Shown: in pieces, positions 1-64,000 of the stretch
How the letters are laid out: every line of letters begins with the position of its first letter
How positions within the stretch are numbered: the stretch's first letter is position 1
Assembly (NCBI RefSeq): GCF_001411555.2
Contig: NC_049911.1
Location: 186,001-250,000, forward strand
DNA length: 64,000 nucleotides
Source: Juglans regia
Taxonomy: Eukaryota > Streptophyta > Magnoliopsida > Fagales > Juglandaceae
Reading direction: 5' to 3'
Position numbers and translations under genes: made by a program
The notes under the pieces: generated by a model
What the model was told of the DNA's origin: nothing
The model's input: only the letters and a program-made list of their open reading frames with translations
Databases searched by the model: none

Positions 1-3000
1 TTTTGTCTCGGATTAGGTGGCAATCCAATTCGATATGCTTAGTCCGTTCATGGTAAGCTGGATTGGCAGCGATGTGGAGGGCTACTTGGTTGTCACAGTA
101 GAGCAGTGCAGCTTGTGAATGAGTGACCCTGAGATCAGTGAGTTAGTATCTCAACCAAGTGAGTTCAGAACACGTGGGGGCCATGGAACAATACTCGACT
201 TCAGCTGAGGAATGAGATACTACAGATTGCTTTTTTTGTTTTCCAAGAAACAAGTGAGTCACCAAGAAGAATGCAATAGTCGGTAATAGAGCGACAGGTA
301 TCAGGGCATGAGGCCCAATCCGAGTCACAATAAGCTTTGAGCTGAAGCTGGGATGTAGAAGACAGCAAAATACCTTGTCCAGGAGATGCCTTAATGTATC
401 TAAGAACTTTGTGAGCAGTGGCTAAGTGGGTATTGGTTAGATTGTCCATAAACTAACTTAACAGCTGGACAGCATAGCATAAATCAGGTCGAGTGATTGT
501 TAAATACAAAAAAGGTCCAATAAGCCTACGATAAGAGCTTGGATCTGAAATAGGTTCACCAGAGGCCTTTCTTAACTTGAGGTTCTGATCAATAGGCAGT
601 TTGACGGGCTTGCTGCCAAGTGTTCCCGAGTCAGCCAAAATATCCAATGCATACTTACGTTGGCATAAGTGAATCCCTTTGGAAGATCTAGCAACTACCA
701 AACCAAGAAAATAACGTAAAGAGCCAATGTCATTTATCTTAAATTGGATGTGAAGGAAAGATTTAAGGGCTGCAATGGAAGTGGGACAATTTCCAGCCAC
801 AATTATATCGTCTACGTAAACTAGTAGAGCAGTGAATGAAGTGCCATCAAGCTTGCTAAAGAGACTATAATCAGCTTTAGATTGCTGAAAACCAAATGCA
901 ACAAGAGAGGAGGAAAATTTGGAATACCATTGTCTTGAGGCTTGCTTAAGGCCATAAAAAGCAACTTGCATACTTGATGAGGTCCTCCTTTGTTATATCC
1001 GGAGGGTTTGTGCATGTAAATATCTTCTTCTAAATCTCCATGGAGAAAAGCGTTGTTAACGTCAAATTGATGGAGAGACCAACCTTGTATTGCTGCCACC
1101 AAGAGTAAAACTCTTACTGTCACAAGTTTGGCAACTGGAGAAAAGGTCTCCGTGTAGTCTATCCCTTCTTGTTGTGTAAATTCCTTGGCAACAAGCCGAG
1201 CTTTCAACTTTCAATGGACCCATCAGCATTGAACTTGGTCTTATACACATATTTGCAGTCGATAGCATCATTTCCAAGAGGCATGTCTGTGATGATCCAA
1301 GTATGGTTATGTTCTAAAGCCTGCAACTCAGTATTCATGGCTTGACACCAGCCAGGGTGTTTCACAGCTTGCTTATATGTTTGGGGCTTAGAGTCATTGG
1401 AAATAGAAGTAGAAAAAGCATGAAAAGAAGATGAAAATTTATGGTAAGAGAGAAAGTTTGATAGGAAACATAGATTACCAGCAACTATAGAGGAAACCTT
1501 GGATAGCAAGTGAGTTGAAGGTGGAAGTGAGGCCTGTTCACAGTGAAAATCTTGCAAGTACTAAGGAGCTCTCCTTAGTCTAGTTGACCTGTGAATTGGT
1601 GGATCAATTGAAGGACCTGAAATGGGGTCGGTGGTATTAGAAGTATGAGAAGAAGAAGGAGAGGAAGTAGTGGGCAGAAGAGGTGTTGTATGTTCTGGAA
1701 TAGTAGTGGGATTAGATGAAGAATTTGAGGTGGGAAAGTCAAGAAAGTCAGGCAATGGTTGAGTGAAAACAAAATTAGGAGTGGAAGATGTAATGGATGG
1801 AGGAGGTGACAGAGTGAAAATGAAAAATTGATTCATGGAATACCACATCCCGAGAAATGAATATGGTTTTTGTTTCAATGTCAAGAAGTTTATATCATTT
1901 AATACCAAAGGGGTATCCAAGAAAAGTGCACATGTGACCACGGGGATCAAAGTTTTTCTACCATGGGAAAGTATAGAAGCAAAACAAAAAGAACCAAAAA
2001 TTCTTAGGTGAGCATAGGTGGGTGGGGTGTGGAAAAGAAGTTCAAAAGGGGTTTTGTTCTTAAGAAGTGGGCTAGGGGTTCTATTAATCAGATAGGTTGC
2101 TGTCAAAACACAATCATTCCAATACTCAAGTGGGAGACCATATTGAAGTTTCAAAGCACGAACCACATTAAGCAAGTGTTGGTGATTTCTCTCAACAATT
2201 CCATTTTGTTGAGAGGTAGCAACACAAGTGGTTTGATGTATGATGCCTTTGTTATTAAGAAATTCTGTCATTAGGAACTCACTCCCATTGTCACTTCTTA
2301 ATATTTTGATTTTAAGTTCAAACTGGGTCTCAACTAGATTGTAAAAGACTTCGATGGTTTTTCTGGTTTCTGATTTTGTTTTAAGTAGGTATAATCATGT
2401 GCTTCTAGTGAAGTCATCAACAATGGTGGAAAACATTTTGAACCATCATAGGTAGGGACTAAACAAGGTCCCCACAGATCACAATGCACTATCTCAAAAG
2501 GTCTTGAAGTTCTATGTGTGCTATGAGAAAAAGGAAGTCGATGAAACTTAGCTAATGGACAAATGCAACAAGGATTTTCATTAGAAGTGGCATTGTTCTT
2601 TACAATAGGATCTGAAATTAAATTCAAAACAGGAAATGAAAGATGACCTAGGTGATAGTGCCATAGGTCAGTGACATTAATAGAACTCATAACAGAAGCT
2701 GAAATATAAGACTTTGCATTGGAAAGGTGTGAAAAAGTTGTGACTAGAGTTGAAGGAGAGACAACAGTTCTTAGCAAGTAGTAAAGACCATTCCTCACTT
2801 CACCCTTCCCAATCGTTGTCCAAGATAAAAGGTCGTGGATTAAACAAAAATTAGAGAACAAAACTAAACAACATGTGAGAGTGGCAGCCAACTTCTTGGT
2901 TGAAATGAGATTAAAATGAAAAGAGGGCACGCATAAAACTTCTGTGAGACAGATTGATGGTGTGAGCTGGACAGTACCAGTGTGAGTGACGGGGACTTCA

Positions 3001-4401
3001 GTCCCATTTGGAAATTTGACAGAATAAGAGACACGTGCAGTGGTATTTGTGAGCAAGGAGGTGCAGCAGACCATATGGTCTGTTGCACCAGTATCTAAAA
3101 TCCAAGGGATATCTCTAGAGTGAGAGGTTTTATGTGTGAAAGTGGATAAGCAAAAAAGAAATACCAGAAAGTTGTGAAGTGGAAGGGGTTGAAGATTGGA
3201 CTGAATCTGATTAGCAAAGGGCTGAGCAACAGTGGGAGACTCCCTTGGCTGAAGTAAGCCATCAATTGATGGTACTGAGACTTAGTTAAACCTACTCGAC
3301 CATCACTGAGTTCCTCAAGGTCAGTAGCAGGAGATGAAGTGGTCTGAGTTGCAAAAACAGCAGAACTTGGAGACTTATTGAAGAATTTGTGGCCTGGTGG
3401 GTAACCAATCAACTTCTAACATTTGTGCATTGTGTGCCCAGATAGATGACAATGGGAACACTCAGGGCCCTCGGCATTACACCAGCTTTAAAGCAATTTT
3501 CAAATGAATGCCCAGTAATTTTGCAATGAGTGCAGTAAGTTCTCTCTTTCTTTCGGTATGGTTTTGGTGAGTGTTTAGAAATGGGCTAAAAGGGTTTTGT
3601 GAGGGCAAATGCCATGGAGTCAGGGGAAGGGGTAGAAGTAGGGATGAGTTGGTGGTGTTGTTCTTGCTATTGGATAAGGGAAAACACCTTGGTGACCGAG
3701 GGTAGGGGATCTAAAAGCATAATCTGATCCCGAACAGGGGAATATGTATCATTCAAGCCCATAAGAAATTGAAAGACACAGTCACGTTGAGAACGATCAA
3801 GAAGGGTTTTTAGAGAACCACAATTACAAACTGGGATTGGATCATAAATTGACAGTTCATCCCAAAGAGTTTTTAGTTTGCCATAATAAAGACTTATAGA
3901 AGCGTGCTCTTGGAGAAGGTTAGCTAGGGTCTTCTTGAGTTGGTAAATGCGAGGGCTGTTTTGTTGGAAAAATCGATCCTGAGGATCAAGCCAGATATCG
4001 CGAGCATCATCAACAAACACCACACTGGACTTGATACAAGGACTGATGGAGTTTTGAAGCCATGAGACCACCATGTCATTGCAGCGTTCCCAGAGGTCAA
4101 GAAGAGGATCCTTTGGGTTAGTAGGTTGAGGAATGGTGCTTGTGATGAAGCCCAACTTGTTCTTAGCACGAAGTGAGTGTCGCATATAACACGACTAGGT
4201 AGCATAATTATCGGAAGTAAGCAGATTAGTGACCAAAATCCCAGCAAGATTGTCTCCATTATCTAAACGAAAGGGGTTACTGGGGTCATTGATATTTAGG
4301 TATCGGGTCATATTGGTTGCACAAAAGGTGTTTGTATCAAGGTTTGTGTGAACCGAATGGTTTAAGGAAGAATCGATAGAACTTTCCAGTGGATCCACCA
4401 T
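1..4401 (-). pseudogene. copia gag-pol of element A, decayed
   Basis: Gag starts at 4401 (MVDPLESS) with the copia gag N-terminal signature around 4200-4300. A TAG at 4196-4198 replaces the tryptophan normally found after NYAT; the frame then reopens to 3667. A CTHCKITGHSFENC zinc knuckle is read near 3500-3545. The protease motif LDTGATDHMV lies near 3070-3110, the GAG-pre-integrase HLGH motif near 2660, and the integrase HCDLWG and VERNHQ motifs near 2480 and 2190. The reverse transcriptase carries [12 protein letters not shown] near 1050 and the catalytic YVDD near 810. RNase H pieces (SDWASCPD, SSAEVEY) occupy 150-330. Reading requires several frame changes, so no intact polyprotein exists. 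Confidence 0.88.
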
Positions 4402-4416
4402 GATTAGTTGCTCTTT

Positions 4417-4431
4417 GGCTCTCTAATACCA
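4417..4431 (-). other. tRNA-iMet primer binding site of element A
   Basis: Minus strand reads TGGTATTAGAGAGCC immediately inside the LTR. This matches the copia consensus TGGTATCAGAGC with one substitution and short extra sequence. Confidence 0.75.
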
Positions 4432-4756
4432 TGTTAGATTCCAGAGAAAAGGAAGAAGAAAGCATAGAGAGCGTGAAGCATGAAGTTTCTGGAAAGTGTA
4501 CTGTATATTCTCTGCCACTATGCACGATACAAGGGCTCTGATATATACACCTTTTGCTAGCAAACTAACTAAATTCTATACCAGAAATAGAAGGCACTAA
4601 TAATGGAAATATGTACAAATAATAAAAGAAAGAATAATAAAAAATATAAGGGAAAACCGAAAGAGAAGTGATCAGCCTTTTCCAGACTATAAGGCTTTTG
4701 CAAAACGACTTGTTGTTGTGGATGAGTGACGACCTGTAGCTTGATGTTCATACTCA
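4432..4756 (-). repeat. 5' LTR of copia element A
   Basis: On the minus strand this segment ends in CTAACA directly before TGGTATTAGAGAGCC, a good match to the initiator-methionine tRNA primer site used by copia elements, so 4432 is a firm boundary. The outer boundary is put at a TG (4756, or 4750). The copy is single in the window, so no LTR comparison is possible. Confidence 0.7.
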
Positions 4757-4944
4757 GTGTGTAATAGTGTGTGTGTGTGTGGGGGGGTGTATAAGCTATG
4801 TTCTTCTTTGATTCGCCGATATCTCTTTATTTTTCATCATTTAATTTAAAAGAAAATTAAAAAAAAAAAATATCCCTAGCTTAGTGCATGTTATAATTGG
4901 GATATTGCTTATTAATACTAATTCGGGTCTAGTTTGATCTGCAG

Positions 4945-7900
4945 GCGAATTGGCTTTGCTGGTTGAGGGTCTTGGCGTCATGGCTGCAACATCCATAGAA
5001 GAGTACATAATTGAGCCAACAGATGAGCAAATTGATACTCAGGAAACAGCAGCCGGGAAAGATCAAATTATCGATGAGGGTCTCTCATGTGTTGCTAAAC
5101 CTATTACTAGGCACAGTTCTCTTGGCATGGTGTCCCGTCATGGAAGCTTGGCCAATCAAAGCATCCCTCTTATGGATCCTCTTGTGCCTCTCTTTAATAG
5201 TGTCCATGAGAAGCTCCCTAACTCGGGAAGCATGCACTTTTCAAACACAGGCAACATATTCAACTTGGGAGAACATCATGGTAAAACTGATCAATGTTGG
5301 GATGAGGAGAGTCACATGGATGAAGGCTACACATCTGATGCTGCCTTGATCAATTCTGATGATGATTTGCAAAGCCCATTACTCTCACGTCAAATGACTG
5401 GTATGGATAAAGACATGGCGCCTTCTACATCCCATGGCAGCCACTTAAGTGTAGGACGTAATGGTAGCCACGTGCTAGGAAATGAAGCGGTCAGTCATGC
5501 AGATATTGGTGGCGGTTGGCAATTGGTGTGGAAATGGTCTGAGAAAGTGGGTGAAGATGGGAAAAGGGAAGGAGGATTTCAAAGAATCTATTTGAACCAA
5601 GAGGCTGCCCTTGGATCTCGGCATGGGTCCCTCCTTTCTGTTCCTGCTGGTGCAATGCCTGAAGATGGGGAACTTTTGCAGGCTGCTACTTTCGTTAGCC
5701 AGCCAGCTCTTTGTTTAAAGGCTTTGATGAGTCGGCATTCAATTGGACCAGCAACAGTTTACCCATCGGAGACTGTTGCTAATGGGCAAACTTGGCGTCA
5801 TCTTCTCGAACCAGGAGTTAAGCGTGCATTGTGTGTTGGGCTGGGACTTCAGATTCTTCAGCAGGTAAAAAATAATTTACTACATCTTGTAGTGTTAATT
5901 CGATTTCGTTATCTAATTTGCTGGAATTTATTATTCTATGATAACTTGACCTATATAATCAAAATGTGAGATGTTCCTCAACCAGTAAATTATACCAACC
6001 TTCAAGGAATTGAAAAAGCTTAATCGGGACAACCTAATTCACAAAATGTTATTCCTTCGAACACCAACAAATTAAATGTTACATTGTTTTTCTAGTTTTA
6101 GCCAGAAATCAACAAAATACTTTGTAGTATCTGTTAACATCATGTTTCGCACACCTGGACCTAGGTCCAGCAACCCAGACCTGGGACCTCCGTATCTGCA
6201 CACAAGAGAAAATAAGGGTGGCTCGATGGGGTCTGAGAAGCCTTCGATATTTAAGTCAATTAATCTCTTCAGTAATTTGCTTGTGGGTGTAAGAGTTCAA
6301 AGAGAGAGACATTTGTACCTGAAGAGTGACTTTTATACGAGGTTTTGGGGGGACACCCCGTACTCTATGTCAGGATGTTTGTGTCACCTCCCACTGCAGT
6401 CAATCAGGATCTTTTAAAGCGGCATGGAGCTTGAGATGGCATTATTAATGCGGCGTGGCTCCCCTAGTGGCATCTTGCTGGAAGATGATCGGCGTTGTGT
6501 TCCCCCATACCCCCAGTCAAGGAATCAAGGGTTGTCCGCATTTCCCACACGTCAGTTGGTACAGGTCTTCAAGTACTAGGTGTTGCAAAGGACGTTAGGG
6601 GCAGCGAGTCCCATCTGCCCTTATCAATTAGTCTTCCCATGCTAGGCTTGCCTCCCGGGTTGGTGTGGGTCTGAAAGTGAGGCTTGGGCCAAGTCGGGCC
6701 CCTTGTTGTCCTATATGGACTTGGCCCACGGCTGTAAAGCCCCAATCCTGGGTGGGTCGGAAAGTTACTTCTTGTCACATAAAATCATATATCACCATAT
6801 AAATATAAACTCAAAATTCTCAATTACACATAAATCTCAATATCTTAAACCAACGATTCGAAAATAATTAACTAATAACACCACAAAGTCTTAATATAAA
6901 TGTCCAAGTCACAACATACCACGTCATTAGAACACGACAAATTAATTGAATAACATTCTCCAATAACCATAACATCCTTTTGTACTTAATCACTCAACCT
7001 AATCTTGATCATCAACTGAACATTTAAATCATCTGAAAAATATTGTGGAGATAAGGAGTGAGTTATCAACAACTCAGTAAGTAGAGAACATATGCTAGTA
7101 AGTAAACATGAGCCTTTTTTAGAAAGTTCAGAATGCAAAAACAAAACATTTCAGTTTGAATAACCAGATCTCAAAATGTGTTATCAGAAAATCAGAACGA
7201 CATTTCAACTATTCATATTAAAAAAAATAAATTGTTCATATTCAAAGACCCTTCGCTATAACATGATTGAATATTTTCATCTTATTATGTCATTTCATAT
7301 CGTATCGTATCGTATCACCATATCATATCATATATCATGTTTAACCCTATGGTAGGGTTGTGCTATTCCCAGTAGCCAAACCTAACAGTATCAGAATGTG
7401 AATATTTCCTTTATTCATTCTCGGAGCCCTGAGTATGCGCACAGGAAAGAACACGCAGAAAAACTACTTTATTTCCAAAATAGGTGCACTCATATCAGAG
7501 ATGTTGGTACCAACCAAAAAAGGAATCAGATACAGAATCAGAAAGTCATACCAAAGAATTTTTAGATGCAAATCATATTAAACAGAGTTCTGAACATATT
7601 CCTATAATTTTCACATTATCAAAAACAGATTCAAACATTTTCATATAACATGTACAAAATTCCCAGATTTCATATTCATTCTTTTACACAATTTTGAAAG
7701 AGCACGTCAAAATATTACTCATGTCTACACCAGTCATGTCAGAAAGCATTTTCTCTTTTATACATATTTTATGAGTAATGCAGAATACATAACTGAGCTT
7801 ATGTTCACATTTCTTTTCAAAACATATCATGCACAATTTCATAAATCAACATTAATTCATTTCTTTTTATGCAAAGTATAGTATAGGAACTCCACTTACC

Positions 7901-8468
7901 TGAACCTTTAAATTTCTTTGAATTTTCTCACAACAGTGCCATGAAGTATCAAACATTACTTATAAAATAGTTACGCAACTTCAATAAATTTTCAATTGAA
8001 CACGTACTTCATAATTAAAACCCAAGATGTTGAAAATCTATATTTTCCTAATGGCTAAAATCCTCGAAACCCTAAAATATCCTCACTCTATAAATAATTG
8101 ATTCCCACGTAATTTCTCCAACCAGTTACCCATTAAATCCTAATATCATATTAATCTCATAATTTGACCTTATAATATTTTTCATTCAAATTTGTGCCCT
8201 TTGACCCTCTAAAAATATCCATATTTAAATATTCACCCGTGGCCTATAAACATGTGAAGAGTTCATAAAAACCAAAATGTGCAGTGGTGGTACAACCAAA
8301 GGATGAACATGTGACTTCTACTTGATGTGTGTGGCCAGCCTGTAATCACTTAATATTTTGTGCTAGACCCGAAATCAAAAAATAGAGAGAGGACTATGTG
8401 AGAGGAAGGTGAGGTGGTGCGAGAAAGAAAATATGAGAGAGAGAAAACGTTGAGAGAGAAAGACTAAC

Positions 8469-8503
<35 letters not shown>

Positions 8504-11500
8504 TGAGTTACGAATTGCAACCGAGTGAGGTGGAGGGTGGAGCATAAGCAGTGTTCTTCCAGCAAGAAAACACTGTGAGTGGTGGCCTGTGGACTTGGGT
8601 GTCGTGGCTGGCAAGGCTTGGCATCGGACGGAGGACTCTATGCCACGTGATCACCGACGTAGTTGTGGTGTAACTAGCGGCTAACGGCCAAGTGGGCATT
8701 GACAACGGTGAAATCTCGGCAGTGTCGTGTGGCTATTTCTGGAGGTGGAGAAATGGAGAAGGGTGGCAGTTGCTTTATGGCTTGCAGTGGGAACAAAAGC
8801 TTTGTTTTGGGTGTGCTAAAATAGTGGTGTTAATTCATGGGTTTATGGTAGTGCATTAGGCTACAGTGGTGCTGCAGTTTGGTGGTCATGGTCAAGCGGG
8901 CAAAAGGCTGGCGGTTGCATGCAAAGGAAGTGGTGGCAATGGCGTTGTCCTTTTGGTCTGGGACTGTGGGCTTTGGGGGCAAGGGATTGGTTACTGGTGT
9001 AGACTAAAGGAGCTTGGCAGCGGTGTGGAGCTTGGCAATGAAGAGAAATAGCAAAGCGAGGACAATTCATTTTTTGAAATGCCTCAATGGTCGTGAACTA
9101 TTTCAGTGTAGTATTACAAAGTATATTTTCACCATGTTTAGCACTCAGTGCTTGTACAGTATTTATAGACAGAGGAAAAATACATCCAATCATTTTACAG
9201 AATATTTCTAGATGCTTCTATAGTCTTCTTCCGTAGCATTATGAGGTGGCCTCACATGATTTTGCCTTTCTATTGTGAGGCATTCTGTTGGGCATTCTAT
9301 TGTGGTATGTTGATAGCAGGTGAGTGTTGTGAGCTGGTGTGCAAGGGTGCATAATAGTCAGTTGTGCTAACATCTCCCCGCAATGCAAGTGGCACCTCCA
9401 TGATGGTGAGGCTCGATCGTAAAAGAGAGAAGCAAGCTGAGGAGAGCGGCTTCGTAAGGATATCTGCAATTTGGTCTTTGCTTTGGAGAAACTTGACAGC
9501 AAGTGATTTGGCAGCAACGTGATCACGGACAAAATGATAGTCCAAATAAACATGTTTAATTCGTGAGTGCATAACAGGATTAACAGATAATTAAGTAGCA
9601 CCAAGATTATCACAAAATAAAGTGGGAATATCAGTACTAACAATTCCTAATTCAGTTAATAAAGATTGTAACCAAAGTATTTTGCAAGCCGTGTTTGCCA
9701 TAGACTTGTATTCGGCCTCAGTTGAGGACCTTGCAATAGTAGGTTGTTTCTTTGAACCCCAAGAGATTAAATGTGAACCAAAATAGATGCAAAAGCCCTA
9801 ATAGATTTACGACCATCGGGGCAACCAGCCCAATTAGAATCCGAAACGGTAGTTATTCTAAACGAAGAAATAGGATATAGGTACAGGCCGAAGGAAGAGG
9901 TGAGATGAAAATAGTAGAGAATGCATTTAACGGCTTGCCAGCGAGTGAGACCAAGAAAATGCATGTATTGACATACTCTATTAACTGCAAAAGAGATGTC
10001 GGGTCTAGTAAAAGAAAGATATTGCAGGCTTCTAACTACAGTTCGATAAATTTATGGATCCTCAAATGAGGGTCTATCAACATCAGTTAGTTTAGTGGAA
10101 GAAGCCATTGGAGTAGTCACTGTTTTGGACTAGTGCATATTAGTGCGGTGAATGAAATTAGAAACATAGCGATGCTAGGAGAGGAATAAACCAGAAGAAT
10201 TTCGACAAACTTGAAACCAAGAAAATAACGTAGCATGCCAAGATCTTTAATAGGAAATGATTGACGCAAAGCAAGAATAAAATCATTGATCAGAGAAGAA
10301 TTATAAGCGGTAACAAGAATATCATCTATATAGACTAATACATAAATGGAGACAAATGCATTGGAAAGAATGAACAGAGAAAAATCGGATGTGGAAGCAT
10401 GAAATCCTAAATCTAACAAATGAGAACTCAACTTAGCAAACCAAACCCTAGGGGCTTGTTTCAAACCATATATTGATTTTCGAAGCTTACAAATAAATTG
10501 AGGATAGTCATGATTTACAAACCCAGTCGGTTGATGCATGAAAACATCCTCCTCCAGATCCCTATGCAAGAACACGTTCTGTACATCCAATTGATGAAGA
10601 GGCCATTTCGGAGTTACTGCAAGAGAAAGAATTAAACGAATTATGACAGGCTTAACTACTGGACTAAATGTCTCAGAATAATCGAATCTGACTTCCTGGT
10701 GGAACCCTTTAGCAACAAGTCAGGCTTTTTGACTCTCTAGGGTTCTATCAGCATGTCTTTTGGTTTTAAGAACCCACTTAGAACCAAGAATGCTGAGATT
10801 GGAAGAGGGAGGAACTAAATCCCAGGTGTGATTTCATAAGAGGGCTTCGAATTCAGTGGCCATGGCGTCATGCCAAGCCGAATATTGGGAAGCCACCGTA
10901 GAAGATGTTGGTTCCTCAGGGATAAAGGTCGATTCAATGAGAGAGGCAGAGGGTTTAGGAAGAGGCCAAAGTAAGGTACTATCCGTGTGGTTAAGAGGAC
11001 GTGAATGGTGAGTCTTTGATCGTGTAAGCATCAGATGTGAGGTAGAGGTAGTTTGTGAAGGAGGTATGGTAGGGTTTGGTGAGAACGGCGCAGGAGATAA
11101 GGATGGAGAGGAAACACTCGATAGATTGGTGTCGGTTAGGGTTGGAGAAGATGGACTATCATGGGCTGAAGGATTGGTATAAGATTGGGCCGAAGATGAG
11201 ATAGGAGAGTGGGCTGGAGGGGGATGATGACTAACAAGTGAGGAGCAAGAGGTTATGGAAGAGGGAAGAGCACTAGGATTAGGAGAAATGGGCCGAAGAG
11301 GTAAATTGAATAAAGGGAGTTGTAGGCGGCTGGGCTGAGATGAAGCATTAGATGTGTTTAAGGGAGAAATAGAATTAAAAAAAGGAAATCGATTTTCATC
11401 AAAACGGGCGTCCAGTGAGACATAAATTCGACTTGTAGGAATGTGTAAACAATTATAGCCCTCATGATTTAAACTATATCCAATAAAAACACAAAGTTGG

Positions 11501-14050
11501 GAACGCATGTCCATTTTATAACGATTGAAAGGGCGAAGATTGGGCCAACAAGCACACCGAAAAGCTTGTAAAAATTTATAATCAGGTTGTTGGTTGAGTA
11601 AAGTTTGAAAGGGGAAAATATTTTTTAAAATTGGAGTAGGCATCCTATTTATTAGAAAGGTAGCCGTTTGAAATGCCCCAGTCTAAAATTTGGATGGAGC
11701 CGATGATTGGGCTAGAAGGGATAGCCCAGTTTCTACAATATGACGGTGATGTCTCTCTACGCTTCCATTTTGAGCATGAGAATAAGGACAAGTAATGCGA
11801 TGAGAAATGCCAAAATTGAGAAGAATAGAAGAAAGGGGGTGAAATTTTCCACCCCAATCTGTGTGTATGGCAATAATATTTTTAGAGAAAGTATTTTGCA
11901 CAAATTTATTGAAAGCTAAGAAAATAGTAGACACTTCAGATTTAGCATGTAAAGGAAAACACCAAATATATTTAGTAAAATCATCAACAATGGAAAAGTA
12001 AAATTTAAAGCCACTGGAGGATAGCACAAGCGCTGGTCCCCAAACATCTAACAATAAAATTTGAAAACCATGAGATGATCTAGAAGGAGAGAGTGGGTGA
12101 GGAAAAGTGTGAGATTTTGCTTGAAGACAAGCATTACAAAGAGGAAAATGAGATAGAGAGGTGGTGGGTAGACTATTTTGGTGGATAGTAAAAGATGTGA
12201 CATAGGGAGAAGGGTGGCCTACTCGGGAATGCCAAATTTGAGAAGTTGTTCTTTCACCAATGAGGGTCTGATGTTGTATGGTACCAGTACACCCGAAAAT
12301 GAACTCATTATGTGATGGAAACACGTATAAGCCGTTCTTAACGGGACCCTAAAGAAGTACTTCCCAGGAATGCAAATCCTTCACAAGAAAACCAGAAGAA
12401 TTAAATTCAAAGAAAACAGAATTATTAAGACAAAATTGTCTAACAGATAATAAATTTTTAGAAATCATGAATTAAATGACGGAGAAGAAGTTTGTCAATG
12501 GGTGTTGGAAGAAAGCCAGTGCCAGTGTTCTGTATGGGAAGAGAAGACCCATCACCAGTAGGACTTGATTAGGTCCAGCATATGGTGTTGATTCCAAATT
12601 TAAATTAGAGAAATCAGACGTGAAATGGTTTGTAGCGACAGAGTTAGGAAACCATAAATTGGAAGGCGATGGAGAGACAGGAACAAAGGTATAGTGAGCT
12701 GTAAGGGATGGAGGTGGGGATGGTTGATAATTGTGAGTAAAACGATGATAGCACTGAAAAGTTGAGTGACTAACCCGAGTACAAATTTGACAGGTGGGTT
12801 TACTGGAAGTGTGGGTGGAAAAGAAATTAGGGGGTCTCGAAGATGAGTTACAGGCACCACCTCGACCACGGCCATGACCTTGATTGGAGAAATTTGAATA
12901 GGGGCGAAAGTGAGTAGAGTTAGCCGAGAAAGACGCAGCAAATAGAGTGGTTTAGGTCTGATGAGCGAGATGCGATTCATGGTTTAGAAGGTAACTATAG
13001 ACTTGAGATGAGGATAATGGTTCGAGTCTGGTGGTGATGGAGGATACAACAGATTCATAGCAGAGCTCAAACCAATTAAGAGATAAATGATGAACTCATG
13101 AGGAGAAAGAGGATGGCCAGTAGAGGAGAGGGACGAGGCTAACGCTTTGGCTTTATAGAAGTAAGTAGAAACTGTGTCTGAGCCTTTTTTTAGGGTAGCC
13201 AATTGATACCGTGTCTGCATAAGGTGGGCGGTAGATTGAGCAAAGTAAAGATTAGTGAGGGTAGACCAGATTTCGTGAGAAGTGGGGCAATCAACTATTT
13301 GGGAGAGAATATTGTCGGTGAGGGAAGAATAGAGGGCCGAAATGATCATCTGATCCTGTAGAAGCCAAGAGTTATGAGCTGGATTGGGTTTGTCATCGAT
13401 GGTGGGAGAGGGAAGAGGAAATGAGCCATCGACGTAGCCATATAGTTGATGGCTTTTGAGGAAAGCAAGAAGTTGAGCTTTCCAAAGAGGAAAGTTTTCA
13501 TGGGAAAGTTTAACAGGGAGAAGGTGGGCAGCGGTATTAGTGAGGGAAGGAGTTGGAGGTGGGGGAGGCATTGATAAATTGTAAATGGGCAGAGGTCCTA
13601 TATAGCTCATGATACCATGAAGAGAAATAGCCAAGCACCATGAGGACAATTCATTTGTTGAAATGCCTCAATGGGTGTGAACTATTTTAGTGTAGTATTA
13701 CAGAGTATATTTTCACCATGTCTAGCACTCAGTGCTTGTACAATATTTATAGACAGAAAAACAAATCCAATCATTTTACAGAATATTTCTAGATGCTTCT
13801 ATAGTCTTCTTCCATAGCATTATGAGGTGGCCTCAAATGATTTTGCATTTCTGTTGTGAGGCGATCTATTGGGCATTTTGTTGTGGTATGTTGATAGCAA
13901 GTGAGTCCTGTGAGCTGGTATGCAAGGGTGCAGAATAGTCAATTGTGCTAACAAGCAGCATTGGAGGGTCGATGGCAACCCTAGCAGTTGCTTGGTTTTT
14001 CTTTTTTTCTACGTAAATGGGGCACTTACGTGGTTATACTTGCATGTATG

Positions 14051-14097
<47 letters not shown>

Positions 14098-15785
14098 AGG
14101 TAGTTGGAACCTAGAGGAGGAGAGGGGCAGAAACGTGCATGCAACATAGGTGGAAGTTCAGGATGTTGAGAAATTAGGCTTGGGCTTTTAGTAAAATTTC
14201 TTGGGCCACTACTAATTAGAAAATGCCCACTTGCTCTATAAATTATAAAATGGACATTAACTCATTTATTGAGTTCAAAATCATCCACTACATCCTAATA
14301 GGCCTTCAAATAAACTTTTTACTCTCGCGCCTAATTAAAATTCCAGTTAACTAAAGGTTATAGCGCGTGGGCTTATACAAGATCTTCCAATAATTTTAAA
14401 TGATATTTCCAAAATATTTGCCCGTTAAACGTGACTTATACCCAAAAATTCATATTCTACAAAATAATTTTGGAGCTGTCGCCTATTCAAATTTCCTGAG
14501 CAATGCTGGGCCTGGGTGTTACATCGGGCCGGGAAGGAAATTCCCCTCCCAGTATATCTTCCCTTCCATGTGAATCCTTGCCAACTTCCACTTCCCATTC
14601 AGAAGTATGTTGTCGTTTTGTCGTTTTAGAGTACATAAGCGCAGTCCTACTTTTCCTTTGAAGTTCTTTTTCATAACAATTTTTCTTGAACCCTAGCTGT
14701 TAATTAGCACAATACCAAAACTTCTCGCGAATCATATGCATAAATAAGGTCGTGGACGAAGGATGAGGATCTAAGATGACCATGTGATCTAATTTGACTC
14801 AGCTCTTCGCTTAACAATTTTAGTACATGATGACGGCTGTACTAGTGCTTAACTTTTCCCAGAGTTGTAGATTAAAAGCACTTTTTTTTCTTAATTAAAG
14901 TGTGCATATTCTTATGTTCATTGTATTTCTATGATCTTTTTGCAACTCTATTTTTTTTTTTCCTTCATGATTCTTTCTTTTCTACATTGGATTATTTACA
15001 ACATTTTTTTGTGCTGTCTTTGCAGATTTCTGGCATAAATGGGGTTCTGTACTATGGTCCTCAGATTCTAGAGAAAGCAGGTGTTTCAGTTCTTCTGTCA
15101 AATATGGGCATTAGTTCAGCCTCTGCATCTCTCCTCATTAGTGCTCTTACGACGTTTTTTATGCTTCCTTGCATAGCTCTTGCAATGAACCTAATGGATA
15201 TCGCTGGTAGAAGGTAAGGCTCCCTTTTGTGAGAACCCTCGAGTTCATAGATATTTTTTTTTTTTTTTTAGAAATATGAACTTGGGTATCATAACATGCA
15301 AACATTCCTGAAGATGGCACTCGACATTATATTCTTGCAGGTCGCTGCTACTCTACACAATACCTATCCTAATATTGTCGCTCATTGCACTAGTGTTTAG
15401 CAGCGTAGTCAATATGGGGTCCGTTGTTAACGCAACAGTATCCACCATTGGCGTAGTGGTCTACACCTCCATCTTTGTCATGGCTTTTGGGGTAATTCCT
15501 AACATCCTTTGCTCAGAGATCTTTCCGACTCGTGTTCGTGGCCTCTGCATAGCTATCTGTGCCCTCGCGTATTGGATTGGAAATATCGTTGTCACTTACT
15601 CAACTCCTCTGTTGCTCACCTCCATAGGCCTTGCTGGTCTCTTTGGTATCTACGTTATTGGATGCATCATTTCATGGATATTTGTTTTCTTGAAGGTTCC
15701 TGAAACCAAGGGCATGCCTCTAGAAGTCATATGTGAGTTCTTTGCTGTGGGTGTAACGCAGGCTGCTGATAGTAAGGATAATTGA
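4945..15785 (+). CDS. MSSP: Monosaccharide-sensing protein / tonoplast sugar transporter, last three exons
   Basis: Exons are 4945-5864, 15026-15213 and 15341-15785 (stop TGA 15783-15785). All junctions are GT-AG and keep frame, giving about 516 residues. The family (MSSP/TMT/TST) moves hexoses or sucrose into the vacuole in exchange for protons. It is an MFS protein of about 740 residues with an unusually long acidic cytosolic loop between membrane helices 6 and 7. Exon 1 here encodes that loop: Ser/His-rich, with LLVEGLG at its start, [10 protein letters not shown] in the middle and [16 protein letters not shown] leading into helix 7. Exons 2-3 give helices 7-12 with [22 protein letters not shown] and PETKGMPLE. 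The first six helices (about 220 residues) must lie left of the window. The first exon starts in phase 1 after a TCTGCAG acceptor; the apparent ATG/TTG starts inside it are not real starts. The intron 5865-15025 is 9161 bp, nearly all transposon. Confidence 0.93.
6131..6779 (+). repeat. Solo LTR, same family as the LTR at about 48770-49293
   Basis: No coding sequence. It shares ordered blocks with the LTR ending at 49293: paired TTAATGCGG(C/T)GTGG motifs, AGTCCCATC, and a terminal GTTRCTTCT..TCACA. The start (TGTTAACATC, 6131) is a guess and 6144 (TGTTTCGCAC) is an alternative. No clean target duplication was found. Confidence 0.5.
6780..9038 (-). repeat. Gypsy-type LTR region, left part, split by copia element B
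   Basis: No gene. The stretch is AT-rich to about 8360, with a degenerate CATATCGTATCGTATC run near 7300, then GA-rich (a GA tract at 8471-8501), then a G-rich TGGTGGC-type segment to 9038. Sequence after element B (13954 on) continues to 14523, where the minus strand starts TGTAACACCCAGG, a terminus typical of large plant gypsy LTRs. I infer a single LTR of about 2.8 kb interrupted by element B. The open frames in the GA/G-rich part are compositional. Confidence 0.45.
8471..8501. repeat. (GA)n microsatellite
   Basis: About 15 GA units inside the GA-rich LTR-like segment. Confidence 0.9.
9039..9372 (-). repeat. 3' LTR of copia element B
   Basis: Begins TGAAGAGAAATAG and ends GTGCTAACA. It aligns along its whole length with the copy at 13618-13953, with a 3-bp and a 4-bp length difference. 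The next bases inward (TCTCCCCGCAA, a purine run on the minus strand) are the polypurine tract. Confidence 0.9.
9297..13580 (-). pseudogene. copia gag-pol of element B, decayed
   Basis: Gag begins near 13572 ([10 protein letters not shown]; an in-frame ATG further upstream overlaps the LTR) and is open to a stop at 12984. It has a UBN2-type gag body ([16 protein letters not shown]). Integrase at 11683-12324 shows an HSRVGHP/CNAC zinc finger, LLDVWG, HTDWGG and VERHHRH, i.e. the Asp-Asp-Glu order. Reverse transcriptase at 10117-10590 has [15 protein letters not shown] and the catalytic YIDD. RNase H is at 9297-9964 ([32 protein letters not shown]). Several stops and frame shifts separate the blocks, so it is defective. 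A Ser/Pro-rich linker between integrase and reverse transcriptase (about 10880-11400) is normal for the family. Confidence 0.88.
13618..13953 (-). repeat. 5' LTR of copia element B
   Basis: Same ends as the left copy. The minus strand ends ..CTCTTCA immediately before TGGTATCATGAGC, the primer site. That shows the AAGAGAAATAG block belongs to the LTR and not to the interior. Confidence 0.9.
13954..14523 (-). repeat. Gypsy-type LTR region, right part, ending TGTAACACCC
   Basis: Continuation of the sequence broken by element B. It includes a (TA)n run at 14054-14093. The last bases on the plus strand are CTGGGTGTTACA, so the minus strand begins TGTAACACCCAGG. A similar end, GGTCTGGGTGTTACA, occurs at 26524-26539. 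Confidence 0.45.
14054..14093. repeat. (TA)n microsatellite
   Basis: About 20 TA units with one flanking GTATA variant. Confidence 0.9.
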
Positions 15786-17267
15786 CTTTAATTCTGCTGG
15801 AATTCGAGCTGGATGATTCATAAACCCCGCGGGGGGGTATTTGTATTGTAAAACACAAATCCGAAATGGGGTTCTTATTAGGAGAAAGAATATGATGAAC
15901 TTTGCAACTAAACTGCATTTCTCTGTCCTTTAGTCTTTTTTTTTTCTTTTCTATTGTCCCCTTTCTTTAACTGTTTTATTTTTATTATTTATATATTCTG
16001 AGGTATTTGGAACTCGACTGAACATCTCTGTCCAATAGACCAAGGAACATTCAATTGGTTTCAGTCTGATAAAGTTTTAGGCAAAAAAACAACTTTCCTC
16101 TGCAGCAACTAAATGAACTAGATATGATGAACATTGCCCTTTTCTGATGCATACATTCTTTTCATTATGATATCTGATCCTCCATCGCCATGATGTTGTC
16201 ATACAAATTGAACTAAAAGGATCGAAAACTAGTAATGATATGGACTTTTGGAAACCCAACTGCATAAAGCTAACACAGATTAAAGACTGGCTTACATTTC
16301 TTTTTCCACTCCTAACAATTAGAATCAGTCAGCCGACAGGAGAGGGAAGCCAATTGGTTTCATGGATTTTGTAGCAAGAGTATTTAGGAAACGCACATAC
16401 AAAAGTTAAGGATGTATTAGATGACATCATTTGCACTTAAAATGAAGCAATTAACACTGCAATCAAATATAAGGCTTCTAGTGTGGCAGCTTGGGGAAGG
16501 GAACTATACTGAAAAAGTCTTTATAAATATTCCATCAATAGAGTTTTGCAAATCCAAAAGTGGCAGCTATTAAGCATTGGTATTGGTGTCTCCGTAAGCA
16601 AAATGCAAAATCACATGGTTTGGAGATTGCCTTTGCCATTCAAGAAAAACTCTCACATTATATTATGTATCTTTGAATCAAAATAATAATAAAATATTAT
16701 TTTTTTATTATTAATTTATTTTTCTAAAATTAATTTGTTCTTATATATTGTACAATTAAAACCCATTACATAAGATCTACAAATATACACCGATTGTATG
16801 AACAGTAAACAGTAGATATGTAAATATATACAAAAAAAAGTAATAAAATAAAGAATGAAAGGTGAACAGTAGATCTGTAAATATCCAATGATACTTGTTT
16901 ATAGTAGACTAAATATTTACATATGACTAATCCAAGGCAATGCAATATTTTTACTTGAGTAATGTGAGACTTACAATTTTAAAGATTGTCCAAAGAGGTC
17001 AAGATACACAATCATGTCAAGTCTAACAAATTGTATATAAATATATATTTAATTATATAAATATCTACCCCCCCCCCACCCATATTCTCTCGTCGTTTCA
17101 CGCTCACCTCCCAGGATTATCACACCCACCAAGTGCTGCCGTCGGTCAAGCCTTGAACCACGATGTCGTACCTTCGCCACTGTCAGTGCTTTTGCCGTTT
17201 ACCCCTTCACACGCCAACTCTCCCGCTTCCTCTCAGTTATGTGTTTGCCACGAGTTGTGAATGCCAC
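15786..17267. other. Downstream region of the MSSP gene, no gene seen
   Basis: The first 200-300 bp after the stop is T-rich and is the probable 3' UTR and polyadenylation zone. The remainder is AT-rich and non-coding. From about 17070 the composition turns C-rich (CCCACC, CTCTCGTC), resembling the LTR-like sequence that continues right of the gypsy element at 25819. I infer the gypsy element landed in an older LTR. Confidence 0.5.
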
Positions 17268-17665
17268 TGTTACGTGTAAAATAAGCTGTAGTAGAATTGT
17301 GAACATTTGGTTGCTTCAAGGGAACCAAATCCACTAACAATTTTCCAAATTCAACTTGACAGATTTCATTGATAATGGTAGAATAAATACAACTAAAAAT
17401 CATAAAAACCACCTAAATACTTGGACCACTAATAAAAATTGACTACCCCATACCACCTATCAACATACAGGAAATAAAAAAATCGTGGACCCAGATTTGC
17501 AGCACAAGACTCGGACAAAGCCAAACCACAAACCCATTACAGATTATTTGACATGTACGGATAAAATAAACTAACTAAAGAATCTACTTACATAGGCCAT
17601 TACATAATAAGGCCAACCCCAAGAAGGCCATTTCCTATCCCCAGGCCCAAGCCCATTATGTGACA
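17268..17665 (-). repeat. 3' LTR of the gypsy element
   Basis: 398 bp, TG..CA. The next inward bases on the minus strand are the purine run GGAGAGGGGAGCAT, the polypurine tract. Its last 90 bp (from AAATAAACTAACTAAAG on) match the remnant at 25720-25813. Confidence 0.8.
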
Positions 17666-18690
17666 ATGCTCCCCTCTCCAAAAACCTTGTCCTCAAGGTT
17701 GGGGAATTCAGAAATCAACTTCTTGTAATCCACCCAAGTAGCTTCTTCTTATCCAAGCCCTTGCCACTTTACCAACACCTCTGTCGACGCTCGATTCCCT
17801 CGTTTCTTCTTTTTCCGATGTAAAATTTATGCAGGTTTTGGTCAAATCATCCATCAGAAGTAGTGGGAGGCAACGATCCTTGCTTCTGGTTTCAAGCACC
17901 TAGTTGTTTCTATAAACAAGAAACGTGAAAAACAAGATGGATTTGTGCCGTGGGAGGAAGATCCAGCTTGTATGCGACAGAGCCCAACCTTTCAATCACC
18001 AGGTATGGTCCATAAAATCTGGGAGACAGATTCAAGTTCCTTTGTTAAACCATGGATTGTTGCTTATAAGGTTGAAGTCTAAGGTAAACCAAGTCCCCAA
18101 CTGCAAAACTTATCTCCGTACGTTTCAAATCTTCATATTTTTCTCATTCTAGCTTATTCCTTCAGATTCCCTCTCAGTAAGCATAGGATCTAATCCTTGG
18201 ATTTCAGGGCATCCTCTACCGCTTGACTTTGAGTAGTACACAGAGTATATGAAAATAATTTCGGGGGAGGGTAGCCATATACAAATTCAAAAGGGGTTAG
18301 TTGAGCGGATGAGTGAATATTGGTGTTATAACACCATTCGGCTAAAGGTAGCCACTGTGCCCATTCTCTCAGTTTATCTCCTGAAAAACACTGCAAATAT
18401 TGCTACATACACTTGTTCGCAAACTCAATTTGTCCATCCATTTGTGGATGATAAGATGAGCTGAATTTTAATGTTGTTCCTTAAAGCTTAAAGAGCTCCT
18501 TCCAAAAGGTGCTCGTGAAAGTGAGGTCTCTATGAATCACAATTAAACTAAGCATGCCATGTAGCTTGAAAACATTAGCAACACAAATTTGGGCAATCTT
18601 AGATGATGTGTAGGGGTGGAAAACTGGTATAAAATTGGCATATTTAGATAGTCTATCCACCACCACCATGATCACGTGTGACACTATATA
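17666..18690 (-). pseudogene. Gypsy integrase core and chromodomain-like C-terminus
   Basis: Minus-strand pieces: IMVVVDRLSKYANFIPV with the first catalytic Asp (18600-18684), ending LTFTSTFWKELFKL (18481-18520); then EWAQWLPLAEWCYNT and TPFEFVYGYPPP (18190-18396). The C-terminal block near 17660-17800 resembles a chromodomain (FPNLEDKVFGEG). Stops and frame changes separate them. HRDLTF replaces the usual S-DRD/G-F arrangement, so the second catalytic Asp is retained but its context has drifted. Confidence 0.8.
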
Positions 18691-19650
18691 TGTTTAATAT
18701 TATAATTTTTTTCAGAAAATCTTATAACCAGTCAATCCATTATATCCCAAATAACAGCCCCCAATATATGAGTGACACATAGACATTCCAGATTAATCCT
18801 CATATAGCCGCACATCAGATTTGAAATTCTCAAACTGATTCGCCCACTTCTCACAGGGAAAGAAAATCTCCTCCAGAGTATCCTCTTCTCCAGACCAATG
18901 CACGGCCTTCTCCACCGCAAGCCTTCACTCCAGAGCATCGTCTTTCTCCAGTGAGCTCCCCAAAAAAAAATTGTCTTCACATGTATGTTTCTGACTTATT
19001 CTTATATGCCCAAGATTGACGCCCTTCTCTACTTGTGTTTTATCGCAAGTGTATTTTATGCCCAAAATTCCAGTAAGTGTATTTTATGCATAGGATCTTC
19101 TACTGCTTGTTTCTTCTACTGCTTGTTTGAGTGCAAGTCTCTATATATTATACAAACATCATCTTGCAAATCTCTATATATCATATTGTGTTATACAAAA
19201 TTTGTTAACACCAGCAAATTGTAAACATATTCTGTACAGGAAAGCTTATAGAGGACTATTTGAAGCAAATTGTAAGTGTATTTTAATTTCTTTTTCTGTT
19301 CTTTGGTGGTTTAATGCTCTTTTAGAGGACTATTTGAAGATGGAGCATTGGTGCGTGGAACGTGTTCGAGTCTTTGACCAACTCAATTTCTGGTGGTTTA
19401 ATGCCTTCTGAGGAGCTCCATTTCTCTTGCTGCTGAGAGAGAGAACAATCTCGAGGCGACGGGCAACGGAACTGGTGATGGAAAACTGATGATGGTATCA
19501 TGCGATAGTGGGCGACGAGAACTACGATGTGCGAAGGTTTTCTGAATGGGGCTCAAATTGATTTCTTAGGGGGCGAGGAGAAGATGTGTTTTATCATCTA
19601 GTGTAATAATTCTATTGTAATTTCTGTGAAATTGCTGATGTGGCAGAATC
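18691..19650. other. Non-coding insert segment left of the LINE
   Basis: Sequence foreign to the gypsy pol, joined at a point where the integrase reading stops. It contains repeated short blocks (AGAGGACTATTTGAAG twice, AAGTGTATTTTA three times) but no recognisable protein. Its own boundaries and class are unresolved. Confidence 0.4.
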
Positions 19651-21830
19651 TTATTTTTTTTTATAAGTAAAAATATTATACATATCAAAAGGAGAAACCA
19701 AGTATACTGAATGTAGACAAGGAAACATATTGTCAAAAATGACCCAGAAAACACCAGATCCAACCCCAACCCATTGTTTCCTATAGAACTAAAATTCTAC
19801 CCCGAACACCCAACCCCAGCCCCTTGATTCTCGTCTTCTCAATGCCCTCCCTTTAGACTTCCCTCTAGTTAAGCTACCACCCTTAGCATCGTAGTTGATT
19901 ACCCAAGAAAGATGTTGTAACTTCCTACTTTTCTTGAAACTTGATTTGTTTTCAAGTGCATGGCTTGCCTCTATATGAGTGATTAGTTCTTTAAATTGGT
20001 CTTCACATCCTCCATGGGAAATTCTCACAAACTGCTAAATCTCGTTAACTTTAGGCAAAATCCAGTCCGCTATTGGAGGAAAAGAGATCAGGGGAGCAAC
20101 GTTATCCCCAGACACAGTACCCAACTGCACTTCCAACTCTAGACATTCCTCTACACAAGGCACCAACGCCAAACCCATTGGTTCTCTTCAATGGTATTGG
20201 GGTCCCTATTGGAGATTTTGGGGTGACAGCAAGTTCCTTTACCTCTATGGTGATAGTAGATCCTACGTCTCATTCAGACCTCAGCAGTACACCATTTTTC
20301 TTCAACTCTAACGAGGAAGTCATAGTTTCTTCAGGGACCAAAGGTGTAATACTGACTATCGGTCTATCCTGCATTACATGAGGCGAATGACATTCCATAA
20401 CTGATGTCTCTATGCCGATACCCGATCTAGACCCCGCTTCAAATAATCCAGATTTTCTTTTGACCCACCATACTCTCCTGGATCTAGTTATAGGGATAGG
20501 GCCGAATCATATCTTATGTTTTCCTTTATCTGAGGCAATCTATTTTCTTACAACATTGTTGCCTCTAACTGAAAGCCGGTCTATTTTCTTAGACAAGAAA
20601 GTTATCGCTGCCTTCAATTTGACAAGTTGGGTTTCCATCTTTTTTAAAGAATTGTGTATCTCAACAAGCTGATTCTGAGGCATGATTTGCAGACCCCCCC
20701 CCCTCCCCACTCTGAACCCTCGAAGCATGACCCGTCTTTAGAGCTGCCGCATAAGATCGCCTCGCCACAGAGGATGTACTTGGGTCTTTATGCACCTCAA
20801 AGTTCTCCCTCTCGGGCACGCCACCTACATGTTTGCTACGCAACTCCCTGACAGAGCCATGTCCTTCCAAGCCATCACTCCCTCTCTTGCTGAAGGAAAA
20901 ATCAAGCAGCACCTCCCCTCCCCCATCCTTCTCCAGCCATTGCCCCCTCTTCAGGGATGAAAATAAAATTCTTCCTCCCACCACCACCATACTCCTCCAA
21001 CGCCATATAACGTCCTCGAGCATTTGAGCAGCGATGTGCTATGAAACTACATCTACCTTCCCAAACAGTAGAGAAAAAAATCTTGTTTCTTATCCTTTGT
21101 GCATGTTTCCATGGCCTTGGCCAGCCACTGTACTATTGTTGAACCTAGAATCAATTTAGATATCACCCTTCGACTCCTTTCAGTAATGACCAACATGCTC
21201 TCCTCCTTCACTAGTGTAAATGATTTAGATTCTATAACCAACTCCATAGAAGAACCCATAATGACCAACTCCCCTCCTTCAACAACCATTCGTCATCTGT
21301 AGAGAAACCAGGGACACGGTTGACGACCAACGACGTCAAAGATCAGAGTGGGAAATCAGCGTCGGAAGGCCCTTACTGGAGTCACCGGACTAGTCTGTGG
21401 CAGTAGGAAGGTGCAGATCAAGCGCCAAAGATCCGAAAAATATCAGCAAAACAGATCCCAGAAATTGATCTTGCAAGAAAACAGGTCACCAACAGGATGA
21501 CCAGCACCGGACGACCCTCGGTGGGTCGTCGGGGCCCGGCGATGTAGTATGTGCCGGCTATGAGTAGCCACTCGCCGGCCTAGGTGGCAGCAATTTAGTT
21601 TCTCTCTCAAGGGTATTTCACCCTCCTTACGGGTGTTTCTCTCGTTGGCAGGATGACCAACACCGTACAACCCTCGGCGAAGTCACGGGGGCCCGGCGAT
21701 GTTGTCTATGTCGACTATGAGCAACCACTCGCAGGGACTAGGTGGTGGTGATTTTTTTTCTCTCTCATGGGTGTTTTCTCTCTCCTCTCACGACAATTTT
21801 GTGGTAAACAATTCTTCTTCGCAGTGTTAT
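19651..21830 (-). mobile_element. Non-autonomous LINE with ORF1 remnant and poly(A)
   Basis: A poly(T) at 19652-19660 marks a poly(A) tail on the minus strand. To its right are three minus-strand ORF1-like pieces: 21053-21289 (SFTLVKEESMLVITERSR, then VQWLAKAMETC, a DUF4283-like motif of plant L1 ORF1), 20540-21023, and 19789-20028, whose LSWVINYDAKGGS resembles the ORF1 C-terminus. No endonuclease or reverse transcriptase frame lies between ORF1 and the tail, so ORF2 has been lost. The 5' region carries two tandem repeats (21493-21805). The 5' end at about 21830 is approximate and no target duplication was identified. Confidence 0.65.
21493..21805. repeat. Two tandem copies, period about 156 bp
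   Basis: Both copies start CAGGATGACCA (21493 and 21649) and share GGGGCCCGGCGATGT, TATGAG(T/C)A(G/A)CCACTCGC, CTAGGTGG and a TCTCTCTC..GGGTRTTT tail. GC content is far above the flanks. They lie just upstream of LINE ORF1 on the minus strand, where a LINE 5' UTR would be. Confidence 0.8.
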
Positions 21831-22377
21831 TAGAGGGTTGTTAATGCCTTAATGTCGGATGGAGCACTGCAAACCGTTTTTCTAATTTTTTTAATACTAA
21901 ACTTAATTGTGAGAATTTAGTATTTATTATTAACAATTACTAATTCTTCAATTATAGTAGTAGAATATAAGTAGTGTCTAACTTATTAGTGAGATTAATA
22001 AACTTAAATAATAAGATTAAAATAGTATAATTAGTTTCTAATTATACTAGTGTATTAATTTTATGTTATAAGATTAATAGACTTGAATAATAAGATTAGA
22101 ATTTCATGTTATATTAATTAGAAATGTAGCATATAATATATATAATAATAATATAAAAAATATATATAATATAAAAAAAATTAAAAATATATATGTACCG
22201 GTCCGGTATGGTTTAAACATGTTTTCAAAAGATGAAAACTGGTTTAGGACCACTTTTCATTTTTAAGAATCGGTACCGCACGCAACCGGTTACAAACTGG
22301 ACCAAACCCATTGGTTTAGTCCAGTCCGATCTGGTTCAACCGGTTTTTCGATTTTTTGATTTTTTCTTACACCTCTA
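21831..22377. mobile_element. AT-rich segment ending in an hAT-like terminus
   Basis: AT-rich sequence followed by repeated CCGGTTT/AACCGGTT and GGTCCGG motifs. The right end TTACACCTCTATCCCTA gives TAGGGATAGAGGTGTAA on the minus strand, like the hAT MITE ends elsewhere in this window. A matching left end was not found, so this is probably a truncated copy. Confidence 0.4.
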
Positions 22378-24869
22378 TCCCTACCCAATAAAATTTTGAT
22401 CAAACTCTATGGACAGTTTTATGATAACCTGCATGACCTCCGTGGGAACTGTTGTGTAGAGCTTATAGAATCTGCTGCTTCAATTTAGGTATATTACTAA
22501 TATAAAGTCTGCCTTGTAGTAGAGTAATCTGCCATGACTTTTATACTTGTTAAGATCTAAGTCCCCTTGCTCCAGTCTTTGAAGCAGTTTCTGTAGGTCC
22601 CAATCCTCTGCATAAGAAGCTTTAAGAGAGTCTAACCAATTAGCTATTGGAACCGTGAGTGCTGCCAACTCTCCAGGATTGTGGTCTACTCTTCTAGAGA
22701 GTGCATCAACCACTCTATTTTCCTTTCCCTACTTGTATTTCACTAGAAAATCAAAGCCTAATAGCTTTGTGATCCACCTTTGCTGAAGTGGGGTTCCAAC
22801 TTCTGCGCCAGTAGATATTTTAAACTTTGCTTATCATTTTGTATCTTGAACCTTTGTCCCAATAAATAGGATCTCCGTTTTTTTGACAGCTAGTACCATG
22901 GTCATCAACTCATTTTCATATGTAGATAATTGTAAGGCTTTCCCATGTATAGCTTGACTTATGAAAGTAATTGGCCTCCCCTGTTGCATCAAAACAACTC
23001 CAATACCATACCCTGAGGCATCACATTGAATGGTAAACGATTGAGTAAAATCTAGTAGTGCTAAGATCAAGGAGTTAGTTACAGGTTTTTTAGTTTTTCA
23101 AAGGGTTCTTTGGCTATTTCTGTCCAGTTAAAGAAGTTCTTTTTTAAAAGAGAAGCTCAAGGAGCTACTATGGAGCCATACATTTGAATGAACTTCCTAT
23201 AGTAGCCAATGAGCCTTAGGAATCCTCTAAGAGACTCGAGACTGTTAGAAAAATGCCAGTTAAGCACAGAATCAATCTTAGCAGGGTCAACTTTAACTTC
23301 ATCTTTCTAAATTAAATGACCAAGGTAACTCACTTCAGAACAACCAAAACTGCATTTAGATTTTTTTACAAAGAGTTGGTGTTGTTTGCGGATGTCTAGC
23401 ACAATTTGTAGGTAATGGGCAGAAAGTGTTTTGCTATAGATTATAATATCATCAAAGAAGACCAAAATGAATTTTTGAAGATGAGGCTTGAATATTTCTT
23501 TCATAAGGCCTTGAAAAGAAGTTGGTGCATTGGTAAGTCCAAATGGCATTACCAAGAACTCGTAATGACCTTCATGGGTCCTAAAGAAAGTTGTTTGAAT
23601 GTCCTTGGGGTGAACTCAGATTTGATTATAGCCGGACCTAAGGTCCAACTTACTGAATATGGTAGCACCATAAAACTCATCCAAGAGTTCATCCACAATA
23701 GGGATTGGAAATTTCATTTTAATGGTTTTCTTATTGAGGGCTCTATAATCAACGCAAAGTCTCCAACTACCATCCTATTTTCTTACTAAGAGAATAGGTG
23801 AGGAGAAAGGACTATGGATAGATCTGATTATACCATTAGCTAGCATTTCCTGAACCAATTTCTTAATTTCTTGTTTTTGAAAATAGGGATATCAATAGGG
23901 ACCTACACATACTAGTTTTGTGTCTTTTTGGAGTAAGATGTGGTGGTCATGTTTTCTTGGTGGAGGTAAACCCCTAGGTTCTTCAAAAATAATTTGGTAT
24001 TGATCAATTAATTTGCATAGGGCTAGGTTGAGTTCAGCAGAAAAAATAAAGGGTTCTATAGGTTCAATGAGCTATATAACTAGGCCCCCTTTGTTCATTC
24101 TTATTAGCCCTACCAAAATTTTCCCCTTCTATCAATCATAAAGAAATTTGTGATATGCCATGAAGTGTTCTATAAGTGCCCAAATAAGAAAACTTCATAC
24201 GAAGTCTCACAAAATCCCATAGGATAGGTCCTAAGGACCTCAACCATTGAATTTCCAAAATAATATCACATCCCCCAATGTAAGCATAAACAGAATTACC
24301 CTTCATATGAAAATGCACCTCTAAACATTTCCCTTCACTATTGAGTGCCGGTCCATTTGCTATCTTCAATGTTGCCCTTCGGTCAGTTGTACCATCAACT
24401 GAGTTTTCTTAGCAATAAAGGGAACCATGAAGTTATGGGTACTCCTCGTATCAATGAGGATCACCACTACACATCATTGCATCTTGCCAATCAATCTCAG
24501 AGTTCTTGGGTTGGGAGAACCTAAGAGTGCATGGATTGAAATGCATGGTTCCACTTCCACAATTTCTGGTTCATTCCTTGAGCTGCCTTCCCCCTTTTCT
24601 TTGCTCCTCCTAGTTGGTTTTGGTTCATCTTCCTCACTAGAATCATCACATTCCATAATAAGCAGTCTTGCGCAAGCCCCCATTTCTCATCACAATTACA
24701 ACAAAGACTCTTCTCGTGTCTTTCCTTCATTTGAGTTAGGGATAACCTTTGAACTGGAACGATAGCCCTCTTCTTAGGAGAAGAAGGAGGACCGATTTCC
24801 AGTCTTGGTGGTTGAACACCCACTCTAACCATCTTCCTCAAAGCTGCCACATTTTCTTTCTGCATCTTA
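22378..24869 (-). pseudogene. Gypsy protease, RT, RNase H and integrase zinc finger
   Basis: Minus strand, reading leftwards. Protease-like block at 24136-24369 (GCDIILEIQWLRSLGP, in the position of the usual GMDWL). Reverse transcriptase at 23307-23555 with [13 protein letters not shown] and catalytic FFDDI. RNase H at 22834-23070 (TIQCDASGYGIGVVLMQQ). Then DALSRR at the connection and an HH..CC-type zinc finger region to about 22390. A gag-zinc-knuckle-type CCNCDEKWG piece lies at 24640-24720. Numerous stops and shifts make it non-functional. Confidence 0.82.
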
Positions 24870-25088
24870 GGGCAAGTTTGGGGGCTGGGATGAGACAGAA
24901 AATTCTCATCTCATCTCATCTCATCATTACACATTTTTCAAATCCCCATACAAAATATAATAAACAATTCAACTTTTTCAAATCTCTATTCACTTTTTTC
25001 AAATTTTAAAACAATAATAATATTAAAACACAATATTTTAAACTTTCAAACAAAACACAAAATTCTCATCTCACCCCCCAAACCTGCC
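24870..25088. mobile_element. Tourist-type (PIF/Harbinger) MITE, 219 bp
   Basis: Flanked by TTA on both sides (24867-24869 and 25089-25091), the duplication typical of PIF/Harbinger. The left end GGGCAAGTTTGGGGG pairs with the right end CCCCCCAAACCTGCC as an imperfect terminal inverted repeat that continues into GGGATGAGA / TCTCATCTCA. The interior is AT-rich and non-coding. It interrupts the gypsy gag reading frame. Confidence 0.85.
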
Positions 25089-25091
25089 TTA

Positions 25092-25450
25092 AAGCCAATC
25101 CAAAAGTAATACTCAAAGTTTGAGGATTTAGCATGTGTACCATGAATCTTATGTCCTCTCTCAGTCCGCTAAGGAAGCAACTAAGCTTGTACTGCTCAAC
25201 TAATCCCTACAACTGACTAGATAGGACTCCAAATTATTCTTTATAAGCTTCCGTCATAGTAGTTTGCTTCAACTTAGTAAAAGCCTCCATAGGTCTTCAT
25301 AAGTTGTAGATCCAAACCGAGTCTGCAGTCCTCTAACAAATGCATCCCAACTTGTAATACCTCTAGAAGCCTCTAACTCCTGGAACCAAACTAATCCCTT
25401 ACCTTCCATATGGAAGGAAGCCAATAGAATTCTATGATGTGGGTGAGTTT
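25092..25450 (-). pseudogene. Gypsy gag fragment right of the MITE
   Basis: The minus strand gives gag-like sequence across the MITE, including the region around 25330-25440 that reads as a retrotransposon gag core (MEGKGLVWFQELEASRG). The N-terminus is missing where AT-rich sequence starts at about 25456. Confidence 0.6.
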
Positions 25451-25455
25451 GGTGA

Positions 25456-25719
25456 TAAGCAAAAACCGATGTGAGAAAAAATAAAAAAATATTTAAAACT
25501 TTTTTAAAAGTGTTAAAAAATGATGTGAGAAAAAATTAAAAAAATATTTAAAACTTTTTTTTTCACATCATTTTTAAATACTTTCAAATATTTTAAAATA
25601 AAAATTCACAATAATATTAAACTATATTTTCTTAATTAATAAGTAAAAAAACCTAAAAACAACTAAAAAAAATGTGAGCGGGAATGAGCGGAATCCCTAT
25701 CATTTTCTATAAAATAAAC
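25456..25719. repeat. AT-rich insert with a 55-bp tandem duplication
   Basis: GATGTGAGAAAAAATAAAAA and a near copy start at 25470 and 25524. The rest is A/T-rich with AAAATTCACAATAATATTA. It replaces the gag start and most of the 5' LTR of the gypsy element. A related AT-rich stretch appears at 36335-36535. Confidence 0.5.
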
Positions 25720-25813
25720 CGACTGAATAATTTACTTGCATGGGCCATTACATAATAAGGCCAACCCCAACAAGACCATTTCCTATCCCCAGGCTCAGGC
25801 CCATTACGTGACA
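25720..25813 (-). repeat. Remnant of the gypsy 5' LTR
   Basis: Matches the last 90 bp of the 17268-17665 LTR (GGCCATTACATAATAAGGCC shared exactly) and ends GTGACA next to the GCCGC flank. About 300 bp of the LTR is missing on its left side. Confidence 0.8.
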
Positions 25814-25818
25814 GCCGC

Positions 25819-26539
25819 CATCCCCCTCTCTATTTTTCGGCCCCGGTAGGCTCTCTCTTTCCCTCGTGTTCTCTCTCTAACCTCTCTTTCCCCCCATTTC
25901 TCTCGCTTGCTCCCTCTCTCTGTCTAATTCCGGTGTCATCGCAACAAGTCGTGGATGCCGAGACGTCCACTCGCTCTCTCTCCACCGTGGGTACTGCCGG
26001 ACTCCGCATCGCAACACCACCGAGGAACAACCCAGCCTCACCGTGCTGCGACACCGTGAATCACCACATTTCAGCCTTTCAAACAGTGGTATAAATTTGA
26101 TCTCTCTGTTTTGAGGATAAGCATGTCGATATAGTTGGAATTTTGAAATTTTGGCTTGGGGCTATGTGGTTGTGATTGATATTATTATGTAAATTTTTGG
26201 AATTGATTTGCGGCACTGGTTGTGAATTTGTGTAGTGGCCGAGTGCCAAAGTGTTGAAATAAAATGTGTGTTGACATTCCGAAGTGTCGAGAATGGCAAG
26301 TTTGGGCATTTGGCCTGGGGAATTATAAACCGAGGCACCATGGTGAATTGTCTGTTAATTATGGGCTATTTATAAACTCAACTGATTATGGGCTCGTTTT
26401 ATTCTATCGTTAGGATTCTAGAATTTCTTATTAAAATTATTCGATAGATCTCAAATGGGCTTTCCATAAATATTAACCTAAAAAGAAATTTATAGAACTC
26501 GTGCTTGGCTTGGACTTGGTGCTGGGTCTGGGTGTTACA
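25819..26539 (-). repeat. LTR-like sequence ending TGTAACACCC
   Basis: No credible gene. CT-rich at first, then ordinary sequence, ending GGTCTGGGTGTTACA on the plus strand as at 14511-14523. Probably the other half of the LTR in which the gypsy element sits. The minus-strand frames at 25830-26054 and 26079-26309 have no recognisable domain. Confidence 0.45.
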
Positions 26540-29500
26540 ATGTGAGAGATTAAGTGGTAATTAGAATTCTATATCAAACAAATTCTATCTCAAACACTAG
26601 CTTGAAGGATAATACTGAATAGCATTTAAGAAATAAATTGGATGAGTTGTGCTCGAATCATGTGCTTAGGCATTGATTGATCTCAAACTTTTGGGCTACG
26701 TTTTTTAGGAAAATGCATGAAAGGAAAAGTATCAAACGCCTTAAGAATTTAGTCTGTCTCTTGAATAAAAGTTTTCCTTTCCCAGCTCTCATTGTTGGCA
26801 GATCAATCTCTGGGAAATCATCCCCAGATACATGTTAGCCAAAGCACATTGACAAAGCCTAGACTGACTCGAGTTGGACCCAATATAAATCCAATACATA
26901 TAAAGTCTAGTAGTTTTACAGTTGTTTATATTCCGTGCAAGCATGTTAGGCAATTTTCTTGATTAATTAGTTAACTAATTAACCTTCTTTATATTTTTTG
27001 CAGCATATAGATACTTAATACTGTTGATCGGTAAGAATCTGCATCTCATCTTTGATGTTCATTAACTTTAAATTGTGAAAATAGTTTGAACATGCAGACA
27101 AGAGCACAAGATGAAATAATACCGACATTCAGATGAGAAAGACAACAAATACAATGCTTAATTGCTAGTGTTTGAGGAGGCAATTAGTTGCACGTCGAAA
27201 ATTTATTTCCAGCTAAAACAAGTTTTGGCTGCAGTGTAATAACAGATCTGTTTTCTTCTTTGAGAGATTATTTCCAATGTCTTTATAAGGAAATTAATGA
27301 GGCAAGAGGTCTTACTCATCTACATCTACATCTCCATCCATACCTTTTGGAGGTGTGTAGTTGTTTGAACTTTTGTTTTTGGGTTATTCTTATTAACATT
27401 AATGTAGATTTGGGCTACACTTTTTTCTGATTTTAGTGGCTGCCCAGCCAAGTGTGCTGGAATTACATGGGGCTGTGCAGCAACTATGTGACATATCTGG
27501 TTGTGTATTGTGTTTTAATTTTGGTTATGGACTGGTTTTGTGAAGCTAGTATGTTTGTAATCCATGGTCTATGTTGTATTGTAGTGGCATGCTGAAAGAT
27601 GGATTATGTTGTGTTGGATTGTTTTTTGAAGCTAGCTGTTTGAAATGCATTGCTGAAACTGTTGGTTTTGTGAAACGATTTGTTTAATTTTTCTGAGATT
27701 GAAACTGTGGTATGTTTTGTGTATTATACAGAAGAATATTTTTTTGATTTGGATTCTGTTTGCAAAGTGAAATGGAGGTGTGTTAATGTGTGTTTGTGTG
27801 TGAGGAAACTAAATCAAAGTGAAAGAATTAAGGGTAATTTGGAAAGATTACATTCCTGCATGGTGTTGCAGTTTACAATATGGATGGGGACAAGTTTTTC
27901 ATATTTCCAACGGGAATGGGATTGTTGTCATTATTTGGCTGCTTCATTTAAAGAGTGCCCTGGTAAAACCCAAATATTGATATAAAGTTGGCAACAGGGT
28001 ATTATATGATGTAAGTTCGACATGATGGAGATATGATTGTAAGGATATATGATATAATTTCCAAACATGATGTAGCTCGACATGAAGGATCACAAGGGTA
28101 TGCTCCCCATTTATTATTTCAAAGTTTCCATTTGAAAAGTTTCCTTATTTGGTTAGTTATTAAGACATTTATGGAATTTTAGATGTGTTTAATGAAAAAT
28201 TTTTAGTTATGAGTGTTAAATGATCATTTAAAACGTGATTGTTTAAATAATAATTTAATTAAAATATTATTATTAATTAACATATGATCTGTAAAAATGT
28301 AAAATATGATAAAAATAAATTAAATAAAAATAACAAAAATCATCTGCCTCATTTCACACGATACTCACCATTTACAGTCCAGTGAGCTAACGACTCCACC
28401 CACCGCTATCAACCATCTCTTCTCCTCCATCTCTAGTTCTCTTCTGATGTTGACTCACGGGTAAATCTCCAGCCACCATTTCGTTTTTTATCATAATGTC
28501 CTGTTCCTATTTCTGGTTTTTCTTTTGATTTCTTCTCTATGCCCAATCGCACTGCCCACCTTCTGGTTTTTGGTTTAAATTTGTGATTTGTATTTTGTTC
28601 CTCCCTAAATGACGAATCATGGATTTATTTTTCTTGGTTGCAATCTTTATTTTTTTGGGTTTATTTATTCCTATGTGCTCTGCCAACTAGTGGTGGATTT
28701 GCCATTTCCCTGTGTGTTCAGTTAGAAGATCTCACGATACCTAGGGATTGTGATATCTTGCTAAGGTAATATATGGCTCCTGTTGCTCCCCAGGGATTAG
28801 TCGGGACAATGTTATCGGACACCCGGTGCCAATAAAAAACATATATATGGCTCCTGTTGCCGATGATGGGTGGTTATTAGATTAAGATTTACTCATTTTC
28901 CTCTTCTGCTCTTTTTGTAAGGTAGATAAATTGTTTGATGTATGGTCTGAAATTAGTGACACTGCCTAGGGCTAAGAGGTGTATTGGACTTGTAGGAGAA
29001 TCTCATCAACCCCCTCCACCACCTAGCCTAATTGGTTTTTGTGTTATTGTTGATCTAGCGATGTAGAAGAATTTATTGATTTTGGACCCACGTAGTTTTG
29101 TCTTGGGGATTTAGACTTGTAATTCAAGACAATTTCTTGTAGATTATGATGATTCTCTTTGCTTCTTTATGGAATGATAAATTTGATTTGCTTTAGCTGT
29201 TTGAGACAATTTTATGTCGACAAACTCGAAATTTGAGTTAAATTGATGTCTACAAGACTGTTGGAGAAGTCAATAAAAAGAGATATCAAAGAACAATAAA
29301 AAAATATATATTTTAATAGTTTAGAGAAAAGAATAGCTAATCAAGTGTGGGATACATTTGAAATGGAACTAGGCAAAATAGCTGAAGTGGCCTCTTCTGC
29401 TAAAATTTTAGTTGAACCAATGCCAAGAAGACAAATATGTGTGATTACAATTAACAAATAGTTCTCTTCTGCACAGAGACCGACACAGCTATCTCCTAAC

Positions 29501-29560
29501 GAAGCAAAACTTGTAGAGGGCTGATTTGAACTCTGAAGTTGAGATCTGTGGAACCGAAAT
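26540..29560. other. 3-kb region without a recognisable gene, upstream of the AAGAB-like gene
   Basis: Scattered short frames (27188-27430, 27680-27985) match no family I know and lack convincing splice partners. The last 1.2 kb (28370 on) is C/T-rich in places and should hold the promoter and 5' UTR of the gene starting at 29561, but no TATA box or other element can be called with confidence. Confidence 0.5.
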
Positions 29561-31726
29561 ATGGGCGACAACGATAGACTGGAGGATAGGCCGGGTATTT
29601 TCATAGTCGGATCCTCCAACGTTGGCAAACGGACCCTCCTCTCCCGTATGTTTCTTTTCTTTCTTTGTTGTTATTTTTTTTTTTTTTTTTACTTTATAGA
29701 TAATGGATGGGTGGTGCATGTTAGATCCTCCAATTTAGTTGTTTTCTTCTAATTTCATTGCTTTTACATGGTTCAATTGCTCTTCCATTATTTCTTCGTT
29801 AGTTTCACTATATATATATACTTCTATAATACCTTAACCGCAAATTTAATGCATAATTTAAGAGCTATGTTGTTGCCTGCAGGATTAATGTCTGTGGATT
29901 TCGATGATGCTTGTGATTCATCGTCTGAAGTAGTTGTCCACGGGTGCGATTCTTCAGGATTATTACTATCTACGTTAACTAGTAGTATTACTTTTTCAAT
30001 CATCTTTGGGGCTTTCCAATATCTATTTTTGGTGTTGCGTTGACAGTTTTTTTTATTAACAGCTGGATCATCCACACAAAGTACTACACGGCTGAGGTTT
30101 CTGTATGTATGGCTCATCTTCATGATGGGTTCTCTATTGGGACACTGCCAATGTTCGACCGGTTGGCTGCCTTGGTGATGGTTTTTGATATGAGTGATGT
30201 TAGCCTCTTCCCCCTTGACGTCTTTACCTTTTGTTTTAAATTTCAAATGCTTCAAAGTATGCGATGCATCTTTCCTTTCTTCCATTATGTGCAGCTGTCG
30301 TCATTTGTTGCACTTCAGGATTGGGTAGCTTCCACTGATATTCGGAATTTTGAGATATTATTATGCATTGGTAACAAGGTGGATCTCCTTTCGGGCCATC
30401 CAGCTCATGCTGAATACAGAAGGCATTTACAGAATCTTGGGGACGCCAATTCTGATGCAGAGTTTACCGAATATGGGATTTCTGAATCTGAAGGAAGTGG
30501 CTTGTTGGGGAATGAAGAACTGTCATGGGAGATTAGACGGTCATGTCTGGAATGGTGCAGTGAACACAACATTGAATTCATTGAAGCTTGTGCTTCCAAT
30601 GCTGATTTTGACAAATGTAAAGTCATTCTTTTCCTTGAGTTGCAGTAGTTACCTGATTTGCAATCATTATGATTCCTGATTTTTCCCTTTATATGTTTCA
30701 ATTCAAAATTTTGAATACATAACCAATGAATATTAAATGCCCAGCTCAACCACAAACAAATATAGTTATTACTTCACTATGTTATTCTTAAGGCCTTAAT
30801 ATTATAAAAACTATAAGAACATGATAGACAATTGTCATTTGATGTTACATGGAAGTCATATTTACTAAATTTCTTTTACTGATGGAGAGGTTCAAGGAGA
30901 AGTAGCTAGATATTCTTGTATATCTTGTATTGTTATAACTAATAACTAATATTTGGCATATATTAATATTTGCAACTAATTTGATAGACACATGTATATG
31001 CACTCTGAGATGAAGAAGACATTCTTGACAGGTTTATCGGTTGATGGTGATTCACAAGGCGTTGACCGTCTCTATGGTGCTCTTTCTGCTTATATGTGGC
31101 CTGGGATGATCTTGAAATCTGGCAATCAGATATGTAAACCATCATTGCCTGGAAAAGAAGGTGCTTCAATTACTAAATAATAACAGAGTTCTTCCATTCA
31201 GTTTGAATTCTTACTTTCTAATTACATGGCTAACTTCTTTCCTCCTCTCTGCTCAGAGTTGTCATCAGGAGAATCTGATTATGAATTTGAATATGAAATC
31301 CTATCTGCGGGTTCAGCTGAACCTTGGGATGACACGGATAAAGGATGGGTTTCTGCAAATAGTATTACCTCATTTCCAGATAGGGTGAGTTGTGTCGCTC
31401 AGAATAGATCTGTCATGGAACATGATCGGGAGAATGTACCTGGATCTGATGAAGAAAAGCTGCAGCCTTCAACATCAATGGCTCCGTTGCAAGATGAGAA
31501 TGACCCGGGTGTGATAGCCGATGCATCTGAGAAAGCCACAGAGCCAGATGAGGGCACGCATTTTGACTTTGAGGATTTGGAACAGTTGATGTCTGAGATT
31601 GGGAACATGCGTGACAGTTTGAGATTGATGCCAGATTTTCAGAGGAGGGAAATGGCAGCAAAACTAGCCATGAAAATGGCTTCCATGTTTGGGGATGGCA
31701 GTGATGTTGACGATGACCAAGCCTGA
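29561..31726 (+). CDS. Alpha/gamma-adaptin-binding protein p34-like (AAGAB family)
   Basis: Six exons: 29561-29645, 29883-29943, 30063-30198, 30295-30616, 31032-31160 and 31257-31726. All introns are GT-AG, the frame is kept at every junction, and the product is 400 residues with a TGA stop. The N-terminus has a Ras-like fold: a P-loop-like GSSNVGKRT (residues about 18-26) and a G4 motif GNKVDLL near residue 120. The C-terminal third is acidic (EFEYEILSAGSAEPWDD), then a helical DFEDLEQLMSEIGNMRDSLR segment, the adaptin-binding region. In animals p34/AAGAB chaperones assembly of the AP-1 and AP-2 clathrin adaptors in the cytosol; the plant role is inferred. The start is chosen because the P-loop follows at the normal distance and no in-frame ATG lies upstream nearby. 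It looks intact. Confidence 0.9.
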
Positions 31727-32774
31727 AAATGGTTCTTGGCGTCATTCATAAGCTGATATTGGGAAGGCCATTAGCCAGTCCATTTTATGAACAAAACTTC
31801 TCATCTTTCATGTTGCCTTTTGTTCTCTGCTGCCCATATCACAGCAAAACATGGCTAGTCTGGAATTAATTTGCCTGTGATGTACTGATCAAAAAACAAA
31901 AAAATTACCTGTGATGTGCTCAAAATATTGAAGATGTTAAACTTACAGTTATCTATTACTTAAAACTGAGGGGGTTTGGGAAGATTTACCAGGCGTCTTT
32001 TGGAGCCATTTAGATATAAATACTAATGGAGGTTGTGTAAAGATGTTTGAATGCTCGCATATGTTGACTGGGATAGGCATTTTTAATCCCATTGTAGAGA
32101 TGAAGATAGTTTTTTTTAATGAACTCCACAAGCAACTTGAGAAATTACAGAAGAAAGAATTTTTATTTCTGAAAAGTGGATATATACATATATATATATA
32201 TATATACATGTCTATTCTGAGATGTCTAAAGAAATAAAATATTTAAACTTGAAAAATACAAATATTAACTTTGGAGTCTTTCACGTAAGAGAATCGTTGT
32301 AGTTTTCGACATGCATATCCGACCGACACTGGAAGTAGGGGTGATGCTATTTTGTTTGATAATAGCTTTGCTGGAGGTGAGTATGTTTGATGGTCGTAGA
32401 TACAGAGGGATAAGAGAAATTGCCAGAGAATATGTGGTTTATTATGGTAAAATTAGGCACTTAGGGAAGGGTGGAAGTGGGGTTTGGGGAGTAGGCAAAA
32501 TAGCCCGAAAATAAGATATTGAACGAGTCTTTGAGGCTGTGGATGTGGATGTGGATGTGGAGGTGCTCGCAGAGAGTGACGTGAACAATAATCTTGATCT
32601 CAGGAGTGATAGGAAGAACGATTACATCGGCTCTTACTTTTTCCACTGGACCCGACCCGGTGAGATATATAATATATTACACAAATCTACCCATCCGGAA
32701 AGATTAACCTCGGAATAAATGCTGGGTAGGTGGAGCTCCACCCATCTGAACTAGCAATATGTCTTTTAAGGGAA
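31727..32774. other. 3' flank of the AAGAB-like gene
   Basis: Probable 3' UTR to about 32000, then AT-rich sequence with a TA run at 32183-32207 and a GGATGTGGATGTGGATGTGG stretch near 32545. No gene seen. The last few bases (from about 32764) appear to belong to the repeat that was the hAT target. Confidence 0.5.
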
Positions 32775-32782
32775 GTTCTACT
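32775..32782. repeat. Target-site duplication of the hAT block, left copy
   Basis: GTTCTACT, identical to 52054-52061. Confidence 0.8.
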
Positions 32783-33000
32783 TAGGCCTGTAAACGAGCC
32801 GAGCTCGAGTGAGTCTAGGGTGTGCGAGCTCGGCTCGTTCACTACTCGAGCCGAGCTCGGGCTCGGCTCGTTTATCAACCGGACAAATGTCTGCGTCCGA
32901 GCTCAACTCGTGTAGCACTGAATTGAGCTCGAGCTCGGCTCGAGCTCGGTTTTGTCAACGAGCTGAGCCCGAGCTCGACTCGAGCTCGGCTCGCTTATTA
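32783..33000. repeat. Left subterminal array of the hAT block
   Basis: Dense, imperfect palindromic GAGCTCGGCTCG and CGAGCCGAGCTCG motifs in both orientations over about 215 bp. Such repeats are typical transposase-binding zones of hAT elements. A 61-residue frame across them is compositional. Confidence 0.75.
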
Positions 33001-35031
33001 CAGAATTTAAAGATTACAATATTTAATATAAAATTGAAATAAATGCATCAGTAAAATAATAAATCAAATACAAATTTACATCATAAAACCTTCAAGAGTA
33101 TTATGGCTATGGACCTATGGTACATTAAATTACATTTTTAATTTTTACATCATAATGGAACTAGTGAATAAAAAAATAATTTACAAATTACAACAATAAA
33201 TTATGAAATAAGATACATTATGATAAAAACAATGGGCTATGAAATGAATGAAGTCCTCATTTGTTGGTGAATGGAGCTATAAATCTTGACATTGTTGCCC
33301 TGCAAGCTGCATACACTAATACACTAAAAAAATTGAAGTTATTTTTAATCCTTTACTCAAGTATTGTTAACTTAATAATACTGTCAAGGGATGTTTGACA
33401 GAAAATGCAAAACTTAATTTGCTTAAAAAATCAATGGCATCTCTAACAAATTAGACAGTACAATTATACAATCAATCTCATAAACAAATATGTGCATTAG
33501 GGATTCAGACTCATTGAAATTTGAAATCACCATGACAAAGTCACAGAAGTCAGCAAGATTACCACTGAACANNNNNNNNNNNNNNNNNNNNNNNNNNNNN
33601 NNNNNNNNNNNNNNNNNNNNNNNNNNNNNNNNNNNNNNNNNNNNNNNNNNNNNNNNNNNNNNNNNNNNNNNGATAGAAAAGATATATATAAATAAAAGAG
33701 TGTGTGGTCCGTGGCACAGTAGATAGTTTCCTTGTCGAATGGTTAGGTCAAAAGTACGTGTTTAAATTAATCGGGATTGCGATAATGAAGATAGCCAGGC
33801 TGGCTAGCCTTGATCATATTGCATGTGCCATGAGAAGTATATATGCCGTGGGCGTAGCAACTAGCACGAGACGGTCGGGCAAAAAGACTTTTATTGATTT
33901 TTTTTATACTTTTAAATATAATTTAAAAAAAAAATTATAATATTATTAAAAAATACTAAACTCAATCGGAATTCAACTGTCGACGATTAGTAGCATTTAT
34001 TTTATATATATATATATAGGTGCTTAATTAGTACGTAGAATCATGACATGTTGTTTTTTTAACACGCGATCAATTAATTAAGCAGTTAAGTCTTATAATG
34101 ATGGTCCACCACAAGTGTTCAGATCTTAATTAATTCGAATTTGAAGGACACAAGATCTTAACATAATTATTTGAGTTGATACAAACAGCTTATTCATGGC
34201 CCCACGAACTACCGCGGCAATTTATCTTTGAAGGCAAAAAATTTGAAGGCAACGTGCGCTGTATATATCGCCAATTGATAAATATAAAAAAAAATATATA
34301 TATATATAAAAAATAGTAAATGAGAAGGTAAAAAAAGAAATTTAAACAAAAATTGAATAAAGTATATAAAGTGAAGAAAGAAGTATAGACTTAACTTACA
34401 ATTTAGTGTCTTAATTATTTACGTATATAATCACAACAATGAGAAGTTTAAGAAGAAAAGATTTTGAGTGTTTATAACGTAGTTTGATTTATAGGATGGA
34501 CAGAGAGTACGTTGAGTTTATTCTAACGCAGTTGTCCATGTTGATTCATTTCTGTGTGCAAGTACATAATACATTCATTTTCTAAAACTGTAGTTGTAAT
34601 ATTTGCTAAATATGGTAGGTGCTCCTGTAATAATGAAAAAATATAAAGACATAATGTATTAAATATTCCACCTCGCCTGTTTGTTCTAAAAGATTAACAG
34701 TTATACAATTTAATATTTCTTTTGCTATCAGTTCAAAGATAACAACTGCTATACATCCAGTATCTTCCTCTACTTCTAGATAGACTCGTCAGCTAAAATT
34801 AATGAGAATATTAGTAATTGCGTAATTTTAACAATTACTATGTTATATTTATCATATAAGGAATGATCATTTAAAATGATTTACCGTGGCTAAGAGATGC
34901 TCATGTTTTTGCAATTATAGCACATAAATTTTTCGTTGCAGTCATATCTAGTTGTTTTATTACAATTTGTACGGGACAGGTAGTGAAACTTCAAGGTGAA
35001 GGAGAAGTTGCCAATCTGGGCTGTGGGAGGC
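33001..35031. other. AT-rich interior of the hAT block, no gene
   Basis: Includes a 100-N gap (33572-33671) and an AT run at 34296-34310. No coding frame of substance and no RNA gene recognised. Confidence 0.5.
33572..33671. other. Scaffold gap (100 N)
   Basis: Exactly 100 N; true distance unknown. Confidence 0.99.
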
Positions 35032-35039
35032 CTTAGGCG

Positions 35040-35421
35040 CAATGTTTTGAATACCGTACCGGTCAAGGCACTGGAACGAAATATTTCGATACCAGTACCG
35101 TTTCATGTACCGTTTCGGGATAGTCGATATATGAATAAATTATATATATAAATTATATTCTAAAATAATAGTCTATATACGAATAAATTATACATAAATA
35201 CATATATATATAAATTATAAATAATCTAATCTGAATTGGGGATAAAAAAATAAGTTTGTAGTTTAAAAAAATGAAAAAAAAAAATTAAACGCCGAAATAT
35301 ATGCCGGTTCAGGCCGGTATTTGGGCTGGTACGAAACACATAGGATACCTGTACTACCCACTGGGCCGGTACGAAAAATTTCAGTCGTACCGGCCGATAT
35401 GGTACGAAATTAAAAACACTG
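35040..35421. mobile_element. hAT-type MITE, 382 bp
   Basis: Ends CAATGTTTTGAATACCGTACC (left, from 35040) and GGTACGAAATTAAAAACACTG (right), an imperfect inverted repeat of about 21 bp starting CARTGTTTT. Flanks CTTAGGCG (35032-35039) and CTTCGGCT (35422-35429) match at 6 of 8 bases. Both subterminal zones carry multiple GTACCG/CGGTAC and CCGGTA motifs. Confidence 0.75.
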
Positions 35422-35429
35422 CTTCGGCT

Positions 35430-36880
35430 TCCCTTGAGATTGACTGTGTGCGTCGGTGGCTCACTGTGTATCGTGTATTTCAGATGCGGGTCGTCCTGTG
35501 AGTTATCTCTTTTATATCAAAGCTTCACTCCTTCTTGAATCCTGCGTACTTTATTTATTTATTTACTAACAAAAGTAAATTTATCAATTATCACTATTCT
35601 GCTCACTGTTAAAAAAAAATTATTGCTATCACTAAAAAATAAGAGAATTCAATAAAGAAATGAATTATTACTAATTAATATGTCAAATTTATTTTAAGGT
35701 ATTTGTTGTATTAGTTGGTATGATTTTATATTTTTTGCAATAAATAATTGCTTAAAGTAGGTGTGATTATGCCGTAGAAATGATAGTTCTTGAGAAGTAG
35801 GACAACTACGTAGAAATTTTCTTAAAAATAAATTTATAAATTTATATAATAAGTTAAATTTATTATTTAAAAATATAAAAATAAAAATTTATAAATCATT
35901 TGGAAATACATTCCCTCAGCTTCTTAAGATGTTATTTAAGTTAACTGTTTCATCATTTGGTGGGGTTCTGTACTTCTATTGTATGAAATTATGAATCATC
36001 TAATACAATTAAACGATATCTATATTTCATTTTTCTTTTCTTTTCTTTTCTTATTTTAAGAAAAAAACCAAAATCATAATGGTTTCTAATATGCGTTGAA
36101 ATGAATTAAGTGCAGAAAATAATTAATGTGGGCATGCATCGTTTAGGTTGAATTAAAATCAAAGTGAAGAATATAAAATTGAGAGCAGATATTTCATCTT
36201 TTTAAAAAAACAAAAAATGAAGATGATTCCAATAGCTCTAGACCTTGGACTCACCATTCGATAAAATGAGGGAACCAAAAAAATGAATCCAATAAAGTAA
36301 GAGTAGTAGTATATCCTCGAGGGACGTAGCTCGAGAACCCACCGAGAAAGATAGAAAAAAGTTTTTTAATTTTTTTATTCATTTTTTTATATTCTTAAAT
36401 ATTTTTTGAAAAATAAAAAAATTCACAACATTACTAAAACATACTTATTTAATCACTAATTAAAAAAGAAAATGAATTGGAACACAAATTCGAGACCCAC
36501 ATTCGGTGAGTCTAGCATTTTTCATAAAGTAATAAATAAGGTGTAGTTTAGCACTCCTCTGTAATATAATTTTTTAAAAATATAAAGAGATTCTTTCAAA
36601 AGTAACTTTTTTTTTTATTCCTTATTTTGTATTTTGTTACATGAATTATGGAGAGGAAATTATTTATCATTATAAACCTTTTAAATTAATTTCTCTCTTT
36701 TGTTATTGATTTTCTATTAAAAAATATATTATTTAAATGATATGAAGAAAAAATAGATAAATTGATATATAGTAGATTGTAAAAATTAATAAATGAAAGA
36801 AATAAATAAATTTTGATAATGTATCTATAGAAAAAAAAAAATCCATTAAAGCTGCAGAGTTGATTATTTTATTTGATCTA
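35430..36880. other. AT-rich non-coding stretch
   Basis: No gene. A segment at 36335-36535 shares the AAAATTCACAA..TTA..ACTAATTAAAAAA pattern with 25590-25660, suggesting a common AT-rich MITE-like family. The rest shows nothing. Confidence 0.45.
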
Positions 36881-37739
36881 TTATTGACATTAGAAGAAGA
36901 GAAACTTGTGAGAGAGAGAGCGTGAGGTGGAGGAACACCCGTGAGAGAGTGAGAGAGCGTGGGGGAGCTGGGTGGCTGGGCTAGGCATGGGGGTGGCTAG
37001 GGGAGGTCTTCCTTGGGAGGAGGAGCTTCTGGTGGTGGTGCGGTGGCCGTGGGAACGACTGACGGCGGTGCTAGGAGGAGAAACCCGTGGGTTTCATGTG
37101 TGGCCTAGGGAGGAGCTACGGGGTCCGAGTCAAGGGGAGGAGGAAGGGGGAGGTTAGGGGAGACCCTTGGTGGTGCTCGGTGGTGCTGGAGGCTGAAGAC
37201 AACGGCGCCACGGTCGTGCGAAGTGAGGAACCCGAGAGGAGAGAGGGGCTCGCGTAGGGGAAGAGGGACTGCCGTGAGGGGCTGGGTTTGGTGGGATGGT
37301 GCTTGCCGTAGTGAGGGGGAGCTGTCGTGGTGGTCGATGACGTCGTTGGTGCCTCACGGAGGTGCGGGGTTGCAGAGGGCGAATCGGTGAGAGAGGGAAG
37401 CTACTTCGGGTGGGGGAGATAGAGACTTGTGGAGGCTGGGTTCGTGAGAGGTGGTCGCAAGTGGAAAGGGGAGCTTGTGCGGTGGTGGCTGGCGACGAGC
37501 GACGGTGAGCTGTTGTGGCTGGGAGGAGCCGAGAGAAACGCAAGGGGAGAGTGGTTGTCGTCTAAGGGAGAGGGAATACACTGAGCAGAACGAAAATTTG
37601 GGATAAAAGCAGGGGCAAAACGAGAAGAAAAAATATTAGACGAAAACACTGTTCACACCTCATTCGCACTTTATATATAAGTATATATATATATATATAT
37701 ATATAAACTCGATCCTACGAGTATGAATTAACTATGTAC
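36881..37739. repeat. GA/G-rich LTR-like fragment
   Basis: GAGAGAGAGCGTGAGG-type sequence resembles 8380-8500 and the complement of 25830-25980. It is followed by G-rich sequence and a TA run at 37685-37705. The Pro/Ser-rich frames on the minus strand here arise from composition. Copia element C begins directly after it. Confidence 0.45.
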
Positions 37740-38028
37740 TGATAGCAGACAGCCCACACCTGAGATCATGCATGGGACAACGCTCGTAAAGGCAACTATG
37801 ATTCTATCCCAGAAAAAGCTCAATCAACTAAGCCATCAAGAATAGAATCCTCACTATAAGGAAGTTGAATGTTGGTTAAAAGTCTCCCTACAGCTTATAC
37901 AGTATATACTTTCATTTCCTAGCTTTATACGAACACTTTGAGAGTATATAAACCCCTACTATACAAATCCCCATTATGATGAAAAATACTCGCTTTATTT
38001 AATTTGTTCTTTACTTTTTTTTTTTTTT
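37740..38028 (+). repeat. 5' LTR of copia element C
   Basis: Begins TGATAGCAGACAG and includes a TATAAACCCC promoter-like stretch near 37948. It ends in a T run before the primer site. The 3' boundary is uncertain by a few bases. Confidence 0.75.
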
Positions 38029-38112
38029 ATGATATCAAGAGCTAGGAAAGGCTAACGTTGTTTCCTCCAATTTTTCTTCTCCCCTTTTGATCTCTTCATC
38101 AACTTTGAGCAC

Positions 38113-41100
38113 ATGGGCTATCCCTCCTTTAATGTTGGAAACTTTGTTACCCTTCGCTTAAACCATGAGAATTATCCCTTCTGACATGAGCAATTTTTAA
38201 TGTTGGTAGAAAGCCAGGATCTTGTTGGTGTTCTCACTGGCACAAGATCAATTCCTGCTCCTTTTATTTATGATCCTGAAGGCTCTAATGATGGACATAA
38301 GGCATTGAGTCCTGCTCATCCTAACTAGAAGCAATTTGATCGATTACTTAGAGGATGGCTTATTGGAACTCTCACCGAAGAGGCTCATGGTCTCGTCATT
38401 GGCATCGACTTAGATGCAAAAACTTGGACAACAATTCGTGACGCCGATGCACAATCCTCTCAAGAACGTGAATTTAAGTTGCGTCACAAACTCTCCTATA
38501 TGTGTAAGTCCCCTAAACTCTCCTTAGACGACTACTTACTTAAATTTAAGCATCTTTGTGATAATCTTGTTGGGATTGGGAAACTTGTGGAAGATAAATA
38601 GAAGGTTTTCTCCTTACTCAATAGTCTTGAAGCTCAATATGAAGGTTTCACTACTGCCATGCTCAAACCTCTAATGCCCTCTTATGCTGAAGTTATGCCT
38701 CTGTTGTGAAGCTTTGATATTTGCCACAAACTTCATGCCACTGAACTAAGTAATCATGTGGCTTTCTATGGTAACAAACAAAAGGGGTCTAATTACGCCA
38801 ACCACAAAGGAGGCAGTTATAACACTAACCAGAACTTCTCCTTCAAAGGCAAAGGTTTTCCTCATTAAAATAATTGTGGTTCTAGTGGAAACTCTCACAC
38901 TGCTGCCAATGGTGGTCCTCCACAGTGTCAAATTTGCAACAAATTTGGACATCACGCCCTTAAATGCTGCCACCGCTTTGACAAAGCTTTTCAAGACACT
39001 GAGATTCTTGAAGCTCTTGCAGCTCTTACCATCCACAACTCCACCAACCATGAGTGGATGATCGACATTGGAGCCCGGCTCATATGATTTCTAATGCAGG
39101 ATCGAGCAACCAACCACGTCTTGCTGAGGGGCCAGAAGAAGGGTAACCTTTACACCATTCAAGCTCCACATCAAGCCTTATTTTCAACTCATTTTCAAGT
39201 TGTCAATCCAAATTTATGGTATCAATGGTTTAGCCACCCGCAACCTACAACAGTTGATGTTTTACAGTCACTTGGTTTAATAAAAGTAGTTGGCAAAAAT
39301 AATTCTTCTAGTTGTGATAGTTGTCAAATTGGTAAATTTAGTCGTTTACCTTTTCTTTCTTCATCCGACAATAAGTATGGTTTACTTTGTACAGTGTGAT
39401 CTTTGAGGCCCTACCCAAGTACAATCATTGGATAAATTTTTGTAATATACTGTTTTGATTGATGATCTTAGCCGTTTCATTTGGCTTATTCTCTTAAAAA
39501 AAAAAAAACTTGATTTCTATGATTCATTCCGTGTCTTTATGAAATATGTCTCTTGTTAATTGTCTACATGGTGTTTCAATCTGATGATGGCAATGAGCTT
39601 TCTAGCAATCTTTTTGCTCATTTTCTTAAGGATCAAGGTATTCTACATCAAATATCTTATCCTTACACCCTGGAACAAAATGGCATTGCCTAAAGACGTC
39701 ATCAAAATATCCGGGAACTTAGTCTTACAATGCTCTCTCACAGTGGTATGCCTAAACATTTTTGGGTGGAAGCATTTTCTACCGATGTGTTCTTAATCAA
39801 TGGAACACCCTCTTCCACTCTTGGTAATGACTCTACCTACTTTAGAATATATGGTCGACGCTCTAATTATCTTTCTCTACGTGTTGGATCCAAATGCTTT
39901 CCTTATCTCTGCAAGAAGAAAACTAATAAATTTGATCCTAAATCCTTATCATGTGTGTTTATGGGTTATAGTAGCAAACATAAAGGCTATAAATGTTTTT
40001 ATCCACCAGCCAGAAGAATGTTTGTATCATGACATATTGTTTTTTATGAAAATCAATTCCCTTTCAAAAATTTTGCCAACCTTCATGCTCAATCACACCT
40101 CCCGGGCACCATCTTTGTCTTTATAGAATGGTTGGACTCTTCTGCGACATGCCATATGACTATGCCTCATATGTAAAATGCCTCCAATTTTGCAACTAAT
40201 TTTCCTTCTACTCTTGCTAATGTCTCTTCTCCTTAGGTTGCATTCCCAGAAGCCCAAGTTCCTTCTACCCTATCTATTGAAATTCCCATTGCACCATCTC
40301 AATCATCATCATCTCCTCTTTCCACTTCTTTAACGGATAGTTCTTTGACCACCATGGCATCACCCATAGATCCTCATTTCTCCACTGTCCCAGACCCCTC
40401 ACTATCTCACTAAATGCTCACTCATCTTCAAGCAGATATTTGAAAACCCAATCCCAAGTATGACAACTTACACACTACTTTGTCCTTGCCACAGGTACCT
40501 AAAAACATATGTGCTGCCTTAAGCCATGAAGTATGGAATCGTGCCATGCATGAGGAGCTTGCTGTTTTGGAGAAAAATAATACCTAGACTTTGGTTCTTC
40601 GCACCCCTGACATGCACATTATTGGAAATAAATGAGTTTTTAAACTTAAGCTGAATGCTCATGGCGAATTTGATTGTCTTAAGGCTTGCTTGGTCGCCAT
40701 TGGCTACCATCAAATAGATGGTGTTGATTTTCTTGAAACATTTTCTCCAGTTATTAAATTTGGTACTCTTAGAATGGTTTTATCCATTGCTCTTGTGTGC
40801 AAGTAGGAAATTCGACAGTTAGATGTCAAAAATGCTTTTCTCCCCGGCTACCTTCAGGAATATGTTTTCATGGAGCAACCGTCGGGGTTTCTCGACCCTT
40901 CCTACCCCAATCATGTTTGGAAAATTAAAATGTGCTTTATATGTCTTAAAACAAGCTCCAAGGGCTTGGTTTGATTGTTTTAGTTCCTTCTTATTTGAGT
41001 TTGGTTTTTCCTGTTGTTTATTTGACCCTTCTCTATTTTCTTTTTGATCCCTTGATGCAACTATGTTCCTCCTTTTATATGTGGATGGCATTCTTCTTAC

Positions 41101-42013
41101 TGGTTCCGATGCATCAGTAATGAATCACTTTGTTCAAGCTCTACATGGTGAATTTAATATGAAAGACTTAGGACTTTTGCATTACTTGCTCGGTATACAA
41201 CTTACTCATAATTCTCATGGTCTTTTTCTAGCACAGACTCAATGTCCTTTGGATATCTTACGTCGGGCTCAGATGACAGATTGTAAACCAGTTGTCACTC
41301 CCATCCAAATCTAAGGACTTGGGCGCTTCTCCTTCTTTCTCGAATCCTAAGCTCTATTGAAGTCTAGTTGGGGCCCTATAATACCTCACTCTCACGCCTC
41401 CCGATTTGGCTTTCAGTGTCAATCTTGTTGCTCAATACATGCATAATCCATCCCAGGCTCATTATCAAATGGTCAAGCAGATTCTCCAGTCTCGACTTTC
41501 AGCTCTTTGCCAAATCGACACTTGACCTCTATGCCTTTGCCGACGCTAATTGGGCTGGATGTCAGGAAACACGCGGCTCCACCACCGGTTTTTACACTTT
41601 TTTCAGTTGAAATTGTATCTCCTGGAGTGCCAAAAAGTAGCATAACGTGTCCCGCTCGAGCACTGAAGTCGAATATCAAAGTCTTGCTCATACTACTGTC
41701 GAGATGACTTGGTTAACTACTTTACTTCATGATCTAGGCGTTCCTTTAGACAAGACTCCCTTGCTCCTTTGTGATAACCTTAGAGCCCTTCATCTAACTT
41801 ATAATTCTATCCATCATTCTTGCAGTAAACATATCGACATCGATTACCACTTTTTGCGAGAACGTGTTGCCTTGGACCTCATTCAGACACGTCATGTTCC
41901 TACATCTCTTCAGTTAGCTAATAGGTTCACCAAGCCCTTATCGCACGCCCATTTGATCGGCGTTGCAACCAAACTGAACTCTCAACAATGGCTTAGTTTG
42001 CGCGCCCAAGGGG
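38113..42013 (+). pseudogene. copia gag-pol of element C, decayed
   Basis: Gag starts at about 38113 (MGYPSFNVGNFVTLRLN) with several stops. A CQICNKFGHHALKC zinc knuckle lies near 38932-38975. The GAG-pre-integrase (WYQWFSHPQ, CDSCQIGKFSRLPF) spans 39210-39360. Integrase is at 39590-40030, reverse transcriptase at 40510-41310 and RNase H at 41510-42010 (DANWAGCQETRGSTTGF; SSTEVEYQSLAHT; DYHFLRERVALDLIQT). In the RT the catalytic motif reads YVDG (near 41078-41089) instead of YVDD, losing one metal-binding Asp. Multiple frame changes and stops also inactivate it. Confidence 0.87.
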
Positions 42014-42041
42014 GATGGGGTGATAATAGACAGCCCACACC

Positions 42042-42141
42042 NNNNNNNNNNNNNNNNNNNNNNNNNNNNNNNNNNNNNNNNNNNNNNNNNNNNNNNNNNN
42101 NNNNNNNNNNNNNNNNNNNNNNNNNNNNNNNNNNNNNNNNN
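42042..42141. other. Scaffold gap (100 N)
   Basis: Exactly 100 N, inside the 3' LTR of copia element C. Confidence 0.99.
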
Positions 42142-42471
42142 AATTAAGAGATAGAGTTAATAAACCAATGGCAAGATGAGATCATAAGCTTTCTATCAAG
42201 ATGTGATCATTGGGATAAGGATTGAGCAAGTGCGATTATAAAAATTGAATAAAATATAGAATTAGAAATATTATATACATATATAAAAAATCACAAAGAG
42301 ACAAAGTTAACAAACCAATGACAATGGTGGAACAAAGTCATATTACGGCCAATGTAGATTGAGACGTAGCATCATTTCTTGAAATTTTTTTGACAACAAT
42401 TGAATTTGAAATTAAGTATGGTGAAATAAATATAACACAATATATTATGAAATAAAAACAAAAATAATGAA

Positions 42472-43838
42472 TCAAGAACAATTACCAGATACAGGGTGAT
42501 CACCACCCTCCTCATCGGCCTCCTCAAAGTCTACCACTTTCAGAATATGAATTGAGACAATGAACTCTGAAATGGATTCAAGATGTGCCCTTTGGTGTTA
42601 AGGCAAACTCTGAGGCTATGGTAGAAATAAATATGACCAAAATATTGCGGGCTCTCTCTCCAAGTATGGGATACTTGATGGAATTGACTTTCCACCAAAT
42701 TAAGATATCAAATTGCCACGTAAATAGGTGCATCTCTGCTGTCAAATATCTATCCAACTACGATTGGTCGTCTGAAGCCTTATAAAGCTTAGAAACTTGC
42801 TCATATCTCTCAGTCCACCTACATATTTTCGCCATCTTGAGTTTGGGAGAAGGCGATGTAGTAGGTGTAGGTTCTGGAACATTAACACCTCTAAATGCAG
42901 CAAACACATCAAACAATCTACTGAGCCCTTGTTGCAAAATGACCTGACCATGTCTTCCCGTTGGTGATTTCCAAGCCATATAACGTGCCATCAATTTTGT
43001 ACTACAGGTTAAGAACAATAGCCACGTATAGGAAAATATTGATCCTACTCAAATCTCTCAAATACTTCTCATACTTAGTCCTCATGCCCAATGCCATATT
43101 CCACAAAGTAGGATCAACACTCCTGTACATTTAATCCAATTGTTTTTTCACCTAACAAAATTGCTGATAATATTCATTGAATGTAACGTACAAAGACCTA
43201 GAAATGTGCATGTCACCTCATAGAAAAGCCAAAATGTTTTTGCAAAAACCCTTCACTACATTCCAATTATCATCCTTGGGCCACCCCAATCTCCCATCAT
43301 CCTCAAAGTTTTTGACCTATTGCATGTCCTCATCACCAATGAGGCCAAAAGTCTCTATATTGTTGGGCCATCTCCAACATCAAGAATGTTGAGTTCTATC
43401 TTGTAGGAATATCAAGACACAACCCCTTCTTGCATTCAATACCTACAATACTAGCAGACACCTTGAATTTCTCAAGCCTAGTTGGTGAAGATCTCACACA
43501 AACCTCACCACACTTCCATTGAAGTCAAATCTCTAATCTAGATTGACTATTTTATTGTAAATAATATCTAATTGGACTCTTATTGCGTTGTTCTTCTAAG
43601 TTTACATTCAATTGAAATGTACCATGTCTTTTGTAGTGATATCCATACACCTTACTACAATGGTTACACTTGGCTTATGGGTTATTGGGGTCACCATCCT
43701 CTAACTTGGTGAATGATTTCACACAACTGAATCGGGTTTATTCTTTGGTGGATGCATAGGTGTAGGGATAGTGGTACTAGGGGTAGAGGCAGGGTAGCTA
43801 GCACTAGTGCTAGCGTTCGGACTTCACTCATTATCCAT
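42472..43838 (-). pseudogene. hAT-family transposase, decayed
   Basis: The minus strand starts with ATG at 43838 (MDNE then a stop). A BED-type zinc finger follows at about 43640-43730 (FTKLEDGDPNNP, then CNHCSKVYGYHYKRHG, giving Cys2 and His2 ligands). A mid-to-late RNase H-like region at about 43020-43190 reads RSLYVTFNEYYQQFC and DPTLWNMALGMRTKYEKY. The C-terminal dimerisation domain at about 42540-42720 reads FDILIWWKVNSIKYPILGER and IFISTIASEFAL. About 500 bp separates the BED finger from DPTLWNMA, much less than the several hundred residues normal for the family, so much of the catalytic core is deleted. Several in-frame stops exist. It lies inside the hAT-bounded block and is probably that element's own transposase. 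Confidence 0.82.
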
Positions 43839-44249
43839 GGAGTTGGCTCACAAACTCACAAATACCTAACATGATGTAAAAATTACATAACAATTAAAAT
43901 CATACAATCATACAAATTAAAATTCATTGGAGTTTCAAAAGTTTCAAGATTGAAACCCCAAATCATATTAGGTTAAGGGTTTTAGTATGAGCCCCTAACC
44001 TAATTTAAGATTTCAATCTGAAATCCTAATTTATATTAGGATTTCATATTGGAATCTTAAATTAGTCCCAAATTGATAAATTTCAACCAACAATTCAAAT
44101 TATAACGCACAAATTCCACTCCTCCACAATACAAAAAACATAATCTTATCTTCCAAATCCATTAAAAAATCTCATCCTCCATAGTTCAATCCATTGGAAA
44201 ATAAAATAAAAAAATTCGAGAGGGGTTTCAGAATACTTACGGATCATAT

Positions 44250-44704
44250 TAGGGCCCGTAAGACTATTGGTCCAGATCAGAAAATCCGACAGGACCGAAT
44301 CGATAGTCTTATTAGTCGGTCTCGGAGTGTGGTTTTTTTGGACCGGACCCAGCCGAGACCAACCGAATGTATATATATTTTTAAATATTTTATATAAAAT
44401 ATTATTTTATATAGTAGTTGTATAAGTTAATTATGTAATTTTCATCCAAGGGATCACCATTAACCATATATACAATACAATTATTTAATATTCATTAACC
44501 ATATATATAATATTAAAGAGATCACTTAATCTTAGTTTTACTAATTTAATTAAATTTGTCATAATTTTTTCTGTCAAAAATATATATAAAAAAAAGGAAA
44601 AAATATTGCATTGTAGGAAGAGAGGAGGTTTGGATTAACCATTAACCAATATTAACCATATTTTCAATCCACGACCCTTTAGGACCAGACCGATTATACC
44701 CCTA
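44250..44704. mobile_element. hAT-type MITE, 455 bp
   Basis: The left end TAGGGCCCGTAAGACTATTG and the right end (minus strand TAGGGGTATAATCGGTCTGG) form an imperfect inverted repeat. Flanks GATCATAT (44242-44249) and GATCAAAT (44705-44712) agree at 7 of 8 bases. Subterminal GGTCCAGA / GGACCGGACC motifs link it to the larger MITE at 62684-63402. Confidence 0.78.
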
Positions 44705-45001
44705 GATCAAATGGAGAGAGGGGGTTTGGTGCGAGAGAGGCAAGCTGCTCCACTTTTATCAACATGTAAGGCCGGATAAGAGCATTAGCATTGGCTTCAT
44801 CAAAATTTGATAAAAAATTTGAAGAAAAATACATATTTTTCATAAATTCAAAACCTCTCTATCTATAATCTCACATTGGATTAGCCATTGGATTCATCAA
44901 AATATAATATAATATTTTTTTTTAATAATAATATTTTTTTTTCATATTTTACAATTACACTAACCATATGTACATTAATAATTTAATTTGATATTTAAAT
45001 T

Positions 45002-45173
45002 GAGAAATTCTATTTACAGTCCTCAAGTGGGGACTGCATGTGCATGCACATTGTTAAATGAGAGAAAACATCATTTTAGGAGGGATAATTTTGTAATTTT
45101 AAAAAATTTTAAAGTTAAAATAGCCTAAGCTTGCATTGCCGTCCCCATTTGGGGACTGTACTTAGCATCGCTC
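45002..45173. mobile_element. MULE-type MITE, 172 bp, perfect 9-bp duplication
   Basis: ATTTAAATT occurs exactly at 44993-45001 and 45174-45182. The terminal inverted repeat of about 38 bp is imperfect: left GAGAAATTCTATTTACAGTC, right (minus strand) GAGCGATGCTAAGTACAGTC, both continuing into a TGGGGAC..GCATG block. A 9-bp duplication with long inverted repeats is characteristic of Mutator-like elements. Non-coding. Confidence 0.85.
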
Positions 45174-45182
45174 ATTTAAATT

Positions 45183-46819
45183 ATTGTTTCCCAACTAATT
45201 TTTTTTTCTCAACCTAATTATCCAACAAACACATTTCGCAAACTAATTTTCAAACCTAAACTAATAGTCTCCTGTATTTTGTAATAAAATAATAAAATAG
45301 ACTTATGAATAATGCATCTTCAAATATATATGAAGATGAAACTAAATTTCCTATCACTCAAAGCTTGAGTTTTGAGTTTTATCGAATCCAATGCCAGCGT
45401 CTTTATCGAATCAGATCAAGGCACGCATGTTTTGCAGTGAATTCAGAGCAGTATTCCTGGACAGCACATATAGGATGGTTGACAACATTTTGTTTTTTTC
45501 ATTTTTAGTTGTAATATTCAGAAAGTACTAATTTCTTTCCTTTTGTAAATATTTGGCCATTACTCGGCTCATTCATTCTTTATAAACTTCATATATAAAG
45601 AGTTATCTTCTCGGCTCTGGCTCAAATAATAAAGCAAGTCATCAGACCCTTGATCTTCAAAATTACTTTCTAGTGCTAATACGTGCAAAGTGGCCGGGAC
45701 CCAATAGAAATATCCCAACATTCTTAGAATAGGTAGATTCATGTAGACATGATTATTAGTACTAGTGTTTGCAAGAGATTAATCAACATAGTTATGTACA
45801 TAAGTAGATTAATACATAGACGAGTCATGAAGGATGAAGCTAGGCGCTAATTACAAGGTGAAATCAAACATGTGCTGCATGCAGTAATATTTCTTTTCTT
45901 CCCCATTATCGTCCGCAACAAAATTTCCTTTGACATGCATTAAACCTAGTACATATGTGAGCTAACCTAAGTACTGACCTACAAAATGAATATCAAACGG
46001 CCTGGACATACGTGATCGTATTAATGATGCCTGGAAATTAATATGTATTCGTGTATGATTATTCATATACGTACGCTCACGTACGTAGTGGATTAACATA
46101 GAGAAGTGATAGCAACATGCAGTTGACAAAATTAAGATGTTACAAAAAGTAGTACGTCAGATCCTACAAGAACTTACATGTATAAGATCATGAAAACCAG
46201 TACACAACTTAATTCATCATGCTTTAATCTTAGGGAATTAAGTGATCAATGAATTATATGTGTCTTTCAAAACATTATACATATATATATATATATATAT
46301 ATGCGTTTTGTTTTTCTGGAATCTCATGTGTTTTGATGGGGGAAGGTAAAATGGAATTGGCATCTGCAGTACTACTACTAGAACGGTCTAGAGATCAAAG
46401 TATAAAAAGGGACTATAATATTATTACACGTACATCTGTTAATTAGTTGGATGGAGAGCTACATTTTAGAGAATGACATTATGATAAAATAATTGCCATG
46501 ATCCTCATTGTCAATTATATCAAGGAAAATGGGAATTACTTGATCAATAGCGCGGTTTATACTCCTCGCATCAGGAAAAAAGTGAGAAAAAAGGACAAAA
46601 CATAATTAGCATAATGGACAAGTACTACAACGACTAATTTAATGTTGATAATCACCAACTTTGTCGTTGAGGCAGATGTCCCTTTAATTTGTTTGGATGC
46701 GAGAATGAAATCTTTTTTTTTTTTAAAGAAGAGGCGAAGGGTATTCCAAGTTTATTGATAGTCCTTACTTGTGATAGAGAAAAATTGTAGTTACAAGCAG
46801 ACACATGTGAGATGTAATG
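45183..46819. other. AT-rich stretch within the hAT block, no gene
   Basis: Short frames at 45305-45508 and 46249-46446 show no domain. TA run at 46279-46303. Nothing else recognised; this part looks less repetitive than its surroundings. Confidence 0.45.
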
Positions 46820-46912
46820 TTAAGATATAAAATAAATAATAAAATCGATATCTTCTCACCAACTAATTAAATAATTGGAACAAGTAGTGATTTCACATGG
46901 TATCAAAGCAGA
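46820..46912 (+). repeat. copia LTR end plus primer site, fragment
   Basis: The sequence TTGGAACAAGTAGTGATTTC is followed by ACA and TGGTATCAAAGCAG (46899-46912), a near match to the tRNA-iMet primer site. This is the 3' tip of a copia LTR and the first bases of an element interior; no gag follows. Confidence 0.55.
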
Positions 46913-47119
46913 TATCTTAATTTCGAATCCTGTAAATGTAGACACATTTACAATTCTGTAAATCTTTTTTATTATCATCTGAATAAAATCTTTTATAATT
47001 TTGTAAATGTAGGCATATTGTTGAGCCACTTAAATCTTGTATTGTATGTGATTGATTCCACTTTTTATTACTTTTTCTCAATTGGTTCCTAACATTTTGT
47101 ATGTCTTGGAACGAGTAAT

Positions 47120-47219
47120 NNNNNNNNNNNNNNNNNNNNNNNNNNNNNNNNNNNNNNNNNNNNNNNNNNNNNNNNNNNNNNNNNNNNNNNNNNNNNNNNN
47201 NNNNNNNNNNNNNNNNNNN
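47120..47219. other. Scaffold gap (100 N)
   Basis: Exactly 100 N. Confidence 0.99.
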
Positions 47220-48770
47220 ACCCATCGTCCTGTCGTCTTGGTAGTGCCAGTGGAAACGTCCTGTCGTACTATTAACATGGAGGTTCTGGTGGAATCTTCT
47301 TCTTTGGAACCCTTGAGGGGGTTGGGGTCGACAGCAGGCCTCTTTCTGGAGTATCGATTCCTGAAGGGTGGGTGTTGGCTAAGCTTGATGCCCATCGTCC
47401 TGTCATCTTGGCAGTGCCAGTGGAAATGTCCCGTCGTACTATTGACATGGAGATGCTGGTGGAATCTTCTTCTTTGGAACCCTTGGAACTGTTGGTGAGA
47501 GACCCCTTGCCTGAGGTCTGTGTTGTGTTGCCCGCACCACTCGGTGCCCATGGCGTGCCCCAGGAAGTTGGTGACCTTGCTGCCCTACTTCGGAAACTTT
47601 TTACATTCAGGGTGCCTCAGCGGATTGATGCGGGGTAGCGTCCCTTGGGTGTAGATATGACAATCTCCTCCACTTCTACTGCTCGTTTTGCTGTTGGTAG
47701 CCATGCTTTCGAGGACGAGGCTCGCTTAGGGGGCCCCGTCTTTGAGGTCACGGTAACGCCTTATGCAGCGTCTTTGCTTGCTGCAGTGGGATGGGACGAT
47801 CTAGCTCTTGTGGCGGGTGGAGAGGAGCCCGAGCCATTCAGAGGCTTAGATCTCGTTATTAAGAGGGCAGTCGCCACAACCTCTAGTAACCGTGTCGCGG
47901 AGGTGAAGCACCAAGCGGAAGGTGGGCTCCTTCTGGATGTTGTAGTTAGTAAGGGTTTGGCAGGCCTGTGCGAAGATTTGCTTGTTTAGGCGGGAATGAT
48001 TGCTGAAGAGGTGGTCCCGACTCATGTAGAAGGCATCGAGGGTCAGCCTTCGATCCTCACGACTGGGGAGGTTGCTAACGGAGCCTGTCGAACTGAGGCG
48101 ACCACATAAGCGGCCAATGGAGAGATTTCGGTGGAGGTCATCCCCCCTTTGGTCTGACTGGAAACTGGGAGTGTCACGCAAATGCCATCAACCAGGTCGT
48201 CAAGTTCTTATTTGACTTCTTCCACAAGGTTTTGCAACTTCTTTTCCCGTCTTTTTCCTTTTTTTTTTTTTTGCTATTTTGCTAGATTCTTTTTATTGAT
48301 CATTCCATGTTGGCTCCTTTTATTGTCAAAGCTCCTCTCATATGACAACCTTCATCGTGGATGGCCAAGAGGCCGTTGAGTAGGAAAACCAGGCCCTTCA
48401 TGCGATGACCCGAACTGCTTTACGGTATGCTCGTGGCTAGGGGGATGAGAGGGAATGGCTGAAGCAAGAGCTGAGGAAGGTCTGGCTTGCACTAGAGGAG
48501 GGTAGCAAGAAAATTGATAAGCTTAGCCACTGTCAGAAGGAGCTAAAGGAGAAGGCGAAGAAAGACGCCAAGCGGATGGGGGCTTGGAGCGACTTGTCCC
48601 AAGTGCAGGACGTTGCCTCCCGCTTGGACAATTAGCTGAAGTTGGCCGTGGGTGTTCACAATGCCATGTGGGCGCATGGGTGTTCTGAGGGCCTGCGAAA
48701 ACGAAGAAGAAAGAAGCTAGGAGGGGCCGGCCTTGGGCTGGGAAGTTTCCGAAACCAAAGTCAGTAGAGT
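47220..48770 (+). pseudogene. Non-autonomous gypsy-type gag-like protein remnant
   Basis: Plus-strand coding-like sequence in several frames: 47372-47638 (LDAHRPVILAVPVEMSRR), 47645-47989 (AFEDEARLGGPVFEVTVTPY) and a charged coiled-coil-like segment at 48430-48640 (WLKQELRKVWLALEEG, KELKEKAKKDAKRMG). The layout resembles the plant putative gypsy-type transposon protein family with a C-terminal coiled coil; no protease or polymerase follows. Stops at several points and the LTR-like sequence behind it indicate a dead non-autonomous element whose left part is lost in the gap. The family assignment is inference. Confidence 0.5.
47221..47485 (+). repeat. Two direct repeats, 170-bp spacing
   Basis: CCCATCGTCCTGTC..TTGG to GGAACCCTT occurs at 47221-47315 and 47391-47485 with about 8 differences over 95 bases. 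The spacing of 170 is not a multiple of three, so the two copies cannot both be read in one frame. Confidence 0.8.
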
Positions 48771-49293
48771 ATTTTAGAAATTTGTAAATAATGAGATAAT
48801 CTAGAGATCAGAGTCAGAGATAGTTTTTTCGTACTTCGTACCAGGAAATTGCTATTTATACCGGGAGTCTAAGGGGACAGATCGTGCCTGCCCCCGTAGA
48901 GTCCATATCCTTTTTACTGTTCTTTTTGTTAGAGTCCTTTAATGCGGCGTGCCTCTTCGACTGTGTCATTAATGTGGCATGTTGCTTGGGTAGTGGTGTT
49001 ATTAATGCGGTGTGGTTCCCTGATTTTCCTTACTCTGTTGGTGTCTTCGATGGTCTATTGATGTCACCTTGTCAAATGATCGAGGGTCCCCCTTACTTTC
49101 TGCTCGTTCATGTGGGCAGGTACTCAAGGGCAGGACGTTGTTCGAGAGAACTCCAAGACGGAGAGTCCCATCCCCCTATAGTCTGCTCCCATATGGGGGT
49201 TGTGTCCTGGAGAGTCTACCTGTAGGCCGGGTTGTGGGGCTTGTTTGTTTTGGACTGAGCTTTCTTTTCTTATTTTCTTAGTTGCTTCTCACA
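48771..49293 (+). repeat. 3' LTR of the gag-like element
   Basis: Related to the solo LTR at 6131-6779: TTAATGCGGCGTG, TTATTAATGCGGTGTGG, AGTCCCATC and the end GTTGCTTCTCACA. The left boundary is not defined. The frame at 48884-49225 is not credible as a gene. Confidence 0.5.
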
Positions 49294-50501
49294 GGCTCAA
49301 TAAAAAGGGAGAAAAACCCCTTACAGCGCTAGTACTAGATCTAGTATATAAGCGATCTTAATAACGTTGTGTGTAATCTCTATACAACATTAGCTAGGCA
49401 GCAATCAACAAATAAGCCACCTGCATAAAGAGAATAAGGAAGATTGATCTAGCCTTAATATATGACATAATTATTAATTAATTAGCCTAAGCATAAGTGA
49501 AAGAAAGAAATAAAGAACCCACATGTAGAAACAACAATAATTTGCAGATTTCCCAACGCTTTACCGAGATATGCGACTCGAGACTAATTATGATTTCAAG
49601 GTTACCCAAATTAAAGATATAATTAATTTTGATTTAACGAATAAAAAAAGAGGAAAACTCTTGTAATTAGTAGAAACGAACGAGGAAATTAGGAAAGAAT
49701 CGAATATTGAACCACAAATGATCTCAGGATAATCTAGCTGGTACGGCATGCACGATGGGCTCTACTGGATCAATTGGCCCAGGAATTCTCCTGCCCCAAT
49801 ACATTTTCTTTCTTCAGCTCTTACGTGTTTTTTCTTTTTCACTAACCCATATGGGCCATATCATACTCGTGTCCTTGTCTAGTTAGCTACATGCAATGAA
49901 TTATGAGGTGGTTGTTAATGAAACTGATCATTCATTAGTTATTGTTAATTGGTTAAAAATGTTCAAAGGTCACAGCTTGAGCTTGGAATTAAACATGCTG
50001 ATCATCATCTCATGTGGGCCGGCCGGGGAGATATCTTAGCCTAATTCCGTACGTTCATAAATATATTATATATATATATATATTTATATATATGAGTTTA
50101 GTTCAAATATACGAGTTTTGCTACAAATCAGCCACTGTTCACATCACACACCCCACACCTATATCTTTTCATAGGGTGTGAAGCTATTTTTTATGGGATA
50201 TATGGATGTTTTTCATAAGGTATATGGTGTAGAATGATGAATAGTGATTAATGAGAATAACTTTCATTAATATATATAACAAGCAGCTCGCTCATCACAT
50301 GGTAGCTAGCTAGGCGTCTAATTAATTTGTTGTTGATAGTATGTGATTACCAATTAAACTTTCGACTCTAGATGATCAGCTCATGAGTTTTTTTATAATT
50401 CCTTTTCTATCCAGTTTGATTTTTTTGTTGCAATATATATAGTGGAAGGAATATTCTCACTACCCATTAGGCTGGGCCTAGTCCACCTCTGGGAGGCCCA
50501 A
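49294..50501. other. Non-coding stretch with a possible MITE
   Basis: No gene. Around 50105-50270, ACTGTTCACATCACACACC and, in inverse orientation, GGTGTAGAATGATGAATAGTG form an imperfect inverted repeat with GGGTGTGAAG between, suggesting a small MITE; no duplication was confirmed. TA run near 50062-50080. Confidence 0.4.
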
Positions 50502-50601
50502 NNNNNNNNNNNNNNNNNNNNNNNNNNNNNNNNNNNNNNNNNNNNNNNNNNNNNNNNNNNNNNNNNNNNNNNNNNNNNNNNNNNNNNNNNNNNNNNNNNN
50601 N
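50502..50601. other. Scaffold gap (100 N)
   Basis: Exactly 100 N. Confidence 0.99.
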
Positions 50602-50759
50602 TTGTGATGATTGATGAATCAACGGCTTAGATTTGGATTTAAAGATCCAAGGGCCTCAAAAACTCCAAATGTTATACAGCCATACGGGTAGGGGTAGGCT
50701 GGTAGCCTCTCTAACATGTAATAGGAGTAGCAAGTAGGCTGTAGCACGTTACATGATCA

Positions 50760-51835
50760 TGTAACCCATAAGTTTTTTTTTTAACTATTTTAATATTTAA
50801 GTTGTAACAAATGTTATATGCTATAAAATTATATATTAGTATATTATTATAAGTTAATATTTAAGTTATATACTATATTTAAGTTATAGTACAAAACAAT
50901 ACAATGTTATAAGTTATAAGTTATATCCTATAAAACTATATTGTAATATTTAAGTTGTAACACATGTTATATACTATTATAATATATAACTATACTAATA
51001 TTATAATAGTATAACTATAAGTATATAACATTGTCTAACTTTATATTTTATCAAACATTATAATTTATTACTCATGATATAATAGTATAGTTCTATTATA
51101 TATTAATACTATAATACTATTATACTAACATGATAAGGAGATGGTGTAATTTGTAATGTTAAAATGTTATATATTATGTAAGATTATACTACTAATAGAT
51201 TAATAATACTATATAGTTATTAATACACTGCTAATATTGATACACCACCATCTGTATATACTAATACTAATATGATATGTTAATATTATCCATCATCATA
51301 CATAGTAACATATACTAATATCTTATACTAATACACCATCATATTTCTTTCATATTAATATTAGTATATTACTAATATTAGTATATCATATACCACTATA
51401 CATTACTAATAGTATATGAATGTATCATCTTTCTAACACCACCGGTCACCATCTTTCTAACACCAATAATATATTAACATACATATACTAATATACCATT
51501 ACTAATATCAATAGACAATATACCATATTTGAGTTCATACATTTACTAATATGAATATATATATAATATGGACCATATGGTGTAATTTGTAAATTTATAA
51601 TGTCATATATTTATTGTATGTATTCATCATAACTTCTAGTTTTATAAGACTATAAGTTAATATTATAAATTTATATATAGTATATGTAGTGGACTATAAG
51701 TCTATAAACTATAATAATAAGTTAATAACACTAAGTCTACATACTTAATGATGAATATTATAAATTATATACATATCTAAATTTTGGTTATTATGTATAA
51801 TATATTGTATTATTAATTTTATATGTATAAATATA
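50760..51835. repeat. Low-complexity A/T stretch of about 1.1 kb
   Basis: Repeated words such as ATAAGTTATAT, ACTAATATTA and TATTTAAGTTGTAACA without a clear unit; almost no G or C. It directly precedes the right subterminal array of the hAT block. Confidence 0.6.
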
Positions 51836-52053
51836 TACGAGTCGAACTCACGAGTCGAGCCGAGCTTCATACGAGTCTGTTCACGAACATTAATCGAGCC
51901 GGTCGAGCTTTATACGAGTTTGTATCGTTTAATAATCGAGCCTAATTCTGTGTTTACGAACGGCCCATTTAATATTCGACTCGAGTCGATTTCGAGTTTA
52001 GTCGAGTCGAATTCGAGCTGCCTGTCGAGTAGCCTGTTCATTTTACAGCCCTA
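51836..52053. repeat. Right subterminal array of the hAT block
   Basis: CGAGTCGAGCCGAGC, ATCGAGCCGGTCGAGC, CGACTCGAGTCG and related motifs over about 215 bp, mirroring the left array, and ending TTTTACAGCCCTA at the duplication. Confidence 0.75.
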
Positions 52054-52061
52054 GTTCTACT
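52054..52061. repeat. Target-site duplication of the hAT block, right copy
   Basis: GTTCTACT, identical to 32775-32782. Confidence 0.8.
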
Positions 52062-53085
52062 CATCTGTCCATATACACCATACACTCGGTGATGTGGCAT
52101 TTAATTTTTTTTTTTAAACACATACGTTTTGGTTACATTTTCAAAACAAATCTAAAACTTTTTTTTCTCAATCCCCCCCTCCCTCGTTCTTTCTCCCCCC
52201 GTCTCTAGATTTTACTTAAGTTTCACCCCTCCGTTTGGAGCCGCCGCACAAGTTCACTCCTCCATCTGGGGCCACCGCCAGCTTCCCAACCCCCTCCCCC
52301 CCAGCCAAGTTCACTCCTCCGTCTGGGCCGCCGCCAGCTTCCTCAGTTTCTCACAATAGTCTTCTCCTAAAGATGTCCTCACTTGCTACCATGGCTTCAG
52401 CCATTTTTATCAGCAAAGAGATTAACTAAACAGAGATGAATTGCTTATTTTGAAAATATCCCAATGCATACCTAAAGCAAAGAGATGAACAAAACAAAGG
52501 TGTTGAAATCAAATAAAGGTGATTCAAAATCAAAACTTGGTTCAACTGCTTCAAGTTTTCCACACACAAAATGAATACAAACTTCAATTAGTAAAGTATG
52601 CACAATGATAGCCTAGAACAAAACTCATAAATCAAACATAAATCATGCAATCATAGCCTAGAGATCAGAAATAAAAAATCCAGCTCTGAAATCATAAATC
52701 ATGCAATAATAGCCTACAAATCGGAAATAAGCACAAACCCAACTCAGGTCTTATTAGATCAAATGACCATCACGGGGGGAAAGGGATTTCGCAGAGGGAT
52801 GCGCGACCCACGAGGATGTTTGTAAGGGCTTTTCTCGAGGGAATGGAGGGGGGAGATGGAGTCGACAGTGGGAGGGATTTTCAACAGTGGGTTCTCGAGG
52901 GATGGTGTCGACGGGGTTGAAGGGAGAGAGAAAACGGGAGGAGAGGGAACACGAGGGAGAGGGAAGACAGAGGGAACATGGGGGAGAGAGGGATTTGGCT
53001 ACTGGACCGGTCTTAAAATGAACCAGGTTTTCCACGTCATAAGTGTGTGGTGTGATCCTTAGACCGGTTTAGGAATAGAATTTTT
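52062..53085. repeat. Repeat in which the hAT block inserted (possible MULE-like element)
   Basis: The left side (CATCTGTCCATATACACCAT, then GATGTGGCATTT) and the right side near 52990-53085 (CCACGTCATAAGTGTGTGGTGTG, ending GGAATAGAATTTTT) look like a degenerate inverted repeat, with GC-rich sequence between. That includes a near-duplicate AAGTTCACTCCTCC(A/G)TCTGGG at 52249 and 52313. The true left terminus would be at about 32771, before the hAT insertion. Frames at 52235-52429 and 52754-53035 are Pro/Ser-rich and not convincing genes. Confidence 0.4.
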
Positions 53086-54537
53086 GTTCTTTATAAAGTA
53101 GAAGCTTCATTAGTATAGTGCAGGATGAAAGCGTGTTGAGAGATCTCGTGAAAAATTAGTCGGGGACTGCTCACGCACGACTAGAAATTAGTCGTTTTAT
53201 GAAAAGTCTATACATTGTCGTTTTATTAAAATACATGAAAAAACTCTTCCATCCCCTTCCTTAGCAAGGTAAATAGATACTTTAGATCTCTTCATCTTCT
53301 CCAAATTGTTGCCGCCTCACATCTTCTATTGCTCTTCCTCTTCGTGCTTGCAGACCAAATGTTTCCATTCCTTACAAATCATGCCAGTACTCAACAGGAA
53401 GTTGTTTGATAATTCATTTTATGAGAAAAACACAAAAGTCAAACCAAGTTCATGGTTATGTTTAGCAAGATTATCTTAGCACAACAAGGCCTGTATGAAA
53501 CAAAACTTCTCATATCTCAACATTATAACAACTCATTTTATGTACAAACAAATTTCTTACGTGGTGGTTGGTGGCTAACGATGGTGGAGGAGGATATTGA
53601 CTCGACGCTGGCAAACGATGGTGGAGGAGGCCGACGGTGGTGGACGATGCTAACGAGGGTGGACAGAGAAAAAGACTGCCACTCCGTCAGATTTTTTTGT
53701 ACTTGAGGAGGGAAAAAATTTTCAGATTTGGGTTCAAATGAAGACTTCATTCTTTGTTTCAATTTCAGGAAAAATGGGTAGTATGGTCATTACCCAGTGA
53801 AGCGCTTGCAAACGCATGAGGCCTGCAAGGGGAGTCCTCATTTGGGACTGTACGTAGCAGTGCTCTTTGGGAGTAGGCCGTCGGATAGGTGTGGATGGTC
53901 CATATAATGAAAGAGTTATTCTATACAACCTCCCATTGTAGCTCAACCTCTGCACACCAACTTACATGTATTTTTCTTTTAAATGAAACATGCATTTTAA
54001 CATGTGAATGCTAAATCAAAATTTTGGCACTTCCCCCTCATGCCCAGGTCTCTCCCAAAGCTTAGTTCTCTTCCACATGGCTTCATCGCACAACCCGTGG
54101 TGTTGCTTCTCACTATTCGTCTTCCAAACAGCGTCGTCTAGGGCCGCCAACATTGGTCTGTTCCGAAATGGGTTTGTGTTTTTCTTTCCATTTCATTTTC
54201 GTTTCCCAGCATCTCATATCTTGTGTGTTTTTGTATTTCTTGGATATGTGGTTGTGTTTGTTGGATCTGTATTTTTTGTCTTTTAATGGCTACTAATATT
54301 GGGTATTTTCTCATCCAAGAATGGCATAAACTTTAGTAGCTTTGTTTACTCTGCATTAGTCTGCATTATTTTTTAAGTTCATTTAGTTTTTGTATACTAT
54401 CTCAGATAAAGTTTGGGCCAACAAAACGGGATCGTTAATTAAAATGAGAGAAATTCTTGATCTCCTGATTCGTGTCTATGAGTAAATTGTTAAACAGGCA
54501 AGCAAAGATCGGGAAAGGAGAGTGACATGAGTCTATT

Positions 54538-54582
<45 letters not shown>

Positions 54583-55183
54583 TAATGACATGATATTGGT
54601 TATAAATGGCAAAGTAAATCATGTAGGCATTATATATGAGTCATAAATTTAATCTAACGCATAATGATCAAGACATAATTCCAACTTAGTGCCAGTCAAT
54701 TAAGCCTTGATAAATCATGCAGCATGCTTACAGGTGTTAGCAACTAATTTGATGTTGTTTGTGGAGTTTAAATTTGATTAAATATTATGAAATCCATGTA
54801 TTATGTACATATATTCTTCTCCCTCCCAATCGTAGGATTCCTTGGCTTTCATGTCCAGCCTTTATTAAGCAAACCTAAAACTAGATGCCCCAAGTGATCA
54901 CTTTAACAGATGGTACGTACCTAGAAAAAGTAGAAAGAAAATATAAAAGCAATTAGAGATTATGTGATTGAGATCTAATTTATACCTTTTATTGAGTACG
55001 AGAGATGCATGCTTGGTTTTGGCCTTTTGTACTATTTTACATATCAGTTGGTTTGGTTGTGATCATGTTGCAGTGGCATGACAAGTGTTATGGGTATGTT
55101 GAGGGATTTCTTATGCTAATATTAATTTTGGGCATGGTTGTCGATATTAATTGTTGTTCTCAATACTTAGTTGAAATCGTGTA
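53086..55183. other. Non-coding stretch upstream of the FRS-like pseudogene
   Basis: Contains one end of a MITE related to 45002-45173 (CTCATTTGGGACTGTACGTAG at 53835-53855) and a (TA)n run at 54539-54577. Short frames at 53452-53762 and 54008-54286 lack known domains. Confidence 0.45.
54539..54577. repeat. (TA)n microsatellite
   Basis: About 19 TA units. Confidence 0.9.
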
Positions 55184-57699
55184 ATGGGCGAAGAAGAAGA
55201 TGGAAGAACACCCAAGCCTTATACATCAATTTCACCGACCCAAGTATGATACACATTGGTTATTTGAAAATGTCGGGGTGTCAGATATTGCAACATTTAG
55301 TTAATCCATTGTTTATTTGTATATTATATGGATATTATAGTCCTGTAAATTCATACTACCAGTCATATAGGATGCCTCCAAATACATATCCAAATCCATA
55401 TCCGTACACTTGGGGTAGCTAGGTAGACGTGTTTTTAGCATATTGAATTTTTTTTTTACGTGCATGCGTTTGAGTCTTTCAAACACAGTGGGTAATTGCA
55501 ATATCTGGCAATGCCACCCTTTGGACCAACCATGTCCTACCCTCCGTCGAGTAATCCAGAGGAATTGAGATGAGGTCAAGATACGATCCAAGTAGTTCAA
55601 TTTCACTCTTTTAATGGATTTTTCATGTACGTGTGTACTTTCCAAACTGAATAACACAATGTGTAATTTCAACATCTGGCGATGCCACCCTTTGTTACAA
55701 CCATGCCCTACCCTCTGTCGAGTAATCCGGAAGAGTTGAGGTAATGTCAAGATATGACCTAGGTAGTTCAATTTCACTCTTTTAATGGTTTTTTCTTGTA
55801 TGTATGTACTTTCCAAACTGAATAACACAATGTATAATTTCAGCATCCGGCGATGTCACCCTTTGTTACAACCATGCCCTACTCTCTATCGGGTAATCCA
55901 GAGGAGTTGAGGCAATGTCAAGATACGACCAAGGTAGTTCAGTTTCACTCTTTTAATGGTTTTTTCTTGTACGTGCGTACTTTCCAAATTAAAGAACACC
56001 GTGTGTAATTTCAGCAATTGGCGAGGCCATCCTTTGTTAAAACCATGCCCTACCCTTCATCGAGTAATCTGGAAGAGTTAAGGTGATGTCAAAATACGAC
56101 CTAAGTAGTTCAATTTCGCTCTTTTATTGGTTTTTATTGTACATGCGTACTTTCCAAACTGAATAACATAATGTGTAATTTCAACATTCGGCGAGGCCAC
56201 CTTTTGTTACAACCATGCCCTTCCCTCCGTCATGTAATCTGGAAGAGTTTAGAAGAGTTCAAGATATGACTCAGGTAAGTACCCTTTGACGTTTTGATAA
56301 AGTTTTAGTATACATGCGTACTACCGAGTCTTTCTAACATAGTGGGTAAGTTCAGCATTCGATGATGCCACCCTACGGACCAACTATGCCCTACCCACAC
56401 TGCGCAAGTAATTCATCAACTATGTCATTTAGTGCTAAAAGTGAAAAGAACGTTGGAGGTACCCTTTTAACCTAATGAGTTCAAATCCATTATATATAAT
56501 AGAAATGCTAATCCCGATTCCCAACCAAATATTCTTCCTTTTAAGAAACTTCATCCGACGTAAATATAGAGCCAGATGTGGAGGGAACGAATGAAGTATC
56601 AGATAATGATGAACGAGTCGATCCTCCAAAATCTGGTATGTAGTTTGCCACTGATAAAGAGGTTCTAGCCTATTAAAAACGATATGTCAAACAAGATGAT
56701 TTTGGTATTATCACAAAAATGACGAAGAGAGAGGTAGATGGGAGTGCGAAGTACATGACGATTGGTTGTGCACGTGGCAGCAAGTACTATACTAGTCATA
56801 ATAATTTATCGAAGCCAAAACCAACAATTAAAACGGATTGTAAGGCAAAGGTAAATGCTCACTTGCTGAATGGGGTATGGTTGTTGACTACTGTTAATCT
56901 TATTCACAATTATAGTACTGTCAGTCCACAAAAGTCTAGATTTTTTAGATCTCACAAGTGTTTAGATGAATACAATCAAATGATGCTTCATTTAAATGAC
57001 AGAGCGAATATTCGAATGAATAAGAATTTCAAAACATTTGTTGTTGATATGGGAAGGTATGAGAATTTAGGATTTGAAGAGAAATATTGTCAGAATTTTA
57101 TTGACAAAACTAGACACTTGAAGTAGCGTAAAGGAGGTGGTGAAGCACTAAATGACTACTTTCAAAGGATGAGGGAGATGAATGATGGCTTCTTTTCTGT
57201 CATGGATGTGGATGACAAGTGCAGAGTCAGGAATGTGTTATAGGCTGACGCACGAAGTCGAGTGGCAATGAGTATTTCAGAGATATTATCATATTCGATG
57301 TGACGTACCTAACAAATAGATATGGGATGTTTTTTGCTTCCTTTATTGGTGTAAACCACCATGGACAACCCATACTGTTAGGGGCGGGCTTTATTTCAAG
57401 CGAGGACACAAGTACTTTTGTGTGGTTGTTTCGAGCATGGTTGCAGTGCATGAATGGACGGGCACCCAAAGCCATCATAACAGACCAAGACCAGGCAATG
57501 AAGAGTGTTATTGTCATTGTATTCCCAGAAAACCTCCATAGATAATGTCTTTGTCATATAATGCGGAAACTACCCAAGAAGTAGGGATCCCAATCAGAAT
57601 TCAACTCAGGTTTGAAGACTTCCATTCAGAGTGCACTCTATGATACACAGAGTTGCAAAGAATTTGAGGAGAAGTGGGGGCAACTACTTCATAAGTAAA
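55184..57699 (+). pseudogene. FAR1-related (FRS-like) gene, decayed, with duplicated 5' exons
   Basis: FRS proteins are nuclear transcription factors derived from Mutator-like transposases: a FAR1 zinc-cluster DNA-binding domain, then a MULE transposase core and a SWIM finger. Here a plausible first exon starts at 55184 (MGEEEDGRTPKPYTSISPTQ) and a second near 55340-55417 (MPPNTYPNPYPYTWG), followed by the tandem exon array. The FAR1 domain is at 56640-56960 (IGCARGSKYY, TDCKAKVNAHLLNGVWLL, HNYSTVSPQKSRFFRSHK). The MULE core is at 57290-57545 (FDVTYLTNRYGMFFASFIGV, the second-Asp motif TDQDQAMK), running to EEKWGQLLHK at 57690. Stops at 56641-56680, 57124 and 57241 and a frame change near 57290 inactivate it, and the C-terminal catalytic part and SWIM finger are missing. 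Exon calls in the 5' part are inference from splice-like sites. Confidence 0.75.
55500..56450 (+). repeat. Six-unit tandem array, period about 171 bp, exon plus intron
   Basis: Unit marks (GGCGATGCCACCC or variant) fall at 55507, 55678, 55849, 56020, 56190 and 56361, i.e. spacing 171, 171, 171, 170 and 171. Each unit has about 90 bp of coding-like sequence (30 residues, containing MPPFVTTMPYP and NPEELRQCQDTT), then GTAGTTCAATTTC..TAATTTCAG, about 81 bp of intron-like sequence. Units 3, 4 and 6 keep the CAG acceptor; units 1, 2 and 5 have CAA or AAC. Unit 3 is fully open; unit 2 has TAA and TAG stops. Confidence 0.85.
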
Positions 57700-57719
57700 G
57701 CCTTTGGTTAGGGAATTAT

Positions 57720-59401
57720 CTTTGGTGCTGAGAGATCAAAGGCTGGTGAAGATGAACGGGATTGGGCAAGGGCATGGTGAGTGATGTGGGTATCAACACT
57801 GGGCTCTTGGTTAAAGATAGGTTGCACGGACTTTGTTACTAGGTCAAAAGATGGGCTTGAGTCAGAGGGAGGGTTAAGGCCCGTGTTTGATGCATTTTCT
57901 TTTTGGTCATTAGAAAAGATGGGCCTGGATAAGTTTTCAAAATGTGTTAGAATTTGCTAGTAAGCTGATAAACTATTAATGGAGTTTACTGCAAGCCTAC
58001 CAAAGGTCGGGGTATTATTCAAGACGGGATGGGGATGTGCTTGGGTTAGGTTGGTGGTTAACGAGATGTGGTCTTGGTGTGATGTTTTGGAGTGCTGATG
58101 TGATGACCGACATTAGGGAGATTGTGTTGATAGGCTCAACGTTGAGGTGGCAGATGATCGGAGAGAAAATGGGCTGCCAACATTTATTGGGGTCATCTAA
58201 TGATTTATGGCCCACTATTTATTTTGTATCATTGTAGCCCATCTCCTGGATTCGATCTCCGAATTTTCTGCTCTTCGGTTCCTGGTGCGAGATGAATTTC
58301 TCTGGTTCACGCCTGGAGATTCTTTCAGAAACTAAATGGCTTCTTCTCAAATGTTTGGGTTGGAATATTGTGAGCTTTTAGAGAACATTTTCCCTTTCCC
58401 TTTTCCCTTGCTGGCTGAGGTTCCTTCCGAGAATTGTGCATATGTTTTCCTCATTATACTTGACTCCCGAATATGAAGTGGAGGGAGAACGACCCTTGGG
58501 ACTTATCTTTGTTTGGCGGGTGCAACAATCAGGTCTTCTTGAAGGGGTTGAGGGGATCCTCTTTGGTCACTACATCTAGCTGAGGTACTCTCCACCCTCA
58601 TCCATGGACCGTATCTTGATGAGTCTGGAGGAATCGTGTATGTCGGACATGATTGCACTATGTGGCCAAGCTTCCCACACCCGTAACAAAAGTCCGGCAG
58701 TCGTTCATACTTTATCTGGATTTCCTCACTTCTCTATTAGGTCTAGCTAGATCAAATCCTTCTGATAGGGATTGCTCCACGTTTAGTTTTACTTTGAGTC
58801 TCAGGTACCTACTCAGCGTCACCCCGAAGATAGATGCTCTATCAACTTCAATGAGCTTTCCAAAGACTTGCCCTATTCTTTCTGCATTTTTGTTTGTGAG
58901 CATATCCATCGATAGTCCATGAATTTGGATCCAGAACGAAGAGTAGTTCAGGGCAATTTCGTTGATGTTGAGTTCGGGAGGCCAGTGCCTTGGGACCATG
59001 TGGAAGCCTTTGAAATTCCATGGACGGTTAGCCAAGATCCTGTCTTTGTCTTGCTACATTGGAAATGTGAACAGAAACATATTGGTATCTATATCTTCAA
59101 TCATGAGGCCAATGACAAAGCACCACACTGCTCTGAATGTTGCATGGAATGTATTTTTATTGGAGGTTTCATGGATATCAGCTTTCCAACCAGGGTTAGG
59201 TTTGAAAGATGATTTACTAGAATGAGTTATGATTCCAATTGAAGATCTTTCTATGAAAGAGCTTCCATTTGGAGCTTCCATTTGTGTGATAAGCTTATCA
59301 ATATCAGATGAGCTTGAAGTCATTTGGCTTGTTACTGGGTTAGGATAGCTTTGGTTGAGGTTTGTGGCTTCTCTATATCCCATGTTGGTATCACATATCA
59401 C
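57720..59401 (-). pseudogene. LINE ORF1-like (DUF4283 plus zinc knuckle) remnant
   Basis: The minus strand starts near 59401 (MICDTNMGYREATNLNQ). The DUF4283 core is split over two frames: TFRAVWCFVIGLMIEDIDTN near 59070-59130, then RPWNFKGFHMVPRHWPPELN, FWIQIHGLSMDMLTNKNAER and VKLNVEQSLSEGF at 58712-59035. A CYGCGKLGHIVQSC zinc knuckle (CX2CX4HX4C) is read near 58640-58685. A Pro/Ser-rich tail extends to about 58015. Proteins of this layout are usually ORF1 of plant L1-type LINEs or genes derived from them; no endonuclease or reverse transcriptase was seen. Frame shifts make it defective. Its left end abuts the broken FRS-like gene. Confidence 0.65.
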
Positions 59402-60580
59402 ATATATATATATATATATATATCATTTTTCTTGTAAAATTAATAATATCCCACTCAAGGCAAATAACAAGAAACGTTTTACCTCTTAATCGTTAAAAAA
59501 AGAAAAAAGAGAGCAATAACAATAAAAGAAAGGTTCAAATTGACCTAGTTAACTTGCTATGTTTCGTTCTTTTCTTTCCTTTTTCTTTTTGGTTGACACA
59601 TATGGCTCTCAGGGAGAAAATGTTTTTTTCTTATTCATTTGATCGAGCATGGAGTACGTACTACTCAGTACATTTGCAACTGTTTGTTAAGTAAGTATGG
59701 CCTTTAATTACATTAATTTGGGCAGCAAAACAACAATTATTTTCATATTCAACTAACTCGATCCAGTGGCTAATTCCCCTGATCTTTCATGCAGCCGGCG
59801 CCTACCTCTAAGCTTCAATTCGGCACTATACCGTACGTTCATGGATCCCTCGATCGCCCCCAAAACTCTCTACTCTACGTCATGAGCAACAGATCAATTT
59901 TTCTTTTTACTTTTTTTCTCCCTTTGGCTGCAGAAAACAAGATGTGTTATTTTGATCCGTTCATGGATCATTGTCACGCACGCTTCTGATCACGTTCCAT
60001 TTACTACTCTCCAATCTAAACATGGGTGCATGCGCTTTATGAGTTCCATTTTCAGCTCACCCCGTAATATTTCCTAATTTGGAGCATACGAGACATTATT
60101 TCTTTAAAATATTTGTCCCATGAGTGTGAAAGAGAAGCTGCTCATCGTCCGCCTTATTTCATACTACTAGTACAGATCATTCATTATATTGTTGTTCTGT
60201 CTTCCTTTAGCAAAAGAGAAGCTTCAAATAGACAAGTTTCATATAAACTTTTATAAAAAACTGAGTCTCACCTTAAAAAAGTGTAAAAAAAAACTATTCT
60301 TTACTAATAAGATCCACTTTTTTACAAACGACTTATATGAAGCTTTATTAATAATGGAGAAACTTAGGATAGAAGTAGTAGAACAAAGTCGTCGAAATTA
60401 ATATTGTTTAAACAGTAACTTTATGAATATATATGCCTGTAAATGTACAAAGTTACATCGCTTATATATATTTAGGCTTTCAATCCAAAAACTACAATCT
60501 TTCCTAGTAATACAGGTTGAAAAGAAAATTTGATAAAATAGTGGATGATAACCGCCAATGCCATCATCATCAGGGTTCTT
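59402..60580. other. Intergenic stretch downstream of the MLO gene
   Basis: TA run at 59402-59423, then AT-rich sequence without a gene. The part next to 60580 should be the 3' UTR of the minus-strand MLO gene. The frame at 59789-59989 has no recognised domain. Confidence 0.5.
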
Positions 60581-63500
60581 TTATTTTGGGAGATGATCAG
60601 GTTTGACAAATGAGAAGTCATTTTCATTTATGGTTTCTTCTTCGTAGTGGTGTTCATCTAGTACTTCAGATTGTTGCTCATGATCAGGATCTACGGTTAA
60701 AATCACGTTGGTGGTCGATGAGGTCGGACACAAAGGATCAGCTTCCAAATCCGAGTTCTCATGGTCGTCGTAGGCGGACACGTGGGTTAAGTGACCCGTA
60801 GTTTTGAAGCGGTGCAATGTGCGTCCGGAGGCTGCATGCAGCGTTGATGAGGTAGGGCTTCCACCTAGAGTTATGGTACGAGGAGATTTTCCTCCAAGCC
60901 CGCCCTTTTTCTTTTTCGCAGCCATGTGCCACTTTTTAAGGGCCCTGGATGTTTGTTCGTCAAAAATTGATTTCTTCATGCCCGAACCCATCTGCAGTCC
61001 CCACCATGAAGATCATGATAAATGATCCAGTTCAAACATCACACGATCTTACTGAATGAATTAACAACAATATTACACCAGGAAATGAAAACTCTCCTTA
61101 ACATATCTCATCTTGTGTGCGAGGTTAACATGTCCCATTTATCGGATGCAAGTGCTTTTATATTATTGTAAGATGGAATGCATAATTCATCCAAACACAA
61201 GATCACGAAAATATAGAAGGAAAACAAACAACAACAAAAAACAATAAGCTTGAACAACGGTGCTCGTTTGCTGAATATACTCTATAGGTTAAAGCATTTA
61301 GAAGGTTGTTTGGCAGCTGAAAGCATGAGCACATACAATAAACCAATTGATAATTGGATGCAACTCTTTTCTGAAAACAATGCTGTCTTATATGCTTTTG
61401 ACCTTAACATTGTTGTTAATTTATCTAATCCTTTTAGAGATTTCTTAGAATCCCATAGCGTTAGTGAAGATACCTGAGCAACAAGGGCATATAGCGGAAG
61501 GGTGATGTAGCTACAAAGACAAAGGACAGCAACCCTGCAACATTTATGAAGATTCAGCCAATCATTAATCCAAGGTCAAAAAAAGAAAAGATTCAATACA
61601 CCAATTTAAGGTTTTTCTCATTTCTTCGCTCTTATTGATTTATAACATATATAGATGTACTTTTTTGAAAAAATACAAATTAATAATAATAATAATAATC
61701 TTGTCAGCCTTTCATTGGCAGGCTTAATTCATAATGCTTTTATAAGCCAACTCTTCTTTCCGCTAGGCGAATGCCCTTCTATGAAGAGAAGTACTTTTCA
61801 AGTGCCCATTTGCATTGCAATGAAAAAACATAAAAAATAAAAAATGAATTAAAGGCATACCCTAATGAAACTTTTATAATAGCAAGCTTGAAATTGGAAT
61901 GGAAGCAAGATTTCAACCCAAATGAGTACTGCACAGAAAGAAATGAAGTACAAAGTCAATATATATAAAAGAGGATAAAGAATACGAACACAAGATCAAC
62001 AAATAAACGAGAGACTCGGTGGCTATTAGGAAAGTTAAGTGGGGAACACTCCATTACCCATATCCACAAGAAATATGTTATTTGGAATGCATTCTGCATG
62101 TAACAGTAAAACTGATCAGAATAGTCACAAACATGAAGGAAATTTAAAAGTCAAAACATAATTATATAGACTGCTAATTCCTCTTTAATTGATAAAGTGA
62201 GATTTTAGTAAAATAACACTGATCAGATCATATTTTCTTCTTTTAAATATCTTTAAAATGAACCTTCTCCAGTATTGGCCTAGACCTCACATAAGTTTAA
62301 GATCTAGTCTGCAATACAGGGGCCTATTGAATACCTGAAACAAAGCAAAATGGATAAGATGAAGAACTAACTGCGGCCGACCAAACCAAAAGTATTTGTC
62401 TGAGGCTTGCACAAGTGGAATCCCTTGGACCACTGCATGCCTTTCTGTGATCTCAAGAGCCATCTTCGTCAAAATGGCTTGAAGTTCTGTTCCAACAGCT
62501 AAGATTATCTGCAACCCAGTAAAAGTTCAGAAGTTTTTATTTTCCCACGATTTGTAAATCTAGCTGATCAAAAAAGAAAAGATATCTCACAATCAGAGGG
62601 ATCAAGGATGCCCAAAACAATGCCTGCCATCCTGGAAAGGAAAATCCGACAGAGTTAATCAACTTTACTGGAAAGTGCAGAACTAGGGCTGCAAACGGGC
62701 CGGTCCGGTCCAGTCCGGCGATGGACCGAAAATTTTCGGTCCATTATTTTTCCGGACCGGACCGGACCGAACACCCAAAGGGACCGGACCGGACCGATAG
62801 CTATCGGTCCAGTCGGTCCGCCCTCTTTTTTTTTTTTTTAATAATTAATAAAAAAATTTATTTAAAATACTAAATTAAACTAAGTGACTTATTAATGTGG
62901 ATTATGTAACAAACTCAATAAAAAATATTTTATATGGTCAATGATAATAAATTAGATGAAAATTATATTATTAATTTATATAATTACTATATAATTAACT
63001 AATTGATATTATATATTTATTAATTCATAGAATATTAACAAGTGTTAATAGTATATTTAAAATTTTATATTGTTAATAGTGATAGGTTAAATGAAGATAT
63101 ATATAAAATATTGTTAATTTATAGAATATTAACAAGTATTAATAATATATTTAAAAATTTATATTGTTAATTGTACAATTATTATATATAAAATATATAT
63201 AAAAAATATTTTTTTTTTTAATTTTTCATTCGGTCCGGTCCGGTCCGGTCCGGTCCGAAAAAACTGTGGACCGTGGACCGGACCGAATGATTTCGGTCCT
63301 CTAAAATATGGACCGGACCAGACCGGTCTAAGTCTCGGTCCGGTCCGGTCCGGACCGAAACGGTCGGTCCGTTCGGTCCGACCGGACCGTTAATCACCCC
63401 TATGCAGAACTACTCCAGAAGAATTTCCAAGAAAATAGTATCTTACCATTTACATTTAGTACCAAGAAAACCACGAATGATGCCCATAATATAGGGCTGC

Positions 63501-63882
63501 AACAAAATTAAGAAAACAAGTAATTCAATTCATCTGCTCCAAACAGATTATAGGATATTGCTTACTGAAAATCACAGTTTTGATGAAGTGAAGAGATATT
63601 AAATAGAGTGACCATTACCTTACTCCCACAACTGCTTTGAAGTCATCCTCTAATGATCTTTTGATATACTTCTGGAAGTTAAATTTACTTCCAGGACCTA
63701 AGTGGACCTATAGATGCGGCAATGTCATAAAGTCATGACATATCCTACCAGGTCTACCTATCAAAAATATCCTACCAGGTCTGTGAAATTATGAAACAAA
63801 AACTCACATTGATGAATCCGTTGCGCAAGGTTAAGTAGTCAGCATTGCTAACAGACCTGAAAAATTGTCGAAAGAAGCATCC
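60581..63882 (-). CDS. MLO: MLO family membrane protein, last nine exons (5' part outside window)
   Basis: Minus-strand exons: 63808-63882, 63619-63707, 63447-63496, 62591-62631, 62335-62508, 62058-62093, 61861-61928, 61474-61534 and 60581-60991 (TAA stop). Every junction is GT-AG and in frame. MLO proteins are plant plasma-membrane proteins with seven transmembrane helices and a cytosolic C-terminal calmodulin-binding site; they act in powdery-mildew susceptibility, calcium signalling, root and pollen growth. Visible signatures: [112 protein letters not shown] and the calmodulin-binding [13 protein letters not shown]. The C-tail ([22 protein letters not shown]) resembles the AtMLO1/13/15 group. 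The ATG at 60991 is internal, not a start. Nothing suggests damage in the part seen. Confidence 0.95.
62676..62683. repeat. Target-site duplication of the MLO-intron MITE, left
   Basis: TGCAGAAC, identical to 63403-63410. Confidence 0.92.
62684..63402. mobile_element. hAT-type MITE, 719 bp, in an MLO intron
   Basis: A perfect 8-bp duplication TGCAGAAC (62676-62683 and 63403-63410) flanks ends TAGGGCTGCAAACGGGCCGG (left) and, on the minus strand, TAGGGGTGATTAACGGTCCG (right). Both subterminal zones are dense arrays of CGGTCC / GGACCG (62698-62822 and 63231-63393); the centre (62823-63230) is nearly pure A/T. Non-coding. It lies between the MLO exons 62591-62631 and 63447-63496, 45-52 bp from each. 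Confidence 0.93.
63403..63410. repeat. Target-site duplication of the MLO-intron MITE, right
   Basis: TGCAGAAC, identical to 62676-62683. Confidence 0.92.
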
Positions 63883-64000
63883 CTGCAAAGAAATATTTTA
63901 ACAAGTTGAGAACAAAAAGTAGCTAAAAACCTTCTTTGTGAATCTAGTCTAATTGTTGCTAGCTAGATATTAAGTCAAATGCCCCAAAGTCTTTATCATG

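What the first reader, a model, noticed from the sequence alone, without database searches (positions are those of the whole stretch)
32775..52061. A 19.3-kb segment bounded by hAT ends and a perfect 8-bp target duplication
GTTCTACT is repeated exactly at both edges, next to TAGGCCTGTAAA and its inverted partner TTTACAGCCCTA, with matching CGAGCTCGGCTCG-type arrays inside both ends. The outer flanks join into one plausible repeat. Inside are a dead hAT transposase, a copia element, a gypsy-type gag with LTR and at least three MITEs. Either one old autonomous hAT was swollen by later insertions, or a very large composite hAT moved its cargo. Typical hAT elements are a few kb.
Basis: partly seen in the sequence, partly recalled or inferred. 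Interest (0 to 1): 0.8.

Follow-up and report, generated by a model that had tools for sequence, protein, structure and literature searches.

The report
Old plant hAT transposon, nested, gapped
Two matching ends of an old plant jumping gene, with the duplicated landing site it left, enclose about 19 kb of other elements and assembly gaps, which is an ordinary nested-transposon pattern whose size is not yet proven.

Summary
GTTCTACT stands directly outside two hAT-type ends. The only pair of ends in the window within one mismatch of TAGGGCTGTAAA carries this perfect 8-bp duplication (about 2e-5 expected), and CGAG/CTCG arrays are densest at these two ends. This marks one hAT insertion.

The 19.3-kb size is weaker. 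All four 100-N gaps of the window lie inside. Only 789 + 1,452 bp are joined to an end without a gap; the other 16,630 bp are placed by scaffolding alone.

Inside are a broken hAT transposase, a degraded copia whose 3' LTR runs into a gap, three MITE-like elements and much unclassified DNA. A 'gypsy gag with LTR' was not confirmed.

Best reading: an old hAT element enlarged by later insertions; the main rival is misplaced middle contigs. Maize Ds elements up to 24 kb, several with LTR retrotransposons inside, are published (PMC3260210), so interest is low. The whole-genome test did not complete 12 of 12 times.

The parts
32775..32782 (.). left copy of the 8-bp target duplication GTTCTACT
32783..33000 (+). 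left hAT end: TAGGCCTGTAAAC plus CGAGC/GCTCG subterminal array
33001..33571 (.). AT-rich DNA joined to the left end without a gap, up to gap 1
33572..33671 (.). gap 1 (100 N)
35040..35421 (.). MITE-like element, imperfect inverted ends CAATGTTTTGAATACCGTACC / CAGTGTTTTTAATTTCGTACC, flanks CTTAGGCG / CTTCGGCT (6 of 8)
   Evidence: limits and matches counted by eye, no chance test
37740..38028 (+). probable copia 5' LTR (start matched to the 3' LTR start at 42020-42041, 19 of 22; end set by eye before a primer-binding-like site)
38326..42041 (+). degraded copia internal region: gag 38326-38664 and pre-integrase 39187-39336 (both below Pfam's curated cut-offs), SH3-like 39850-40065, RVT_2 40576-41305 across two frames; 3' LTR begins about 42021 and is cut by gap 2
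42042..42141 (.). gap 2 (100 N), beginning inside the copia 3' LTR
42470..43840 (-). broken hAT transposase: hAT-like RNase H 43199-42993, dimerisation region 42757-42608, in different frames with stops
   Evidence: outer limits by eye
44250..44704 (.). short hAT-type element, ends TAGGGCCCGTAA / TAGGGGTATAAT, duplication GATCATAT / GATCAAAT (7 of 8), GGTC-type inner motifs
44993..45181 (.). MITE-like foldback, arms 80% alike
47120..47219 (.). gap 3 (100 N)
47220..48184 (+). broken coding-like stretch of unknown family (one unnamed 148-aa relative); limits by eye
50502..50601 (.). gap 4 (100 N)
50602..51830 (.). AT-rich DNA joined to the right end without a gap
51831..52053 (-). right hAT end: CGAG-type array and TTTACAGCCCTA
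52054..52061 (.). right copy of the 8-bp target duplication GTTCTACT

Best explanation
A hAT DNA transposon inserted by cut-and-paste into plant DNA and duplicated 8 bp of target. It later decayed, and other mobile elements (a copia retrotransposon, short hAT-type and other MITEs, and further unclassified sequence) landed inside it, so its two ends now lie about 19.3 kb apart in the scaffold. Shown: the two ends, the perfect duplication, the arrays, and the identity of the copia and transposase pieces. Inferred: that the middle contigs truly lie between the ends, that the transposase belonged to these ends, and that the insertions came after the hAT landed.
For: The only pair of ends within 1 mismatch of the consensus carries the perfect duplication. 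Subterminal arrays reach their highest density at these two ends. hAT transposase pieces lie inside, both on the minus strand. The copia inside has the same LTR start on both sides of its body, as expected of a separate insertion. Maize precedent: ten Ds1 elements of 0.8 to 24 kb, LTR retrotransposons in six of them; a Ds2 of 12.7 kb (PMC3260210 section 13).
Against: Four gaps of unknown size, all inside the segment. 16,630 of 18,871 known bases between the ends are placed only by scaffolding. Attempts to link the sequence beside the transposase to the sequence beside the ends gave one weak lead only: a 49-bp AT-rich stretch (51016-51064 against the inverse of 42235-42283, score 51, maximum of 60 shuffles 40; elsewhere in the window up to 42 in that orientation and 49 in the other). 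A proposed last exon at the left end was not seen in the C-termini of 23 relatives. Much of the interior is unclassified. The copia's own target duplication cannot be checked, because gap 2 hides its far end.
Confidence: 0.6

Rival explanations
1. A short or internally deleted hAT copy (at least 2.24 kb) lies here, and one or more of the three middle contigs (8.4, 5.0 and 3.3 kb) are misplaced between its ends by the scaffolding. The ends and the duplication are real; the 19.3-kb size is not.
For: All four gaps of the window fall in this 30% of it; runs of exactly 100 N usually mean unknown size (recalled). Only 789 + 1,452 bp are gap-free with an end. Unclassified DNA fills much of contigs B to D. 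A complete short hAT-type element with a perfect duplication exists elsewhere in the window (62684-63402).
Against: A hAT transposase of plausible kind lies on contig C. Nested repeats themselves cause gaps, and gap 2 begins in an LTR, as expected of a repeat-caused break.
Confidence: 0.3
2. A large composite hAT (macrotransposon-like) moved as one unit with its cargo already inside.
For: Size is no bar: Ac/Ds macrotransposons of as much as 100 kb (PMC3260210 passage) and of 28 kb (PMC9910405 passages) are reported to move. The perfect outer duplication shows the ends moved together at least once.
Against: A macrotransposon of that kind should hold inner ends of the same family. Inside the segment none is within 1 mismatch of 12; 3 have 2 mismatches and 11 have 3, with array counts of 0 to 3 in 220 bp, except one of 7 that overlaps the right-end array. 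Gaps could hide one. No second copy with the same cargo could be sought (genome search did not complete).
Confidence: 0.05
3. The two ends belong to different elements and the duplication is chance.
For: The arrays differ in composition and orientation, the ends share 11 of 12 terminal bases and diverge after that, and a scan without the hAT consensus finds chance pairs as good.
Against: About 2e-5 expected for the single close pair.
Confidence: 0.03

Closest known systems
Maize Ds1/Ds2/Ds-l elements with nested LTR retrotransposons (PMC3260210; abstract and other passages seen, sections 9 and 13 read)
   Same: hAT ends, 8-bp duplication, LTR retrotransposons and occasionally DNA transposons inside, total sizes up to 24 kb, intergenic DNA inside some
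   Different: other hAT family; here the size depends on four gaps
Ac/Ds macrotransposons and composite insertions (PMC9910405 and PMC3260210, passages seen)
   Same: large DNA between hAT ends with an 8-bp duplication
   Different: those are bounded by ends of two elements and one was seen to excise; no convincing inner ends found here
Plant RICESLEEPER-like hAT proteins (nearest hits: Carya illinoinensis P0001, P0002)
   Same: hAT-like RNase H and dimerisation domains
   Different: 37% and 36% identity over 77% and 67% of a broken query; the window copy is broken by stops and frame changes

Membership tests
hAT superfamily transposon | 8-bp target duplication | tested here: met
   perfect GTTCTACT pair
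hAT superfamily transposon | terminal inverted repeats fitting [T/C]AGNGNNG (PMC6027215, passages seen) | tested here: met
   right end TAGGGCTG fits; left end TAGGCCTG departs at position 5; 11 of 12 bases inverted
hAT superfamily transposon | subterminal repeat arrays | tested here: met
   the two arrays differ in orientation
hAT superfamily transposon | hAT transposase between the ends | tested here: inconclusive
   PF14372 and PF05699 pieces, but on a contig joined to the ends only across gaps
hAT superfamily transposon | empty site or other copies with the same ends | not testable with these tools
   The genome search 'own' unanswered 12 of 12 times
hAT macrotransposon | inner ends of the same family | tested here: inconclusive
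   none within 1 mismatch of 12 inside; 3 with 2 mismatches, without arrays; gaps not covered

The most novel reading that the evidence does not exclude
The whole 19.3-kb block, including retrotransposon, MITEs and unclassified DNA, transposed as one hAT unit, a natural counterpart of maize macrotransposons in another plant.
Probability: 0.05. Interest if true: 0.35.

Novelty: new member of a known kind. Interest (0 to 1): 0.12.

Why it matters
It is a clean case of how a perfect target duplication can mark one old insertion across tens of kilobases, and of how little of such an element may be physically supported in a gapped assembly. It opens no new question about mechanism.

Tried and rejected
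Inner hAT as owner of the transposase: the end at 44704 first looked like the 5' end of a separate transposase-bearing hAT, but a partner end at 44250 with a 7/8 duplication makes a 455-bp short element likelier. A last transposase exon at about 33,290 on the minus strand: suggestive splice sites by eye, but not seen in the C-termini of the 23 relatives; some of those proteins are fragments or predicted models, so this is not a disproof. Similarity between end-joined DNA and inner regions: 9 region pairs in 2 orientations, 18 comparisons; 5 exceeded the maximum of their 60 shuffles. Two of the 5 are the two end arrays against each other (28 against 25, 27 against 24), two are right-end AT-rich DNA against contig D (34 against 32, 39 against 34; the latter is a TA-rich run), and one is right-end DNA against the inverse of the transposase's 3' flank (51 against 40). 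For that last one, other parts of the window score up to 42 in the same orientation and 49 in the other, so I do not rest on it. Contig continuity at gap 2: about 21 bases of 3' LTR, then no LTR similarity on the next contig. Full-text search for the exact end sequence: 0 papers of the held library. Searches were seen as listings; papers opened were PMC3260210, PMC6027215 and PMC9910405.

Full report
What is there. The window is plant DNA, judging from its elements and its named protein relatives. At 32775 and 52054 the same eight bases GTTCTACT occur, with no other copy on the + strand; one reverse-complement copy lies at 60377. Directly inside stand TAGGCCTGTAAAC and, inverted, TAGGGCTGTAAAA, with 11 of the first 12 bases shared. 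The right end fits the published plant hAT end consensus [T/C]AGNGNNG (PMC6027215, passages seen); the left departs at position 5.

Is it more than chance? With ends defined as within one mismatch of TAGGGCTGTAAA, there are 2 ends on the + strand and 1 on the - strand, and 1 pair in the right order more than 100 bp apart; that pair has the perfect duplication, with about 2e-5 expected by a simple calculation. At two mismatches it is 1 of 16 pairs, at three 1 of 370 (0.007 expected), at four 2 of 20,183 (0.4 expected). In 200 shuffles one pair of close ends arose in all, without duplication. Against this, a blind scan without the hAT consensus is uninformative: it gives 13 pairs in the window, the outer pair at the lowest listed score, and at least one pair in 11 of 12 shuffles, some scoring higher. 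The arrays add support: 218 bp at the left carry 11 CGAGC and 13 GCTCG, 224 bp at the right carry 14 CGAG and 1 CTCG, and no 220-bp tile clear of the ends exceeds 6 such motifs, against 28 and 15 at the ends. The two arrays are therefore related but not matching.

What lies between. The ends are 19,271 bp apart, 400 of them N. Gaps lie at 33572, 42042, 47120 and 50502, and nowhere else in the 64 kb. Pfam scans of six frames over 32775-42041 and 42142-52061, with stops read as X, found hAT-like RNase H (E 2e-9) and hAT dimerisation (E 3e-9) on the minus strand near 42.6-43.2 kb in different frames. On the plus strand between 38.3 and 41.3 kb they found copia SH3-like and reverse-transcriptase domains, the latter across two frames, and gag and pre-integrase matches just below their curated cut-offs. 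The remaining hits were weak and below cut-off (DUF2784, E 0.014; PIK3CG_ABD, E 0.058). The copia begins at about 37740; the same start recurs at 42020-42041 (19 of 22 bases) and runs into gap 2, so most of the 3' LTR is hidden. Three MITE-like elements sit at 35040-35421, 44250-44704 and 44993-45181. The stretch at 47.2-48.2 kb looks coding but has no significant Pfam match and has one unnamed relative of 148 aa (E 4.1e-21); calling it a gypsy gag is not supported here. The rest is unclassified.

How firm is the size? Gap-free DNA joined to an end amounts to 789 bp on the left and 1,452 bp on the right. The other 8,370 + 4,978 + 3,282 bp are placed by scaffolding only. I tried to tie the transposase to the ends by sequence without success. 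Of 18 comparisons, 5 exceeded their shuffles. Two of those only restate the end arrays, two are AT-rich matches to contig D, and one is a 49-bp AT-rich match between the right-end DNA and the inverse of the transposase's 3' flank (score 51 against 40). Its background in the window reaches 42 in that orientation and 49 in the other. A proposed last exon beside the left end was not seen in the C-termini of 23 relatives. The duplication marks one insertion whatever the gaps hide; it does not show what lies inside.

Mechanism. By established knowledge of hAT elements, the transposase binds subterminal and terminal repeats, cuts the element out and inserts it with an 8-bp duplication. The transposase here is broken by stops and frame changes. 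Later insertions explain the length. Maize gives direct precedent: ten Ds1 elements of 0.8 to 24 kb, LTR retrotransposons in six of them, a 12.7-kb Ds2, and intergenic DNA inside some (PMC3260210, section 13 read). Ac/Ds macrotransposons of as much as 100 kb (PMC3260210, passage) and 28 kb (PMC9910405, passages) show that a large composite is possible. Inside this segment, however, no end comes within 1 mismatch of 12. Three have 2 mismatches and array counts of 0, 1 and 0, and 11 have 3 mismatches.

Verdict. A real hAT insertion, most likely an old element enlarged by nesting (0.6), possibly a short element with misplaced contigs between its ends (0.3). Ordinary in kind.

Noticed in passing
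62684-63402: A second hAT-like element, 719 bp, with GGTCCGGTCC-type arrays and perfect TGCAGAAC duplications.
   Followed up: partly
9058-13953: Copia-like ORFs by eye on the minus strand between two direct repeats about 92% alike (9058-9372 and 13642-13953), probably its LTRs; domains not scanned.
   Followed up: no
55441-56423: Four overlapping register copies of a 300-nt stretch at spacings 171, 171 and 341, so probably a tandem array of about 171 bp.
   Followed up: no
56677-57542: MULE transposase domain (E 4.6e-26) and a FAR1-like match below its cut-off: a Mutator-like or FAR1-type gene or remnant.
   Followed up: partly
31184-31723: ORF with an adaptin-binding p34 domain about 1 kb from the hAT insertion, probably a host gene.
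   Followed up: partly
14876-15782: Sugar transporter domain pieces, probably a host gene with introns.
   Followed up: partly
58715-59053: ORF with a DUF4283 domain on the minus strand, often found with retroelement remnants (recalled).
   Followed up: no
47221-47315 and 47391-47485: A 95-bp direct repeat, 93% alike, directly beside gap 3.
   Followed up: no
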